From assembly GCA_021792365.1 (NCBI GenBank), contig JAJYUT010000004.1, positions 186,001 to 250,000 of the forward strand: a stretch of DNA of 64,000 bases, in the 5' to 3' direction. Shown piece by piece: positions 1 through 64,000 of the stretch. The notes beneath the pieces are model-generated. The model was not told where the DNA came from. It saw nothing but the letters and a program-made list of their open reading frames with translations, and did not search any database. Position 1 is the first letter of the stretch. Each line of letters opens with the position of its first letter. A program made the translations under genes and the position numbers. This DNA is from Pseudomonadota bacterium (GTDB taxonomy: Bacteria > Pseudomonadota > Alphaproteobacteria > Dongiales > Dongiaceae).

Positions 1-2040
1 GTCCTGGCGCTTCGCCTGCTCGTCGGCCGAGGCTTGCGACAAGGCCGCCTTGGCGAGGTCGTATTCGGCCTGGGCGCGCGAGAGATTGGCGGCGATGCCC
101 TCCATCTCCGCGCTCAAATCCTTGAGGCGGTTGCGCTGCTGCATGCGCTGCACTTCCGCCGTGGGCGAGCCGGCCTGGATGGTGAATCCGTCCCAGCGCC
201 ACATCGAGCCGTCGCGTCCGGCCAGGCGCTGGCCCTGCACCAGTTGCGCAGAGAGGGCGCGGCACTGCGCCTCGTCCTCCACCACGCCGACTTGGGAGAG
301 GCGGCGCAACAGGGCGGCGCTGCCGGTCACGAAGTCGGACAACGGCCGCGCGCCGGCGGGCAAGGCGGGGGCTGCGGAATCGGTTTCCAGCTCGCGCCAA
401 TGCAGCGGCGCACCGGTATCGGCGGAGGCCTGCAGATCGTCGCCGAGCGCGGCGCCGAGCGCGGCCTCGTAGCCCGGCAGCACGGAGAGCGCGTCGATCA
501 GCGGCGGCCAGAGCTGATCGTCGCTGTCGCGGAACAGGGCGGACAGCGCGTCGATCTCCGCCTTCAGCGAGGTATGCTCGGATTGCGCGGCGGTCAGCCT
601 CTCGCGCGCCGCGGCTTCGGTCTCTGCCGTGCCGGCGCGCGTGCTCTCGGCGGCGCTCATCGCGCCCTGCGCCGCTTCCAGTGACCGCTCCGCGTCGCCG
701 GCGGCGGCGCGCGCCGCGTTCAGCGATTCATCCGCCGCGATCTCCGCCTGCAGCCGGTCACGCTCGGCGGTCGCGTCGGCGATGCGCTGGCGCAGGCGCT
801 CCAGCCGCGCGGCCAGCTCGCCGCGGCGGCGCTGCAGGGCCGCCTCGCGCGCCTCGCCGGCGGCGACATTCTGCGTCAGGGTGGCCAGCTCGGTCTCGGT
901 CTCCTCGACCTCGGACGTCGCGACCTCGACCGCGCGCGCGGCTTCTTCCGCGATCGCGGATTCGCGCGCCGCCACGTCGGACAGCTCCTCGGATTCGCTC
1001 TTCAGATTAGCCTGCGCCTCGGCGGCGTCGGTGGCGAGGCCCGTTTCGCGCTCGGTGTCCGCCGCGATATCGGCAAGCTGACGGTCGGCATGGGCGCGCT
1101 GCTGCGCGACCCGCGCCTCCTCCTGGTCGAGCTGCGCGCGGGCGATGGTGAGGCGCTGCAACTCTGCGGCGGCTTCCGCTTCCGCCTGGCGCAGGCCGGG
1201 CAGGATGGCGGCGGCCTCGCCTTGGCGCGTCGCGGCAACCGCGGCGGAGGAGGTGAGGGAGACCACCATGCCTTCCGACTGGATCAGCGCTTCCTCGGCG
1301 GATTTCAGCCGCGCCTCGGCGTCCAGCCACAGCAGGTGGAACAGCACCGCCTCCTGCCGGCGGATGTGGTCCTGCAGGTTGCGATAGCGCGAAGCCTGGC
1401 GCGCCTGCTTCTTCAGCACCGCGAGCTGGCTTTCCAGCGTGACGATGACGTCGTCGAGCCGCGCGAGATTGGCTTCCGCCGCCTTCAGCCGCAGCTCCGC
1501 CTCGTGCCGGCGCGAGTGCAGGCCGGTGATGCCGGCCGCTTCCTCGAGCAGCGCGCGGCGGTCGGTCGGCTTGGCGGCGATGATGGCGCCGATGCGGCCC
1601 TGGCTCACCAGCGCGGTGGAATGCGCGCCGGTCGCGGAATCGGCGAACAGGAGCTGCACGTCCTTGGCGCGCGTCTCCATGCCGTTGACGCGATAGGCGG
1701 AGCCCTGTCCGCGCTCGATCTTGCGCGAGATCGTGAGCTCGTCGTACTCGTTGAACTGCGCCGGAACCTTGCGGTCGGCATTGTCGAGGAAGAGCTGCAC
1801 CTCCGCCACGTTGCGCGCCGGGCGGGTGCCGGTGCCGGCGAAGATGACGTCGTCCATCTCGCTGCCGCGCATGCGCTTGGCGGAGGTCTCGCCCATCACC
1901 CAGCGCAGCGCCTCGACCAGGTTCGACTTGCCGCAGCCGTTCGGGCCGACGATCCCCGTCATGCCGGGCTCGATCATCAGATCCGTCGGGTCGACGAAGG
2001 ACTTGAAGCCGGTGAGGCGGAGTTTGGTGAACTGAACCAA
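1..2040 (-). CDS. smc: Chromosome segregation ATPase Smc, N-terminal part (cut by window edge)
   Basis: Smc forms the V-shaped ATPase core of condensin, which compacts and separates replicated chromosomes. The 680 visible residues begin with an ABC-type head carrying a Walker A loop (GPNGCGKS, residues 32-39), followed by a long Ala/Glu/Arg-rich coiled coil and the start of the hinge (YEAALGAALGDDL). The second half, with the C-terminal coil and Walker B/signature head, lies beyond position 1; the family is usually about 1150 residues. I chose a TTG start because translation from it gives the classical Smc opening (VQFTKLRLTGFKSFVDP), and a G-rich stretch sits upstream. It lies about 50 bases downstream of the dsbA-like gene on the same strand, so the two are probably cotranscribed. 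Confidence 0.95.
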   Translation of the reverse strand, partial: MVQFTKLRLTGFKSFVDPTDLMIEPGMTGIVGPNGCGKSNLVEALRWVMGETSAKRMRGSEMDDVIFAGTGTRPARNVAEVQLFLDNADRKVPAQFNEYDELTISRKIERGQGSAYRVNGMETRAKDVQLLFADSATGAHSTALVSQGRIGAIIAAKPTDRRALLEEAAGITGLHSRRHEAELRLKAAEANLARLDDVIVTLESQLAVLKKQARQASRYRNLQDHIRRQEAVLFHLLWLDAEARLKSAEEALIQSEGMVVSLTSSAAVAATRQGEAAAILPGLRQAEAEAAAELQRLTIARAQLDQEEARVAQQRAHADRQLADIAADTERETGLATDAAEAQANLKSESEELSDVAARESAIAEEAARAVEVATSEVEETETELATLTQNVAAGEAREAALQRRRGELAARLERLRQRIADATAERDRLQAEIAADESLNAARAAAGDAERSLEAAQGAMSAAESTRAGTAETEAAARERLTAAQSEHTSLKAEIDALSALFRDSDDQLWPPLIDALSVLPGYEAALGAALGDDLQASADTGAPLHWRELETDSAAPALPAGARPLSDFVTGSAALLRRLSQVGVVEDEAQCRALSAQLVQGQRLAGRDGSMWRWDGFTIQAGSPTAEVQRMQQRNRLKDLSAEMEGIAANLSRAQAEYDLAKAALSQASADEQAKRQD

Positions 2041-2090
2041 GGCGGTCTCGATCCCCCGAGAAGACTAGATTCGAAAGACGCGGCGAGCGC

Positions 2091-2762
2091 CTACTGCTTG
2101 GCGGCCAGGGCCGCGTCGATGGTCTGCTTGAACGGCTCGTACTCGCCGACGCCCTTCAGCACCCGGTCATTGATGAAAAAGGTCGGCGTGGAATTGATCT
2201 TGAGGGTGTTCGCCGCCTCCTGCTGGACCGCGGTCAGCCTGTCCTTCTTGGCCTGGTCGTTGAGGCAGGCGGCAAAGGCCGCGTCGTCGATGCCGGCGGT
2301 CTTGGCGATGGTCTTGACCTGCTCCACGCCGCCCTGGACGTGCCAGGTCTCCTGCTGCTGGAACAGCGTGTCGACCATCGGGAAATAGGCGAGGTCGTTG
2401 ACGCAGCGCGTCAGCAGCGCCGCCGCGGCGGAGACGTTGTCCAGCGGGAAGTCGCGGAACACCACGCGCAGCTTGCCGGTGTCGATGTATTCCGTCTTCA
2501 GCTTGGGCAGGATGGTTTCGTGGAAATGCTTGCAGTGCGGGCAGCCGAGCGAGAAATACTCGACCATCGTCACCGGCGCGTCCGCGTTGCCGAGGAACTT
2601 GTCGTCGGCGGCGACTTCCGGCACGGCCTCGGCCTTTTCGCTGGGATCGGTCCCGGCGGCCGCGCCCGCGCCGATATCCTGGCTCGACATATAGAACCAG
2701 CCGCCCGCGCCGACCGCGACCAGGACCAGCACGACCAGAGCGACCAATACGCCTTTGTTCAT
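2091..2762 (-). CDS. Membrane-anchored DsbA-family thiol-disulfide protein
   Basis: A thioredoxin-fold oxidoreductase expected to act on cysteines of exported proteins on the periplasmic side of the membrane. Of its 223 residues, about 22 at the N-terminus form a hydrophobic anchor or signal (MNKGVLVALVVLVLV), then comes a short linker rich in Ala and acidic residues, then the Thioredoxin_4/DsbA domain with the active site CPHC (Cys74 and Cys77) and a cis-proline motif (STPTFF). A longer frame exists upstream, but the Met directly before the anchor is the sensible start. The smc - dsbA-like - DUF721 - mutY order is common in alphaproteobacteria. The exact role (oxidase, isomerase or folding factor) cannot be told from sequence. 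Confidence 0.9.
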   Translation of the reverse strand: MNKGVLVALVVLVLVAVGAGGWFYMSSQDIGAGAAAGTDPSEKAEAVPEVAADDKFLGNADAPVTMVEYFSLGCPHCKHFHETILPKLKTEYIDTGKLRVVFRDFPLDNVSAAAALLTRCVNDLAYFPMVDTLFQQQETWHVQGGVEQVKTIAKTAGIDDAAFAACLNDQAKKDRLTAVQQEAANTLKINSTPTFFINDRVLKGVGEYEPFKQTIDAALAAKQ

Positions 2763-2921
2763 CGAACGACTCCCGCGGGGATGCCTGTCGAAAAAATCCT
2801 GATGGCCAACCCCCTGATGGTTCGGGGTTTTGGCAGGATTCCCAAAGCCGCGCAAGCCCGCGCCTGACGCGGAAAACGGCGAGCTTGTGACAGCTCTGTG
2901 AATCCGCCGAGTCGCGCGGAA

Positions 2922-3449
2922 TCAGGCTCCGGTCTTCGCCTTGTCGCGGCGGCGGATGGCCGCGCCGAGTCGCGCGAGGGACTCGCGGATCTCGGGATCG
3001 GCGACCGGCTGGATCGCCTCCGCCACTTCGTTCTGCTCCAGGCGCGTGAGCGGCGGGGGCGGGGCCACGACCTTGCGCGCGGCGACCGCGCCCTGCTCGA
3101 TCCTGAGCCGCGCCACCGCGCGATAGCCGAAATGCCCGTTGATGCGCTCCAGGATCGAGGGCGCGAGGTGCTGCAGTTCCAGCGCCGCCGCCCCGCCGCA
3201 GCGCACGGTGAGGACGCCCTCGTCGCGCTTGCCGCGCGGAAAGCTGAGCTTGATGGGCAGGCTCGACGCGGCGAGCGAGGCGCCCGCGATCTCCGCCCAG
3301 TGGGTGAACAGGCCGGCCTCCGCATAGCCGCGCGAGCCCAGCGCGTGCTTGGCGATCGCCGGCACCTCCGCCGCCAGCGCCACCATGTAGTTGCGGCGCG
3401 GTTTGGGCTCGGGCTTCGCGGGCTCGGTCGGCTTGGGCTTTTTGGTCAT
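2922..3449 (-). CDS. DUF721 / DciA-like protein
   Basis: A 175-residue DUF721 protein. The family includes DciA, which loads the replicative helicase DnaB in bacteria lacking DnaC; that role here is an inference from the family. The N-terminus is a Lys/Pro-rich tail (KKPKPTEPAKPEPKPRR), followed by the compact DUF721 fold with the motif FTHWAEIAGASLA and a basic, KH-like strand region (VLTVRCGGAAALELQHLAP). The C-terminus is helical and charged. The frame stays open upstream, but that extension would overlap mutY antisense and lacks family features. The gene diverges from mutY with only 27 bases between the start codons, so each promoter probably overlaps the other gene's 5' end. Confidence 0.85.
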   Translation of the reverse strand: MTKKPKPTEPAKPEPKPRRNYMVALAAEVPAIAKHALGSRGYAEAGLFTHWAEIAGASLAASSLPIKLSFPRGKRDEGVLTVRCGGAAALELQHLAPSILERINGHFGYRAVARLRIEQGAVAARKVVAPPPPLTRLEQNEVAEAIQPVADPEIRESLARLGAAIRRRDKAKTGA

Positions 3450-3476
3450 GGGCCGTGAGTCTATGGTGGCGGCGCC

Positions 3477-4553
3477 ATGAAATCCACGCATCCGCAAATG
3501 CCCCAGAGGCTGCTCGCCTGGTACGACCGGCACCGGCGGAGCCTGCCGTGGCGCGCCAGGCCGGGCGAAACGGCGGATCCCTATCACGTCTGGCTGAGCG
3601 AGATCATGCTGCAGCAGACCACCGTGCCGGCGGTGAAGCCGTATTACGAGACCTTCCTGAAGCGCTGGCCGAGCGTGCGGGACCTCGCGGCGGCGGACAT
3701 CCACGACGTTATGGCGGCCTGGGCTGGGCTCGGCTATTACGCGCGGGCGCGCAACCTGCATAAATGCGCCCAGATCGTGACCGAGCGGCACGGCGGGCGC
3801 TTCCCCGATACGGAGGACGCGTTACGCGAATTGCCCGGCATCGGGCGCTATACCGCGGGCGCCATCGCCGCCATCGCCTTCGGACGCAAGGCCACCATCC
3901 TCGACGGCAATGTCGAGCGGGTGGTGAGCCGCCTTCACCGCCTCCAGACCCCGCTGCCCAAGGCCAAGGCCGAATTGTGGGCGCTGGCCGAGGAGCTGAC
4001 GCCGGAGCAGCGGCCGGGCGACTACGCCCAGGCGATCATGGATCTCGGCGCCACCATCTGCACGCCGCAGAAGCCGGCCTGCTCGCTTTGCCCGTGGAAC
4101 GCGGATTGCGCCGCCTTCGCCGCCGGCGACCAGGAGACCTATCCGCGCAAGGCGCCGAAGGCCGAGCGGCCGCAGCGTTACGGCGCCGCCTTCTGGATGG
4201 TGAACGAGAATGGCGAGGTGGCCTTGCGCCGCCGCCCGCCGCGCGGCCTTTTGGGCGGGATGCTGGAGGTGCCGGGCACGGAGTGGGGCGCCGCGCCCCT
4301 GGCGCAGGACGCGGCCTTACGCAAGGCGCCCGTCCCGGCGGACTGGCGCTGGTCCGACGGGATCGTGCGGCACGTCTTCACGCATTTCGCGTTGGAGCTG
4401 CAGGTCGCGACCGCGATGGTGCGCGGCCGCCCGCTCGCCGATGCCGAGTGGGTGCCGATCGACCGTCTCGGCGCCGTCGCCCTGCCCAGCGTGATGCGCA
4501 AGGTCGCGAAGCTCGCGCTCGCCGGCGCGGTGCGGAAGCAAGCGGCGCAATGA
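3477..4553 (+). CDS. mutY: Adenine DNA glycosylase MutY
   Basis: Removes adenine mispaired with 8-oxoguanine in base excision repair. The 358-residue protein has the HhH-GPD fold with the catalytic glutamate at residue 42 (WLSEIMLQQTT), the hairpin LPGIGRYTAGAI and the catalytic aspartate in LDGNVERV. The 4Fe-4S loop is complete, with cysteines spaced C-x6-C-x2-C-x5-C (CTPQKPACSLCPWNADC). The C-terminal third is the NUDIX-like domain that recognises 8-oxoG (RRPPRGLLGGMLEVPGTEW). Length and order are typical. It is divergent from the DUF721 gene. Confidence 0.97.
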   Translation: MKSTHPQMPQRLLAWYDRHRRSLPWRARPGETADPYHVWLSEIMLQQTTVPAVKPYYETFLKRWPSVRDLAAADIHDVMAAWAGLGYYARARNLHKCAQIVTERHGGRFPDTEDALRELPGIGRYTAGAIAAIAFGRKATILDGNVERVVSRLHRLQTPLPKAKAELWALAEELTPEQRPGDYAQAIMDLGATICTPQKPACSLCPWNADCAAFAAGDQETYPRKAPKAERPQRYGAAFWMVNENGEVALRRRPPRGLLGGMLEVPGTEWGAAPLAQDAALRKAPVPADWRWSDGIVRHVFTHFALELQVATAMVRGRPLADAEWVPIDRLGAVALPSVMRKVAKLALAGAVRKQAAQ

Positions 4554-4560
4554 GCGACCT

Positions 4561-4580
4561 CCTCCCCAGCTTGGGGGAGG
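4561..4580. terminator. Short G/C hairpin between mutY and the facing small gene
   Basis: A 7-bp perfect stem (CCTCCCC / GGGGAGG) with a 6-base loop lies eight bases after the mutY stop and just before the stop of the convergent gene. There is no T tract on the plus strand. A bidirectional terminator is plausible but weakly supported. Confidence 0.35.
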
Positions 4581-4587
4581 GGAAAGG

Positions 4588-4848
4588 CTACTCGGCGATC
4601 CCCAGCAACTGTTCCGCTTCCTGGAGCTTGGCCATGCTGTCGGCGTGGTTGCCGGCTTCGTGCAGGGCTTGGCCTTCGTCGCGCAGCGCCTGGGCCTGCG
4701 CCTTCACGTCGTCGCCGGCGGTGGAGGTGGCGAGGGCGGCGTCGATCTTCTGCACGTGCATGGGGCAGGAACTGGCGAACGCGGCCCCGCTCACGAGCGC
4801 TGAGCTCATGAATGCACTCAGGGCGATGGCTGTGATGAGCGTCTTCAT
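4588..4848 (-). CDS. Small secreted protein of unknown function
   Basis: An 86-residue protein with a clear signal peptide (MKTLITAIALSAFMSSALVS, then cleavage near AFA-SS), so it is probably periplasmic. The mature part starts with SCPMHVQKIDAAL and continues as an Ala/Gln/Glu-rich amphipathic helical pair (ALRDEGQALHEAGNHADSMA) resembling a single TPR-like helical hairpin. I do not recognise a named family. A much longer frame reads upstream from it, but only as antisense to the ccrM region. It stands alone, convergent with mutY, with repeat DNA upstream. Confidence 0.65.
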   Translation of the reverse strand: MKTLITAIALSAFMSSALVSGAAFASSCPMHVQKIDAALATSTAGDDVKAQAQALRDEGQALHEAGNHADSMAKLQEAEQLLGIAE

Positions 4849-4976
4849 CGTCGATCTCCCGGGTTGGTGATCCGCGCGGGGCTTATGAAACTCCCGAAGT
4901 TGCGGATGCGCCACTGACAAGGCGGCCACAGCGGAACACGAATGCGTGAGGGGCGGAGCTGGCGCGCTTCTTTTTG

Positions 4977-5071
4977 CTGTCACCCCGGACAAGCGCAGCG
5001 CGATCCGGGGTCCATGGATGGGGTTGGCGCCAAGCGGCGCATTGGACCCGGCGCGGAGGCCGGGGTGACAG
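4977..5071. repeat. REP-like palindromic intergenic element, copy 1
   Basis: A 95-base element whose ends are a perfect 12-bp inverted repeat (CTGTCACCCCGG / CCGGGGTGACAG). The interior holds GATCCGGGGTCCATGGATGG. A second copy with the same ends and core occurs at 13215-13312. Palindromes of this type (CCCGGA...GATCCGGGGTCCATGGA) are scattered between genes in many alphaproteobacterial genomes. Confidence 0.75.
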
Positions 5072-5161
5072 TAACAGTAGGAGAAGCGGCGAGCAGTGCG
5101 CGGAACGGCCCTATGGGTCCCGGGCCGCGCTGCGCGCGCCCGGGATGACATCCCCAATGAT

Positions 5162-5202
5162 GAAAAGGAGAAACGGCGCGACGGTGTCGGGACCGTCGCG
5201 CC
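5162..5202 (-). terminator. Rho-independent terminator downstream of ccrM
   Basis: On the minus strand an 11-bp perfect stem (GGCGCGACGGT / ACCGTCGCGCC) with a 6-base loop is followed by a T-rich run (GTTTCTCCTTTTC). It lies about 100 bases after the ccrM stop and fits a factor-independent terminator. Confidence 0.75.
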
Positions 5203-5306
5203 GTGGGGAGAGCGTTGCTTCGCTGTCTTCGCCCTCGGTGGTCTCCGGAGCATTTTCCGCCGAAGTGGATGCCGGTTCGGCGTAGGAAATGCGACCAGCG
5301 TGCCGG

Positions 5307-6500
<1,194 letters not shown>

Positions 6501-6502
<2 letters not shown>

Positions 6503-7124
6503 AGTCGATTAGAGAAAGTTGCTCATAAACCGGCTTAAATGACACGCGGTGATGGAGGGTGAGGCCGTGGGCCTCGATCGCGGCGCGATGCTCCCGCGTG
6601 CCGTAGCCGACATTGGTCTCCCACCCATATCTTGGGTGCTCGCAGTGCAGCTCCCGCATCATCTTGTCGCGCGCCACTTTCGCGAGAATGGACGCGGCGG
6701 CGACGGAATAGGAGAGATGGTCCCCCTCGACGACGGTGGTCTCCGCGCAGGGCAGGCCCGGCTTCATGTTGCCGTCGATGATGGCGTGGCAGGGCTCGAC
6801 CGGCAGCTGCTCGAACGCGCGGCGCATGGCCATGAAGGTGGCGCGCAGGATGTTGAAGCGGTCGATCTCCTCGACGCTCGCCTCGCCCAGCGCCCAGATC
6901 GCCCGGACGCGCAGCTTCTCCGCCACCGCCTCGCGCACCTCGGGCGCCAGGCGCTTCGAATCATCGAGCGCGCCGAGCAGCCGCGTCGAGATCCCGGAGA
7001 GCGGCAGGATCGCCGCGCACGCCACGACCGGCCCCGCCAACGGCCCACGCCCCGCCTCATCGACGCCGCAGATCACGGCGCCCGATTTGCGACCCAGCGA
7101 GATCTCGTAGCGGAAGGTGGGCAT
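6501..7124 (-). CDS. rnhB: Ribonuclease HII
   Basis: Cuts the RNA strand of RNA-DNA hybrids and single ribonucleotides embedded in DNA. The 207-residue length is typical. The metal-binding start GVDEAGRGPLAGPVVA, the aspartate in IIDGNMKP and the motif VAAASILAKVARDKMM are all present. The C-terminus (GLTLHHRVSFKPV) matches the family. It precedes ccrM on the same strand; its end overlaps the ccrM leader with the GANTC cluster. The next gene upstream belongs to a foreign-looking island. Confidence 0.96.
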
Positions 7125-7146
7125 GAGGGCGGTATAGCACTGCGCG

Positions 7147-7159
7147 CGGAGTCGGGGGA
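7147..7159 (+). repeat. 13-bp inverted repeat, left end of the ietAS island
   Basis: CGGAGTCGGGGGA here is matched perfectly, in reverse complement, at 10662-10674. The two copies bracket the ATPase/protease pair closely: this one is 10 bases past the protease stop and the other is about 70 bases upstream of the ATPase start. It may mark the ends of an inserted segment, though a G-rich 13-mer could recur by chance in such a genome. Confidence 0.5.
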
Positions 7160-7168
7160 GGGGATAAG

Positions 7169-9619
7169 TCAGACAGCAACGGCAGCAGCAACCATGTTCT
7201 CAATCTTAGCCTTCACCTCGGAGTATAGATCGGTCGCAACTGTCTCGGCGTCAATTTCGACGATCAATGCAAATCGCGCGGACAGTTGTTCGGGGTCTGC
7301 CACTGTCTTCGTCTTCCACCATCCAGCAACTGGATGAACCGCGAGTATATTGCGGCGAGCCAGATCGGACGCGGGGCAAGTCAATTCATCGATCTGAAGA
7401 GAACCTACATCACGGCGATTGCGTCCGAACCTCCAGCCATCGTCCTCATCGACGAGCAGAATGTCCGGCTGATCCGCCGCCACGCTTATTCGTGCGATGA
7501 AAGCGGCGATGTCTTCGTTGGGTCGGTTTAACTTGAACCTCAAATTGTGCGAAGCGTAACGGAACTTTGATCCCCGCGCCGCTTCAGATGGATTGGGGTG
7601 GATAAACGTACTGAGTGTAATTCGCAGTGTGACCTGGGTATCCACCAGCTTCCTTAGTTCCCCTACCGGCCACGGCAATTCGAAGAGCTTCATTTCGTTG
7701 TTTTGATGATCATCACTTCTTTTTTTTCCTTTCTTAAATGGGACGATAGTGTCTTGCACGATCAGCGTTAGGGCATTTGAAGCGCTCCTTCGAGCTCGCA
7801 GAAGATCCGGTATCCCAAAGCCGTAGCGCTGGAACAGGGGAGTATAGTCGCCCTTCGCAGCATTTGCCGGCAAGTGACTCAGCATTTGATAATTCCAACG
7901 AGCTGACGACGCCAAGAGCGCCCTAACTGTTTCCGGCCAGAGATGGGGATAATCCGACCATATCTCCGCAGCTGCTCTCGCGGCCAGTGCCGTCGCACCG
8001 CTAGTGTCACCGCACGTAGTAAACGCCCGCAGCGGATACCGATGATCGGTCGTCAAGAGCGAAAGAGCTTGATGGCTTAGAGGCGGTGGTGCGCCATCGA
8101 CCACCCAGTTTCCGCCCTCGAAAACGATATCGGGCTTAATGGGCCAGTGAGATGACCAGCTTGCAGTCCGTGAGGAGGGAGCAAGATCGCCAGCGGGAGC
8201 AAGTGGAAGTCCAGGTTGTCCGGGGGGCAGGGCATCTTTCTCAGTGAATGCACCAACGCAGATCGCATTCCACGCCTGAGCGGGTGATTCGATTTCATTT
8301 GCTAGATGATGCGATACAGCAAGATAGTTGGCATTTCCAAATAAGTTCTGCTTGGTATTTCCCGCAGATATTAGAAATAGCCGTTGAACCTTCTTGATTC
8401 CCGATACACCCGCCGCTAGCTGATCAATTTCGCTCGACCACGACGTAGGAGCCCCATCGTGAGGTGTATCGTCTTCCGTGGTGCTCGCCATGGAAAACGT
8501 GCGTCGGCGATTTCCTCCAGCTTCAACCGTGTTCACGCCATTGCGCGTCATGGCACCTAGAAGATGATGGGGATTTTGGCCTGCATCAGGTACGATCTTC
8601 ACGGACTCCAAACGATGCCTGATGTTGATTGGCACCACATTCTGAAGCGCCAGCGTCAGGTCGCCATACAACGAGAGCCCAGCCAGCTGAGTGCCATGCC
8701 CTTTGTTGTCTTCAACGCTCCATGCTGGATCGGCAGCGTATCGATCATCAACGTGCAGCGCGGGAGAAATCAATGGGTGATTTCGTCCAACACCCGTATC
8801 GAGCAAGCTAATATAACTTGGATCGTCACCAGGGTCGAATGTGGTGGCGTTTCGCATTGCCTCCACCCATTCGACTTGCTCCTCAGTTTCCATCGAATCG
8901 AAGAATTCCGAGGTCACGCTAGGCGCGGCAAGAGCGCGTACACCGCCAAGTCGACGAACTGCGAGCGCAAGCGCGTCATGCGTGGCCCTGCCAATCAATA
9001 CGATATCTTCAGGAAATTGTAGGCGATCGTTACCAATGCTGACGTCAAATTGCTCTGCGCCAGCGACGAAGATCTCGACCGAAGACTTCTCAAGCCAGAT
9101 CTCCCAAGAGGAAGGAGCATTATTCTCCGGGAACTTGTTTGGTGGGCTGCGCCACAGAGCGCGAAGTCCTGCTTCTGTTATAGCTCCAATGCTCTGCACT
9201 AGGTCGGCATTGTAAGGACGACCCAGTGCACCTCCCTTCCCCTTACGGTTCTTTTCGGAAAAATCTTCGACCTTTTGCCTGAGCTTCTCCAGGCCTTTCG
9301 CGGGAGCGAAGATAGTGGCTCTAGCGGGTTCGTTCTGTTCGGGCTTGGCAGGGTGCGTTTGAAGTAGAACCAGATCACTTGCGTTGAGACTCTTGGTGAT
9401 CATGACTTCGCCGGGGCGGCCCCGTACGTCAAGATAAATGCCTGGCCTCGCTTCTGCCTTGGGGTCGGGAAGGGCATCCAGAGCCTGCAACAGAGCCATA
9501 GCGTGCGCCGCCCGATCGAGAACGTTACTTGGCCTCTTTGTTGATCCTCCGCCCTTTGCCTTGAATTCTCTTTGTTTCCCTATGCCCTCTAGGACGAAGT
9601 GTTCGCGATCCCTCGGCAT
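7169..9619 (-). CDS. Subtilisin-like (S8) serine protease, IetS-like
   Basis: An 816-residue cytoplasmic-looking subtilase with no signal peptide. The catalytic triad is complete: Asp274 in SLLDTGVG, His308 in NKGHGTQLAG and Ser540 in CGDTSGATALAAR. The N-terminal region before the protease (residues 1-230), with a PSNVLDRAAHAM motif, and a long C-terminal region of about 250 residues are typical of S8 peptidases paired with AAA+ ATPases. IetS of the Agrobacterium ietAS pair is a subtilisin-like protease of this layout, and ietAS is listed among anti-phage systems; function here is inferred. The gene starts inside the end of the ATPase gene (95-base overlap). Base composition is visibly poorer in GC than its neighbours, which suggests acquisition by transfer. 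Confidence 0.88.
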   Translation of the reverse strand: MPRDREHFVLEGIGKQREFKAKGGGSTKRPSNVLDRAAHAMALLQALDALPDPKAEARPGIYLDVRGRPGEVMITKSLNASDLVLLQTHPAKPEQNEPARATIFAPAKGLEKLRQKVEDFSEKNRKGKGGALGRPYNADLVQSIGAITEAGLRALWRSPPNKFPENNAPSSWEIWLEKSSVEIFVAGAEQFDVSIGNDRLQFPEDIVLIGRATHDALALAVRRLGGVRALAAPSVTSEFFDSMETEEQVEWVEAMRNATTFDPGDDPSYISLLDTGVGRNHPLISPALHVDDRYAADPAWSVEDNKGHGTQLAGLSLYGDLTLALQNVVPINIRHRLESVKIVPDAGQNPHHLLGAMTRNGVNTVEAGGNRRRTFSMASTTEDDTPHDGAPTSWSSEIDQLAAGVSGIKKVQRLFLISAGNTKQNLFGNANYLAVSHHLANEIESPAQAWNAICVGAFTEKDALPPGQPGLPLAPAGDLAPSSRTASWSSHWPIKPDIVFEGGNWVVDGAPPPLSHQALSLLTTDHRYPLRAFTTCGDTSGATALAARAAAEIWSDYPHLWPETVRALLASSARWNYQMLSHLPANAAKGDYTPLFQRYGFGIPDLLRARRSASNALTLIVQDTIVPFKKGKKRSDDHQNNEMKLFELPWPVGELRKLVDTQVTLRITLSTFIHPNPSEAARGSKFRYASHNLRFKLNRPNEDIAAFIARISVAADQPDILLVDEDDGWRFGRNRRDVGSLQIDELTCPASDLARRNILAVHPVAGWWKTKTVADPEQLSARFALIVEIDAETVATDLYSEVKAKIENMVAAAVAV

Positions 9620-10592
9620 TCGTGTCGGCCCCTATCCCCTGTAATGAACGACGACGCTCTAGGGACGCAATCACCGCATTCGTGTCGATTTCTCCAACAT
9701 TCTCCAATACGGCTTTTCGCGCAGCATCTTCGCTGGCTGCGACAACGTCAGCGGTAGATAGTCCCGCGGCGTATCGCGTCACCTCTCCCCAATCAACTTT
9801 ATTGACGTCGAAACCAACAAGGCGCCGTCTCATCGCTTTTTCGATGGCGTGCTCTGTGGGGAACTCAAAAGAGAGGACCAAGTCAAATCGCCGTAGGATC
9901 GCGCGGTCGAGAATCTGAGGCAGATTGGTCGTCGCGATCACCATTGAAGGCCCAGTATCTTCGTCCAAAAACTGCAGAAATGAATTGAGTATGCGACGCG
10001 CTTCTCCGACATCATTGTGCGATGTTCGTGCAGCCGCGAGTGCATCGATTTCGTCAAACAGATAAACACCACGCGTTACTCGCACTGAATCAAATATCAT
10101 GCGGAGTTTTTGTGCTGTTTCGCCCATGAACTTTGTTATCAGGCCGTGAAGCAAGACAGCAAACAATGGGTATCTCAGCTCGCCAGCTAGTGCCGCCGCA
10201 CTCAGTGTTTTGCCTGTGCCGGCTGGGCCGGCTAAAAGGAGCCTTCGCCTTGGTCGCAGGCCTTTCTCCTCCAGCCTCTCCTTTAAGCGGGTCTCGGTGA
10301 CAACAAGTGAAAGCTCGCTGCTCAATCCAGGAGCCAAGATCACATCGTTCAGACGGGTCGTCGGATAGCTTGCGCTGAGCAATTCCGCCAAATCGCCGCG
10401 GGGCGCCACTAACGGCGTTGGTTTAGACGGAGTCTTCCCAGCTTCCGCCCATTGGCGCAATTGCTCGGCAAGGCGCTGGTGCCCTTTTTGGGCTTCGGCC
10501 GCCGCGAGCTGCATCGCAAGATCAAAGAAGCGCTCTTCGTCGCCTTCGGCGTGACTCTTGATGAGCCCTATGAGCTGCTGGGCAGACGCCAT
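9525..10592 (-). CDS. AAA+ ATPase, IetA-like partner of the S8 protease
   Basis: A 355-residue ATPase. It has a helical N-terminal region (about residues 1-95), then an AAA+ module with Walker A GPAGTGKT (Lys128), Walker B YLFDEIDALAAAR, sensor 1 IATTNLPQILDRA and the arginine-finger region RRFD. The C-terminus is strongly basic (RGHRETKRIQGKGRRINKEAK). The fold resembles FtsH/katanin-type ATPases, as in IetA. It is the first gene of the pair and its end overlaps the start of the protease gene by 95 bases in a different frame, so translation is probably coupled. In ietAS the ATPase is thought to restrain the protease. Lower GC than the flanks. Confidence 0.87.
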   Translation of the reverse strand: MASAQQLIGLIKSHAEGDEERFFDLAMQLAAAEAQKGHQRLAEQLRQWAEAGKTPSKPTPLVAPRGDLAELLSASYPTTRLNDVILAPGLSSELSLVVTETRLKERLEEKGLRPRRRLLLAGPAGTGKTLSAAALAGELRYPLFAVLLHGLITKFMGETAQKLRMIFDSVRVTRGVYLFDEIDALAAARTSHNDVGEARRILNSFLQFLDEDTGPSMVIATTNLPQILDRAILRRFDLVLSFEFPTEHAIEKAMRRRLVGFDVNKVDWGEVTRYAAGLSTADVVAASEDAARKAVLENVGEIDTNAVIASLERRRSLQGIGADTNAEGSRTLRPRGHRETKRIQGKGRRINKEAK

Positions 10593-11009
10593 CTGAACCT
10601 GCTACTTCCCTGAAAAAGCTGTAGACCGATAAGCGATTGTCATCTGCATTTCGACCTACATTCCCCCGACTCCGGGTAGCTTAAATGCCTACACTCAGTT
10701 TATAAAGATCAATTGAACCTGTTGATCAAATTTACTCATAAGTATGAGCTTCCGACTTTCACTCATTCTATCCTCGAGTTTAGGGTTCCTTGTTTAGCTC
10801 GTAGGACACCGTGTTTGGATCATCCCCCTACGTCCATACGCTACCTCACCCGGTACAGGGCATTGTTGTGCCATCCTGCAGGCAGAGTTCGCGCTCAGCT
10901 ATCGCCGCTCAGTCTGCGTTCGAGCGCGATCGCGGCGGGCATCATTATGGCAGGTTTACTTGGACTGCCGGGTCTTCGTCCGGGAATGGCGAAAGGAGAA
11001 GAGACGCCG
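10593..11009. other. Intergenic stretch at the right edge of the ietAS island
   Basis: No gene is supported. The first 200 bases are AT-richer like the island and should hold the promoter for the ATPase gene; the last 150 bases return to high GC. The right copy of the inverted repeat lies at 10662-10674. A frame that extends the methyltransferase upstream through this region has no protein-like composition. Confidence 0.5.
10662..10674 (-). repeat. 13-bp inverted repeat, right end of the ietAS island
   Basis: Exact reverse complement of the 13-mer at 7147-7159. Together they enclose about 3.5 kb that contains only the ATPase and protease genes. No direct target-site duplication was visible outside the pair. 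Confidence 0.5.
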
Positions 11010-11840
11010 ATGTCCACCACCTCCCGCCACGATGCTTGGTCTGCCGGCGATGCATATGAGCGCTACATGGGGCGGTGGAGCCGGCTCATGGCGGTGCGGT
11101 TTCTCGATTGGCTTGGGGCGCCGGCGGGGGCCGATTGGCTGGATCTCGGCTGCGGCACGGGCGCGCTGACGCAGACCATCCTCGCGCGCTCATCGCCGCG
11201 CTCGGTCGTCGGGATCGATGCGTCGGCGGGCTTCGTCGCGCATGCGCGGGCGACCACGGCTGATGAACGCGCGCGCTTCGAGGTGGGCGATGCGCAGAAA
11301 CTGCCGCTCGCCGATGCGTCGGTCGATGTCGCGGCCTCCGCGCTCGTGCTCAATTTCGTGCCGGATCGCGTCGCGGCTTTGCGCGAGCTGCAGCGCGTGG
11401 TGCGGCCGGGTGGGTTCCTCTCCTTCTACGTCTGGGATTATCCGGGCAGCGGCATGGGCTTCATGAACGCGTTCTGGAACGCGGCGATCGCGCTCGATCC
11501 GAACGCGGCCGAGCTGGGCGAGGGGCGGCGCTTCACGTTCTGCACCCCCGAGGGACTGACCGCGCTCTGCGCGGAGGCGGGCCTCACCGCCGTCACCGTC
11601 GCGCCGATCGAGATCGAGACGCGCTTCGCCTCGTTCGAGGATTACTGGCAGCCCTTCACCCTGGGCGCCGGCCCCGCGCCGGGCTATTGCGCCAGCCTGC
11701 CCGAAGACAAGCGCGCCGCGCTCAAAGAGCGGCTGAAGCAGGACGTCGGTGGCGAAGGCGCGCGCCCCGGTGCGCGCGAGGGCGGCGACGGGCCGGTCGG
11801 CTTCATCGCGCGGGCCTGGGCGGTCCGCACCGCGTGCTGA
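11010..11840 (+). CDS. Class I SAM-dependent methyltransferase
   Basis: A 276-residue methyltransferase of unknown substrate with the UbiE-like Rossmann fold. Motif I (DWLDLGCGTGALTQTI) is at about residues 41-56, followed by the acidic motif (VVGIDAS), the GDAQKLPLADASVD motif and the post-motif RVVRPGGFLSFYVWD. The start follows a strong ribosome site (AAAGGAGAAG nine bases upstream), which argues against a longer version. It stands alone between the ietAS island and a PQQ-linked group, so context gives no clue to the substrate. Confidence 0.88.
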   Translation: MSTTSRHDAWSAGDAYERYMGRWSRLMAVRFLDWLGAPAGADWLDLGCGTGALTQTILARSSPRSVVGIDASAGFVAHARATTADERARFEVGDAQKLPLADASVDVAASALVLNFVPDRVAALRELQRVVRPGGFLSFYVWDYPGSGMGFMNAFWNAAIALDPNAAELGEGRRFTFCTPEGLTALCAEAGLTAVTVAPIEIETRFASFEDYWQPFTLGAGPAPGYCASLPEDKRAALKERLKQDVGGEGARPGAREGGDGPVGFIARAWAVRTAC

Positions 11841-12266
11841 AAGCCACACATCGCTGCCTTCCCATGCCTGCGGACCTCCAACAGGCTTGACAATCTTTCC
11901 AACCCGACGAAAGCTGTGGCGGTTTTTTTCCGACAGAGTGGCGTGCGCAGTCCTTGCCCATTGGAGGCAAGGGCCGAAGGCTTTCGGCCTATGGGTCAAT
12001 GCGACCAATCCTTTGCCCATCGGCCGCCCGCGCGCTCGCCGCTGCGCCGTGAACGCGCGCGCCGGCGCGGGACCCGTTCCCGCCGGCGCGCGCCGCAAGT
12101 CCCCTCCCAGGGACGAGGGACGGCCGGGGTGGATGAGAGGGCTGCTTGGCTCTCGCCGCATCATATTCGCGGGGGGAGAATAAATCCCACTCCGGCCCTC
12201 CCTTGGGAGCGGCGACTTGTCCCTTCGCACAATTGCCCGCGCCGCCGTGCCGGCTAGCATCGTTCC
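11841..12266. other. Intergenic stretch with a strong GC hairpin
   Basis: No gene is supported. The main structure is a long GC hairpin at 12055-12093. A short T run occurs near 11925. No clear promoter for the downstream metallohydrolase was recognised. Confidence 0.45.
12055..12093. repeat. Long GC inverted repeat (hairpin)
   Basis: Arms GCGCGCGCCGGCG...GGA and TCCCGCCGGCGCGCGC pair over 16 bases with one 2-base bulge around a 5-base loop. It lies about 210 bases after the methyltransferase stop. It has no T tract, so it may be a Rho-assisted terminator or simply a GC-rich palindrome. Confidence 0.5.
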
Positions 12267-13187
12267 ATGCTGCATCGCCGCCATGTCGTCCTCGGCGCGC
12301 TCTGCGCCTGCTGCCTGCCGCCGCGGCGGGCGCGCGCGTCCTTCACCCTGCGCGAGATCGCGCCGGGCATCCATGTGCGGCGCGGCGTCGATGAAGAGGC
12401 CTCGCCCGGCAACGCGGACGCGATCGCCAATGCCGGCTTCATCATCGGGCGGGATTCCGTGCTGGTGTTCGATCCGGGCGGCAGCCTGGCCGACGGCGCG
12501 GCCCTGCGCACGATGGTGCGGGAGCGGACGGCGCTGCCGCTCCGCCATGTCGTGCTGAACCACGTCCATCCCGACCACATCTTCGGGGCCGGCGCGTTCC
12601 TGGAAGACGCGCCCGCCTTCATCGGCCATGCGCGCCTGGCGCCGGCCCTGGCCGCGCGCGGCGCATACTACCAGCAGCGGCTGGAGGAGGTGCTGGGGCC
12701 CGGCGCGGCGGGGCCGGTCGTCATGCCGACGCAGGAGATCGCGGCGGCGGGGGAGATCGACCTCGGCGGGCGCGTTTTGCGCTTCACCGCGCATGGGTCC
12801 GCGCATACCGACAACGACCTCAGCCTGCTGGATACCGCGACCGGCACGCTGATCGCGTCCGATCTGGTGTTCGTCGGCCGCGTGCCGGCGCTGGACGGCA
12901 GCGTGACCGGCTGGCTCTCGGAGCTGGAGGCGCTGAAAGGGAACGGCGCCGCGCGTGTGGTGCCCGGCCACGGTCCGGAGCAGGTCGCCTGGCCCGCGGG
13001 CGCCGCCGACCTCACGCGCTATCTTGGCGCCTTGGTCCAGGAGACGCGCCAGGCCATCCGCGATAACATCGGCATCGACGCGGCGGTCGAGCAGGTCGCC
13101 GCCGGCGAGCGCGGCCGCTGGGCCCTGTTCGAGGACTACCACGGCCGCAACGTGACGCAGGCCTATAAGGAACTGGAGTGGGAGTGA
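12267..13187 (+). CDS. MBL-fold zinc metallohydrolase of the quinoprotein relay type
   Basis: A 306-residue exported metallo-beta-lactamase-fold protein that resembles the quinoprotein relay system zinc metallohydrolases (SoxH-like) found beside PQQ-dependent dehydrogenases. The N-terminus is signal-like (HRRHVVLGALCACCLPP, then RARA). Zinc ligands are His99, His101, Asp103 and His104 (NHVHPDHIFG), a later AHGSAHTDND, the bridging aspartate in IASDLVF and PGHG near the end. The next two genes on the same strand belong to the same accessory set. The enzyme's substrate is not established; grouping with PQQ metabolism is by family and neighbours. Confidence 0.85.
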   Translation: MLHRRHVVLGALCACCLPPRRARASFTLREIAPGIHVRRGVDEEASPGNADAIANAGFIIGRDSVLVFDPGGSLADGAALRTMVRERTALPLRHVVLNHVHPDHIFGAGAFLEDAPAFIGHARLAPALAARGAYYQQRLEEVLGPGAAGPVVMPTQEIAAAGEIDLGGRVLRFTAHGSAHTDNDLSLLDTATGTLIASDLVFVGRVPALDGSVTGWLSELEALKGNGAARVVPGHGPEQVAWPAGAADLTRYLGALVQETRQAIRDNIGIDAAVEQVAAGERGRWALFEDYHGRNVTQAYKELEWE

Positions 13188-13214
13188 GTGGCTCCTCAGC
13201 GCGACGTCCTCAAT

Positions 13215-13312
13215 CGTCACCCCGGACAAGCCGCGTCGCGGCGCGATCCGGGTCCATGGATGGGCAGGGCGCCGCGCGACTCGATGGACCCCGGATCAAG
13301 TCCGGGGTGACG
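13215..13312. repeat. REP-like palindromic intergenic element, copy 2
   Basis: A 98-base element ending in a perfect 13-bp inverted repeat (CGTCACCCCGGAC / GTCCGGGGTGACG). It shares the GATCCGGGTCCATGGATGGG core and the ends with the copy at 4977-5071. It sits between the metallohydrolase and the SoxYZ-like gene and stops 16 bases before the latter's start, so it lies inside the presumed operon. Confidence 0.75.
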
Positions 13313-13328
13313 GAATGGGAGAAGCAAG

Positions 13329-14141
13329 ATGGAGCTGGCGATGTGGAAACCCGTTCTGTTGATCGCCTTGCTTGGCGCGTTCGCCGCGCCCGCCTTCGCC
13401 GACGAAGAGGCCGAGCGGCAGGCGCATTGGGCGGAGCTGCGGGAGGCGGTGTTCGGTGACCGCGCGGCGGTTGACGGCGCGGGGCTGATCGCGCTGGAGG
13501 CGCCGAAGCGCGCGCTGGACGCGGCCCTGATGCCGATCACGATCACCACCCGGCCGGATGCGAAGGTGACGGGCCTGACCGTGGTGATCGACGACAATCC
13601 CGGGCCGGTGGCCGCGCAGGTGCAATTCGGCCCGCGCGGCGATCCCTCCCGGCTGGCTTTGCGCGTGCGGGTCAACCAGTACACCTACATGCACGCGGTG
13701 GCGGAGACCGCGGATGGTGCGCTGCACGAGATTGCGCAATTCGTGAAGGCTGCCGGCGGCTGCTCGGCGCCGGTCGGCGCGGGCGAGGCGGAGTCCCTGG
13801 CGCAGATCGGGCGCATGAAATTGCGCCTGGGCGCGGTCGCTGCCGGCAAGCCGGTGGACGCGCAGCTCCTCATCCGCCATCCCAATTTCAACGGCATGCA
13901 GATGGACCAGCTCACGCGGCTCTACACGCCGATGCGCTACGTGCAGCAGGTGGAGATCACGCTCAACGGCGAACGCGTGCTCAGCATGGAGAACGACATC
14001 TCGCTCGCGACCGATCCCGCCATCGGCTTCCGCTTCGTGCCGCGCGCGGAGGATCTGCCCGGGAAACTCAAAGTGACGGTGCGCGACAGCGACGCGGCAG
14101 TGTTCGAGCAGAGCTTCGACGTGCCGGCGAGCGGCAGTTGA
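13329..14141 (+). CDS. Quinoprotein dehydrogenase-associated SoxYZ-like carrier
   Basis: A 270-residue periplasmic protein with a signal peptide (MWKPVLLIALLGAFAAPAFA). It combines a SoxY-like first half, ending in a GGCSAPVG motif whose cysteine could carry a covalent intermediate, with a SoxZ-like second half (LIRHPNFNGMQMD). This fused form is the PQQ-associated SoxYZ-like family rather than the thiosulfate-oxidation pair. Two starts are possible, four codons apart, both with purine-rich sequence upstream. Its stop overlaps the start of the next gene by one base (TGATG), so the two are translationally coupled. Confidence 0.87.
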   Translation: MELAMWKPVLLIALLGAFAAPAFADEEAERQAHWAELREAVFGDRAAVDGAGLIALEAPKRALDAALMPITITTRPDAKVTGLTVVIDDNPGPVAAQVQFGPRGDPSRLALRVRVNQYTYMHAVAETADGALHEIAQFVKAAGGCSAPVGAGEAESLAQIGRMKLRLGAVAAGKPVDAQLLIRHPNFNGMQMDQLTRLYTPMRYVQQVEITLNGERVLSMENDISLATDPAIGFRFVPRAEDLPGKLKVTVRDSDAAVFEQSFDVPASGS

Positions 14142-14746
14142 TGGTGGAGGCGGCGGACGCATCTCATTCCCGGTCGCAACTCGGGGCAAGGAGACGTCTT
14201 CCCGCGATCGTGCTCACCCTACTGCTCTCGGCCGGCGCGCAGGCGTCCGACCGCGCGACCGTGCCGGAGCCGGACGGCCTCTGGACCGGGCCGATGCACG
14301 GTCCGGTGCCGGCGACCATCAGCGGCGGCACGGCGATCGACACGGCGGCGCTGGCGGCGCTGATCACGGAGAAGGACCCGGTGCTGATCGATGTCGGGCC
14401 GATGCCGCACAAGCCGGACAATATCGCGCTGGAGGATTGGGTGCCGCCGCTGCATCGCACCATCCCGGGCGCGATCTGGTTGCCCGGGGCGGGCGCGGGT
14501 GAGCTCGCGCCAAAGGATGAGGCGTGGTACCGCGCCTGGCTGGAGCAACTGACCGGCGGCGATCGCGCGAAGCCGATCGTGGTGTTCTGCCATCCGGATT
14601 GCTGGGGCAGTTGGAACGCAGCCAAGCGCGCGATCCGCGACGGCTATCGCGCCGTCCATTGGTACGAGGCGGGCATCGAAGGCTGGCAGGACGCGGGCCA
14701 CGAGACCCGCGCCGTCCAGCCGGAGCTGCCGCCGGAGACGCCCTAG
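14141..14746 (+). CDS. PQQ-dependent catabolism-associated CXXCW-motif protein (rhodanese-like)
   Basis: A 201-residue exported rhodanese-like protein. It has an N-terminal signal ([20 protein letters not shown]) and the hallmark [16 protein letters not shown], followed by [15 protein letters not shown], which matches the PQQ-associated CXXCW family. It is the third of three accessory genes: metallohydrolase, SoxYZ-like carrier, CXXCW protein. These normally accompany PQQ-dependent alcohol dehydrogenases, but none is adjacent here. Its end overlaps the end of the convergent hydrolase by four bases. Confidence 0.87.
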
Positions 14747-15564
14747 CCCTTGATGAAGGCCAGCAGATCCTTGTTGAATTCCTCCGCGTTGGTCTGCGCG
14801 AGGCCGTGGGACAGGCTGGGATAGACCTTGAGCGTCGCGCCCTTCACCAGCCTGGCCGATTTCAGCGCGGCGGCGCCGATCGGCACGATCTGGTCGTCAT
14901 CGCCATGGGCGATCAGGGTCGGCACGTCGAATTTCTTGAGGTCCTCGGTGAAATCGGTCTCGGAGAATTGCTTGATGCAATCATAGGCGGGCTTGATGCC
15001 GGCCATCATGCCCTGGCGCCAGAACTCGAGGCGCACGCCTTCCGAGATCTTCGCGCCCGGGCGGTTGTAGCCGTAGAAGGGATCGGTCAGGTCCTTGAAG
15101 AATTGCGAGCGGTCCTTGAGCGTGTTCTCGCGAATGCCGTCGAACACGCTGATCGGCAGGCCTTCCGGATTTGCGTCGGTCTTGAGCATGATCGGCGGCA
15201 CGGCGCCGAGCAGGACGGCCTTCGCCACGCGCCGCGTGCCGTGGCGGCCGATATAGCGCGTGACCTCGCCGCCGCCGGTCGAGTGCCCGACCATCACCGC
15301 GTCCTTGACATTGAGATGATCCAGCACGGCCGCGAGATCGTCGGCATAGGTGTCCATGTCGTTGCCGTCCCAGGTCTGGTCGGAACGGCCATGGCCGCGC
15401 CGGTCATGGGCGATCACGCGATAGCCCTGGCTCCCCAGGAACACCATCTGCGCATCCCAGGCATCGGCGCAAAGCGGCCAGCCGTGGGAGAACACGACCG
15501 GCTGCCCCGATCCCCAATCCTTGTAGAAGATATTCGTGCCGTCCTTGGTCTTCACAAAGCTCAT
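14743..15564 (-). CDS. Alpha/beta hydrolase (non-heme chloroperoxidase/esterase type)
   Basis: A 273-residue alpha/beta-hydrolase similar to cofactor-free haloperoxidases and arylesterases. The oxyanion region FSHGWPL, the nucleophile elbow GHSTGGGE, the acid in [10 protein letters not shown] and the final histidine in SLSHGL form a complete catalytic triad. There is no signal peptide, so it is probably cytoplasmic. The substrate is unknown. It faces the PQQ accessory genes and is likely a single-gene unit. Confidence 0.9.
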
Positions 15565-15686
15565 GGGGGATCCTTTCGAGGTGGGGTTGCAAGGACGGCC
15601 ACTCTAGGCTTGCACAGTGACACTTTACACCGCGACTTTGGTGTGGGCTTGACGGTGCGGAGCGACGGGCTCTAGGAAGCGAGGCC

Positions 15687-16373
15687 ATGATCGGGATCAA
15701 CAAGAGCTGGCAGGTTCCGTGGACCTTGATCGCCGTCGCGCTGGCGGCGATCAGCGCATGGGGCTTCATCGAGCTGCTGGACGACGTGCAGGAGGGCGAC
15801 ACGCGCGAGGTCGACGAGGCGATCATCCTCGCCTTCCGCGTGCCGGGCGATCCGGCAGATCCGATCGGCCCGCTTTGGCTGGAGGAGGCGGTGCGCGACA
15901 TCACCGCGCTCGGCAGCACGCCGATCCTGGTGATCGCGGTGCTCGCGGTGGCGGGGTTCCTCATGCTGGCGAAGGCGTGGCGGCCCGCGATCTTCACGCT
16001 GGTGGCGAGCGGCGGCGGGCTCATTCTCTCCCCGCTGCTCAAGGAAGTGATCGATCGTCCGCGACCGGACCTGGTGCCGCACGGCAATACGGTCTTCACG
16101 TCCAGTTTTCCGAGCGGCCATTCCATGCTGTCGGCGATCGTGTATTTCACGCTGGCGGCGCTCATCGCGCGCCTCATCAAGCGCAGGTGGCTGAAAGGCT
16201 ATGCCCTCGGCGTGGCGATGGTCCTCATCCTGCTGGTCGGAACCTCGCGCGTCTATCTCGGCGTGCATTGGCCGTCGGACGTGCTGGCGGGCTGGGCGGC
16301 GGGGGCCGCCTGGGCGCTCGGCTGCTGGCTGGTCGCGCGCTGGATTGGCCTCGGCGGCGACGAGGCGCGCTGA
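15687..16373 (+). CDS. PAP2-family membrane phosphatase
   Basis: A 228-residue integral membrane protein with about five or six transmembrane helices. The three phosphatase motifs are present: KEVIDRPRP, SFPSGHS and SRVYLGVHWPSD. Members act on phosphatidate, undecaprenyl pyrophosphate or related lipid phosphates, and which one applies here is unclear. It begins after a weak GAGG-type ribosome site. The downstream palindrome probably ends the transcript. Confidence 0.92.
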   Translation: MIGINKSWQVPWTLIAVALAAISAWGFIELLDDVQEGDTREVDEAIILAFRVPGDPADPIGPLWLEEAVRDITALGSTPILVIAVLAVAGFLMLAKAWRPAIFTLVASGGGLILSPLLKEVIDRPRPDLVPHGNTVFTSSFPSGHSMLSAIVYFTLAALIARLIKRRWLKGYALGVAMVLILLVGTSRVYLGVHWPSDVLAGWAAGAAWALGCWLVARWIGLGGDEAR

Positions 16374-16512
16374 CTACTCGTTGACGGCGCCGGTCATCGA
16401 GGAGACGTAGTGCTCGACGAATTTAGCCCGCCCAATCGGGGGCCGATGGGCAGATGGGGCCGCTCGTCGTCAACCGATGACATTTCGCTAACATCGACAG
16501 GTGGACTCGGAC

Positions 16513-16542
16513 GCGGCGTTTTGGAATTTTCCAAAACGCCGC
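16513..16542. repeat. Perfect 30-base palindrome between convergent genes
   Basis: Two 14-base arms, GCGGCGTTTTGGAA and its exact complement, are separated by two bases. It lies between the PAP2 phosphatase stop and the stop of the convergent EAL gene, where a bidirectional terminator is expected. Perfect symmetry of this length could alternatively be a protein-binding site. Confidence 0.7.
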
Positions 16543-16605
16543 AGCGGTCAAGCGGGTTGCCGGTGGGTCAGGGGCGATTGCGGCCTTCGGCGCCGGAAGG
16601 CGCGC

Positions 16606-18297
16606 TTAGCCCCACATCTCCTTCGCGCCGAGGCGCCTGCCGAAGCGGGCCGCAGCGGGCGGTGGAATCTCGGCGGCCGGACGGCCGTAGAGCCAGCCTT
16701 GGCCGAGATCGACACCGAGATCGAACAGCAGCTTATGCTGGTCCTCCTTCTCGACCATCTCGGCCACCGTGCGGATGCCGAGGCACTTGCAGGTAGTGAG
16801 GACACCTTCGACGATCGCGCGCTCGCGCAGGGAATGGTGGATGTTCCGGATGTAGATGCCGTCGATCTTCACGAGGTCGACGGTGAGCTGCTGCAAATAG
16901 GGCAGGGACGATGCACCAGCGCCGAAATCGTCCAGGCAGACGGCGTGGCCGCGGGCGCGCAGCCGCTCGACCGCCTTGGCCGCACGGCCGAGATCGTCGA
17001 GCTTCGCCGATTCCGTCACCTCCACCATCAGCCTCTTGCGGTCAGCTCCCAGGCGCTCGGTGACGCGCTCGAACATCGCGATGAAACTGTCGTTGAGCAG
17101 CGACTTCGCCGACATGTTCACCGCCAGGCACAGGTGATGCTTCTTCCCATTGGCCTCCAGGATGCGGCGGATCGCGCCGTTGGTGACCGCGAGGTCGAGC
17201 TCATGAACGATGTTGACCTCCTCGGCGAAGGTCACGTCCTCGAATGGCGAGCGGCCGTTCGGCAGGCGCAGCAGCACCTCGTAGTGATGCTGGTAGCGGT
17301 CAACCAGGCTGACGATCGGCTGGTAGTGCAGCGTGATCTTCTGCTCGTGGATCAGGTCGCGCATGGAAACGACGCGGGTCAGGATCTCCGCCGTCTTCTT
17401 GCGCAGATACTCGTCGGCCGTGCCGGATTCCATGCCGCCCGTGCCCTCGGCCGTGAACTTCCCGATGATGTAGGCGAGGATGCCGTCGACATCCTCCTCG
17501 CTCAGCGAGCTGTCGTGGAAGCGCACCGTCGTCTCTTGCAGGTTCAGCGCCTTGTGGTCGATGTTGTAGCTTTGGCCTGCCTGCGCGATGGCGTCGGCGA
17601 TGGCGGTCGGGCTCTCGCCCTCCAGATGGGTGATGCTGAACTTGCCGTCGCCGACCCGGCCGGCGGAGTCATGGTCAATGGCGTGCAGCTTCAGTTGCGC
17701 GCCGATCTCGCCGAGCAGGGCCTCCGAGCGCTCGGCGCCCAGCATGTTCTTGAGCTCGGCCTCGCCGCAGATCTCGATGAGGGTGAGGCACGCCGCCTTG
17801 CCAGATTTGCGGGCGAGCTTCACGGCGTCGGTCGCGGCCTGGGTGAACTCGACAGCTTCGAGCAGGCCGGTGACGCGGTCGCGCTGGCGCGGCGCGCCGC
17901 TCTCGGCGGCCGTGATCTGCGCGCGCACGATCGAGAGGAAGAAGCGCTCGTCCGATTTCTCGAAGGCGCGATAGATGCAGGCTTCGACCGTGCGCTGCAG
18001 ATCTGGTTCCGCTTCGCTCTGCTGCAGGGCCAGCTTCAGGCCGCGCCGGCGCTGCCCGGGCCCGAGGCCGCGCAAGGACGCGGCCAGCAGAACCTGGTCC
18101 CGATCGGCAAGAATTTTCGTAAAAGGCTTGCGGATCAGGCTGTCCGCATCGACATCCAAGATCGACTTGACCGCGCCGCCAACCCATAGCACCCGGCTGC
18201 CGCTGTCCAATTCGAGCAGCAGGTCGGCGTTGGCGAATGCGAATCCGACGAACCTGTCTCGTTCCTCGCGCAGGCGATCGGCAATGGACTGGCCCAT
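16606..18297 (-). CDS. EAL-domain cyclic-di-GMP phosphodiesterase with degenerate GGDEF-like region
   Basis: A 563-residue soluble signalling protein. Residues 1-130 look like a PAS-type sensor, about 170-290 like a GGDEF fold without the GGDEF motif, and about 320-550 form the EAL domain. The EAL signature reads EVL (Glu340, YEVLLRL). The other catalytic residues appear intact: NMSAKSL, MVEVTES, LDDFGAG, VKIDG, AEMVE and QGWLYG. It is therefore probably an active c-di-GMP phosphodiesterase, with the GGDEF-like part perhaps regulatory. It is transcribed alone, convergent with the PAP2 gene. Confidence 0.88.
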   Translation of the reverse strand: MGQSIADRLREERDRFVGFAFANADLLLELDSGSRVLWVGGAVKSILDVDADSLIRKPFTKILADRDQVLLAASLRGLGPGQRRRGLKLALQQSEAEPDLQRTVEACIYRAFEKSDERFFLSIVRAQITAAESGAPRQRDRVTGLLEAVEFTQAATDAVKLARKSGKAACLTLIEICGEAELKNMLGAERSEALLGEIGAQLKLHAIDHDSAGRVGDGKFSITHLEGESPTAIADAIAQAGQSYNIDHKALNLQETTVRFHDSSLSEEDVDGILAYIIGKFTAEGTGGMESGTADEYLRKKTAEILTRVVSMRDLIHEQKITLHYQPIVSLVDRYQHHYEVLLRLPNGRSPFEDVTFAEEVNIVHELDLAVTNGAIRRILEANGKKHHLCLAVNMSAKSLLNDSFIAMFERVTERLGADRKRLMVEVTESAKLDDLGRAAKAVERLRARGHAVCLDDFGAGASSLPYLQQLTVDLVKIDGIYIRNIHHSLRERAIVEGVLTTCKCLGIRTVAEMVEKEDQHKLLFDLGVDLGQGWLYGRPAAEIPPPAAARFGRRLGAKEMWG

Positions 18298-18714
18298 ACT
18301 CCCTCGTGTTCGTGCAATCGGCGCGATGCAGCCTGTGGCAGGCTCCCATGGAGTGTTGGCACGCGTGTTTAAGATCGCGTTAAGACGACAAGAAGGCGGG
18401 GCGGAGAGATCGCGGTGACTTTGGGCGGACAGGCGATGCTCTCAAATCGCCGGCGGGCAATACGGTCACCGACTTGGAAAGCAGAGCGCGCTGCGACGCG
18501 GCGGTACGGGTCAAGGGCTTCACCCGTGCCAAGCTGGTCGCGACCATGGCGGCCTGCCGATCTCGCGCTTGCGGCTATCAGGTGGTGGAGCGGTTCACTG
18601 ACGACCGCGGCGGGGCGCCGGTGCCGCTCGCGCGCATGGTCAAGGCGCTGTAGATCGCGGCGAAATACACCGGGCCGACGGAACTCCGGATCCGCCGCGG
18701 CGTTCGCGACAGTG
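18298..18714. other. Intergenic stretch upstream of the sorbosone dehydrogenase-like gene
   Basis: No gene is firmly supported. One plus-strand frame stays open and ends at a TAG at 18651-18653. Its last part reads [20 protein letters not shown] and then [19 protein letters not shown], which looks protein-like but has no good start codon; it could be a gene remnant. The promoter of the EAL gene should lie in the first 100 bases. Confidence 0.35.
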
Positions 18715-20034
18715 ATGCGTTACTTGCTTGTTCCTGCGCTTGCGCTGCTGCTCGCCGCCTGCGGCGAGACGGCCAAGCTGCCGCCCGAGGCCGGGTTTGG
18801 GCCGAACCCCACCCTGCCTGAGCCGAACGAATCCTTCCTTCCCACCATGAACATCGCCCCGGCGATCGGTTGGCCGCAGGGCGGCAAGCCTGTCCCGGCG
18901 GAGGGGCTTGCAGTCACTGCCCTGGCGACTGGCCTCGACCACCCGCGCTGGCTCTACGTGCTGCCCAACGGGGACGTCCTGGTGGCGGAGACGAACGCGC
19001 CGCCGCGCGAGGAGGCCGACAGCGGCATCAAGGGCTGGATCAAGGGTTTGGTGCTCGGCCGCGCCGGTGCGGCTGTGCCGAGCGCCAACCGGATCACCCT
19101 GCTCCGCGATTCCAACAATGACGGTGTCGCCGAGACGCGCACGCCCTTCTTGGAGCGTCTCAATTCGCCGTTCGGCATGGCGCTGATCGGGGACGATTTC
19201 TACGTGGCCAACACCGATGCTGTCCTACGCTTTCCCTATGACGAGGGCGACACCGGAATCACGGCGGACGGCGAGAAGGTCGCAGATCTGCCGGCGGGGC
19301 CGCTCAACCATCATTGGACCAAGAACCTGATCGCGAGCCCGGACGGCCGCCGGCTTTACGCGACCGTCGGCTCCAACTCCAATGCGGGCGAGAACGGCCT
19401 TGATCGCGAGCATCGGCGCGCCTGCATCCTCGAGATCGACCTCGCCACCGGAGATTTGCGCGTCTTCGCGTCCGGGCTGCGCAACCCGAACGGCATGGCA
19501 TGGGAGGAGGAGACCGGCGCGCTCTGGACGGTGGTCAACGAGCGGGACGAACTCGGCAGCGACCTGGTGCCGGACTACATGACGGCGGTGAAGGAGGGCG
19601 GTTTCTATGGCTGGCCCTACTCCTATTTCGGCCAGCATGTCGATGCGCGTGTGCAGCCGCAGAAGCCGGAACTGGTGGCGCAAGCCATCGTGCCCGATTA
19701 TGCGCTTGGGGCGCACACCGCCGCGCTTGGCCTCGCCTTCTCCGAAGGCACCCTGCTGCCCGGGCGCTTCCGGAACGGGGCCTTCATTGGGCTGCACGGC
19801 TCGTGGAACCGCGACCCGCCGGCCGGCTACAAGGTGGTCTTCGTTCCCTTCCGCAATGGCCAGCCCGACGGCATGCCGGTCGATGTCCTGACCGGCTTCC
19901 TGAGTGAAGAGGGCGAGGCATTTGGCCGCCCGGTCGGCGTTGCCATGGACCGCACGGGCGCGCTGCTAGTGGCCGATGACGTGGGCAACGCCGTATGGCG
20001 CATCGCGCCGGCAGGCGGCGGGTCGAGCCTCTAG
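18715..20034 (+). CDS. Sorbosone/glucose dehydrogenase-type PQQ lipoprotein
   Basis: A 439-residue six-bladed beta-propeller of the glucose/sorbosone dehydrogenase family, which oxidises sugars in the periplasm with PQQ. The N-terminus is a lipoprotein signal ([16 protein letters not shown], lipobox LAAC), so it is membrane-tethered. Family features include [60 protein letters not shown] and a GLHGSWNR motif. The frame reads further upstream, but the lipoprotein start is decisive. It is the nearest possible PQQ enzyme to the accessory genes 4 kb to the left, although it is not of the type they usually serve. Confidence 0.88.
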
Positions 20035-20067
20035 CAGACCGTCGAGCCGCCCCCCGAGCTATTCCAG

Positions 20068-21390
20068 TCAGCGAACGAAATGCAGCGTCGAGAAGCGGCG
20101 TCGCAAGCGCGTGACCTCTTCGGCGATGGCCTGGAGCGGACGGGTGCCGGAGAGCGCCGCGGCAATGTAGTCCGCAAGCTCCGGCATGTCGGCCGGCGTC
20201 ATGCCCCAGCGCACGATCTCCGGCGTTCCGATCCTGAGGCCGTTCACGTCGCCCTCGACCGGCGCGAGCGGCAGGCCGATGCCGCAGGTGAGGATGTTCG
20301 CCTGGCGCAACGCCTTGGCAGCGGCTTGGCCGCCGCCATAATCGGCTGCCTCGATCGCGAACTGGTGCGATTGGGTGATGCCGCGGTCGCGCGCGAAGAT
20401 CGGCAGGCCACGCGCGGCGAGCGCCTCGCCCAGTGCCTTGGCCGTCGCGGCCATCGTTGCCGCATAGGCTTTTCCATGAACCTTCCAGTCGAGCAGGGTC
20501 ATGGCGAGCGCGGCCGATTTCGCGGCGTCGAAATTGGCGGTGAGGCCGGGATAGGCGATGGCATCGAGGCGCTGGGCAACAGCCGCATCGTTGGTGACGA
20601 TGAGGCCGGAGGGCGGGCCGCCCAGGCTCTTATAGGTGCTCATGGTCATCACATGGGCGCCTTCCTCCAGCGGCTGCTGCCAGGCGTGGCCGGCGATCAT
20701 GCCCGACATATGCGCCGCGTCGAACAGCACGAGCGCGCCGACCTCGTCCGCGATGGTGCGGATGTCGCCGATCGGATGAGGAAAGAGGTTGAGGCTGCCC
20801 CCGATGGTGATGAGCTTCGGCCGCAGGCTGCGCGCCATGTTGCGCAGCCCATCGACATCTACTGTGTAGCGCGCCGGATCGACCGGCGCGGGCTGCGTGG
20901 TGACGCCATAGAAGCCGGCGGCGCCCGCTTCATGGTGTGTGACATGACCGCCGATCGCCGGTGACGGCGCGATAATGGTGTCGCCCGGCCTGGCCGCCAT
21001 CATGAAGACGTAGAGATTGGCGAGTGCGCCAGAGCCCACGCGGATCTCGGCAAAGCGCGCGTCGAACACCTCCGCCGCCAGCTCCGCCGCCAGGACCTCG
21101 ATCTTCTCGATCGCCTCCAGCCCCATCTCGTATTTGTCGCCGGGATAGCCGAGGGATGGGCGCGATCCGATGCCGGACCCCAGCAGCGCCTCCGCCTTGG
21201 GGTTCATGACATTGGTGGCGGGATTAAGATTGATGCAGTCTCGCTCGTGGATCGCGCGGTTCTCCGCGACATGGGCGAGCAGGTCGCGCTCGATCGCGTC
21301 GGCATCCTGCCCGGCGACGCGCTCGGCCAGCGACTGGATGTAGCGTTCCGAGGTCTCCGGAACCCAGGGACGGCGCTGCAGCATGGTCAT
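20068..21390 (-). CDS. Divergent serine hydroxymethyltransferase-family PLP enzyme
   Basis: A 440-residue fold-type I PLP enzyme related to SHMT. The PLP lysine is Lys254 in MSTYKSLGGPPSG, where true GlyA has THKTLRGPRGG. The N-terminal active-site segment INLNPATNVMNPKAEA and GYPGDKYEMG replace the canonical SENF and KYAEGYPGKRYYGG. DAAHMSGMIAG corresponds to the DMAHVAGL motif. The changes suggest a substrate other than plain serine/glycine, such as an alpha-methylserine or threonine-type aldolase, but this cannot be settled by reading. The start follows GGGGAGGATGAC. A class III cyclase follows downstream on the same strand. Confidence 0.8.
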   Translation of the reverse strand: MTMLQRRPWVPETSERYIQSLAERVAGQDADAIERDLLAHVAENRAIHERDCINLNPATNVMNPKAEALLGSGIGSRPSLGYPGDKYEMGLEAIEKIEVLAAELAAEVFDARFAEIRVGSGALANLYVFMMAARPGDTIIAPSPAIGGHVTHHEAGAAGFYGVTTQPAPVDPARYTVDVDGLRNMARSLRPKLITIGGSLNLFPHPIGDIRTIADEVGALVLFDAAHMSGMIAGHAWQQPLEEGAHVMTMSTYKSLGGPPSGLIVTNDAAVAQRLDAIAYPGLTANFDAAKSAALAMTLLDWKVHGKAYAATMAATAKALGEALAARGLPIFARDRGITQSHQFAIEAADYGGGQAAAKALRQANILTCGIGLPLAPVEGDVNGLRIGTPEIVRWGMTPADMPELADYIAAALSGTRPLQAIAEEVTRLRRRFSTLHFVR

Positions 21391-21471
21391 TTCGTCATCC
21401 TCCCCTCGCCGCCGGCGAATCGCGCGGGCGGACGGACCGACGCTACCCAAATCAGGCAACGGACGGAATCG

Positions 21472-22281
21472 CTATTGCCGCTTTTTGTAGCCGAAGACGC
21501 TGAGCCAGAGCAGCACGTAGAAGCCGAGGCCCGCGGCGGGCCAATAGAACCAGAGGCTGTCGGCGCTATCCAGCATGTCGATGAGGAAGAGGAACGGGAT
21601 GAGGAGGACCGCAAGCTTGACCCGCGCCGGCAGATCGAGGAAGCGCGACCACAGGCCGGCTGCCGTGCCTTGTGCAGTATCGGCAGCCATCGGCGCGGCG
21701 GCGGAGGGGTTGGCCGGCCGTGGCTCGTCCGTCCTCGCCGCGGCCGGCCGCGCCTCGCCATCCAGCACGATTCGGTAGCTGGGCACCGGCTCCGACACGT
21801 TCTTGACCGCCTGCTGCCCGAGATAGTCGAAGCCGACCGACAGCTTGTTGCGCACCAGGTCGTAGACCGGGCCGGAGATCAGGATGCCGCCGGGCTCGGC
21901 CATCTCCTGCAGGCGCGCGGCGATGTTGACGCCCTCGCCATACAGATCGTCGTTCTCGATCATCACGTCGCCCAGATTGATGCCGATGCGGAACCACATC
22001 TGCTCCGCATCGGGCAGGTCGCTGTTGCGCCCGGCCAACTCGCGCTGCACCTCGATGGCGCATTGCACGGCCTCCACCACGCTGCCGAACTCCGCGATGA
22101 CCGCGTCGCCCCAGGTGTTCACGGTGCGCCCGTCATGACGCGCGATCAGCGCATCCATCGCCCCGCGATATTGGCGCAGCGTGCCGATGGTGCGGGTCTC
22201 GTCACTCTCCATCAGGCGCGCATAACTCTTGACGTCCGCGCACAGGATGCACGTCAAGCGCCGCTTGACCTTGGGGGTCAT
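21472..22281 (-). CDS. Class III adenylate/guanylate cyclase with C-terminal membrane segments
   Basis: A 269-residue nucleotide cyclase. The catalytic domain is N-terminal (about residues 1-175) with metal aspartates in CADVKSYARLM and NTWGDAVIAEF and the transition-state pair in VNIAARL. A Pro/Ala linker is followed by two hydrophobic helices (VKLAVLLIPFLFLIDML and WPAAGLGFYVLLWLSVF) that probably anchor it. This order, cyclase first and anchor last, is the reverse of most membrane cyclases. GAGGTGGAGC just before the ATG supports this start over longer ones. The divergent SHMT gene follows 80 bases downstream. Confidence 0.87.
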   Translation of the reverse strand: MTPKVKRRLTCILCADVKSYARLMESDETRTIGTLRQYRGAMDALIARHDGRTVNTWGDAVIAEFGSVVEAVQCAIEVQRELAGRNSDLPDAEQMWFRIGINLGDVMIENDDLYGEGVNIAARLQEMAEPGGILISGPVYDLVRNKLSVGFDYLGQQAVKNVSEPVPSYRIVLDGEARPAAARTDEPRPANPSAAAPMAADTAQGTAAGLWSRFLDLPARVKLAVLLIPFLFLIDMLDSADSLWFYWPAAGLGFYVLLWLSVFGYKKRQ

Positions 22282-22393
22282 GCTCCACCTCGTATCCGAA
22301 CCGGATTGCGGGACCGGCTCCCGGACTATTTCCGTCATCAAACGCCCGTTCATTATGAATTGCGGCGGTGATCCCGCCTATCTATTTCGGGCC

Positions 22394-23542
22394 TCAGCAG
22401 AACAGGTCGAACTGCCGGTCCGGCTGCCTGGGCACCCTGAAGCGCGTGCAATCGAGATCGTATTCGCGCTTGTCGAGGCCGTGGCGCCGCGCCGCAGTCT
22501 CCACCCGGAGGCGGATCATGTCGGCATAGGGGCCTTCGCCGCGCATGCGCTTGCCCCATTCGCTGCGATAGGCAATGCCGCCGTGGCACTGGCTGATCAG
22601 GCTCATGGCATGCTTGGCCTTGCCCGGAAAATGCGCGACCAGCCATTCGACGAACAGATCCTTGATCTCCAGCGGCAGGCGAACCAGCGTCCAGTTCACC
22701 CACTGCGCTCCCGCTTGCGCGCCCGCCTCGATGATCGATTCGATCTCGTGGTCCGTGATCGCTGGAATGACGGGCGCCACAGAGACCGCGACCGGCACGC
22801 CGGCCTCGCTCAGCTGCTTTATCGCGTCGAGCCGCCGCGGCGGTGTCGATGCGCGCGGCTCCAGCTTGCGCGCCAGATCGCGGTCAAGCGTGGTGACGGA
22901 GATCGACACCATGATCAGCCGCCGTCGCGCCATATCGGCGATGAGGTCGAGGTCGTCCAGCACCCGCGCGCTCTTGGTGGTGATGCCGACCGGATGATTG
23001 AAATCGCTCAGCACCTTCAGGACGCCGCGCGTGACGCGGTATTGCCGCTCGATCGGCTGATAGACGTCGGTCACGGCGCCGAGCGCCAGCACATCCGGCT
23101 TGTAGCCCGGCTTCCTCAACTCCTTTGCCAACAACTTCGCGGCATCGGCCTTGGCGAACAGCCGGCTCTCGAAATCCAGCCCCGGCGATAGGCCGAGATA
23201 GGCGTGCGTCGGCCGCGCGAAACAGTAGATGCAGCCATGCTCGCAGCCGCGATAGGTGTTCACCGAGCGGTCGAACGGCACATCGGGCGACTGGTTATGC
23301 GACATGATGGTCCGGCTGGAATCCAGCGCGACCCTGGTAGCGAGGGGCGGCGGCGCGTCATCTTCGGGGTCGCCGCTCTCCCGGACGGCCGGCAGGCTCC
23401 AGCCGTCGTCCTCCAGCGGCCGCTCCCCCAGCTCATAGCGGCCGGGATGGTTGCTGACGGCGCCGCGGCCCTTCAGCGCCTGGTTCGGCAGGGTGGGGTC
23501 GGGGACCAGGGGCAGGTCCGGGTCTGGTTCATATTTCCGCAT
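22394..23542 (-). CDS. PA0069-family radical SAM protein
   Basis: A 382-residue radical SAM protein resembling spore photoproduct lyase-like PA0069 proteins. The 4Fe-4S motif is CEHGCIYC (C-x3-C-x2-C) inside NTYRGCEHGCIYCFARPTH. The TIM-barrel continues with GITTKSARVLDDLDL and SVTTLDRDLARKLEPRA. The N-terminal part (about residues 20-85) contains RVALDSSRTIMSHNQSPDV, a conserved lead-in for this family. The physiological reaction is unknown. It is monocistronic, and an inverted repeat lies 50 bases upstream of its start. Confidence 0.9.
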   Translation of the reverse strand: MRKYEPDPDLPLVPDPTLPNQALKGRGAVSNHPGRYELGERPLEDDGWSLPAVRESGDPEDDAPPPLATRVALDSSRTIMSHNQSPDVPFDRSVNTYRGCEHGCIYCFARPTHAYLGLSPGLDFESRLFAKADAAKLLAKELRKPGYKPDVLALGAVTDVYQPIERQYRVTRGVLKVLSDFNHPVGITTKSARVLDDLDLIADMARRRLIMVSISVTTLDRDLARKLEPRASTPPRRLDAIKQLSEAGVPVAVSVAPVIPAITDHEIESIIEAGAQAGAQWVNWTLVRLPLEIKDLFVEWLVAHFPGKAKHAMSLISQCHGGIAYRSEWGKRMRGEGPYADMIRLRVETAARRHGLDKREYDLDCTRFRVPRQPDRQFDLFC

Positions 23543-23592
23543 GGCTTCATCTTGCTCCCGTCATGAGAACAAATGAAGAACAAATCTTTGCG

Positions 23593-23611
23593 GTAATGCG
23601 TTACGCATTAC
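23593..23611. repeat. Inverted repeat GTAATGCG-N3-CGCATTAC, left edge of accessory patch
   Basis: Two 8-base arms flank TTA. The core GCGTTACGCA recurs at about 25569 and 29199. The nearby TGTGTAATTG, read on the minus strand, recurs in opposite orientation beside the copy at 25556. It lies upstream of the radical SAM gene, so it may be an operator; it may also be the end of a mobile segment. Confidence 0.5.
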
Positions 23612-23720
23612 GCGGCCCAATTACACACGAACCAAAGGGCAACCTAACTCGCCCACCAGATCTTGAGAGCCTTCTTAATTTTCAGGTTTTCGATGGCGTT
23701 TTCAATGTATTGGTCTTCAT

Positions 23721-24323
23721 TCAGCGACTTCGCAGAGGCGAACGTTCGCGTTCAATTTGCCGCTGCATCTTCGCGCTTTGAAAGTCGACGAAGCGACCGC
23801 ACCCGAATTCACCGGCCGAGATCGAAACGTCGATTCGTGAGCCATCATCGAACGTGAAGGTCGAGCCAACAATCGTGCGAGAATCATCGCCCACCACTTC
23901 CGGTTCGCGGTCAGGTGTACCGTATCGGGCGGAGAACTCGTGAAGGAGGGGGTCAAAGGCGGATCGGCAGCTTTCTTCACTCTCCTCAGTCCATCGATGG
24001 AGGCTTATGCGATGGAGAGCGCCGCCAGAAATGAGAAAGCTGAGATTGAACTCTTCGCCAACAATCTCGGCCCGATCTTCGGTTTCGAGCCAGGTACCAC
24101 CTGGATGGCTACGGGTTGTTGACACGGTTACAACTCTCCTGAGGTCGGCCTCTGTCATTCCAAATATGAAGCCGCGATAGCCAGACAGGATGCCTCTGGC
24201 GTCTGCGGACACGGAGAGACCGAGCAGAGCGCAGAGCACCAGACCGAGTGCCGTGACCTGCGCGATCGGGCGAGCGAAAGGCGACTTGCGGCGGTACGTC
24301 GACGTCATTCTCGCAGCAATCAC
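23721..24323 (-). CDS. Secreted protein of unknown function
   Basis: A 200-residue protein with a signal peptide (VTALGLVLCALLGLSVSADA), so probably periplasmic. The mature part starts ILSGYRGFIFGMTEADLRRV, a layout seen in small secreted proteins whose first motif reads G-x-x-FGM-(S/T). Two cysteines are present in the mature chain (ESCRSAF and FGCGRFV). I do not recognise a named domain. Start could be five codons later (MTSTYRRKS). Immediately after its stop another minus-strand frame stays open to 23644 with protein-like content, so the gene may be frameshifted near its 3' end. It lies in a lower-GC patch beside a broken transposase. Confidence 0.6.
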   Translation of the reverse strand: MIAARMTSTYRRKSPFARPIAQVTALGLVLCALLGLSVSADARGILSGYRGFIFGMTEADLRRVVTVSTTRSHPGGTWLETEDRAEIVGEEFNLSFLISGGALHRISLHRWTEESEESCRSAFDPLLHEFSARYGTPDREPEVVGDDSRTIVGSTFTFDDGSRIDVSISAGEFGCGRFVDFQSAKMQRQIERERSPLRSR

Positions 24324-24409
24324 AAGTATGGCAGCTACATGCTTGGGCTAAGAAGCCCATCATAGATCCAAAAATGGCGGCCATAAGACCAGAATTGGGC
24401 ACGGCAGAC

Positions 24410-25466
24410 CTAGACCGGTGTCGGCAGCGGACTGGACACAACCTCAAAACCGTAGTTCGGCATCCGCCTGACCCGGCGGCCGATGCTTGATCGCAGCAGA
24501 TGCCGGAGCTGCACCAAGAGCGGCTTGAGCACGATTACCCATCGCCAGCGCTTGGAGCGATCCAGGTCTCGGAATCGCTTTCGGCAGTTCCAGCGGAAGC
24601 AGATCTCGTCGAGATAGCGCTGCAAGTGCTCGCGGCTCAGGCGATGATAGACGCCGTCTTCGCTCGCTCCAGGATGCCGCCGAGCCCATCAGCCGTGCCG
24701 CTATGGACATCATCGCGAACGTATTCGCGCTCGCTGTGGATCACGGTCTCGATCTCCAATCCCATGTCAGTCGCGGCCGCCGTGAAGCTATTCTCCTTGT
24801 CGCTGACCAAGAGCGAGCCTGGCGCCACGATAGGATTCAGAGCTGCGGTGATGTCGGCGGTTGACTCTTGCGGAATCACGATGGCGCGGGCTTCACCACC
24901 GCGTTGGATTGCAATCAGGACTCTCGGCTTCTTGGTTCCTTACCTCGAGGCGCCGGCTTCGCGTCCTTGCGCCATTTTGGCGCTCCGCCGAGGTACTTCA
25001 CGTCAATCTCGATGGTGTCGGACAGCGCTGGTTCAATGTCGTTGCGGTGATGCATCATCTCACGGATCGCATGCCCCATGCGCCAAGCCGTGGCCTGAGT
25101 GACGCCCAGCAGCCGGGCCATCACCACAGACGAGATTCCCTTGCTCGAAGTCAGCACGAGATAGATCGCGTGGATCCAGGTCCACAGCGGAAGCTTGGTG
25201 GCGTGCAACGGCGTCTTCGTCGTGACCGTGTATTGCTTGCTGCAATCGGCGCATTCCTTGAGGCCCGGCCTGCAGCTCTTGCCGCCCAGCACCCAATGGG
25301 CATAGCTGCCGCAGTGAGGGCAGAACGGCCCCTGCGGCCATCGCAGCTCTTCGAGAAACGTCCGGCACGCCGCTTCAGTTGGATACTGCCGCCGGAGCGT
25401 CGCGAGCGATGGGATCTGGTTCTTCGGTTTGTCATGTATCCCGCCGCCCCCAAAAAGACCCTCCAC
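24410..25466 (-). pseudogene. IS1595-family (ISXO2-like) transposase, broken by two frameshifts
   Basis: Three consecutive frames together spell one transposase. The first piece has the zinc ribbon (CPHCGSY...CADCSKQYT) and the motif TPLHATKLPLWTWIHAIYL, up to DTIEIDVKYLGG, the first catalytic aspartate. The frame shifts near 24930 and resumes as RVLIAIQRGGEARAIVIPQE, then SLLVSDKENSF with the second aspartate. It shifts again near 24660 and resumes as GVYHRLSREHLQRYLDEICF. The end is degraded. No terminal inverted repeats could be delimited by eye, so the ends of the insertion sequence are unknown. It is inactive as it stands. Confidence 0.85.
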
Positions 25467-25555
25467 CTACAAGATGCTGGATCGTGGCGGAAAACCGTTA
25501 CCCATCGCTGAACCGCCGCGGATATCCGCGGCTTTTGCTCATCTGACCTTCGTTT

Positions 25556-25580
25556 AGTGTGTAATTGCGTTACGCAGCGT
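25556..25580 (+). repeat. TGTGTAATTG / GCGTTACGCA motif, right edge of accessory patch
   Basis: TGTGTAATTG followed directly by GCGTTACGCA. The same two motifs occur in opposite orientation around 23593-23630. Between them lie only the unknown secreted gene and the dead transposase. Confidence 0.45.
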
Positions 25581-25646
25581 TTTAGCGTGACGCTTTGCTA
25601 CGTGAGCGAAGAGCGGTCGCGGCCGCCGAGAAAGGGACGTATCCGG

Positions 25647-26735
25647 TCAGTGGCCGCCGGCGGGCGTCACCATGGCGGCGACCATGCGCTGCATGTCGAC
25701 GCGGCCGCACACTTTTCCGGACTCATCGAGCACGTGCAACGTCTGCTCGCCGGATTCGGTCAAGCGCCGGGCGGCCTCTTCCAGCAGGGTGCCGGCGAGG
25801 ACGGTGACGCGCGACGGTGACGCGCCGGCGGCCGCCTCCATGATGGTCTCGACCTTGATCACCCGGCCGCGGTTCACTTCCTTCACGAATTTGGTGATGT
25901 AGTCGTCGGCCGGTCGGAGCACGATGTCCTGGCCTGTTCCCTGCTGGATGACTTCGCCGTCGCGCAGGATGGCGATGCGGTCGCCGAGGCGCAGCGCCTC
26001 GTCGAGATCGTGGGTGATGAACACGATAGTCTTCTTGATCTCCTTCTGCAGGTCCAGCAGCACCGATTGCATGTCGATGCGGATCAGCGGATCGAGCGCC
26101 GAGAACGCCTCGTCCATCAGCAGGATGGGCGCGTCGTTGGTGAGCGCGCGGGCAAGGCCGACGCGCTGCTGCATGCCGCCGGAAAGCTGGTTGGGGTAGC
26201 GGTCCTCGAAGCCCTTCAGCCCGACGCGCTCGATCCAGCGCATCGCCGCCTCCACCTGCCTGGCGCGCGGCAGGCCCTGGATCTCCAGGCCATAGACCGT
26301 GTTCTCCAGCACGTTGCGGTGCGGCAGCAGGGCGAATTTCTGGAACACCATCGCCGTCCTGTGGCGGCGGAACGCCCGCAGATCGGCCTCGTTCATCGCG
26401 AGCACGTCGGTGCCGCCGACCAGGAGCTGACCCGCGGTCGGCTCGATCAGCCGGTTGATGTGACGGATGAGCGTGGACTTGCCGGAGCCCGACAGCCCCA
26501 TCACCACCTGCACGCATCCCGCGGGCATGGTGATGTTGATGTCCCGCAGGCCGATGACATGGCCGTGCTTCTCGTTCAGCTCGGTCTTGCTCATTCCGGC
26601 CCGCGCCTTGTCGATATGCAGCGAAGGATTGGGGCCGAAGAGCTTGTAGAGGCCGCGGATCTCGATCCCCACGCCGTGCGCGGCCTGGCGCTGCGCCTCG
26701 CGCTGGGCCTGCTCGTGCTGCAGCCGGTCAGCCAT
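25647..26735 (-). CDS. proV: Glycine betaine/proline ABC transporter ATPase (ProV)
   Basis: The 362-residue ATPase drives uptake of a compatible solute such as glycine betaine. It has the QAT-family lead-in (YKLFGPNP), Walker A GLSGSGKST, signature LSGGMQQRVGLARAL, Walker B ILLMDEAFSALDPL and a C-terminal CBS-type regulatory region (TLHVLDESGKVCGRVDMQRM). The start at MADRLQHEQ is chosen because it overlaps the proW stop by eight bases; a longer frame lies wholly over proW. It is the last gene of proX-proW-proV on the minus strand. Confidence 0.92.
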   Translation of the reverse strand: MADRLQHEQAQREAQRQAAHGVGIEIRGLYKLFGPNPSLHIDKARAGMSKTELNEKHGHVIGLRDINITMPAGCVQVVMGLSGSGKSTLIRHINRLIEPTAGQLLVGGTDVLAMNEADLRAFRRHRTAMVFQKFALLPHRNVLENTVYGLEIQGLPRARQVEAAMRWIERVGLKGFEDRYPNQLSGGMQQRVGLARALTNDAPILLMDEAFSALDPLIRIDMQSVLLDLQKEIKKTIVFITHDLDEALRLGDRIAILRDGEVIQQGTGQDIVLRPADDYITKFVKEVNRGRVIKVETIMEAAAGASPSRVTVLAGTLLEEAARRLTESGEQTLHVLDESGKVCGRVDMQRMVAAMVTPAGGH

Positions 26736-27615
26736 GGATGACCTGCCGGTGCTTCTGCAGGCGCAGGCCATAGGCCTGGCTGACGCGGTCGAAGATGATC
26801 GCGATGCCGACAATGGCAAGGCCGTTGAACATGCCCAGGGTGAAGTACTGGTTGGCGATCGCCTTCAGCACCGGCTGGCCAAGGCCCTGCACGCCGATCA
26901 TCGAGGCGATGACGACCATGGCCAGCGCCATCATGATGGTCTGGTTGATGCCCGCCATGATGGTCGGCAGCGCAAGGGGCAGCTGCACGTTCTTCAGCCG
27001 CTGCCAGGGCGACGAGCCGAAGGCGTCCGCCGCCTCCAGCACGTCGCGGTCGACCAGGCGGATGCCGAGATTGGTGAGCCGGATGATCGGCGGGATGGCG
27101 TAGATCACCACCGCGATCAGGCCCGGCACCTTGCCGATGCCCAGCAGCATGACCACGGGAATGAGATAGACGAAGCTCGGCATCGTCTGCATGACGTCGA
27201 GGATCGGGTTGATCGCGCGCTGCAGGCGGTCGGAGCGCGACATGGCGACGCCGATCGGAATGCCGACGACGATCGACATGACGGTGCAGACAAAGATCAT
27301 CGAGATGGTCTTCATCGTGTCGTCCCACATGTCGAACAAGCCGATCAGCGCCAGGGTAACCAGCGCGCTCGCCACGATCTTCCAGTTGCGGCTGGCGAAC
27401 CAGGCGATGGCCCCGATCAGCAGCATGATGATGGGCCAGGGCGTGTTCGTCATGAACCGCTCGGACTGGATCAGGAAATACTGCAGCGGGTCGAAGAAGG
27501 ATTCGATGGCGTCGCCATAGGCGCGCGTGAAGGCGCGGAACCCCTCGTCGATGGCCTTCTTCAGCTCGCGCAGCACATCGTCGTCGATGTTGGGGAACTT
27601 TTCCAACCAGTCCAT
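26728..27615 (-). CDS. proW: Glycine betaine/proline ABC transporter permease (ProW)
   Basis: A 295-residue inner-membrane permease with about six or seven helices. The EAA loop that contacts the ATPase reads EAADAFGSSPWQRLKNVQLP. GGAGGG lies eight bases before the chosen ATG (MDWLEKFP); an upstream ATG is possible but has no such site. It overlaps proV by eight bases, and a terminator-like hairpin separates it from proX upstream. Confidence 0.92.
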   Translation of the reverse strand: MDWLEKFPNIDDDVLRELKKAIDEGFRAFTRAYGDAIESFFDPLQYFLIQSERFMTNTPWPIIMLLIGAIAWFASRNWKIVASALVTLALIGLFDMWDDTMKTISMIFVCTVMSIVVGIPIGVAMSRSDRLQRAINPILDVMQTMPSFVYLIPVVMLLGIGKVPGLIAVVIYAIPPIIRLTNLGIRLVDRDVLEAADAFGSSPWQRLKNVQLPLALPTIMAGINQTIMMALAMVVIASMIGVQGLGQPVLKAIANQYFTLGMFNGLAIVGIAIIFDRVSQAYGLRLQKHRQVIHG

Positions 27616-27673
27616 GTGCCAGAGCCCTCCAGCATTCATGCCCGGCAACACGCCGGGGAAATCGCTTGCCTTG

Positions 27674-27704
27674 AAAAAAGAAGCGGCGGCGCTGCCGCCG
27701 CTTC
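27674..27704 (-). terminator. Intra-operon terminator/attenuator between proX and proW
   Basis: On the minus strand an 11-bp perfect stem (GAAGCGGCGGC / GCCGCCGCTTC) with a 3-base loop is followed at once by TTTTTT. It lies 24 bases after the proX stop. It would let the binding protein be made in excess over the permease and ATPase. Confidence 0.85.
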
Positions 27705-27727
27705 CATAAATCAGACGGTGCGCGTCC

Positions 27728-28726
27728 TTAGAGCGCCGACTTCACCTTCTCCGCCACTTCCGGCGTGACCCACTTGATCCAGATGTCCTCGTTGTTCTCG
27801 AGGAAGTATTCGGCGCCTTCCTCGCCGGTCGCCTGGTTGTCGGTCATCCAGGCCAGCAGCTTGTTGACCGTGTCGTTCGACCAGGAACGGGCCTTCAGGT
27901 AGTCGAGCGCCGGACCGGCGCGCTCGGCGAACTGCGTCGTCACGAGGGTCTGCACGCTGTCCCTCGGCCACTCGTTGGGCTTCGGATCGGGGCACTCGGC
28001 GACGGTGTTGCAGCGCTTCCACTCCGCTTCGTCGTGCGGCACGCCGTATTCCAGCTTCACCATCTCGTATTTGCCGAGAATCGCGGTCGGCGCCCAGTAA
28101 TAGCCGACCCAGCCTTCCTTGCGCTCATAGGCCTTGGCCAGCGAGCCGTCGAGGCCGGCGGCCGAGCCGGTGTCGACCAGCACGAAGCCCTTCTTTTCCG
28201 CCTCGTAGGCCTTGAAGAACTGCGCGGTCACCACCGTGCCGCCCCAGCCCTGCGGGCCATTGTGGACCGCGCCCTTGGACGCATCCTCCGGCGCGGGGAA
28301 CAGCTCCGGATGCTCGAGCGCGTCCGCGATCGTCTTGATGTCCGGATGCGCGTCCGCGAGGTATTTCGGGATGAACCAGCCTTGGACGGCGCCGTCGGAC
28401 AGCGCTTCCGAAACCGAGACGATCTTGCCGTCGGCGATGCCCTTGTTGACCACGTCCGGCAGCAGGTCGACCCAGCCTTCCGGCGCGACGTCCGGCTCGC
28501 CCTTCTCGATCATCGAGGTGAGGGAGGGCACGGTATCGCCGACTACCAGCTCGGCATCGCAGCCATAGCCTTCGGTCAGGATGAACTTGTCGATGCTGGC
28601 CAGCACTTCCGCCGATTGCCAGTTCATGTTGGCGATGGTGACCGTCCCGCAATCGGCGGCGAAGGCGCTCCCGCCGATCGTCAGCAGGCCGGCGGCGAGA
28701 GCACTTGATGCAAGCAGTTTCCTCAT
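27728..28726 (-). CDS. proX: Glycine betaine-type ABC transporter substrate-binding protein (ProX)
   Basis: A 332-residue periplasmic binding protein with a signal peptide (MRKLLASSALAAGLLTIGGS, cleaved near AFA-AD). The OpuAC-like fold begins CGTVTIANMNWQSAEVLA. Aromatic residues in GPQGWGGT, GWVGYYWAPT and EGWVDLLPD could form the cage that binds a quaternary ammonium group. It is the first gene of the operon and is separated from proW by a terminator. Substrate could also be choline, proline betaine or a related solute. Confidence 0.92.
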   Translation of the reverse strand: MRKLLASSALAAGLLTIGGSAFAADCGTVTIANMNWQSAEVLASIDKFILTEGYGCDAELVVGDTVPSLTSMIEKGEPDVAPEGWVDLLPDVVNKGIADGKIVSVSEALSDGAVQGWFIPKYLADAHPDIKTIADALEHPELFPAPEDASKGAVHNGPQGWGGTVVTAQFFKAYEAEKKGFVLVDTGSAAGLDGSLAKAYERKEGWVGYYWAPTAILGKYEMVKLEYGVPHDEAEWKRCNTVAECPDPKPNEWPRDSVQTLVTTQFAERAGPALDYLKARSWSNDTVNKLLAWMTDNQATGEEGAEYFLENNEDIWIKWVTPEVAEKVKSAL

Positions 28727-29309
28727 ATGTCACGTCCCCATTGGGTTATGGCGGTGATCGGGATGAGGAGTGGTCAACCGCACCGCGTCAATTGCCACTC
28801 TTCTGTCAGCCCGGGCTCTTGCCGATGCCCGGTGCAAGGGGCGCCCGCGTCAGGTGCGGGCAGCCGCAAGCGCAACCTAACCAGCGCGGGCGCCGGGGAA
28901 AAGGGTGCCGCAGATGCACGGGCCGTGTTTTCCGGTCTTCGGACGTCGCGCCGGCGCCTCCCCGCGAACTTGCCCAGCGCGGCCGATGCGTTCGTCTCCG
29001 CGCTCACAGGGGCCAAACGACCTTCGGGCGCGATTCTTGTCTTCTGTCCAATAGACGATGTCGTCTGTCCGTAACATCGCGTCCGCGACGTCAAATGTCT
29101 CGACATCCCTGCAAATCAAGGGCTTGGGCAAATGAGCCGATTGCGCCTCGCGTGCGGCCGGCCCCGGATGTCGCGAGGAAAACAAGCTCCGTGGCCAGGC
29201 GTTACGCATTATGCCGTGCCTTCATAGGCCTTTCGCAACGGCTGGCATCCGGGCCTGTTCCCTCAAGCAGGCGCCCCGGAAGGGGAAGAGAGCGGGGCGA
29301 AGGTCCGAC
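28727..29309. other. Divergent intergenic stretch between proX and the epimerase fusion
   Basis: No gene is supported; frames here have the Arg/Ala-rich look of noncoding GC-rich DNA. It must hold the proX promoter and that of the plus-strand gene. A third copy of the GCGTTACGCA motif, extended to GCGTTACGCATTA, lies at about 29199-29211. I see no riboswitch-like structure. Confidence 0.5.
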
Positions 29310-31856
29310 GTGGCAGAGCGAGCCGAACCCTCCCAGGACATTGTGCTCATCACCGGCAGCAGCGGCTTCATCGGCCAGGCGCTGGCGGGGCGGCTATCGG
29401 CGCGTTATCAGGTTGTGGGGCTCGACCTGTTCCCGCCACGCAAGGGCACGGATATCGAAACCATCCGGCTCGACCTCACCGACGAGCAGGCGGTGCGCAA
29501 GGCGATGGCGGAGATCGGCGACAAATACGGCGCCCGCATCGCTTCGGTCATCCACCTTGCCGCTTACTACGACCTCAGCGGCGAGCCGGACCCGAAATAC
29601 CAGCAGGTCACGGTCGAAGGCACGCGCCGCCTGCTGCGCGCTCTGCGCACGCGGTTCACGGTGGAGCAGTTCGTGTTCTCCAGCACCCTTCTGGTCCATG
29701 CGCCGGGCGAGCGCGGCAAGCCGATCGACGAGGATTGGCCGATTGAGCCGAAATGGCCGTACCCTGAGTCCAAGGCCAAGACGGAAGAGATCGTGAGGCG
29801 GGAGCGCGGGCAGATTCCCGCGGTCATCCTGCGCCTTGCCGGGGTCTATGACGAGGATTGCCGCGCTGCCTTTTTGGCGCAGCAGATCGCGCGCATCTAC
29901 GAGCAGCAGCCGGCCAGCTACCTGTTCGCGGGGGAGCCGGAGAGCGGCCAGCCCTATTTGCACCTGGACGACCTCCTCGAGGCGATCGAGCGCGTGGTGG
30001 ACCGGCGCAATCGCCTGCCGCCGGACGTCACGATGCTGATCGGGGAGAAGCGCGGCCCGACCTACGAGGAGCTGCAGCGCGCGATCGGCGAACAGATCCA
30101 CGGCAGGCCCTGGCCAACCTTCTCGCTCCCGCGGCCCCTGGCGCAGGCCGGCGCCTGGATGCAGGACGAGGTGCTGCAGGAGAATCCCTTCATCAAGCCG
30201 TGGATGATGGAGATCGCTGAGGACCATTACGAGATCGACACCGGCCGGGCGCGCAAGTTCCTAGGCTGGGAGCCGCGGCACGATCTCAAGGCGAGCCTGC
30301 GCATCATGATCGCGCGGCTGAAGGAGGATCCGCCCGGCTGGTACAAGGCCAACAAGCTTGACGCATCGGTGGTGGCTGCCGCCGATGTCGTCATCGAACG
30401 CGCGGAGGACCGGATCGACGCGCGCGAGCCGGAACTGATCGCGCGCCGCGAGGCGGCGCTGGGGCAACACCACGCCGCCACGCGCTGGGCGCATCTCACC
30501 AACATGGCGCTCGGCGCTTGGCTGATCGCGACGCCTTTCGCGACTGGCCTGTTCGCAGGGGACACCAGTGCGGCTTTGCCGCCCGCCGCCGGCTGGCAAT
30601 TGCCGGAACCGGATTTGCGCGATCGCTGGCTGGGCCTCAGCGAGATCGCGAGCGGGCTGGCGATCTGCCTGCTCACCGGGCGGGCATTCGCGCGCGCGCC
30701 GTCCTGGACGCAATGGGCGATCGCGGCCATCGGCCTCTGGGTGATGACGGCGCCGCTCGTGTTCTGGACCACCAGCGCAGCGGCGTATGCGCTCGACAGC
30801 CTCATCGGCGCGCTGATCTTCGCCTTCGCGGTGATCGTCGCGCCCACGCCCGGCGTTGATCGCGTGGCCCTCGGCTCGGAGGGCGACGTGCCGCTCGGCT
30901 GGTCCTATTCGCCATCCTCCTACGTGCAGCGCGTGCCGATCGTCGCGCTGGCCTTCATCGGCTTCTTCGTGTCGCGCTATCTCGCGGCCTACCAGCTCGG
31001 GCATGTGCCGGCAGTGTGGGACCAGTTCTTCCCCGGCACCGTGCCGGAGCGCAACGGTACAGAATCGGTCATCACCTCCGAGCTGTCGCGCGCCTTTCCG
31101 ATCCCCGATGCCGGCTTCGGCGCGCTCGCCTACATGCTCGACATCCTGACCGGGATCATTGGCGACCAGCGGCGCTGGCGCACCATGCCGTGGCTGGTCT
31201 TGCTGTTCGGCCTCATGATCGTGCCGCTGGGCGCGGTCAGCGTCGGCTTCATCATCATCCAGCCGACGATGATCGGCGCGCTCTGCACGCTATGCCTGCT
31301 GCAGGCGGCGGTCACCGTGGTGCTGATCCCATATTCAGTGGACGAGGTGCTGGCGACCATCCAGTTCCTGATCCGCAGCAAGCGGGTGGGGCGGCCGTTC
31401 TGGCGCACCCTGTTCCGCGGCGATGCCGGGTTCTCCGAGCGGAAGGACGAGATGCAGCGCCTCGTGCTGCCCGTCTCGAAGATGGCGCACGACTTCCTCT
31501 CAGGCGGCGTCACCTATCCCTGGACCCTGATCGCCAGCGTCGCAATCGGCATCTACCTGATGGTCACGCCGCTGATCCACGACACGGCGCCGCCGCTCTA
31601 TTTCAGCGACCACGTCGTCGGTTGCCTCGTCATCACCATCGCCATCACGGCTTTCGCGGAGCTGATGCGGCTGCTCCGCCTGCTCAACGTGCCGTTGGGG
31701 CTCTGGGTCGCCGCCTCGCCGTTCCTGCTGGAGGGCGGCAATACCTTCGCCACTGTCGTCGATGTCGCGCTCGGCCTCGCCCTCGCCGCCCTCAGCCTGC
31801 CGCGCGGCGCGCGCAGCCGGGAGCAATACGGCGGCTGGAACCGGTTGATCCTGTGA
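29310..31856 (+). CDS. Fusion of NAD-dependent epimerase, SPW-repeat membrane segments and VKOR-like domain
   Basis: An 848-residue protein. Residues 10-340 are an extended SDR/epimerase with the NAD loop ITGSSGFIG (14-22) and the catalytic YPESK (Tyr151). Next come two SPW-type membrane repeats (GAWLIATPF and GLWVMTAPL). A VKOR-like membrane domain has the redox pair Cys659/Cys662 (GALCTLCLLQ) but lacks the usual loop cysteines. Two more SPW-type repeats follow (YLMVTPL and GLWVAASPF). It may couple a nucleotide-sugar or quinone-related reaction with membrane thiol chemistry, but no function is known to me. The GTG start is chosen because the epimerase fold begins right after it; an ATG 33 codons upstream is possible. 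It converges with the slipin gene. Confidence 0.75.
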   Translation: MAERAEPSQDIVLITGSSGFIGQALAGRLSARYQVVGLDLFPPRKGTDIETIRLDLTDEQAVRKAMAEIGDKYGARIASVIHLAAYYDLSGEPDPKYQQVTVEGTRRLLRALRTRFTVEQFVFSSTLLVHAPGERGKPIDEDWPIEPKWPYPESKAKTEEIVRRERGQIPAVILRLAGVYDEDCRAAFLAQQIARIYEQQPASYLFAGEPESGQPYLHLDDLLEAIERVVDRRNRLPPDVTMLIGEKRGPTYEELQRAIGEQIHGRPWPTFSLPRPLAQAGAWMQDEVLQENPFIKPWMMEIAEDHYEIDTGRARKFLGWEPRHDLKASLRIMIARLKEDPPGWYKANKLDASVVAAADVVIERAEDRIDAREPELIARREAALGQHHAATRWAHLTNMALGAWLIATPFATGLFAGDTSAALPPAAGWQLPEPDLRDRWLGLSEIASGLAICLLTGRAFARAPSWTQWAIAAIGLWVMTAPLVFWTTSAAAYALDSLIGALIFAFAVIVAPTPGVDRVALGSEGDVPLGWSYSPSSYVQRVPIVALAFIGFFVSRYLAAYQLGHVPAVWDQFFPGTVPERNGTESVITSELSRAFPIPDAGFGALAYMLDILTGIIGDQRRWRTMPWLVLLFGLMIVPLGAVSVGFIIIQPTMIGALCTLCLLQAAVTVVLIPYSVDEVLATIQFLIRSKRVGRPFWRTLFRGDAGFSERKDEMQRLVLPVSKMAHDFLSGGVTYPWTLIASVAIGIYLMVTPLIHDTAPPLYFSDHVVGCLVITIAITAFAELMRLLRLLNVPLGLWVAASPFLLEGGNTFATVVDVALGLALAALSLPRGARSREQYGGWNRLIL

Positions 31857-31862
31857 CCCGCC

Positions 31863-32630
31863 TCAGCCGGTCCGTGGCTTGACGAAGCCGGTGAGGACGT
31901 CGGCGAGATCGGTGGGGAAGGGGAACACGATGGTGGTGCTGCGCTCGCTGGCGATGTCGTGCAGCGTGGCAAGGTAGCGAAGCTGCATGGCCTGCGGCAC
32001 CGGCGCCAGGATCTGCCCGGCGTCGACGAGTTTCTGCGCCGCCTGCTGCTCGCCTTCGGCGTTGATGATCTTGGCGCGGCGGATACGCTCGGCCTCCGCC
32101 TGCTTGGCGATGGCGCGGATCATGCTCTCGTCGAGATCGACGCGCTTGATCTCCACGTTGGAAACCTTGATGCCCCAGGCGTCGGTCTGCCGATCGAGCA
32201 CGTCCTGGATGTCGGCGTTCAGCTTGTCGCGCTCGGACAGCATGGAATCGAGCTCATGCTTGCCGAGGACGGAGCGCAAGGTGGTCTGCGCCAGTTGGCT
32301 GGTCGCCTCCATGAAATCCTCGACCTGTATGATGGCTTTCTCCGCGTCCACCACGCGGAAATAGATCACGGCGTTGACCTTCACCGAGACATTGTCGCGC
32401 GAGATCACGTCCTGCGGCGGCACGTCGGTGACGATGGTGCGCAGGTCGACGCGCACCGCCTGCTGGATGATCGGGATGATGAGGACGAGCCCCGGCCCCT
32501 TGGTTCCCGTGTAGCGGCCGAGCGTGAAGACGACGCCGCGCTCGTATTCGCGGAAGATGCGGATCGCCGCAAGGACGATGGCCACCACCAGGATGACGAT
32601 GATGGCGATGGATACCAATGTGACGGGCAT
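31863..32630 (-). CDS. Slipin (SPFH/Band 7 membrane-scaffold protein)
   Basis: A 255-residue stomatin-type protein. It has one N-terminal membrane helix ([18 protein letters not shown]), the SPFH domain starting at [15 protein letters not shown], and a charged helical segment ([20 protein letters not shown]) typical of self-assembly. Slipins of this type are encoded with an NfeD-type membrane protease that cleaves their C-terminus; that gene is immediately upstream, 32 bases away, so the pair is an operon. The pair probably organises membrane microdomains. Confidence 0.9.
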
Positions 32631-32662
32631 AGGGCGTCTCCTTGACTCGCGGGCTTGTCCTT

Positions 32663-34135
32663 CTAGTGCGGTACGCTCCCCTTGCGCCGGACCGTCAGCA
32701 GCAGGCCGTCGCGGCTGCGCACCTCGACCGCATCGCCGGGCCGCAGCGCCTCGCCTGCCTGCGCGAGCCAGAGCTCGCCCTGGATCCGGACCCGTCCCTG
32801 GTTGCCGGTCCACTCGACCACCTCGCCGACGGAGCCGACCAGGGCCTCCTGGCCCGTAACGACGGCATGGCGGCGCGAGCGCAGCAGCATGGCCAGGACC
32901 AGGACCACCAATCCGCCGGTGACGACGGTGCCGGCGGCGATCACGGCGATGGGCACGCCGTAGCCCGGCATGCCGGCCTTGAACAGAATCACGGAGCCGA
33001 TGGCGAACGCGGTCACGCCGCCCAATCCGAGAATGCCGAAGGACGGCGCGAAGGCCTCGGCGACCATCAATGCGAGGCCCAGCAGGATCAATCCCATGCC
33101 GACATAGTCGACCGGCAGCACGCTGAAGGCGAACATGGCGAGGAGCAGACTGATGGCGCCGATGACTCCCGGCCCATAGGTGCCGGGATTGGCGAACTCG
33201 AAGATCAGGCCATAGATCCCGACCAGCATCAGCAGATAGGCGACGGTCGGCTCGGTGATGATCATCAGCAGCCGCGTGCGCCAGTCGATCTCTGTCTCCA
33301 CCAGCTCCAGGTTGGCAGTGGCGAGCCTCTTGCGTTCGCCGTTCACCAGCACCTCGCGCCCGTCGATCTTGGTGAGCAACTCCGGCAGGGTCGCGGCGAC
33401 GACGTCGACGACGTTGAGCTTCAACGCCTCCTCGGCAGGCAGGCTGGCCGCGCCGCGGACGGCGGATTCCGCCCAATCGGCGTTGCGGCCATGCATCTGC
33501 GCGAGCCCGCGGATATAGGCGGCCGCGTCGTTGACCAGCTTGCGCCGTTCCGGCGTGGAGGTGTCGAGCGGCGCGTCATCGGCGGCCGGCTGCGGTTCCT
33601 GGCTTGGCTCCTGGGTTGGTTCATCGCGCGATTCCTGGCTTTCATTTGGCTTCGCCGTGTCGGGCTCCTCACCCGGGGGCTCACGCTCGGGCGATTCCGG
33701 CATCCCGCCGATGGTGATCGGCGTCGCCGCGCCGAGATTGGTGCCCGGCGCCATCGCGGCGATTGAGGCGGCATAGAGGATGTAGGTCCCGGCGCTGGCG
33801 GCGCGCGCACCGGCCGGCGCGACATAGACCGCGACCGGCACCGGCGACGCCAACTCGGCGCGAATGATCTTCCGCATCGCGGTGTCGAGCCCGCCGGGCG
33901 TGTCCATGCGCAGGATCACCACGGCGGTCCTGGCCGCATCGATCTCCTGCAGCTTGTCCGCGAAGTAGTCGGCGATGGCGGGACCGATCGCCCCCTGCAT
34001 GTCGATGACCACGGCTTGCTGCGGGGCCGCGGATTCCTGTGCCGGCGCCTGCGGCGGAAGCGCGGACAGGAGGAGTCCCAAGCCGGCCGCCAGCCAGCCC
34101 AGCCTTGCCCCCGCGCGCAGGCAGATCAGCCGCAT
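32663..34135 (-). CDS. NfeD-family membrane serine protease, long form
   Basis: A 490-residue ClpP-class membrane protease, partner of the slipin. It has a signal peptide ([18 protein letters not shown]), a protease domain with [16 protein letters not shown] and the catalytic serine in [11 protein letters not shown], then four or five membrane helices and a C-terminal OB-fold ([20 protein letters not shown]). An acidic Pro/Glu-rich insert of about 45 residues follows the GAATPI motif; an insert at this point is usual but this one is unusually low in complexity. The start at MRLICLRAG is preceded by GAGGCG and gives a proper signal peptide; a longer frame does not. Confidence 0.9.
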
Positions 34136-34251
34136 GGCGGCGCCTCGTCGGATGCCAAGCCGTAGCTCCTGGTCAGTGTGATCCTGGAGGTGGCAATGCG
34201 CAAGCTCGGTGGGTGTTCCGGGCGGACGGCGCCGCCCGGTCGAATGCCAGC

Positions 34252-35142
34252 CTACGGCTTCACGTAGTTGCGCCAGAAGTGCTTCTGCTGGAAGCCCAGC
34301 ATCTCGCGCGCCTTCTTGTTGGAGAGCAGCGTTTCGAACTCGCCGAGGTCGCGCTTCACGGGCACGCTGGGATAGAAGCGCTTCAGGAGCTCCCTGGTCG
34401 GCAGGTCGGAGGAGGTGTCGCCGCTCGCGGCGTTGAAGATCTGGAAGCCGAGGCCGTCGGTCTCGATGCAGCGGTGGCACAAATCGCCCAGATCGCGCGC
34501 ATCGATGTAGCTCCAGGCGATCTTCTTGCGGAGGCCCGGGTCCTTGAACCACTTCGGGAACAGCGCATATTCGTGCGGCTCGATCACGTTGCCGATGCGC
34601 AGCGCGTAGATGTCCGCCTTGGCGCGCAGCGCGAAGCCGCGCGCCGTCCGCTCGTTGACGATCTTGGACAGGGCGTAGCTGTCCATCGGGTTCACGTCGT
34701 ATTCCTCGTCGAGCGGGAAATAGTCCGGCTCGCGCGGCGTGTCGGCGAACACCACGCCATAGGTCGTCTCGCTGGAGGCGATAATGATTTTCCTGATGCC
34801 GAGCTTCACCGCCGCCTCGAGGACGTTGTACGTGCTCATCACGTTGATGCGGTAGAGCTCGTTGTCCGGTGCGATCATGATGCGCGGGATGGCGGCGAAA
34901 TGGATCACGGCGTCGATCGGCTGCGCGCGCAGGTCTGGGTCGAATTCGTGCAGGCCCATATAGCTGGTGAGTGCGTTGAACACCTGGCCGGAATCGGTGA
35001 GGTCGGTGGTGAGGGTGCGCGCCGCGGGATTGTCCAGCGGCTTGATGTCGAGGTTCAGCACCTGGTAGCCGTAGTCGAGCAGGACCTGCAGCGCGTGCTT
35101 GCCGGCCTTGCCGCTGCCACCGGTAAAGATCACTCTCTTCAT
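34252..35142 (-). CDS. NAD-dependent epimerase/dehydratase family protein
   Basis: A 296-residue extended SDR enzyme. The N-terminal NAD loop is FTGGSGKAG, the catalytic pair is in YALSKIVNE, and the active-site serine/threonine is in IIASSETTYG. The substrate is likely a nucleotide sugar or uronic acid, but the sequence does not tell which. It is unrelated in detail to the epimerase fused at 29.3-31.9 kb. It is transcribed toward nfeD and separated from it by about 115 bases. Confidence 0.87.
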   Translation of the reverse strand: MKRVIFTGGSGKAGKHALQVLLDYGYQVLNLDIKPLDNPAARTLTTDLTDSGQVFNALTSYMGLHEFDPDLRAQPIDAVIHFAAIPRIMIAPDNELYRINVMSTYNVLEAAVKLGIRKIIIASSETTYGVVFADTPREPDYFPLDEEYDVNPMDSYALSKIVNERTARGFALRAKADIYALRIGNVIEPHEYALFPKWFKDPGLRKKIAWSYIDARDLGDLCHRCIETDGLGFQIFNAASGDTSSDLPTRELLKRFYPSVPVKRDLGEFETLLSNKKAREMLGFQQKHFWRNYVKP

Positions 35143-35248
35143 GTGGGCTTCCTCCGACTTCGGTCAGGCATGCCGCATCTATAGCGGGCGGATCGCACTC
35201 TTGGAAGAATCGAAGACGGCACGCCCAGTCACGCAGACGGGCCCGTCC

Positions 35249-35872
35249 TCAGAAGCCAAGCAGCCCGCGCCTCTCCTCCTGCGGCAGGTCTGTGGAGCGC
35301 CAGGTGAAGAAGAACAGGGCCACCCACTCGCGCTCATGGGAATAGCCGAAATCCTGGTCCGTGACGCCGATCAGCCTGCCGTCGGCGGTGCGGTAGCCAA
35401 CAGCCGCGAGCTTCGCAATGCCCAGCCTCTCCTTCTCCCGGTAGATCGCGATCTCCGGAACCCTGATTGCCTGACTGGCGAACGGGATCGGGGCATCGAA
35501 GCTGCCGATGCCGACCAGGGTGTTGCGGTCGTCGATCGACAGCGCTCCGGCGCGCACCTCCACGATGGCATCGGCCCGGCTGCGATCGGCGACCAGGTTG
35601 GCGCCGCCGCGCAGCAGGCGCTCCCTGATCGCGCTGGCGGCGTATCGTCCATCGCTGCCTTCGAGTTGCGCGGCATCGACATAGATAAGCGTGCCGTCCG
35701 GGATTTGGAGGTCCATGCCCTCCACCGCCCGGTCGACGGCGGTGGAGATCAGGAGCTGCTCGGTGGCCGTGCGCTCCGGGCTCGATTCCCGCACCGTCGT
35801 GCAGGCGCCCAACGCCAGCGCCGCCAGGACGAGCGCGATGAATGCGGAGATTCGTGCGCCGATACGTCGCAT
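35249..35872 (-). CDS. Lipoprotein of unknown function (DUF6655-like)
   Basis: A 207-residue lipoprotein with signal ISAFIALVLAALALGAC and lipobox LGAC. The mature part begins TTVRESSPERTATEQLLIST, a pattern I associate with the DUF6655 family, though I could not check this. It continues with a domain resembling small outer-membrane or periplasmic lipoproteins (GTLIYVDAAQLEGSDGRYAA). A longer frame reads upstream, but the lipobox fixes the start. Function unknown. It lies between the epimerase and a cyclase gene. Confidence 0.75.
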   Translation of the reverse strand: MRRIGARISAFIALVLAALALGACTTVRESSPERTATEQLLISTAVDRAVEGMDLQIPDGTLIYVDAAQLEGSDGRYAASAIRERLLRGGANLVADRSRADAIVEVRAGALSIDDRNTLVGIGSFDAPIPFASQAIRVPEIAIYREKERLGIAKLAAVGYRTADGRLIGVTDQDFGYSHEREWVALFFFTWRSTDLPQEERRGLLGF

Positions 35873-36030
35873 GAAGACCCCTCGCTGATTCTGAAGGACA
35901 CTGCGGATGGCAGACCGGCCGCAACAGCTTGCGGCTGCCACGCGGTAAACGCCGCCGGAGCCCGCGGGGTTCCCCGGTCTGGAAGCAGCCCACTCGAGGC
36001 CCGGGATCCGTGCGCTTGATCTGGTGTCGC

Positions 36031-37236
36031 TCAGACGCGATCGAGCGTGAAGAGTTCCTGAGACAGGTTGACGCCGCGCAGGGCATAGCGCCCGCAAGAG
36101 ACGAGACGCGGACCTGCATCGGCGAGCGCGGCCGCGAATGCGGCGGAGGCCAGGATCGTCTGATCGGCGGAGCGGCACAGGGCGGCGATGCGGCTCACCT
36201 CGTTGACCGCCGGACCAACAATCGTGAAATCCAGCCGGTCGGGACTCCCTATGTTGCCGAAGAACATCTCGCCGATATGGAGACCAAGATACATGTGCGT
36301 CGTCGGGAGATGATCGGCTGCGCGCCGCTGGTTGAGCGCTTCGATTCCGGCCTCAGCCGCCAGAGCCGCCGCGATGGCGGCCGCGCACGCCTTGCTGCTT
36401 TCCTGCGCCGTGAAAATCGCGAGCGCGCCGTCGCCGATCAGCTTCAGCACATCGCCGCCGTGCTCCCGGATGGCGGAGACGATGACCTCCGCGTAGTCAT
36501 TGAGCAGCGGGATGATCTGCTCCGGCGGCGCGCTGTCGGTGATCTTGGTATAGCCGCTGAGGTCGCTGAACCACAGGACCGCCTCGATGCGGTCGGCGAC
36601 GCCGCGCTCGATCCGGCCGCTGAGCACCAGCTCGGCGGCATCGCGCCCGAGATAGGTCTCGGCGAGCGTGCGGGCGACGCGGCCGAGCGCGACGCATTTG
36701 ATCGCGCCGGCGAGGAACGGGGCGAGGCGCTGGATCGCCGCGATCTCGCCCGCGTTGAAGCCGCGATCGAGGTCGGTGTACCAGGCCGAGTACATGCAAT
36801 CCATCTCGCCGATGCTGCCCGCAGGTCCGAAGCGCGTCAGGAAGGCGAACAGCTCCCTCATGCCCGCCGCGTGAGGGAAATCCAGATCCCAATAGCGCGC
36901 GAGCGTCTCGTTGTTGAGCTGCGCCTGCAGGCAGGTCTCCCCGGAATGGAACAGTTCATAGAACGCGCTGCGCCGCCACTTCTCCGCCGCCTCTCCGCCC
37001 TGGTTGGTGCGGCCATATTCCACGAAGACCGCCTCCGCTGCATTCCGCCGCCATTTGACTGCGTGCCCCTCGTGCGTCGGATGCAGCGTGTCCATCACCA
37101 CGATCAGCGTGCCGAGCGGCAGGCCGGCCGCCAGTGCGCGTTCGCAGAAGCCTGCCACCATGTCCGTCTCGGATGTGCCGGCGATCCCCGCCTCGGTGAT
37201 CCAGGTGGCGAGGTCTTGCAGCCTCCGCTCGTCCAT
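36031..37236 (-). CDS. Class III adenylate/guanylate cyclase with N-terminal sensor region
   Basis: A 401-residue cyclase. The first 210 residues are a sensor-like region without membrane helices. The catalytic domain follows, with metal aspartates in LWFSDLSGYTKI and LKLIGDGALAIF, and the transition-state residues in VNEVSRI. Its start codon shares one base with the moaB stop (TGATG), so it should be translated together with moaB. A link between molybdenum cofactor synthesis and cyclic nucleotide signalling is not expected; co-transcription may be incidental. Confidence 0.88.
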   Translation of the reverse strand: MDERRLQDLATWITEAGIAGTSETDMVAGFCERALAAGLPLGTLIVVMDTLHPTHEGHAVKWRRNAAEAVFVEYGRTNQGGEAAEKWRRSAFYELFHSGETCLQAQLNNETLARYWDLDFPHAAGMRELFAFLTRFGPAGSIGEMDCMYSAWYTDLDRGFNAGEIAAIQRLAPFLAGAIKCVALGRVARTLAETYLGRDAAELVLSGRIERGVADRIEAVLWFSDLSGYTKITDSAPPEQIIPLLNDYAEVIVSAIREHGGDVLKLIGDGALAIFTAQESSKACAAAIAAALAAEAGIEALNQRRAADHLPTTHMYLGLHIGEMFFGNIGSPDRLDFTIVGPAVNEVSRIAALCRSADQTILASAAFAAALADAGPRLVSCGRYALRGVNLSQELFTLDRV

Positions 37237-37772
37237 CAGCGCCGATGCTCTTCCAGGCGCGGCATCAGCTCGACGAGGTTGCAAGGGCGGTGGCGGTTGT
37301 CGAGCTGGTGCTTCAGGATCTCCTCCCAGCCGTCGCGGCAGGCGCCGGGCGAGCCGGGCAGGGCGAACAGATAGGTGCCGTGCGCGATGCCGCCGGTGGC
37401 GCGGCTCTGGATCGTGGAGGTGCCGACCTTCTGGAACGAGATCCAGCGGAACAGCTCGCCGAAGCCGTCGATCTTCTTCTCGTAGACCGATTCGAAAGCC
37501 TCGGGCGTCACGTCTCGACCGGTGACGCCGGTGCCCCCCGTGGCGATCACCACGTCGATATCCTCGCGCGAAATCCAGGCCTCGAGCTGGGCCGCGATCG
37601 CGGCGGCATCGTCATTGACGATCACACGGTCGGCTATGGTATGGCCGTCGCGCGTGATCAGGTCGACCAGGGTCTGGCCGGACTTGTCGTCTGTGATGGT
37701 GCGGGTGTCCGACACCGTCATGACGCCGATGCGCACGGCCATAAACGGCCGCGTCTCGTCGATCTTGGGCAT
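37236..37772 (-). CDS. moaB: Molybdenum cofactor biosynthesis protein MoaB
   Basis: A 178-residue MoaB/MogA-type protein that acts on molybdopterin, probably by adenylylation. Motifs: GVMTVSDTRTITDDKSG, the DVVIATGGTGVTGRDVTPEA loop and the C-terminal FALPGSPGACRDGW. The length is typical. It is first of a two-gene unit with the cyclase downstream. Confidence 0.95.
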   Translation of the reverse strand: MPKIDETRPFMAVRIGVMTVSDTRTITDDKSGQTLVDLITRDGHTIADRVIVNDDAAAIAAQLEAWISREDIDVVIATGGTGVTGRDVTPEAFESVYEKKIDGFGELFRWISFQKVGTSTIQSRATGGIAHGTYLFALPGSPGACRDGWEEILKHQLDNRHRPCNLVELMPRLEEHRR

Positions 37773-37842
37773 GTGCTGTCAGCCTTTCGGCTCCAGCATA
37801 GTCCGGCGGTGGCTACAGTCGAGTGACTACTTGGAGGCCGGC

Positions 37843-39372
37843 CTACTTGGACGCGGTCGCCGTGCCGTCCTGGCCGATATATTGCGGCCAGCCGCCGCTG
37901 GCCAAGGCCTTGAGGGTCGGCGATTCGTGGTTCAGCCGCTGCTGGTAGACCCAATAGGCAGCCAGGATCCGCTTGGTGAACTGGCGGGTCTCCTTCGACG
38001 GCAGGGTCTCCAGGAACAGCAGCGGGTCATCCATCGCGCCCGGCACGTTCTTCCACTTCTGGAGATTGCCCGCCCCGGCGTTGTAGGCGACCGCCATCAG
38101 GATGATGTCGTTCTTCACCAGACCGTTGCGCAGCAGCTTGGCGATGTATTTCTGACCGGCCGCTATGGCGAGCCGCGGGTCCTTGAGCTGTGCCTTGTCA
38201 TAGCCGAGGCGCTTGCCGGTGTCCGGCATGATCTGCATCAGGCCGAGCGCGCCGGAGCCGCTGACCGCCAGCGGGTTGAAGCCCGATTCCTGGCGCATGA
38301 TGGCGTAAAGCAGCGCGCGGTCGATGATGAAGCCGCCCTTGGGCTCCCAGCGCGGCATCGGGAACAGGGCAGCCGGAATGACGGAATCGGCGTAGAGCCG
38401 TTCCATCGCGCCCAGCTTCAGGGCCAGCGAGGGCATGCGAGCCATGTCGGCGATGGCGAACAGCGCGCCATCCACCTTGTCCTTCGCCTTCGATTCGAGC
38501 AGCAGCAGCTCCTTTTCCGCCGCGCGGAACTCGCCGACCTGGATCAGCGCCAGGGCGCGCTTGCCCGAGCGGGTGCCGAGGAGGAGCTGACCATGCGCCT
38601 TGGTGAATTTCGGCGCCGTCCAATCCATTTCGGGCGTGATGCCCAGCGCGCGCGACGCCAATTGACCATAGAAGGTCAGGGGATGCTTCGCCGCCTTGCG
38701 CAGATAGACGCTGACCTTTTCCGGGTGCTTCGCGCGCAGATGGGCGCGCGCCGTCCAGAAGGCTGACTTCGCCTTGTCCCACGCATTGTTGTCCGGGTCC
38801 TCCGCGTCCTTGGCGAAGGCCGCGGCCGCCTTGGCGAAGGCACCGCGCCGCCAGTGCTCAAGGCCCACCAGCCAGTTGGCATCGCGGTCGTTGTAGCTCT
38901 CGTCCGGAGAGCCGACGCGCACCACGCTGCCCTTGGGCTCGGTCAGGTTGGTGGCGCCCTTGGCCTGGGCGAGCTGATAGATGGCGCGCGCATCCGCCAG
39001 CGTATCGTAGTGGCGCAGCCAGTCCGACAGCTCCTTGGGCTTGGAGATATAGGTCGCCGACAGGTAGCGCTCGGCCAGGACATGGCCCAGCAGCGAGGAA
39101 TCTGTCAGCTCGGCAATGATCTTGTCGGCGCCGCGGAAGTCGCCCGCTTCCTGCAATCGGAAGATATGGCGATACCGGTCGGCATTGACCGCGTCCAGGG
39201 GCTTCGGGAGATCCGCGCCGTTGACCTGCACGTCATCGCCCGGCAACGCCGCCGTGGCGCCCGATCCGTCCTGGGCCAGCGCGCTCACCGAAACACCTCC
39301 GGCGAACAGCGTGCTTGTCAGTGCGACCGCCCCTAAAAAGCGGGCGGCCCGAAAGTGCCAGTGTCGAGCCAA
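37843..39372 (-). CDS. Soluble lytic murein transglycosylase (Slt type)
   Basis: A 509-residue exported enzyme that cleaves peptidoglycan with formation of 1,6-anhydromuramic acid. It has a signal peptide (LGAVALTSTLFAGGVSVSAL), a long helical superhelix region (about residues 60-340), and the SLT domain with catalytic glutamate in AIMRQESGFNPLA, then GALGLMQIMPDTG and AVAYNAGAGNL. The start is TTG with AAGGGG upstream. It is a single gene, and AT-rich DNA upstream should hold its promoter. Confidence 0.93.
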   Translation of the reverse strand: MARHWHFRAARFLGAVALTSTLFAGGVSVSALAQDGSGATAALPGDDVQVNGADLPKPLDAVNADRYRHIFRLQEAGDFRGADKIIAELTDSSLLGHVLAERYLSATYISKPKELSDWLRHYDTLADARAIYQLAQAKGATNLTEPKGSVVRVGSPDESYNDRDANWLVGLEHWRRGAFAKAAAAFAKDAEDPDNNAWDKAKSAFWTARAHLRAKHPEKVSVYLRKAAKHPLTFYGQLASRALGITPEMDWTAPKFTKAHGQLLLGTRSGKRALALIQVGEFRAAEKELLLLESKAKDKVDGALFAIADMARMPSLALKLGAMERLYADSVIPAALFPMPRWEPKGGFIIDRALLYAIMRQESGFNPLAVSGSGALGLMQIMPDTGKRLGYDKAQLKDPRLAIAAGQKYIAKLLRNGLVKNDIILMAVAYNAGAGNLQKWKNVPGAMDDPLLFLETLPSKETRQFTKRILAAYWVYQQRLNHESPTLKALASGGWPQYIGQDGTATASK

Positions 39373-39662
39373 GGTGTCCGTCCCCTTGTGCGGTCGCCTC
39401 GTCCCGAACGAAGCGAGTAGTTAATCGTTTCTTCTTGTCTCCCGGAATCATGGCTAGACGATACGGGAGGGGGAGTCCACTAAAAATCTTCTGAACTAAC
39501 AACCGGTATGGCTTGGGGCGCGTTCCAACCCACTACGAATATTCACTAATACGAAGGTAAGGGTAAACGTCGCTCGATCTATTCGACTGGACTGCCTTGC
39601 TTTTCTTTTGCCGCATTTACCTTCAATTTGCCAAATTAACCTTAATTCTAAAGCACCTCATA

Positions 39663-40556
39663 CTATTGTATGGAGTCTCGCAACTTTAGAAGATCGCGCC
39701 AGGTTTCCCGTTTCTGGGCGGGCTGGCGGAGCAGGTAGGCGGGGTGAAAGATGGGCATCGCCGGGATGGCATGCCCGGATTCGCCGAGGGTGTATTGGAA
39801 CCAGCGCCCGCGGAGGCGGGTAATGCCCTCGGTGGTCCCGAGCAGGCCCTGGGCGGCGGCGGCCCCGACCAGGACCAGGACTTTCGGCCTCACCAATTCG
39901 ATGTGGCGCTCAACGAACGGTTTTTGCGCCGCAAACTCGAGGTCCGTCGGCTTGCGGTTGCCCGGCGGGCGCCAGAAGCAGACATTGGTGATGTAGAACG
40001 TGGTGCGGTCCAGGCCGATCGCCGCCATCATGCGGTCGAGAAGCTGGCCCGATACGCCCACGAAGGGCTGGCCGAGCCGGTCCTCGTCCGCCCCCGGCGC
40101 CTCGCCGACCAGCATCACCCGGGCCTTTGGATTGCCGTCCGCGAACACCAGATTGGTGGCGGTGCCACGCAGCGACAGGCCCTCGAACCGCTCCAGCGCC
40201 GCCTTCAATGCGGCCAGGTCGGGGGCGGCGCGCGCCGCCTCGCGGGCCGAGAGTACGGCCGCCTGATCCATTGTGCCCAGCGGCCGGGCGGGCGCCACGG
40301 CCGGGCGGAACGCGGGACTCGGCTGTTCGGAGAGCTGCGGCGGGGCGGCAACCGCCTTTCCGGCGGGCGGCTGCCCGGCGGGTGCGGTGGTTTTCCCCGC
40401 TGGGGAAAGGAGGGTCGCCCCAAGGCGGCTTTGCGGCGTGGGCTCAATAGCCTCGTCGGCGCCCCACTCGATATAGAGCTGCAGCAGCGCCAACGCCTGA
40501 TGGGCATCAAGGTGACGGGCGTCAGGCTGTTGATCGGTTCGGGCGTCCTGTGACAT
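39663..40556 (-). CDS. Family 4-type uracil-DNA glycosylase lacking the usual Fe-S cysteines
   Basis: A 297-residue protein expected to remove uracil from DNA. The first 110 residues are a Pro/Ala-rich low-complexity tail, followed by the UDG fold with [20 protein letters not shown] (motif A), [14 protein letters not shown] and [10 protein letters not shown] (motif B). The cysteines that hold the 4Fe-4S cluster in family 4 are missing: the N-terminal CxxC region reads [15 protein letters not shown], the position before RPPGNR is Trp, and the helix reads [13 protein letters not shown]. It diverges from the ETF-QO gene. Annotation as UDG is firm for the fold; activity is inferred. Confidence 0.85.
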
Positions 40557-40632
40557 GACACCGACCGTATCACTGGACGCGCGCGCGGCCAATTCCGGAG
40601 CCACGTCCGCGCCGCGCATTGGGAGGAGCCAC

Positions 40633-42270
40633 ATGGACCGCGAGGTCATGGAATACGACGTGGTAATCGTGGGCGGTGGGCCATCCGGCCTCAGCGCCTC
40701 GATTCGGCTGAAGCAACTGGCGGCGGAAGCCGGCCATGACGTCTCGGTCTGCGTGATCGAAAAAGGCGCGGAGATCGGCGCGCACATCCTCTCGGGCGCC
40801 GTGCTCGAGCCGCGCACCCTCAACGAGCTCATTCCCGACTGGAAGGAAAAGGGCGCGCCGCTCAACACGCCGGCGAAGGAGGACCACTTCCTGTTTCTCA
40901 CCGCATCGCGGGCGATCCGCATGCCGACGCCGCCGCAGATGCACAACGAGGGGAACTACATCATCTCGCTTGGCAATTTCTGCCGCTGGCTGGCGCAGCA
41001 GGCGGAGGCGCTGGGCGTGGAGATCTATCCCGGCTTCGCCGCCGCAGAGGTGCTGCATGACGAGAACGGCGCGGTGAAGGGCGTGGCGACCGGCGACATG
41101 GGCATCGGCAAGGATGGCCAGCCCACCGCGAACCACACGCGCGGGGTGGAGCTGCACGGCAAGCAGACCCTTTTCGCGGAAGGCTGCCGCGGCTCGCTCA
41201 CCAAAGGTCTGTTCGAGCGCTTCAAGCTGCGCGAGACCTGTGATCCGCAGACCTTCGGCATCGGCATCAAGGAGCTGTGGGAGGTCGATCCCGCCAAGCA
41301 CCAGCAGGGCAGGATCACCCACACGATCGGCTGGCCGATGGACGGCAACACTTATGGCGGCTCGTTCCTCTATCACCTGGAGAACAACCAGGTCGCGGTC
41401 GGCTTCGTGATCGGCCTCGACTACCAGAACCCGCATCTCGCGCCGTTCGAGGAGTTCCAGCGCTTCAAGCAGCATCCGGCGATCCGGCCGATCTTCGAAG
41501 GCGGGCGGCGTATCGCCTACGGCGCGCGCGCGCTCAACGAAGGCGGCTTCCAGTCGATCCCGAAGCTCACCTTTCCCGGCGGCTGCCTGATCGGCGATAC
41601 CGCGGGCTTCCTCAACGTGCCGAAGATAAAGGGCACCCACACCGCGATGAAGTCCGGCATGACGGCGGCGGAAGCGATCTTCCCGCGCCTCCAGGCCGGC
41701 ACCGCTGCCTCCGCCGAGATCGCAGACTATCCGGAGGCGCTCAAGAAGACCTGGCTGTGGGACGAGCTCTACCGCGTGCGGAACATCCGGCCGTCCTTCC
41801 ATGGCGGCATATGGATGGGCCTCGCCTATTCGGCACTCGATACCTATCTGTTCCGCGGCAAGGCGCCCTGGACGCTGCACCACCACCCGGACCACACGCA
41901 GCTCCGCAAGGCCTCGGACATGCCTAAGATCGCCTATCCGAAGCCGGACGGCGTGGTCAGCTTCGACCGGTTGTCGTCGGTCTTCCTCTCCGCGACCAAT
42001 CACGAGGAGAACCAGCCGGCGCACCTGACGCTGAAGAACAAGGACGTGCCGATCGAAGTCAACCTCGCGCTCTATGACGCGCCGGAGCAACGTTATTGCC
42101 CCGCGAGTGTTTACGAGATCGTGCGCGACGCGGACGGGAGCAATCCCAGGTTGCAGATCAACGCCCAGAATTGCGTCCATTGCAAAACCTGCGACATCAA
42201 GGACCCGACGCAAAACATCCACTGGGTTGTGCCGGAGGGGGGCGGAGGCCCCAATTATCCCAATATGTGA
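40633..42270 (+). CDS. Electron transfer flavoprotein-ubiquinone oxidoreductase
   Basis: A 545-residue membrane-associated enzyme that passes electrons from ETF (fatty and amino acid oxidation) to ubiquinone. The FAD loop is [18 protein letters not shown]. The quinone/membrane region contains [15 protein letters not shown]. The C-terminal 4Fe-4S domain has cysteines in [10 protein letters not shown] and [25 protein letters not shown] lies just before the chosen ATG (MDREVMEYD), which rules out the upstream frame. It is followed by the TPR lipoprotein gene on the same strand. Confidence 0.96.
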
Positions 42271-42316
42271 GCGAATAAGGCAAGGACTGTTAAGCCTCGG
42301 CGTTCTATATAAAGGT

Positions 42317-44218
42317 ATGGAACGTCCCTGCCATGAGATCGGATCTGACGTGCAGAAGATCGACCTGACGCACCGGCTTCCCCGCTCTTGCCAGAGGCGG
42401 GTGCTGGCCGGCCTTGCCGCCATTCTGGTGTCCGTGGCGGTTGCCGCCTGCGAGCCGGACGAGCAGGAATCCGGCATCCGCGTGGCCGATGCCGAGGGCA
42501 CGGTCAGCGGCCAAGGCGCCGCGTCACCGGGCGAGACCTGGACGGACACGGGCGCCTATCTCGCCGGCCTCACCGCCTTCGACCAGCGCGACATGAGAAC
42601 GGCGGCCGAGCTGCTGACCAAGGCCCTGGGCGAGGATTTCAAGAACGCCGTCCTGGCGCAGAAGACGCTCGTGGCGTTGATGAGCGACGGACGGATCGAG
42701 GACGCCATCGCGCTCGCCGAGGATATGAAGTCGGCGGGGGTCAAATCGACCCTGGTCACGCTGATCCTGATGCAGGACAAGGCGCGCCAAGACGAATACG
42801 AGGACGCGCTCGCGATCTCCCGGGAGCTGCCGGACGACAGGCTCATCCAGGTCACCGCGCCGATGTTGCGCGCATGGCTGGCCATGGGTGCCGAAGGCGG
42901 CGCCAAGGGGGGCGCCAAGGCGAAAGAGGCGGCGCTCGCGGAGCTGCAGCCGCTGCAGGAGCTCGACGGCGCCACGATGCTGTGGCAGATGCAATCTGCC
43001 TTGCTGGCCGATCACGCCGGCGACGGCGCGGTGGCGGCTGCCAATCTGCTGGCCGCGATCGATTCCAGCGTCAGCATCCCCGCGCAGCTCGCCGAATTCT
43101 ACGTTGCCCTCAAGTTCCGCGACGGCGACGAGCAGGCGGCGCGCGCGATGATGCAGCGCTACCGCGACCAGGCCGAGGGTCGCGGAGAGGACGTCGCGAA
43201 CGCGATGGAGCGCAAGCTCGGCGAAGGCAAGATCAAGGGGCCGCTGGTCGCCGACGTCAAGCGCGGCATCGCCATCGCCTATAGCCAGGTCGCCATGGAG
43301 CTGATGGCGGACGCCTACAATGGCGATGCCCTGTGGTTGACACGGCTTGCCCTCGACCTCGATCCGAAGCTCGACATCGCCGCGCTCGCGCTGGGCGACC
43401 TCCAGCGCCAGGCCGGCCACCTGGACCAGGCGGTCGTGGCCTACAACCAGGTTCCCGAAAGCTCGGTTTTCCGGCGGCCCGCGCAATTGTCGGTCGCCGA
43501 GTGCTATCGCCGCCAGGAGAAGTTCGACGAGGCGGGAGAGCTGCTGCGCAGGCTGATGAACGAGGACAAGTCCGACATCTCCGCCGCCCAGCAGCTTGGG
43601 CAGTTGCTGCGCGTCAACAAGGAGTTCGAGGAGGCGACGCAAGCCTATACCATCGCGATCGACCGGCTGAGCAAGGTCGAACCGGATGACTGGCAGCTCT
43701 TCTATTACCGCGGCATCGCCTATGAGCGCGCCAAGCAATGGTCGAAGGCGGAGCAGGATTTCAAGAAGGCGCTGGAGCTCTCGCCGGACGAGCCCTATGT
43801 GCTCAACTACCTCGCCTATACCTGGGTCGAGCGCCGCGAAAATCTCGACCAGGCCTTCCAGATGCTGGAGAAGGCTGTGAGCCAGCGGCCGGAAGAAGGC
43901 TTCATCGTCGATTCCCTCGGCTGGGCGCATTATATGCTGGGGCGGTATCAGCAAGCGGTGGTCGAACTGGAACGCGCGGTCAGCCTCGCGCCGACCGATC
44001 CGGTGCTCAACGATCATCTCGGCGATGCCTATTGGATGGTGGGCCGGAAGGAAGAGGCGCGCTTCCAGTGGACGCGTGCGCTGAGCTTCGAGCCCGAGCC
44101 CGATCTGGCGCCGAAGCTGGAGCAGAAGCTGGAAACAGGCCTCGGCGCCAGCGGCCAGCTCGAGCCGGAAGCGGAGAAGGTCAAGTCCCAGGCCGGCACC
44201 GCCGATTCCGGCGGCTGA
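42317..44218 (+). CDS. TPR-repeat lipoprotein
   Basis: A 633-residue protein with a lipoprotein-type signal (VLAGLAAILVSVAVAAC) after a short basic tail, then many tetratricopeptide repeats. The clearest are near the C-terminus: DWQLFYYRGIAYERAKQWSK, EPYVLNYLAYTWVERRENLD and GFIVDSLGWAHYMLGRYQQA. Such proteins act as scaffolds at the cell envelope. The start follows AAAGGT by one base, so the start may be slightly different. It lies between ETF-QO and ispE on the same strand with short gaps and may share a transcript. Confidence 0.85.
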   Translation: MERPCHEIGSDVQKIDLTHRLPRSCQRRVLAGLAAILVSVAVAACEPDEQESGIRVADAEGTVSGQGAASPGETWTDTGAYLAGLTAFDQRDMRTAAELLTKALGEDFKNAVLAQKTLVALMSDGRIEDAIALAEDMKSAGVKSTLVTLILMQDKARQDEYEDALAISRELPDDRLIQVTAPMLRAWLAMGAEGGAKGGAKAKEAALAELQPLQELDGATMLWQMQSALLADHAGDGAVAAANLLAAIDSSVSIPAQLAEFYVALKFRDGDEQAARAMMQRYRDQAEGRGEDVANAMERKLGEGKIKGPLVADVKRGIAIAYSQVAMELMADAYNGDALWLTRLALDLDPKLDIAALALGDLQRQAGHLDQAVVAYNQVPESSVFRRPAQLSVAECYRRQEKFDEAGELLRRLMNEDKSDISAAQQLGQLLRVNKEFEEATQAYTIAIDRLSKVEPDDWQLFYYRGIAYERAKQWSKAEQDFKKALELSPDEPYVLNYLAYTWVERRENLDQAFQMLEKAVSQRPEEGFIVDSLGWAHYMLGRYQQAVVELERAVSLAPTDPVLNDHLGDAYWMVGRKEEARFQWTRALSFEPEPDLAPKLEQKLETGLGASGQLEPEAEKVKSQAGTADSGG

Positions 44219-44260
44219 GCCGGCCCACGTCATCCATCGTCAGGCCCGGCCGATCCCGCC

Positions 44261-45121
44261 ATGCTCGCGCGCGCCAAGGTCAATCTCTTCCTGCACGTCA
44301 CCGGCCGGCGCGCCGATGGCTATCATCTGCTCGACAGCCTGATCGTGTTCGCCGAGACCGGCGACGAGATCGCGCTCGCGCCGTCCGACCGGCTGTCGCT
44401 CATCATTGACGGGCCGTTCGGAGCGGGGCTGGATTCCGGGCCGGACAATCTGGTGCTGCGCGCGGCCCATGCCCTGCGCGACCTGACCGGCGTCGGCGCC
44501 GGCGCCGCCATCCGCCTCACCAAGAACCTGCCGGTCGCCTCCGGCATCGGCGGCGGCTCCGCCGACGCGGCGGCGACGCTTGCGGGCCTGTGCGGACTGT
44601 GGGACGTGGCGCCCGGCCGCGCCGCATTGCTGCAGATCGCCGGCAGGCTCGGCGCGGATGTGCCGGTCTGCCTCGACGGCGTGCCGAGCCTCGTCGGCGG
44701 GATCGGCGAGGAGCTCGCGCCGGCGAGAGGCCTGCCGCCGGCATGGCTGCTGCTGGCCAATCCCGGTATTGCGACGCCGACGCCGGCGGTATTCAAGGCG
44801 CGGCAGGGGCCGTTCTCCAAGCCGGCACGCTGGGCCGATCCGCCGCGCGATTTCGACGCGTTTGCGGCGCGGCTGCTCGGCTGCGGCAACGACCTGACCG
44901 AGGCGGCGATCAGCGTCACGCCCGTCATCCGCGACGTGCTGGTGGCGCTGGCCTCTCTGCGGGGCTGCGCGCTGGCGCGCCTGTCGGGCAGCGGGGCCAC
45001 TTGCTTCGGACTGTTCGCCGACGAAGCGAGCGCAGGCGAGGCGGAGGCGGCGCTTCGCGCCGCGCGGCCGACCTGGTGGGTGACCGCCGCGCCGATGGCG
45101 CGCCAGGCTATTGCTCGTTGA
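44261..45121 (+). CDS. ispE: 4-diphosphocytidyl-2-C-methyl-D-erythritol kinase
   Basis: The fourth enzyme of the non-mevalonate isoprenoid pathway. The 286-residue GHMP kinase begins ARAKVNLFLHVTGRRADGYH and has the ATP loop LPVASGIGGGSADAAATL and the C-terminal LSGSGATCFGLF. The length is typical. Its last 14 bases overlap the end of the convergent small gene. Confidence 0.96.
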   Translation: MLARAKVNLFLHVTGRRADGYHLLDSLIVFAETGDEIALAPSDRLSLIIDGPFGAGLDSGPDNLVLRAAHALRDLTGVGAGAAIRLTKNLPVASGIGGGSADAAATLAGLCGLWDVAPGRAALLQIAGRLGADVPVCLDGVPSLVGGIGEELAPARGLPPAWLLLANPGIATPTPAVFKARQGPFSKPARWADPPRDFDAFAARLLGCGNDLTEAAISVTPVIRDVLVALASLRGCALARLSGSGATCFGLFADEASAGEAEAALRAARPTWWVTAAPMARQAIAR

Positions 45122-45485
45122 GTTCCGCGTCGGCCGCGCGCAATTCGCCCAGCAGGCTCCAGTCCAGCGCGGTATCGATGTCGAGCCCGGCGGTGAGCTG
45201 GAAGTCGCGGATGGCATTGCGGCTCTGCTCGTCGATCACGCCATCGACATGGCCCGGCGGGAAGCCGAGCTGCTTCAGCAGGACTTCCGTCTCGATCCGC
45301 TCCGCCGCAGTCAGTTGCGGCCCGACCGCGCCCGCGAGAGTCCACAGCGCCGCCGCGACCACGGCCGCAAGGATGGGAATCAGGGCGCCGCCGAGAAAGC
45401 CGATCCAGGCCGGGTGCGCATTGCTTGCCGCCGATGTGGTTCTCGCGGCAGATCTCTGGGCGGTTCCGGGGAGCGAAATGGCCAT
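45108..45485 (-). CDS. Small membrane protein with peptidoglycan-binding-like domain
   Basis: A 125-residue protein with one membrane helix (GFLGGALIPILAAVVAAALW, about residues 29-50). The C-terminal region resembles a PG_binding_1 repeat (LLKQLGFPPGHVDGVIDEQS, then NAIRDFQLTAGL), so it may bind cell wall on the periplasmic side. It is convergent with ispE, overlapping it by 14 bases. No partner gene is evident. Confidence 0.7.
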   Translation of the reverse strand: MAISLPGTAQRSAARTTSAASNAHPAWIGFLGGALIPILAAVVAAALWTLAGAVGPQLTAAERIETEVLLKQLGFPPGHVDGVIDEQSRNAIRDFQLTAGLDIDTALDWSLLGELRAADAELNEQ

Positions 45486-45649
45486 GGGCGAATTTTACCG
45501 GCGGGACGCCGCGCGCCGCAAGACCGGATCGGCTATTCGACCAATGACGGAACCCAGCTTGGTTGACCGGCTTGTCCCTTGTGGCATGGTGAAGCCTTAA
45601 GAAATCCCGTGCGGCGCCAAGCCGCCTCAAGCAGGAATTGGAGGAGACG

Positions 45650-46606
45650 ATGTTCGATCTGTCGCGACGCCGGCTGGTGGCCGGAGCCCTCGCTCTTTCC
45701 CTCGGACTTTCGCCGGTCGCCGCCGGCGCCGATGATTTCGTGAACATCCTGACGGGCGGCACCGCGGGCGTTTATTACCCGCTCGGCGTCGCGATCTCGA
45801 AAGTGCTGACCGACAAGGTGCCGGGCACGCGGCCTTCGGTGCAGGCCACCAAGGGCTCGGTGGAGAACCTCAACTTGATCCAAGCCGGCAAGGGCGAGGT
45901 CGCCTTCACGCTCGGTGATTCGCTGGCCGCGGCGGTGGCGGGCTCGGCGGATGCGGGTTTCAAGGCGCCGCTGGACAACGTGCAGACCCTGGGGGCGATC
46001 TACCCCAACTATGTGCAGATCGTCGCCTCGCAGGAGAGCGGGATCAAGACCTTGGCCGATCTCAAGGGCAAGCGCCTGTCGGTCGGCGCGCCGAAATCCG
46101 GCACCGAGCTCAATGCGCGCGCGATCCTCGCGGCGGCGGGCATGAGCTATGACGACCTGGGCAAGGTCGAGTATCTCGATTTCGCGCAATCGGTCGAGCT
46201 GATGAAGAACCGGCAGATCGACGCGACGCTGCAATCGGCGGGGCTGGGCGTGGCGTCCATCCGCGACCTCGCCACCTCCGTGCCGGTGGTCGTGGTCGCG
46301 GTGCCGGAGGAGATCGCGCAGAAGCTGGGCGATCCCTTCTTTTCCGCCACCATTCCGGCCAGCACCTACGAAGGGCAGGGCGAAGACGTGACGACCGTCG
46401 CCGTGCCGAACTTCCTGGTGACGCGCGCCGATTTGTCGGAGGACCTGGTCTACAAGATCACGCAGGCGATCTACGCGAACCTGCCGGATCTGCAGGCGGC
46501 CCATGCCGCGGCGAAGGGGATCGCGCTGGAGAAGGCGGCGAAGGGCTCGCCGGCGCCATTGCATCCCGGCGCGCAGAAATATTTCACCGAGAAGAACGTG
46601 ATGTAG
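45650..46606 (+). CDS. TAXI-family TRAP transporter solute-binding protein
   Basis: A 318-residue periplasmic binding protein. It has a twin-arginine-like or Sec signal (LSRRRLVAGALALSLGLSP) and the TAXI signature VNILTGGTAGVYYPLGVAIS, then GSVENLNLIQAGKGEVAFTL. GGAGGAG lies just before the chosen ATG; one more ATG lies four codons upstream. It feeds the fused TRAP permease encoded 37 bases downstream. The substrate is unknown; some TAXI proteins bind dicarboxylates or glutamate-like acids. Confidence 0.93.
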   Translation: MFDLSRRRLVAGALALSLGLSPVAAGADDFVNILTGGTAGVYYPLGVAISKVLTDKVPGTRPSVQATKGSVENLNLIQAGKGEVAFTLGDSLAAAVAGSADAGFKAPLDNVQTLGAIYPNYVQIVASQESGIKTLADLKGKRLSVGAPKSGTELNARAILAAAGMSYDDLGKVEYLDFAQSVELMKNRQIDATLQSAGLGVASIRDLATSVPVVVVAVPEEIAQKLGDPFFSATIPASTYEGQGEDVTTVAVPNFLVTRADLSEDLVYKITQAIYANLPDLQAAHAAAKGIALEKAAKGSPAPLHPGAQKYFTEKNVM

Positions 46607-46643
46607 GGCGAGTGCGGGAGCGTCACGCTCCCGCCTTCCGCTC

Positions 46644-48968
46644 ATGTCGTTCGAGACTGGCACTAAGACACAGGCTGCGGTGCCGCACCTGCCCTTCGGC
46701 GAGGCGGGCCTCACCGACGATCTGTTCAAGGTGGGGCTCGCCGGGCGCCTGCTGTTCTGGGTCGCCATTGCCTTCTCCTCGTTCCAGCTGGTGACCGGAT
46801 TCGGCATCCCGCTGGACAAGGATTTCGTGCCCGGCCTGGATCTCGCGCGCCTCGCGGAAATTGCGCTGGTTCTGGGCGCCGTCAAGATTGGATGGAATGC
46901 GCTGAAGGGGCGCAACGTGGCCGAAGGGCTGCTGGCGCTCATCACGCTGGGCGCGGCCTACGCCATCCTTGCACGCTATGCCGGCGGCCTGCCGAGCCAG
47001 ATCCTGCGCACCATGCATGTCGGCTTCCTGTGCCTGGTCGCCGCGCTTGCCCTCTCCGCCAGCGTCCGGGCGAAGGGCGGACATGCGCTCGATCGCTGGT
47101 TCCTGTGGCTCATGGGCGCGGTGGGCTTCCTTGCCGGCCTCTATCAATGGCATGTCTATTACGATCTCGTGCAGCGCTCCGGCGATCTGCTGACGCAGGA
47201 TCTCGTCGTCGGCGTGCTGGCGCTCGCCACCTTGTTTGTCCTGGTGTGGCGCGTGCTGGGGCCGGCGCTGCCGATCATGGCAGGACTGTTCCTGGCCTAT
47301 TGCCTGTTCGGCGACCGCCTGCCGGCGCCGCTCGACCATCGCGGCTACGATCTCGAGCAGGTGATCGAGCATATGGTGATCGGCACCGAAGGCATCTATG
47401 GCACGCCGACCCTGGTGTCCGCGACCTACATCTTTCTCTTCATCCTGTTCGGCTCCTTCATGGAGCAGGCCGGCGTCATCCGCTTCTTCAACGAGGTCTC
47501 GATGGCGGCGTTCGGCCGCGCGCGCGGCGGGCCGGGCAAGGTGTGCGTCGCCTCGAGCGCGCTGATGGGCACGGTGTCGGGCTCCGGCGTCGCCAACGTG
47601 GTCGCCTCCGGGCAGTTCACCATCCCGCTGATGAAGCGCTTCGGCTTCGCGCCGGCCTTCGCCGGCGGCGTCGAGGCGACGTCGTCGATGGGCGGCCAGA
47701 TCATGCCGCCGGTCATGGGCGCGGTCGCCTTCATCATGTCGGAGACCATCGATGTTCCTTATGTCGAGATCGCGCAGGCCGCCATCATTCCCGCCGCGCT
47801 CTATTTCTTCGCCAGCTTCTGGTCGGTGCATCTGGAGGCCGGCAAGCACGGCCTGGAAGGGCTGCCAAGCGACCAGTTGCCGAGCTTCCTCGGCGAGGTG
47901 AAGGCGAACTGGTACTTGATCCTGCCGCTGATCGCGCTGGTTTATCTCTTGTTCTCAGGGTTCACGCCGCTGTTCTCGGGCGCGGTCGCGCTGGCGCTTA
48001 CCATCGTGCTGATCCTCGGCCTCGCCATCGCGATGGGTTTGCCGGCGGCTTCGCTGCGCATCCTGTTCTGGGTCGCGCTCGGCCTCATCTGTGCGATCTC
48101 GGTCTGGCTGAGCGTCGCGGTGGTGGCGCTGGTGACGATCGCGCTCGTCCTTCCAGCCTTGCTCAGCGGACGCGGGCGCGAGGCATTGATCGGCTGCCGC
48201 ACAGCGCTGGCGGACGGGGCGCGCCAGGCGCTGCCGGTCGGCCTCGCCTGCGCGCTGGTCGGGATCATCATCGGCACGATGACGCTGACCGGGCTCGGCA
48301 CTATTGTCGGCAACGCGGTGGTCTCGGTCGGAAAGGACAACCTGCCGATCGCCCTGGTTCTGGTCATGCTGTTCAGCCTGATTCTCGGCATGGGCATCCC
48401 GACGATTCCCAACTACATCATCACCTCCTCGCTGGCCGCGCCGATCCTGCTGCATCTCGACGTGCCGCTGCTGGTCTCGCACATGTTTGTGTTCTATTTC
48501 GGCATCATGGCGGATCTGACGCCGCCGGTGGCGCTGGCCGCCTTCGCCGCCGCGCCGATGGCCAGGGAATCCGGGATGAAAATCGGGGTGCAGGCGGTCC
48601 GGATCGCGCTGCCGGCCTTCATCGTGCCCTATCTCGCCGTGGCGCATCCCGGCCTGCTGCTCCAGCCGGTGCCGGGGCTGGAGGGAGCCGCCTATTGGCT
48701 GGATGTCGGCTATGTGACGGCGAAGGCGGCCCTGGGCGTGGCGCTGTGGGGCGTCGCCGCCTTCGGCTATGCCAATGGCCGGATCACCTGGGCGGAGCGC
48801 GCGCTCGCCGCCGCTGCGGCCGGCCTGCTGATCTTCCCCGACCTGACGGCCGACGCCGTCGGCTTCGCGATCGCCGCGGGCTTCCTGGCCTGGCGCGTCA
48901 TCGCCTCGCGGCGCGCCGGTCGGAACCACGAACAGGGCGGTCAACAGGGCGGCCAGGCGGCCTCCTGA
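46644..48968 (+). CDS. TRAP transporter permease, fused 4TM/12TM (DctQM type)
   Basis: A 774-residue inner-membrane protein with about 16-18 helices that uses an ion gradient for uptake with the TAXI binding protein. Family motifs include GTPTLVSATYIFLFILFGSF, SSALMGTVSGSGVANVVASG, VEATSSMGGQIMPPVMGAVA and GMGIPTIPNYIITSSL. Fused permeases are normal partners of TAXI binding proteins. A long shadow frame on the same strand is not a gene. tRNA-Gln follows. Confidence 0.95.
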   Translation: MSFETGTKTQAAVPHLPFGEAGLTDDLFKVGLAGRLLFWVAIAFSSFQLVTGFGIPLDKDFVPGLDLARLAEIALVLGAVKIGWNALKGRNVAEGLLALITLGAAYAILARYAGGLPSQILRTMHVGFLCLVAALALSASVRAKGGHALDRWFLWLMGAVGFLAGLYQWHVYYDLVQRSGDLLTQDLVVGVLALATLFVLVWRVLGPALPIMAGLFLAYCLFGDRLPAPLDHRGYDLEQVIEHMVIGTEGIYGTPTLVSATYIFLFILFGSFMEQAGVIRFFNEVSMAAFGRARGGPGKVCVASSALMGTVSGSGVANVVASGQFTIPLMKRFGFAPAFAGGVEATSSMGGQIMPPVMGAVAFIMSETIDVPYVEIAQAAIIPAALYFFASFWSVHLEAGKHGLEGLPSDQLPSFLGEVKANWYLILPLIALVYLLFSGFTPLFSGAVALALTIVLILGLAIAMGLPAASLRILFWVALGLICAISVWLSVAVVALVTIALVLPALLSGRGREALIGCRTALADGARQALPVGLACALVGIIIGTMTLTGLGTIVGNAVVSVGKDNLPIALVLVMLFSLILGMGIPTIPNYIITSSLAAPILLHLDVPLLVSHMFVFYFGIMADLTPPVALAAFAAAPMARESGMKIGVQAVRIALPAFIVPYLAVAHPGLLLQPVPGLEGAAYWLDVGYVTAKAALGVALWGVAAFGYANGRITWAERALAAAAAGLLIFPDLTADAVGFAIAAGFLAWRVIASRRAGRNHEQGGQQGGQAAS

Positions 48969-49046
48969 GCGGAAAGCCGGGTTGCAAAGGCAGGGTCGCT
49001 TCCCTATGTTTGCGCCCGCCCGGCGGCGGCCTATCGGGCGGGTTCA

Positions 49047-49120
49047 TGGGGCGTAGCCAAGCGGTAAGGCAGCGGGTTTTGGTCCCGCCATCCCAGGTTC
49101 GAATCCTGGCGCCCCAGCCA
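49047..49120 (+). tRNA. tRNA-Gln (anticodon UUG), CCA encoded
   Basis: A complete 74-base cloverleaf. The acceptor stem pairs TGGGGCG with CGCCCCA, followed by a G discriminator and an encoded CCA. The D arm begins TAGCCAAGCGGTAAGGC. The anticodon stem GCGGG/CCCGC holds the loop TTTTGGT with TTG at the anticodon. The T arm has the GTTCGAATC loop. Confidence 0.97.
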
Positions 49121-49232
49121 GACATTCTCCTGCGCTTCGCCTGCAGCAGCCCGTCCACGCGGACCTCCGCAGTCGGCCGATCGCCTCGACGCGACGGCGA
49201 TCCGCTTCGAACAGATTTCTTCTGTCAGTCCG

Positions 49233-49868
49233 TCAGAAATCCGCGGCGGCCAGATCTCCAGCGAAGGCCGCGAAGATTTCGTCCAGGCCATCATTCAGCG
49301 CGGTGACGGCGTCGTCGATGCTCTGGCCCGTAGTCGCATTTTCCGCGGTGTAGACCCTGCTCAGGATCAGCCGGTCGCTGCTGCTCTCGAGCACAGAAAG
49401 CTCGATCGCGATGACCGCGCCGCTCGCGGCCCCGACCAGTTGCTCCAGCCGCTTGATCGTCCCGCGCACCGCATAGGCGCTTTCGACGCGAAGCTCGCTC
49501 GGCACCACGCGGTCGGCGATTCCGGCCTGCCGCAGATAGGAGACGAGCTGGTCGCGCAGCATCTGCGGCGGCCCGTCGGTCCAATAGGCGTAGTTGCGCT
49601 GCTCCAGCTTGCGTCCGCCATCGGCACTGAACAGCAGGGGCCGCTCCGACATCACGCCCGCGCCGGCGAAGGGCACGATCTCGATGCCGCCGGAGATCGG
49701 CCGCTCGACCTGGGCCGCGGGCGGCGTGGCGACCAGCCGGAAATACTGCTCCTTCGGAACCGGCGGGGCCGCGCTGAAGCAGCCCGCAAATACGGCGAGG
49801 ATCGGCAGCAGGAGGAGTGGGCGAACGCGGCGCATGAGGGCGCTGCGCATGAGCACCGGGCGCATCAT
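49233..49868 (-). CDS. ABC-type transport auxiliary lipoprotein of the Mla/Mce system
   Basis: A 211-residue lipoprotein (RPLLLLPILAVFAGC, lipobox FAGC) of the ABC_trans_aux/PqiC-like family. The mature part has the family pattern EQYFRLVATPP, IEIVPFAGAGVMSERPLLFS and YWTDGPPQMLRDQLVSYL. It is the last gene of the Mla operon and its start shares a base with the mlaD stop, so it is translationally coupled. It probably helps move lipid between membranes with MlaD. Confidence 0.88.
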   Translation of the reverse strand: MMRPVLMRSALMRRVRPLLLLPILAVFAGCFSAAPPVPKEQYFRLVATPPAAQVERPISGGIEIVPFAGAGVMSERPLLFSADGGRKLEQRNYAYWTDGPPQMLRDQLVSYLRQAGIADRVVPSELRVESAYAVRGTIKRLEQLVGAASGAVIAIELSVLESSSDRLILSRVYTAENATTGQSIDDAVTALNDGLDEIFAAFAGDLAAADF

Positions 49869-50887
49869 CACTGCCCCGCCGAGGATGCGGGGGTGAGGCC
49901 CTGATCTGCCTCCGGGGATCCGCCGTTCAGCAGCAGGCCGGGATTCTGCCGGATCAGTCGGCTGAACTCGCTCATGTTGCGTGCCGTCCCATCGATGTTG
50001 CGCGTGATCGAATCGATGTTCTGGGCAACAGAACGCAGGATGTATTCGAGATTCGCAAGGGATTTGTCGACATTCCGGCGGTTGCCGCTGATCATGGTGT
50101 TCACCTGGTCGGCAAGCTGCCGGAGCTTCTCCCCCAGCGCCTTCACCTCCGCCGCGGCCGTGCTGGCATCCTTGGTGGCCTTCTCGGTGTTGGCGAGGAT
50201 CGCGCGCACCGATTGCAGGTTCTGCTCGTCCAGGAACTTGTCGGCCTGAAGCAGGGTCGCATTCATCTGCGTGGTGAAGGTCGAGAGATCGTCCGTGATC
50301 TTGGGCGCCTTGTTCTGCACGTCGGCCGCGATCGTCTGCAGGCTCGTGAACAGCTCCTCGAGATTGGTATCGGTGTTGTTGCCAATGCGCGTGATGATGT
50401 CATTCACGTTGGCGATCAGCGGCTTCAGAGAGGTTTCCGACAGATCGCCAACCTGTCCCGCCACCTGCGCCATCAGCGAGAAGGCGTCGGCCGGCGGGCC
50501 GCTCACGATCTCTCCGCCCGTCGCGACGAGCTGCTGCGACGTCCCGCCGAACACCTCCACCGTCTTGCCGGCGAGGAAGCTGGAGGCGGAGATGCGCGCG
50601 ATCGAATCCGCGGGGAACTTCCAGTCCTTCTGCACCGAGACGACCACGCGGAAGCGGTATCTGCCGTCGACCCATTCCGGCTCGATGCGCTCGACCTGGC
50701 CGATCTTGTAGCCCTCGTAGCGGACGAGCGTGCCGTAATCGATGTCGGTCACGCTGTCCATGACTATGGCGTAGGTGTCGGTGGGGCCTGTCCGGCCGGA
50801 GATCTGCGTCAACGCCCAGAGCAGCGCAAGAACCATCGCGGCGACGAACATGCCGACGGTCGTGTAGTTGATGAAATGACTTCGCAT
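49868..50887 (-). CDS. mlaD: MCE-domain lipid-transport protein (MlaD-like)
   Basis: A 339-residue membrane-anchored periplasmic protein. It has one N-terminal helix (TVGMFVAAMVLALLWAL), an MCE domain with VRYEGYKIGQVERIEPEWVD and ASSFLAGKTVEVFGG, and a long helical tail (about residues 140-310) rich in Asn, Ala and Thr. The long tail is unlike E. coli MlaD (about 180 residues) and resembles the longer forms such as PqiB/TTG2C. It is in an operon with mlaF and mlaE, 47 bases after mlaF. Confidence 0.92.
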   Translation of the reverse strand: MRSHFINYTTVGMFVAAMVLALLWALTQISGRTGPTDTYAIVMDSVTDIDYGTLVRYEGYKIGQVERIEPEWVDGRYRFRVVVSVQKDWKFPADSIARISASSFLAGKTVEVFGGTSQQLVATGGEIVSGPPADAFSLMAQVAGQVGDLSETSLKPLIANVNDIITRIGNNTDTNLEELFTSLQTIAADVQNKAPKITDDLSTFTTQMNATLLQADKFLDEQNLQSVRAILANTEKATKDASTAAAEVKALGEKLRQLADQVNTMISGNRRNVDKSLANLEYILRSVAQNIDSITRNIDGTARNMSEFSRLIRQNPGLLLNGGSPEADQGLTPASSAGQ

Positions 50888-50934
50888 CCGCGACCTTCCC
50901 CTCAGCCCCTCGTCATCATGTCGTCGTCATCGCT

Positions 50935-51783
50935 CTAGTCGCCCGCGAGCCGGCGCAGGTACTCTTCGGGATCGACCTCCACCTGCTCGGACCGGCGATG
51001 GATCAGGTTCTGCACGCGCTCGTTCGGATTGGCGCGGATCGCTTCCGGGGACTCGCAGGCCAGGATGTGTCCCTTGTCGAGCACCGTGATGCGGTCGCCG
51101 ATCTTGAAGGCGCTTTCCACGTCGTGCGTGACGACCACCACCGAGATGCCCGTCGCCTCGCGCAGGCGCAGGATAAGGTCGTCGAGCGCGGAGGACACCA
51201 CCGGATCGAGGCCGGAGGAGGGCTCGTCCAGGAACACCAGCTTCGGATCCATCACGATGGCGCGCGCGATCGAGGCGCGCTTCACCATGCCGCCGGACAG
51301 CTCCGCCGGCATCAGGTGCCCGAAGCCGGACATGTTCACGACCTCGAGCTTCAGGCGCGCCATGATCTCCATGGTCTTCTCGTCCAGATGCGCGAGCTCG
51401 CGCAGCGGCAGCTTGACGTTCTCCGCGACGTTCATCGAGCTGAACAGGGCGCCGAACTGGAAGGCGACGCCGATCTTGCGCCGCAGCTCCAGCTTTTCCA
51501 GCGCCTTCAGCCTGCCGAGGTCCTGGCCCAGCAGCCTGATCTTGCCGGGGATCGGCGGCATCAGGCCCACCAGGTGGCGCAGCAGCGTGGTCTTACCGGA
51601 GCCGCTGCCGCCCATGATCACCATGATCTCGCCCTCGCGGACCTGCATGCTGACGTCGAACAGCACCTGGCGCGGGCCGAAGAACCAGTCGAGGTGGTCG
51701 ACCTCGATCACCACCGGGCGGCCTTGCAGCTCCTCGGCCGTGGGCTTCCAAAACGTCTCGGATGCGGGTGCGGCGAGAGCCAT
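50935..51783 (-). CDS. mlaF: Lipid-transport ABC ATPase (MlaF-like)
   Basis: A 282-residue ATPase with Walker A MGGSGSGKTTLL, signature LSGGMVKRASIARAI and Walker B LVFLDEPSSGLDPV. The C-terminus has a VDPEEYLRRLAG tail. Its start codon shares a base with the mlaE stop (TGATG). It powers phospholipid movement between the inner and outer membranes with MlaE and MlaD. A much longer frame runs upstream over mlaE but is not a gene. Confidence 0.93.
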   Translation of the reverse strand: MALAAPASETFWKPTAEELQGRPVVIEVDHLDWFFGPRQVLFDVSMQVREGEIMVIMGGSGSGKTTLLRHLVGLMPPIPGKIRLLGQDLGRLKALEKLELRRKIGVAFQFGALFSSMNVAENVKLPLRELAHLDEKTMEIMARLKLEVVNMSGFGHLMPAELSGGMVKRASIARAIVMDPKLVFLDEPSSGLDPVVSSALDDLILRLREATGISVVVVTHDVESAFKIGDRITVLDKGHILACESPEAIRANPNERVQNLIHRRSEQVEVDPEEYLRRLAGD

Positions 51784-52580
51784 CAATGCGTACTCAGGTA
51801 GCCGATGATCATGTCCGAGATCACAATCGCCGTGATCGCCTGCACAACCGCGCGCGTGGTGACGCGGCCCACGCCTTCGGCGCCGCCGCTGACGCCGGCG
51901 CCGTTCATCACGCCGACCAGTCCGATCAGGAGACCGAAGAAGGAGGACTTGATGATGCCATGCCAGACGTCGTCGGGGCGCAGGACGTTGAGCGTATCGT
52001 AGACGTAGGACGCGAACGTCTTGTCCAGTTCTGCCGATACGTAAAGTCCCGCCGCGACGATCGAGACCACGTTCGCCCACATCGCGATGCAGGGCAGCAT
52101 GACCACGAGCGCGATCAGCATCGGCGCGACCAGGAAACGCACGGGGTTTATGCCCATGACCTGCAGCGCGTCGACCTCCTGGTTGATGGTCATGGTGGCG
52201 AGGCGCGCGGCGATGGCGGAGCCGGACCGGCCGGCGATCAGGATGCCCATGATAAGCGGCGAGAACTCGCGCGTGACCGAGAGCGCGATGCCCCAATAGG
52301 CGAAGTTCTGCGCGCCGAACAGGCCGAGCGAGTACAGGCTCTGGATCGCGAGCATCAGGCCGATGGTCGCCGCCATCAGCGTGGCGATCGGCAGCGCCGC
52401 GATGCCGAAGCGCATCATCTCGGTGAAGGTATGGCTGAACCGCACCGGCTGCCGGTAGAAGCGGCCGACGAAGACCCACAGGATCGATTCGGCCAGCAGG
52501 GATGCCGCAAAGCCCCATTCGTCGAAGCCCTTGGCCGTGCGCCGGCCGATCGCCTCGAACACTTTCAGGACGGCGGCCAT
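51783..52580 (-). CDS. mlaE: Lipid-transport ABC permease (MlaE-like)
   Basis: A 265-residue integral membrane protein with the MlaE/YrbE domain. Hydrophobic segments and the motifs GILIAGRSGSAIAARLATM and EVDALQVMGINPVRFLVAPM are typical. It is ten bases downstream of the STAS gene and coupled to mlaF. Confidence 0.94.
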   Translation of the reverse strand: MAAVLKVFEAIGRRTAKGFDEWGFAASLLAESILWVFVGRFYRQPVRFSHTFTEMMRFGIAALPIATLMAATIGLMLAIQSLYSLGLFGAQNFAYWGIALSVTREFSPLIMGILIAGRSGSAIAARLATMTINQEVDALQVMGINPVRFLVAPMLIALVVMLPCIAMWANVVSIVAAGLYVSAELDKTFASYVYDTLNVLRPDDVWHGIIKSSFFGLLIGLVGVMNGAGVSGGAEGVGRVTTRAVVQAITAIVISDMIIGYLSTH

Positions 52581-52589
52581 GATCGCGCG

Positions 52590-52928
52590 CTAACCCTTGG
52601 CCGCGGCCAGCGCCGTCGCCAGGTCGGCATGGATGGTGAAGACCTTGTCCAGCCGCGCCAGCTCCAAGACGCGGCGGGCACGCTGGCTGACCGAGACGAG
52701 GGCGAGGTCGTTCTTCTGCTTGCGCGCGGCCTGCAGGCCCTCGATCAGGCTGGCGATGCCGGAGGAATCGATATACGTGACCTGGCTCAGATCGACCAGG
52801 ACGTCGCGCTTCTGCTTCAGGCTGTCGAGCAGCGCGCGGCGCACCTTGGGCGCCTCCTCCATGTCGATCTCGCCGGAAAGCGCGACGACTGTCCGGCCGG
52901 ATTGTTCGGTGACGCTTGCGACAGCCAT
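52590..52928 (-). CDS. STAS-domain protein (anti-sigma antagonist/MlaB-like)
   Basis: A 112-residue single STAS domain. The conserved loop YIDSSGIASL contains Ser56, the position phosphorylated in SpoIIAA/RsbV-type antagonists. E. coli MlaB is also a STAS protein that binds MlaF, and this gene occupies the matching place before mlaE, so it may be the MlaB-like subunit. It lies three bases after a gene encoding both a SpoIIE-type phosphatase and an RsbW-like kinase, which suggests that its serine is reversibly phosphorylated. Confidence 0.92.
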   Translation of the reverse strand: MAVASVTEQSGRTVVALSGEIDMEEAPKVRRALLDSLKQKRDVLVDLSQVTYIDSSGIASLIEGLQAARKQKNDLALVSVSQRARRVLELARLDKVFTIHADLATALAAAKG

Positions 52929-52931
52929 GCC

Positions 52932-54653
52932 CTACCTCTTGCGCTTGATCAGTTCCAAGAGGTTGCCCTCTCCATCCGGCAGGGGGATGAAGGTGGCATC
53001 ATCCATGACAGCGCGAATGAAATGCGTTCCAAGCCCCCCTGGACGCACATCCTCCAGTTTCCGCGGCTGTATCTTAGCCGGATCGACGTTGGGCGCAAAA
53101 TCCCTAATTCGCAGCATGAGACCGTCTGCCATGCGGTGGACCGCGAGCGCAATCTCGCCCCGCCGGTTGCCATAGGCGTGGACGATGATGTTCTCGATCG
53201 CTTCACCGGCTGCCAGTAGCACGTCATCGGTTTCATTTTCGTCAAAGCCGCAGGCTTCGGCGGCGGCGCGGATCGCCGGCCGGACCAGCTTCAGGCGCTT
53301 GGGATCGGCCGGAAAGGATAGGCCGAACAGGAAATCGCTGGGATCCGGGGTATCCCGCTCGCTCTCGGCCCGCTGCTCGACACTCCGGGCGGCCATGCCG
53401 TCGTCTATCGCGAGCAGGGTGAGATCGTCGCGCGAGCGCCAGCCGGCCCGCTGCAGCTCCTCGACCACGGCATTGAGGCGCTGGGCGATCGGCTTGCCCC
53501 GCGCCGTGTCGATCAGCATGTCGAGCCCCTCCGTGCCGAGCTCCTCGTCGCCGAACCGGAACTCGGTCACCCCGTCGGTGCACAGGATGAACTGCGCGCC
53601 GTCGAGATTCACCTCCTCGGTCTCGTATTTCGAGCCGGGCAGGATGCCGAGCGGCGGAGAATCCGCCGGCATCTCGACCGAGCGATGGTTGGGGCGGCGC
53701 AGCAAGGGCGGGATGTGGCCGGCATTGGCGAAGCGCAGGCGCCCCGTCGCCGGCTCGTAGAGGCCGGAGATCATGGTCACGAACATGCCGCGGCTGACGG
53801 TCGCGCAGATCTCGCGGTTGAGGATCGACATCAGGCGCGCCGGGTCGCGCACCGTCTTGCCGAGGCAGCGGAACAGGCTGGCGGTCTGCGACATCAGCAG
53901 CGAGGCGTTGAGCCCCTTGCCCGACACGTCGCCGATTGCGAAGGCGATGGTGCCGTCCGGCAGTTCGAAATGGTCGTAGAAGTCGCCCGACACCTCCTGG
54001 ATCGGCCGCAGCAGGCCGGAGATCGGGGAGTTCTCGTCCTCTTCCGCCGGCAGCAAGTGGCGCTGGATCTCCGCCGCCAACTCCACCTCGCGCTGGAGCC
54101 GTTCCTGCGCCACCAGGCGGTCGGCCATGCGCGCGTTGGAAATGGCGAGGGCGGAGGAGGCCGCCACGACCCGTAGCAGGTTCTGGTCCTTGGTGTTGAA
54201 AGGCTTGCCATTCTGTTTGTTGAGCACTTCGACAGCGCCGATCGCGCTCCGTCCCACGCTCATGGGCGCGGCGAGGATGGAGCGCGTGACGAAGCCGGTC
54301 TTGCGATCCGCCTCGGCGAAGAAGCCCTGGTCCTGATAGGCGTGCTCGACGACCTGAATGCTGTCCTCCGCCACCGCGCGGCCGACGATGCCGCTGCCGT
54401 TCGGAACGGACAGGCCGGTGACGTCGACCGGCCCGGCGGATGCCCGGCAGACCAGATTTGCCTGCATCTCGTCCAGCAGGAAGATGGCGCCGGCTTCGAC
54501 CCGCAACAGCGCCACGATCTGGGCGAGCGCCTGGCGGACGGTGTGGTCGATGTCCTGGGTCTGCGCAAAGGAGCGGCTGAGGGCGGCTGCAAACTCCAGC
54601 GGATCCGTCAGCCCATTCTCGACCGGGGCTTCAATGGGGTTCGGCTCGGCCAT
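52932..54653 (-). CDS. GAF - SpoIIE phosphatase - RsbW-like kinase fusion
   Basis: A 573-residue regulator. A GAF sensor (about residues 30-175) is followed by a PP2C-type SpoIIE phosphatase (about 215-425) with metal motifs VSGDFYDHF, FAIGDVSGKG, FILCTDGVTEF and SRDDLTLLAI. A C-terminal HATPase domain (about 445-560) has the N box GEAIENIIVHAYG and a GGLGTHFIRAVMDD loop, as in anti-sigma kinases. It therefore carries both the phosphatase and kinase halves of a partner switch. It is the first gene of the operon with STAS and the Mla genes. Confidence 0.92.
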   Translation of the reverse strand: MAEPNPIEAPVENGLTDPLEFAAALSRSFAQTQDIDHTVRQALAQIVALLRVEAGAIFLLDEMQANLVCRASAGPVDVTGLSVPNGSGIVGRAVAEDSIQVVEHAYQDQGFFAEADRKTGFVTRSILAAPMSVGRSAIGAVEVLNKQNGKPFNTKDQNLLRVVAASSALAISNARMADRLVAQERLQREVELAAEIQRHLLPAEEDENSPISGLLRPIQEVSGDFYDHFELPDGTIAFAIGDVSGKGLNASLLMSQTASLFRCLGKTVRDPARLMSILNREICATVSRGMFVTMISGLYEPATGRLRFANAGHIPPLLRRPNHRSVEMPADSPPLGILPGSKYETEEVNLDGAQFILCTDGVTEFRFGDEELGTEGLDMLIDTARGKPIAQRLNAVVEELQRAGWRSRDDLTLLAIDDGMAARSVEQRAESERDTPDPSDFLFGLSFPADPKRLKLVRPAIRAAAEACGFDENETDDVLLAAGEAIENIIVHAYGNRRGEIALAVHRMADGLMLRIRDFAPNVDPAKIQPRKLEDVRPGGLGTHFIRAVMDDATFIPLPDGEGNLLELIKRKR

Positions 54654-54903
54654 CTGCCTCAGCCCGCCGGAATGCCGCGGCGCTCGGAAACGCTCCGGCA
54701 GACCGCCCGAGCGGCCCCAGTATCGGAAAATAAGCCTAGCACGCGACCCAACACTGAATTGCCCCTCCGAAGTTCCCCTGCCGGGGAATGGCGCCGGACC
54801 AGCCCCAGCGGCGCTGAGCGGCAGAATCGCACCTTTGGCAGGGCGGAAGCAAGGCTGGGGCCGTGTGCGCCGTCACAAACTCGGCCACACGGAGCGCCGC
54901 CGT

Positions 54904-55269
54904 TCAACTCGCGAGGTGCAGGCCGAGGGCCGGGAGGGCCAGCCCGCAGGCGGCGCTGAGGGCCAGCCGGCAATGCTCCAGATAGGTGCGGCGCAGGATC
55001 CGCGGCACCACCACCGCGGCGACGTCATGCGGCGGGCGGTGCGTTTCGGCCAGCATCATCCACAATTCGGTCTTGCGATGGTCCTGCCGCAGCGCGTGTT
55101 CGCTCTTCCAGTAGAGGATCAGCGCCATCAGCAGACAACAGACCGCGCCGGTTTCGAGGGCGGCCGCGGGCGTGCCGACCAAGCCCAACATCAAGGTGGC
55201 GATCGCCAGGGCGCCGAAGCCGCAGGCACGGCGGACAGAAAGCACGGCAAAGGCTTCGAGTTCCTGCAC
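54904..55269 (-). CDS. Small membrane protein of unknown function
   Basis: A 121-residue protein with two hydrophobic segments near the N-terminus (GFGALAIATLMLGLVG and AALETGAVCCLLMALILYW), a charged middle (SEHALRQDHRKTELW) and a third hydrophobic stretch at the C-terminus (LALSAACGLALPALGLHL). GGAGG stands six bases before the GTG start, which supports translation. No family recognised. It lies alone, between the Mla operon and another unknown gene. Confidence 0.6.
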   Translation of the reverse strand: MQELEAFAVLSVRRACGFGALAIATLMLGLVGTPAAALETGAVCCLLMALILYWKSEHALRQDHRKTELWMMLAETHRPPHDVAAVVVPRILRRTYLEHCRLALSAACGLALPALGLHLAS

Positions 55270-55609
55270 CGGGGGCCTCCACGCGGCGACTAGCCAAGCG
55301 TCGCGAGCGCCGCCGGATAGCCATAAGCTTCACATCAATCAGCCAGATCAAGCACCAAGGGGGCGCGCTTGTTCCAAGCCCGCCGAAGCTTCGTAGAGCG
55401 CTGCGGCACGGCGGCAGCCGAGCCGTATGGATGTGTTCTCGCCGCACCTGAAGACGAATTGGCGAAGCGGAAGGTACATCTTGACCGAGGTGAGATGTAG
55501 CTCCGCTGCTTTGCGATCCGGATCGCGGGCGAAGGCTGATCCGCGCGGGTTTCGCCGGCACGAGCAAGAGGCGACGTGGCAACTGCGCAGGTCGCCGCGC
55601 GGCAGGCGG
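55270..55609. other. Intergenic stretch, nothing identified
   Basis: No gene, repeat or clear terminator is visible. It should hold the promoter of the small membrane protein gene and the end of the next minus-strand transcript. Confidence 0.4.
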
Positions 55610-56251
55610 TCACCGGATCACGTCACCCGCGATTGCATCCGGATCGAGCCGCCGGCGGAAGTCCTCGCGCACGCCGAGCCAGGTGAACTTGATGGAGTTC
55701 TCGACGATTTCAGTGTCGTGCCGCTTGAGCTCTGGCGCGATGGGCGCCCACCGGACGAGAGCAAGCGGGCTGCGCGTGAAGTTCTCCGGCATCAGCGCGC
55801 CGGCGTTCCAGATCGTATCCGCCAACCGTGCCTCGAATTCGTCCAAGGCATCCGGGGACCAATGCAAGGTGGGGGCAAAATCCGCGTTCTTATCGATCGC
55901 GGACCGGAAGCAGTGTCGCGCGAGGGCACGGCGCGCCTCATCGTCGAACCGAGCGCCCGCCAACGCCTCGGCAACCGTATAGATGACGAGATCCGACAGG
56001 CAGGCCGCAAACACATGCATCTTCGCAATGTTCAGCGATGTCGCGAACACATGTTCCTGGAACGCCTTGGAATACTCCATCCCCATCCGGGTCTGGACGT
56101 AACCATAGAGCGTCTTCTGCGAAACGAAGGCGGCTCGAGTCGCGGCGAAGTCGCACAGGTCTGCGACCGTGGAAATCCTGCCCACATGCCGATCGCCAAG
56201 GACGCCGATCTGGCTGAAGAACCTTCTGAAACTTGCTAAAGCGCGGAACAT
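55610..56251 (-). CDS. Conserved-looking protein of unknown function
   Basis: A 213-residue soluble, mostly helical protein starting MFRALASFRRFFSQIG. It has balanced composition, normal codon use and no signal or membrane segment. Motif-like stretches are ISTVADLCDFAATRAAFVSQ, TLYGYVQTRMG and IAKMHVFAACLSDLVIY. I have an impression of similar uncharacterised alphaproteobacterial proteins but cannot name a family. A GTG four codons earlier is an alternative start. It diverges from the DUF4212/symporter genes. Confidence 0.75.
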   Translation of the reverse strand: MFRALASFRRFFSQIGVLGDRHVGRISTVADLCDFAATRAAFVSQKTLYGYVQTRMGMEYSKAFQEHVFATSLNIAKMHVFAACLSDLVIYTVAEALAGARFDDEARRALARHCFRSAIDKNADFAPTLHWSPDALDEFEARLADTIWNAGALMPENFTRSPLALVRWAPIAPELKRHDTEIVENSIKFTWLGVREDFRRRLDPDAIAGDVIR

Positions 56252-56408
56252 CTGAACGACCACCGTGGCGGGGCACTACTAAAGTCTAATACGGACGCCG
56301 TGTCGCTGGGCAGCATTTGCCTTGCACCCGAATCAGGGAAGATGTGAAGTACGCGAAGCAGGGGATGTTGGGCTGTTCGCGAGCCCATTCGTGGGAGGAA
56401 ACAGAAAA

Positions 56409-56669
56409 ATGGCTGAAGACGCAAAGGCAGCGCGCGCGGCGCATTGGGCGAAAACGCGAAACTTGACGTATATCATCCTGGCGTTGTGGGCCCTCTTCGG
56501 GATCATTATCCCGTGGTTCGCTGGAAGCCTTAACTCCATGACTTTCCTAGGCTTTCCCTTGGGATATTACTTCTGTGTCCAGGGATCGCTGATCGCATTC
56601 GTTGCGCTGATCTGGATCCAGAACTGGCGCCAGGACTCGATCGACGACGAGTTCGGGCACGAAGAGTAG
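56409..56669 (+). CDS. Small subunit of sodium/substrate symporter (DUF4212)
   Basis: An 86-residue protein with two membrane helices (YIILALWALFGIIIPWFAG and GYYFCVQGSLIAFVALIWI) and the DUF4212 pattern AAHWAKTRNLTYIIL. GGAGGAAA precedes the ATG. DUF4212 proteins accompany the VC_2705-type solute:sodium symporter, which begins nine bases downstream, so the two form one transporter. Confidence 0.93.
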   Translation: MAEDAKAARAAHWAKTRNLTYIILALWALFGIIIPWFAGSLNSMTFLGFPLGYYFCVQGSLIAFVALIWIQNWRQDSIDDEFGHEE

Positions 56670-56678
56670 GGGGAACAC

Positions 56679-58508
56679 ATGGCTTCTGACACAACGTCCG
56701 GCCGTCGTTCCAGGTTCATCGATAACCTGGGCAAGGTCTATTTGCTGTATACGCTTGGCTTCCTGGCCTTCTTCGTCCTGATGGCGATCCTCGAAACGCT
56801 GGGTGCCAGTGCGCAGCTGATCGGCATTGGCTTTCTGCTTTTCACGATCGGCATCTATGCGGTGATTGGCTGGCTTTCGCGCACTGCGGAGGTCGACGCC
56901 TACTACGTAGCCGGCCGCGAAGTGCCGGCACTTTACAACGGCATGGCCACTGCTGCCGACTGGATGTCCGGGGCCTCGTTCGTGGCCCTGGCGGGCGGCG
57001 TCTATTTCGGCGGTTATCCCTATCTTGGGTACATCATCGGCTGGACCGGCGGCTACGTCCTCGTCAACTCGCTGATGGCGCCCTACCTCAGGAAGTTCGG
57101 CTGCTACACGGTTCCTGATTTCATCGGTACGCGCTATGGCGGCAACGCCGCGCGTCTCATCGCGGTCGTCATCTTGGTGGTGGCGTCCTTCACGTATGTG
57201 ACGGCGCAGATCAACGCCACCGGGACGATCGCGGCCCAGACTCTCGGTATCAGCTTCGAAGTCGGCGTGTGGCTCGGGTTGCTCGGGATATTCATCTGCT
57301 CGATGCTGGGCGGCATGCGAGGCGTGACCTGGACGCAGGTCGCGCAGTACATCGTGCTGATCATCGCCTACCTGGTGCCGATCATCTGGATGTCCAACAA
57401 GCAGGGCTTCGGCATCATCCCTCATTTCTCTTACGGCGAGGGGGTTTTCCGCATTCTGGAGCTTGAGGCGCAGTATGGCCTGAACCCGCCTGCCGAGCCG
57501 ATGGCCGGTCTGTCGGTTCTGACGACGCCGCAGACTGCGTCCGGAGACGCGATGAGCTCCTGGAAGATGATCTCGCTGGCGATCTGCATGATGGCGGGCA
57601 CGGCATCGCTTCCGCACATCTTGATGCGCTACTTCACGACCCCGTCGGTCCGTTCGGCCCGTCGCTCGGTCGGCTGGTCGCTGGTCTTCATCTTCCTGCT
57701 GTATTTCTCGGCGCCCGCTCTCGCGACGCTGACGAAGCTTCAGCTCCTCGATCCGAACCTGGCGACCTCGATCATCGGCAAGCCGTTTGCCGAGGTGGCC
57801 AATCTGGAATGGATCAAGCACTGGGCGTCGGTCGGCATGCTTGCGGTCGCTGACCAGAACGGTGACGGTATCCTGCAATTGAATGAATTCTTCATGCGAC
57901 CGGATATCGTCGTGCTGGCCACACCGGAGATCGCCGGCCTTCCGTACGTGATCTCCGGCCTCGTTGCGGCTGGCGGTCTTGCGGCGGCGATGTCGACGGC
58001 GGACGGCCTGTTGCTGGCCATCGCGAACGCATTGTCGCACGATCTCTACTACAAGATTGTCGACCCTTCCGCGAGCACGCGCAGACGCCTCACCGTTGCC
58101 CGCATTCTCCTGGTGTTTATCGGCGCGGGCGGTGCGGCCGTCGCGGCGCTGAAGCTGACGGGCATTCTGGGCGCGGTGGCATGGGCGTTCGATTTCGCCT
58201 GCTCCGGCCTGTTTTTCCCGCTGGTCCTCGGCGTATGGTGGAAACGGGCCAACGCGGCAGGCGCCATCGCCGGCATGGTGGGGGGCTTCGGCGCGGGTTC
58301 GCTATACCTCTACCTGGTCTACAGCAAGACCATGACCCCATGGCTCGGGATCGACGATATCCGGTTCGGCATCATCGGCATGGCGGTCAGCCTTGTCGCC
58401 ATGGTCGTGGTTAGCCTTGCCACCAAGGAACCCTCGAAAGAGATCCAGGACATGGTGGACGAGGTCCGGGTGCCCTCCGGCAAGGCCATCCTCAGCGCGG
58501 GGCATTGA
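56679..58508 (+). CDS. Solute:sodium symporter, VC_2705 subfamily
   Basis: A 609-residue SSS-family transporter with about 13 helices. Motifs include EVDAYYVAGREVPALYNGMA, TAADWMSGASFVALAGGVYF and GLAAAMSTADGLLLAIANAL. The subfamily is related to acetate permease ActP, so a short carboxylate such as acetate is a reasonable guess. AGGGGG lies before the start. It is in an operon with the DUF4212 gene, and a strong hairpin follows its stop. Confidence 0.94.
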   Translation: MASDTTSGRRSRFIDNLGKVYLLYTLGFLAFFVLMAILETLGASAQLIGIGFLLFTIGIYAVIGWLSRTAEVDAYYVAGREVPALYNGMATAADWMSGASFVALAGGVYFGGYPYLGYIIGWTGGYVLVNSLMAPYLRKFGCYTVPDFIGTRYGGNAARLIAVVILVVASFTYVTAQINATGTIAAQTLGISFEVGVWLGLLGIFICSMLGGMRGVTWTQVAQYIVLIIAYLVPIIWMSNKQGFGIIPHFSYGEGVFRILELEAQYGLNPPAEPMAGLSVLTTPQTASGDAMSSWKMISLAICMMAGTASLPHILMRYFTTPSVRSARRSVGWSLVFIFLLYFSAPALATLTKLQLLDPNLATSIIGKPFAEVANLEWIKHWASVGMLAVADQNGDGILQLNEFFMRPDIVVLATPEIAGLPYVISGLVAAGGLAAAMSTADGLLLAIANALSHDLYYKIVDPSASTRRRLTVARILLVFIGAGGAAVAALKLTGILGAVAWAFDFACSGLFFPLVLGVWWKRANAAGAIAGMVGGFGAGSLYLYLVYSKTMTPWLGIDDIRFGIIGMAVSLVAMVVVSLATKEPSKEIQDMVDEVRVPSGKAILSAGH

Positions 58509-58563
58509 ACCAAGAGAACGGTTTGCGTTCAGGGGTGGAGAAATCACCCCTGTTCCAATAACA

Positions 58564-58597
58564 AACAGGGGCGGAGGTTTCCGCCCCTGTTCTTCTT
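58564..58597 (+). terminator. Terminator after the symporter gene
   Basis: A 12-bp perfect stem (AACAGGGGCGGA / TCCGCCCCTGTT) with a 4-base loop, followed by CTTCTT. The next gene starts 17 bases later, so some read-through could supply it. Confidence 0.75.
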
Positions 58598-58613
58598 CAC
58601 GAAGGCCTTTTCC

Positions 58614-58976
58614 ATGGCTGACACGCTGGCGATTTTCCCTTGGTGGGTCGTCGCAATCGACTATGTCCTTGGGCTGATCATGTGGACCCTGATCGGCCGG
58701 ACCGCCATGGGCATCTTCCTGCCGGAAACGTCCAACTTCTTTTTCATGCGGTTCTTCGTCCGGTCGACCGACCCGGTCATCCGCATGTTCCGATGGGTCA
58801 CGCCAGGCTTCCTGATCCCGCAGCTGGTGCCTGCCTTCGTGGCATGGTTCTTCTTTATGGTGCGCTTCTACCTGATGCCATGGCTGCTCGGTTATTCGGT
58901 CATGGGGATGCTCTCCTTCCCGCTGGAGAGCGAGGTGGCTGCGTTCGTCTACAAGCTCTCTACGCGGGCGCCTTAG
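58614..58976 (+). CDS. Small YggT-like membrane protein
   Basis: A 120-residue protein with three hydrophobic segments. The segment STDPVIRMFRWVTPGFLIPQ resembles the YggT pattern in which a TDP-x-x-R loop precedes a membrane helix. GAAGG upstream supports the ATG. It follows the symporter after a hairpin and may be an accessory of that transporter; its function is unknown. Confidence 0.75.
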   Translation: MADTLAIFPWWVVAIDYVLGLIMWTLIGRTAMGIFLPETSNFFFMRFFVRSTDPVIRMFRWVTPGFLIPQLVPAFVAWFFFMVRFYLMPWLLGYSVMGMLSFPLESEVAAFVYKLSTRAP

Positions 58977-59195
58977 GCTTACTTACATAGTCCCGCCGGC
59001 CTCGTCTTTGCCGGATTCTTCGGCTCTTGAGCCCTGGAGCGCCAGGGCGGCCTCGCTGCCATTACCGCCTCTTTCGCGGCTCCCCTAGCTGAAATCGCGG
59101 CGATTGAAGCGACCCGCCCACTGGGCTAAAACCCCGCATTCCGATTGCGGCTCCTGAGGGCCCCAATTCACCGAAATTGCGAGAGCGGAGCGGGC

Positions 59196-60872
<1,677 letters not shown>

Positions 60873-60999
60873 GTTAGCAGGCTAGACCGGCCGGCCTAAT
60901 CCGTCGCGGATGGTCGGCCGTAACCATTTCTTTGCAGTTTCAGCGGCATGCTGGCGGTGACGGGACATCCACCCCGCCACCAGCGCAGCGAGGCCGACC

Positions 61000-61215
61000 A
61001 TGAGCGAATATCACGCAGACCAGGAGGAAACGGTCCTCGCCTATGTTCGCCTGAAATCCGGCATGCGCCCCTTCAATCGCTACGGCGAAGGCGCGGGCTT
61101 CAGCCGGCAAGCCACCAAGGACCGGTCCGCCAAGGGTAAAGCCGCAAACGACAAGCCGCTCCACAGCGGCAACGTGATCGACCTCGCCCGCGAGCGCGCC
61201 AAGCGTTTGCGGTAG
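61000..61215 (+). CDS. Small basic protein of unknown function
   Basis: A 71-residue hydrophilic protein (SEYHADQEETVLAYVRLKSG, then a Lys/Arg-rich tail ending VIDLARERAKRLR). The upstream GAGG is a weak ribosome site. No family recognised. It ends eight bases before the stop of the convergent oxyR gene. Probably real because of its ordered composition, but this is uncertain. Confidence 0.5.
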   Translation: MSEYHADQEETVLAYVRLKSGMRPFNRYGEGAGFSRQATKDRSAKGKAANDKPLHSGNVIDLARERAKRLR

Positions 61216-61223
61216 AAGGCGCC

Positions 61224-62150
61224 TCAGGCAGGAGCGATCCCCGCCGCCCGCGCAGCCTTGGTCAGGGCCGCGCCGAACTCCTTGAATTCCGCGCCACGGC
61301 TCGAAGTCGTGCGCCATGCCAGGCCGATCTCGCGGGCGGCGCCGGTCCGGTCGAATGGCCGCGCCACCAGCTCGCCCGACTTCGACACGTGGCTCGGCAC
61401 GGCCATGTCCGGCAGCAGGGTGACGCCGAGCCCGCCCGCCACCATCTCCACCAGCGTGTTGAGGCTGGCGCCGGCAAAACCGCCGCTGTCGGCCTGGGGC
61501 AGGCGGCAGGCCGCCAAAGCGTGCTCGCGCAGGCAATGGCCTTCCGCCAGCAGCAGGAGGTTGGCCTGCTTCAGGTCAGCGGTCGTCGGGTTCTGTTTCT
61601 GCGCCAGCGGATCGTCCTTGCGCGTGACGAGATGGAACCCGTCGCTGAACAGGGGCAGCGTCTCCAGATCCGCGGCGTCATAGGGCAGCGCCATCAGAAC
61701 CAGGTCCAGCGTGCCCTCCTCCAGCAGGGTCAGGAGCCGCGCCGTCTGGTCCTCGGTCAGGTAGAGCTGCATCTTGGGGTAGGCCTTGCGCAGATGCGGC
61801 AGGGTCTTGGGCAGCAGGTACGGCGCGATCGTCGGGATGACGCCGAGCCGCAGCCGCCCGCTCAAGGGTTCGCGGCCTTTGGCGGCCGCTTCGGCCAGCT
61901 CCTCGGCCTCGCGCAGCACCCGCTTGGCGCGTTGCGCCACCTCCAGCCCGAGGCCGGTGAAGACGACGGTGCGGTTGTTGCGCTCCACCAGCTCGGCGTC
62001 GAGAACGGTCTCCAGCTCCTTCAGCCCGGCACTTAACGTGGATTGCGAGACGAAGCAGGCAGCGGCGGCGCGGCCGAAATGCCGGTGCTCCTCCAGCGCC
62101 ACCAGGTAGCGGAGCTGCTTCAGGCTTGGCAGATGAGTGATCGTATTCAT
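61224..62150 (-). CDS. oxyR: Hydrogen peroxide-sensing LysR regulator OxyR
   Basis: A 308-residue LysR-type activator. The helix-turn-helix is near the N-terminus (HFGRAAAACFVSQSTLSAGL). The peroxide-sensing cysteines are conserved as Cys206 and Cys215 in GHCLREHALAAC, with the same nine-residue spacing as in E. coli OxyR. It is divergent from ahpC, which it very likely controls. Confidence 0.95.
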   Translation of the reverse strand: MNTITHLPSLKQLRYLVALEEHRHFGRAAAACFVSQSTLSAGLKELETVLDAELVERNNRTVVFTGLGLEVAQRAKRVLREAEELAEAAAKGREPLSGRLRLGVIPTIAPYLLPKTLPHLRKAYPKMQLYLTEDQTARLLTLLEEGTLDLVLMALPYDAADLETLPLFSDGFHLVTRKDDPLAQKQNPTTADLKQANLLLLAEGHCLREHALAACRLPQADSGGFAGASLNTLVEMVAGGLGVTLLPDMAVPSHVSKSGELVARPFDRTGAAREIGLAWRTTSSRGAEFKEFGAALTKAARAAGIAPA

Positions 62151-62266
62151 CGATCAATATAATAGGAATAATTTGTTTTACTGCAAGTGCGAAAGACCTC
62201 ATCTTCCGGTCTGGGAGAGCCGTGCAAGGCCAATCCGCAACGCCCCATCATTGGAGAGAGAGCATT
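62151..62266. promoter_or_regulatory. Shared oxyR/ahpC control region
   Basis: A 116-base divergent region, AT-rich near the oxyR start (AATATAATAGGAATAATTTG). ATAG and other short LysR-type half-sites occur, but no full OxyR tetrad is clear by eye. Binding by OxyR is inferred from gene order. Confidence 0.5.
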
Positions 62267-62806
62267 ATGTTGACCGTTGGAGACAAGTTTCCGTCCTTCG
62301 ACCTGAACGCGGTGGTCGACCTCGACCCGGCCAAGGCCTTCGAGCGCATCACCGACCAGAGCCACAAGGGCAAGTGGAAGATCGTGTTCTTCTGGCCCAA
62401 GGATTTCACCTTTGTGTGCCCGACCGAGATCGCCTCGTTCGGAAAGCTGAACGACGACTTCAACGACCGTGACGCCGTACTCTATGGCGCCTCGATCGAC
62501 AGCGAGTTCGTGCACCTGGCTTGGCGCCAGAACCACGCGGACCTGAAGGACCTGCCGTTTCCGATGCTGGCCGACATCAAGCGCGAGCTGACCACGGCGC
62601 TCGGCATCCTCGACAAGAACGAGGGCGTTGCGATGCGGGCCACCTATATCGTCGATCCGGACGGCATCATCCGTTTCGCGTCGGTGACCGACCTCAACGT
62701 CGGCCGCAACACGCAGGAAGTCCTGCGCGTGCTGGACGCGCTGCAGACCGACGAGCTGTGCCCCTGCAACTGGCAGAAGGGCCAGGACGTCCTGAAGGCC
62801 GCCTAA
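62267..62806 (+). CDS. ahpC: Peroxiredoxin AhpC, AhpD-linked type
   Basis: A 179-residue peroxiredoxin that reduces hydrogen peroxide and organic peroxides. The peroxidatic Cys51 lies in FTFVCPTEIASF. The C-terminal ELCPCNWQKG carries two further cysteines, as in mycobacterial AhpC, which is reduced by AhpD. GGAGAGAG precedes the start. It is followed by ahpD and divergent from oxyR. Confidence 0.95.
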   Translation: MLTVGDKFPSFDLNAVVDLDPAKAFERITDQSHKGKWKIVFFWPKDFTFVCPTEIASFGKLNDDFNDRDAVLYGASIDSEFVHLAWRQNHADLKDLPFPMLADIKRELTTALGILDKNEGVAMRATYIVDPDGIIRFASVTDLNVGRNTQEVLRVLDALQTDELCPCNWQKGQDVLKAA

Positions 62807-62885
62807 GGGCGGATCATCAATCCCGCCGCGGCTCCGCACTGATTACGGAGCGGGCCGCGGCGGCTCTGTTTGAAAGGTGATTTCC

Positions 62886-63431
62886 ATGTCACTCGAATCC
62901 TTGAAATCCTCGCTGCCCGACTACGCCAAGGACCTGAAGCTCAATCTGTCGAGCCTCGCTTCCGAGACTGCGCTGACCCAGCAGCAGCTGGCCGGCACCT
63001 TCATCGTCTCGGCGCTGGCCTCGCGCCAGCCGCAGGTGATCGCGGCGGTCAGTGGCGAATTCGCCGGCAAGCTCGAGCCGGCCGCGCTCAACGCAGCCAA
63101 GGCGGCGGCCGCGATCATGGGCATGAACAACATCTACTATCGCTTCACCCATCTCGCGGGTGGTGACTACAAGAAGATGCCCGCGCGCCTGCGCATGAAC
63201 GTGATGGCCAATCCCGGCGTGGAGAAAGCCGATTTCGAGCTGTGGTCGCTTGCCGTCTCCGCGATCAACGGCTGCGGCATGTGCATCGAATCGCACGAGC
63301 ATGAGCTGCGCAAGGCAGGTCTGACGGCGGAACAAATTCAGGCTGCCGTCCGCGTCGCGGCGGTGGTGCATGCGGTCGCCGCGGTGCTCGATGGCGAGGG
63401 CGAGGCCGCGCGTCTGGCGACTGCCGCATAG
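62886..63431 (+). CDS. ahpD: Alkylhydroperoxidase AhpD
   Basis: A 181-residue helical protein that passes electrons to AhpC. The redox pair is CGMC in [19 protein letters not shown], with the glutamate/histidine relay of AhpD. The start GTG/ATG cluster is resolved by the [10 protein letters not shown] opening usual for this family. It is the second gene of the ahpCD unit. Confidence 0.95.
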
Positions 63432-63482
63432 CTGCCATCAGCCGCTCGCAGCCCTCACGCTAAATTCTTGAACCGGGGGGAA

Positions 63483-63513
63483 AACCGGCCGCGGCCTTGG
63501 GCCGCGGCCGGTT
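63483..63513. terminator. Strong GC hairpin after ahpD
   Basis: A 14-bp perfect stem (AACCGGCCGCGGCC / GGCCGCGGCCGGTT) with a TTG loop, about 50 bases after the ahpD stop. There is no T tract, so the terminator role is likely but not proven. Confidence 0.55.
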
Positions 63514-63620
63514 CACGCGTCATGCTGTTCAGCTCAATTTGACCTGATATAGTGGCCGCGGTTCGGCCGGGCTCTCGTCCGGCCTTTCACCGTCCAATCG
63601 GGTCCAAGAAGGGGTCGAGC

Positions 63621-64000
63621 ATGACCAGCAATGCCAGTTTGCACCAGCGCCGCATGGCCGCGGTGCCCCGCGGCGTGGGCAACGCCTACGCGATCTACAC
63701 CGAGCGCGCCTCCAACGCCGAGATGGTGGATGTGGAAGGCCGGCGCTTGATCGACTTCGCCGGCGGGATCGCGGTGCTCAATACCGGCCATTGCCACCCG
63801 AAGGTCGTGGCGGCAGTGAAGGACCAGGTCGAGAAGTTCACCCACACCTGCTTCCAGGTGACGCCGTACGAGCAATACATCCGCCTCGCCGAGCGCCTGA
63901 ACGATCTCGCGCCCGGCGATTTCCCCAAGAAGACCATCTTCCTCACCACCGGCGCGGAGGCCGTGGAGAATGCGGTGAAGATCGCGCGCTCTTACACCAA
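63621..64000 (+). CDS. 4-aminobutyrate-type aminotransferase, N-terminal part (cut by window edge)
   Basis: The first 126 residues of a class III PLP aminotransferase. VDVEGRRLIDFAGGIAVLNT, GHCHPKVVAAVKDQ and FLTTGAEAVENAVKIAR are as in GabT and match GABA or related omega-amino acid transaminases. The PLP lysine lies beyond the window. The start MTSNASLHQRR follows AGGGG-type sequence (AAGGGGTCGAGC). Confidence 0.88.
   Translation, partial: MTSNASLHQRRMAAVPRGVGNAYAIYTERASNAEMVDVEGRRLIDFAGGIAVLNTGHCHPKVVAAVKDQVEKFTHTCFQVTPYEQYIRLAERLNDLAPGDFPKKTIFLTTGAEAVENAVKIARSYT

Follow-up and report, generated by a model that had tools for sequence, protein, structure and literature searches.

A protein that joins an NAD enzyme to a membrane bundle with the fold of vitamin K epoxide reductase (VKOR) may represent a family in which this fold has been repurposed. 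Its gene lies in the window, the 64,000-nucleotide stretch of alphaproteobacterial (Dongiaceae) DNA that was analysed as a whole. We give a probability of roughly 0.4 to the reading, drawn from sequence, predicted models and analogy, that a VKOR-fold and probably quinone-binding membrane module tethers a cytosolic NAD enzyme and that the essential job of this module is thiol-free. As tentatively, the members would together form a cross-domain family with dispensable CxxC/quinone dithiol chemistry and a new invariant site (R541, RWRTMPW, D600, QP and D678-E679), in which the bundle would provide NAD enzymes with a membrane ligand or quinone module and the cysteines would be optional.

Domain layout and predicted topology

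The reading frame at 29310-31856 of the forward strand is unbroken, with a GTG start at 29310 and a stop codon at 31854-31856, and encodes 848 amino acids; a second possible start, the in-frame ATG at 29211, would give 881. Pfam searches placed Epimerase (PF01370) at residues 12-241 (E 1e-27) and VKOR (PF07884) at residues 543-676 (E 2e-24, 86.7 bits against a cut-off of 27.5), while SPW (PF03779; E 4e-20, 72.5 bits against a cut-off of 31.5) matched three stretches of the whole protein and two when the search began at residue 391. All three families are above their cut-offs, which bears out the epimerase/SPW/VKOR fusion proposed in a preliminary description and excludes the case, raised there, that domain searches would fail to support VKOR. 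The four SPW-type repeats described before were recovered as four SPW-like positions (TPF 408, APL 481, TPL 753 and SPF 803), none of which reads literally S-P-W; a passage of PMC8078820 describes degenerate SPW units as common. PF03779 also matches at the place of the N-terminal SPW domain in the relatives L012 and L103. The features of the gene are as follows.

29310..31856, + strand: whole gene, SDR - SPW - VKOR-like - SPW fusion (ORF, Pfam, AlphaFold)
29310..30344, + strand: extended SDR (NAD epimerase/dehydratase) domain, residues 1-345 (PF01370, fold matches)
29355..29375, + strand: GxxGxxG dinucleotide motif, residues 16-22 (alignment of fused rows)
29760..29774, + strand: YxxxK active site, Y151 and K155 (alignment of fused rows)
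30384..30482, + strand: helical linker into the first membrane helix, residues 359-391 (DSSP on the model)
30483..30839, + strand: N-terminal SPW domain with 4 membrane helices, residues 392-510 (PF03779, model)
30915..31376, + strand: VKOR-like four-helix bundle, residues 536-689 (PF07884, structural matches)
31059..31088, + strand: periplasmic loop at the second loop Cys site of VKOR, with T584, S590 (Ser57 equivalent) and S593 (alignment)
31173..31193, + strand: RWRTMPW, residues 622-628, family-specific, in a cytosolic loop (alignment)
31284..31295, + strand: CxxC, C659-T-L-C662 in GTG numbering (alignment)
31341..31346, + strand: D678-E679, family-specific acidic pair in the fourth VKOR helix (alignment)
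31521..31793, + strand: C-terminal SPW domain with 4 membrane helices, residues 738-828 (PF03779 at 738-830, model)

AlphaFold modelled the full chain with a pLDDT of 90.3 and a pTM of 0.74, and the membrane part (residues 391-848) with values of 89.2 and 0.86. The model holds twelve helices, split into four (SPW), four (VKOR) and four (SPW), and sequence and model together thereby confirm one intact frame in which a cytosolic extended SDR is followed by an SPW domain, the VKOR-fold bundle and another SPW domain. With VIA-align, each of the 12 best matches of the membrane part was a solved VKOR (Z 10.0-12.2 across 124-141 residues, at about 536-689), and the next, unrelated matches reached Z 9.3 or less, a modest margin for a helical bundle. 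Foldseek alone ranked VKORs first as well, but with E values of 0.05 or worse (no match at E <= 0.001), and a PDB sequence search with the VKOR part returned no match, so that the fold assignment rests on VIA-align and Pfam.

Outside the SDR part, 18 lysine and arginine residues fall in the inside loops (110 residues) and 2 in the outside loops (78 residues). By this positive-inside count, the SDR, RWRTMPW and both termini are predicted inside, and the VKOR loop and the CxxC outside. The topology that structure prediction had been proposed to provide is thus one of 12 helices with an outward CxxC, in which the SDR and the CxxC are predicted to occupy opposite faces of the membrane.

The SDR of the window carries G16xxG19xxG22 and, as described before, the active-site motif Y151xxxK155. 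The three glycines are kept in 94, 92 and 91 of the 95 fused rows of the alignment, and Y151/K155 in 93 of them, L105 and L118 being the exceptions with Leu and Met. Where the second strand ends, D39 is Asp in 91 and Glu in 4 of the 95 fused rows. By the usual SDR rule an acidic residue at this place fits a preference for NAD, and D39, as read from the alignment, fits such a preference. The fold is like that of UDP-glucose 4-epimerases and of sugar enzymes related to them (target TM 0.66-0.81 among the 50 matches listed). The best NCBIfam match among the 25 listed of 42 is HpnA, at 59 bits against a cut-off of 367.65; all 25, named sugar epimerases and dehydratases included, are far under their cut-offs, so the SDR is not nameable more closely.

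Distribution of the fusion

A pattern scan of species genomes gave 523 stretches, of which 403 were relatives, and since the best 80 of the 403 were used, the sampled loci lean to the window's own clade. Plasmid and genome loci, the window included, amounted to 109, where L011 and L069 come from one organism, L013 and L014 from one genome, and L118-L123 have short flanks. The SDR and membrane parts share one frame in 95 of these 109 loci, in alpha-, beta- and gammaproteobacteria. Five of the 14 non-fused loci are broken or partial copies (L051, L074, L093, L107 and L113), and apparent stand-alone SPW-VKOR-SPW genes were found in five haloarchaeal plasmid loci, in Manganitrophus (L102), in L066 and in L011/L069. 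Two candidates for a natural split were rejected. The Jiella locus L107, considered as a two-gene form, has a separate frame that matches the SDR as far as residue 317 (52% identity) and a VKOR frame from residue 309 on, and looks like a broken copy of the fusion; a Rosetta-stone pairing with the haloarchaeal 'complex I NDUFA9 family' SDR gave a best E of 3e-4, mostly through the nucleotide motif.

The nearest named relative found is L014 from Dongia deserti, an alphaproteobacterium of the Dongiaceae, whose membrane part is 83% identical. Its comparison with the window gene gives a dN/dS of 0.18, which indicates purifying selection along the gene. A joining of separate genes through a frameshift or an assembly error, against which the preliminary description had warned, is scarcely conceivable in view of this selection and of the same fusion in 95 of the 109 loci; no support for it was found, and the five broken or partial copies point in the opposite sense. 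The survey of the architecture elsewhere, as proposed earlier, thus excludes this objection, and on the loci compared the fusion is not a sequencing or assembly artefact.

An initial genome scan with the full-length protein returned no matches. In the class sample, 6 of 385 genomes matched at E <= 1e-10 with the window's own counted (G081 by a short SPW-like stretch only), and in the phylum sample 6 of 398 at E <= 1e-30, again with the window's own genome counted. The VKOR family gave nine matches in 8 of the 398 phylum genomes. Seven of the nine, the window's own included, are of the fusion type as judged by open-frame lengths of 831-906 aa (G558, G733 twice, G676, G688, G693 and G000, the 5.4 Mb genome of the window) and lie where the phylum scan had already matched; the other two measure 405 and 425 aa, and the one scanned bears a DsbA-like domain. 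As most of these matches are fusions, a Pseudomonadota gene bearing the label 'vitamin K epoxide reductase' may well encode something other than a disulfide-forming enzyme. The occurrence is patchy even within close kinship: of 16 genomes that share the genus or family, two (G002 and G005) have the gene. Matches in the G054 family (10 genomes) and in the G110 order (2 genomes) were confined to G054 and G110 themselves. Judged from these samples and loci, the family is sparse and cross-domain, occurring in Bacteria and Archaea.

Cysteines, invariant residues and reciprocal losses

Residues were counted in 107 aligned rows (the 109 loci less L113 and L074). No cysteine occurs at 563-600, the region of the VKOR loop pair, in any of the 107 rows, so the absence of this pair noted before in the window extends to the whole alignment. 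Aligned with two other VKORs (L128 and L132), the second loop cysteine corresponds to T584, which is Thr or Ser in 107 of 107 rows, and the first falls on a gap, Gly or Ala. Through the same two proteins, used as stand-ins for the human sequence, the Ser57 equivalent is S590 (107 of 107). Invariant residues in the 107 rows are S590, S593, D600, R541, R622, W623, R624, M626, P627, W628, Q651, P652, D678 and E679. Each position of RWRTMPW is kept in 106-107 of 107 rows and the motif is missing from L128 and L132, and D678-E679, present in every row, is replaced by N-L or N-I in these two VKORs.

The CxxC, Cys132/Cys135 in VKOR, was retained in the window as C659/C662, as the preliminary description had it. 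Both cysteines are present in 101 of 107 rows, the window included, and relatives L094-L096, outside the 107-row alignment, all keep the CxxC and RWRTMPW; the thiols therefore matter in most lineages. The six rows without the CxxC, all from Alphaproteobacteria, are L104, L110, L111, L103 and L117 (S..A) and L012 (A..T), of which L012 is the same gene as L008, and L104 and L110 are identical in the tree columns. In a CxxC-masked tree of 58 of the 107 rows, two changes were needed and the placement of the six in one group was rejected (p-AU 1.4e-10), the CxxC-less group having been noticed on an earlier tree before this one-clade test. The VKOR part has dN/dS values of 0.040, 0.064 and 0.023 in three CxxC-less pairs, in two of which, both close, it differs by only about 1-2 nonsynonymous changes. 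Of the four parts, the VKOR part has the lowest dN/dS in the first pair; the SDR part lies slightly below it in the second (0.059 vs 0.064), and the C-terminal SPW part of the third pair shows no nonsynonymous change. Such low values indicate that the VKOR domain is kept without thiols. By the tree and the substitution rates, the CxxC was lost twice, and the VKOR part is under purifying selection in those proteins.

All six CxxC-less rows keep Y151 and K155, and L104, L110 and L111 have Ala at the third Gly of the NAD motif, so the SDR of these three may be altered as well. The converse is seen in L105, from a Cupriavidus plasmid, and L118, which have Leu and Met at Y151/K155 and Ser at the middle Gly but retain the CxxC and RWRTMPW. 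The two are nearly identical, with one difference in the SDR, and the Epimerase match of L105 in Pfam is weak (26.3 bits). The alignment thus shows the absence of the loop relay and, in some relatives, the loss of either the CxxC or the YxxxK of the SDR with the remainder kept.

These losses bear on the coupling of NAD with quinone or thiol chemistry suggested in the preliminary description, in which the SDR and the VKOR-like CxxC would form one electron path from NAD(H) to quinone or thiols. Fusion in 95 of 109 loci and the intact state of both active sites in the window would suit such an enzyme, as would the classical SDR gene that shares a cluster with five of the six stand-alone forms from archaea and Manganitrophus, and the NDUFA9-type SDR next to the sixth. 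It is nevertheless very unlikely, because the K/R-based prediction places the sites on opposite membrane faces, the CxxC was lost twice with YxxxK kept, L105/L118 show the reverse, and the separate archaeal NDUFA9-type SDR is not close kin of the fused one. Opposite faces together with reciprocal site loss argue against an obligate NAD-thiol electron path.

A protein that makes disulfides in place of DsbB, its single CxxC moving electrons from periplasmic proteins to quinone, is quite unlikely. The genome of the window has a DsbB of its own (PF02600, 113 bits, contig C17), so the fusion protein need not be a general disulfide oxidase; the loop cysteines are missing in 107 of 107 rows, the two CxxC losses occurred under purifying selection, and the sole DsbA-like match in the window, about 27 kb off, is weak at 23% identity. 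For this role speak the VKOR fold with a CxxC at the expected place and the DsbA-like genes near L067, L093, L107 and L109.

There is a somewhat better, though still small, chance that the SPW-VKOR part is a non-catalytic regulator or scaffold, which senses a ligand or the redox state of the membrane and controls the SDR or its location. The missing loop relay, the constraint on the VKOR part after thiol loss and the helical linker between the SDR and the first membrane helix are consistent with it, whereas the SPW-VKOR-SPW genes of haloarchaea and Manganitrophus have no fused SDR, and L105/L118 maintain the membrane part and the CxxC though their SDR has no YxxxK.

In the preferred reading of a repurposed VKOR fold, a cytosolic NAD-dependent extended SDR would be tethered to a 12-helix membrane module with the VKOR bundle between two SPW domains. 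By analogy with known VKORs, the bundle may bind a membrane quinone or a similar isoprenoid. We infer that its essential role is not thiol catalysis; this role would rest on R541, R622-W628, D600, Q651-P652, D678-E679 and Ser590. Where the CxxC is present, as in the window protein, it would probably pass electrons directly, with no shuttle pair, between the ligand and a thiol outside the protein on the periplasmic side. The SDR would be a separate, membrane-localised NAD enzyme for a sugar- or lipid-linked substrate and not half of one redox chain.

Gene neighbourhood and relation to known systems

The window gene is solitary: a glycine-betaine-type ABC system lies upstream of it on the opposite strand, and the SPFH and NfeD genes downstream are convergent with it. 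Clustering of the neighbours at 84 loci revealed no common operon partner, as no neighbour cluster occurred in more than 7 genus labels. The tree resolves clades A (window, rhizobia and Microvirga; support 100/99), B (83/86) and C (89/90). Among genome loci, copper genes lie in the fetched flanks of 1/51 (A), 7/18 (B) and 0/13 (C) loci; as the copper queries were drawn from plasmid and archaeal loci, where counts are partly circular, the test was limited to genome loci, and clade B differs from A+C (7/18 vs 1/64) with a Fisher p of 5.8e-5 that ignores relatedness. Of ten more rows in clade B, made up of plasmids, a duplicate and a locus with short flanks, 6 have copper genes. The neighbours at such clade B loci are CopC/CopD, CueR together with a multicopper oxidase and a P-type ATPase, DUF411 or RND pumps. 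The archaeal and Manganitrophus forms have a GH15 - SPW-VKOR - SDR gene set in five of six cases and copper genes in five of six. By the query test, the plasmid loci of S. meliloti (L098), S. paucimobilis (L103), S. cloacae (L117), Limimaricola (L112), Croceicoccus (L108) and Qipengyuania (L110) have no copper genes. A gene for a heavy-metal-associated domain lies near L110, and RND efflux genes lie near L108.

The clade B enrichment and the similar islands of the archaeal and Manganitrophus relatives would favour a copper-handling protein whose CxxC binds or oxidises Cu(I) under copper stress. This is highly improbable, since L104 and L111, which have no CxxC, sit among copper-type genes (CopC, CopD and DUF411), and in the window's own clade copper neighbours are found at one of 51 loci.

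A literature search found no functional study of the SDR-SPW-VKOR-SPW architecture, and in this respect the earlier statement that no characterised member was known holds. The ortholog in S. meliloti 1021 may have a tag near SMb20012. Literature under the tag SMb20012 yielded nothing; a table of PMC12542648 has an entry for SMb20013, and the passages of PMC6803676 and PMC4460558 contained nothing bearing on the fusion protein. The earlier statement needs amending as to the domain pairings, which were in print in 2021: a passage of PMC8078820 mentions, for some SPW proteins, a VKOR domain or an NAD-dependent epimerase domain, so that SPW with VKOR and SPW with epimerase were already catalogued there.

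The usual description of VKOR and its relatives centres on four cysteines and a quinone. A family without the loop pair, and sometimes without the CxxC, whose bundle stays constrained offers a natural way to probe other roles of the VKOR fold. In addition, a role in metal stress is directly testable through the repeated link to copper islands, seen both in haloarchaea and in a sister clade.

Compared with the VKOR family (PF07884; Synechococcus 3kp9/4nv5, human 6wv3 and the Takifugu VKOR-like protein 6wvb), the window protein shares the four-helix bundle, the CxxC at the start of the last helix, the Ser57 equivalent S590 and the conserved G604 and Y608. A passage of PMC4555120 gives the loop residues Cys43/Cys51 and Ser57 of VKOR as fully conserved, whereas the present family departs from the Cys43/Cys51 feature, with Thr or Ser at the Cys51 position in 107 of 107 rows. 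It also has R541, RWRTMPW, QP, D600 and D678-E679 of its own, SPW domains on either side of the VKOR part, and no CxxC in 6 of 107 rows. Among SPW repeat proteins (PF03779), SPW matches flank the VKOR part on both sides here; all three domains are in one chain with the VKOR part between the SPW domains, while the passage of PMC8078820 does not give both partners together. With extended SDR or UDP-glucose 4-epimerase-like enzymes (PF01370), the window SDR has GxxGxxG, YxxxK and the Rossmann fold in common, but it is, by the model, membrane-tethered and under the cut-off of every named enzyme among the 25 listed of 42. The haloarchaeal, Manganitrophus and Cupriavidus sets (GH15 with SPW-VKOR and SDR), most of which lie in copper islands, contain a homologous SPW-VKOR-SPW part whose invariant residues are the same; the SDR is unfused in the forms from archaea and Manganitrophus, in contrast to the window gene, which is fused to its SDR and lies apart from GH15 and copper-island neighbours.

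Genes around the fusion in the window

A second extended SDR is encoded ~2.4 kb downstream of the fusion gene on the opposite strand (34252-35142), and its relation to the fused SDR is distant, with 31% identity over part of the sequence. At 24915-25466, close to the ABC genes for glycine betaine, lies a short frame that encodes a zinc ribbon of the IS1595 transposase type and may be a remnant. Additionally, a weak DsbA-like match (2118-2591, minus strand), which shares 23% identity with a DsbA-family protein from Jiella, lies ~27 kb from the fusion gene.

GH15-associated gene sets

Plasmids of haloarchaea, Manganitrophus and Cupriavidus carry a repeated set composed of GH15 (trehalase/glucoamylase-like), the membrane unit SPW-VKOR-SPW and a classical SDR, with copper genes adjoining the set in most of these plasmid loci.

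Loci with the GH15, SPW-VKOR-SPW and classical SDR set (coordinates within each locus)
L100, 5028-9438
L115, 5074-10372
L114, 5079-9463
L116, 5761-10250
L102 (Manganitrophus), 3448-7766
L105 (Cupriavidus), 3555-8972

Only one fusion copy is present in the window genome. Dongia deserti possesses a second copy belonging to clade B of the fusion tree, after which an SDR gene and a GH15 gene are encoded (L013, 3730-9049).

Fusions lacking active-site motifs

The CxxC-less fusion genes of two sphingomonad plasmids are housed in a common stress island, featuring K+ efflux, cardiolipin synthase, Hsp20, YfdX and a Crp/Fnr regulator.

Stress islands with a CxxC-less fusion
L103 (S. paucimobilis plasmid), 2768-14033
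L117 (S. cloacae plasmid), 1854-13117

In two relatives, L105 (6387-8972) and L118, YxxxK as well as the middle Gly of the NAD motif are gone from the SDR half while the in-frame fusion is intact, and this half is probably a pseudo-enzyme domain.
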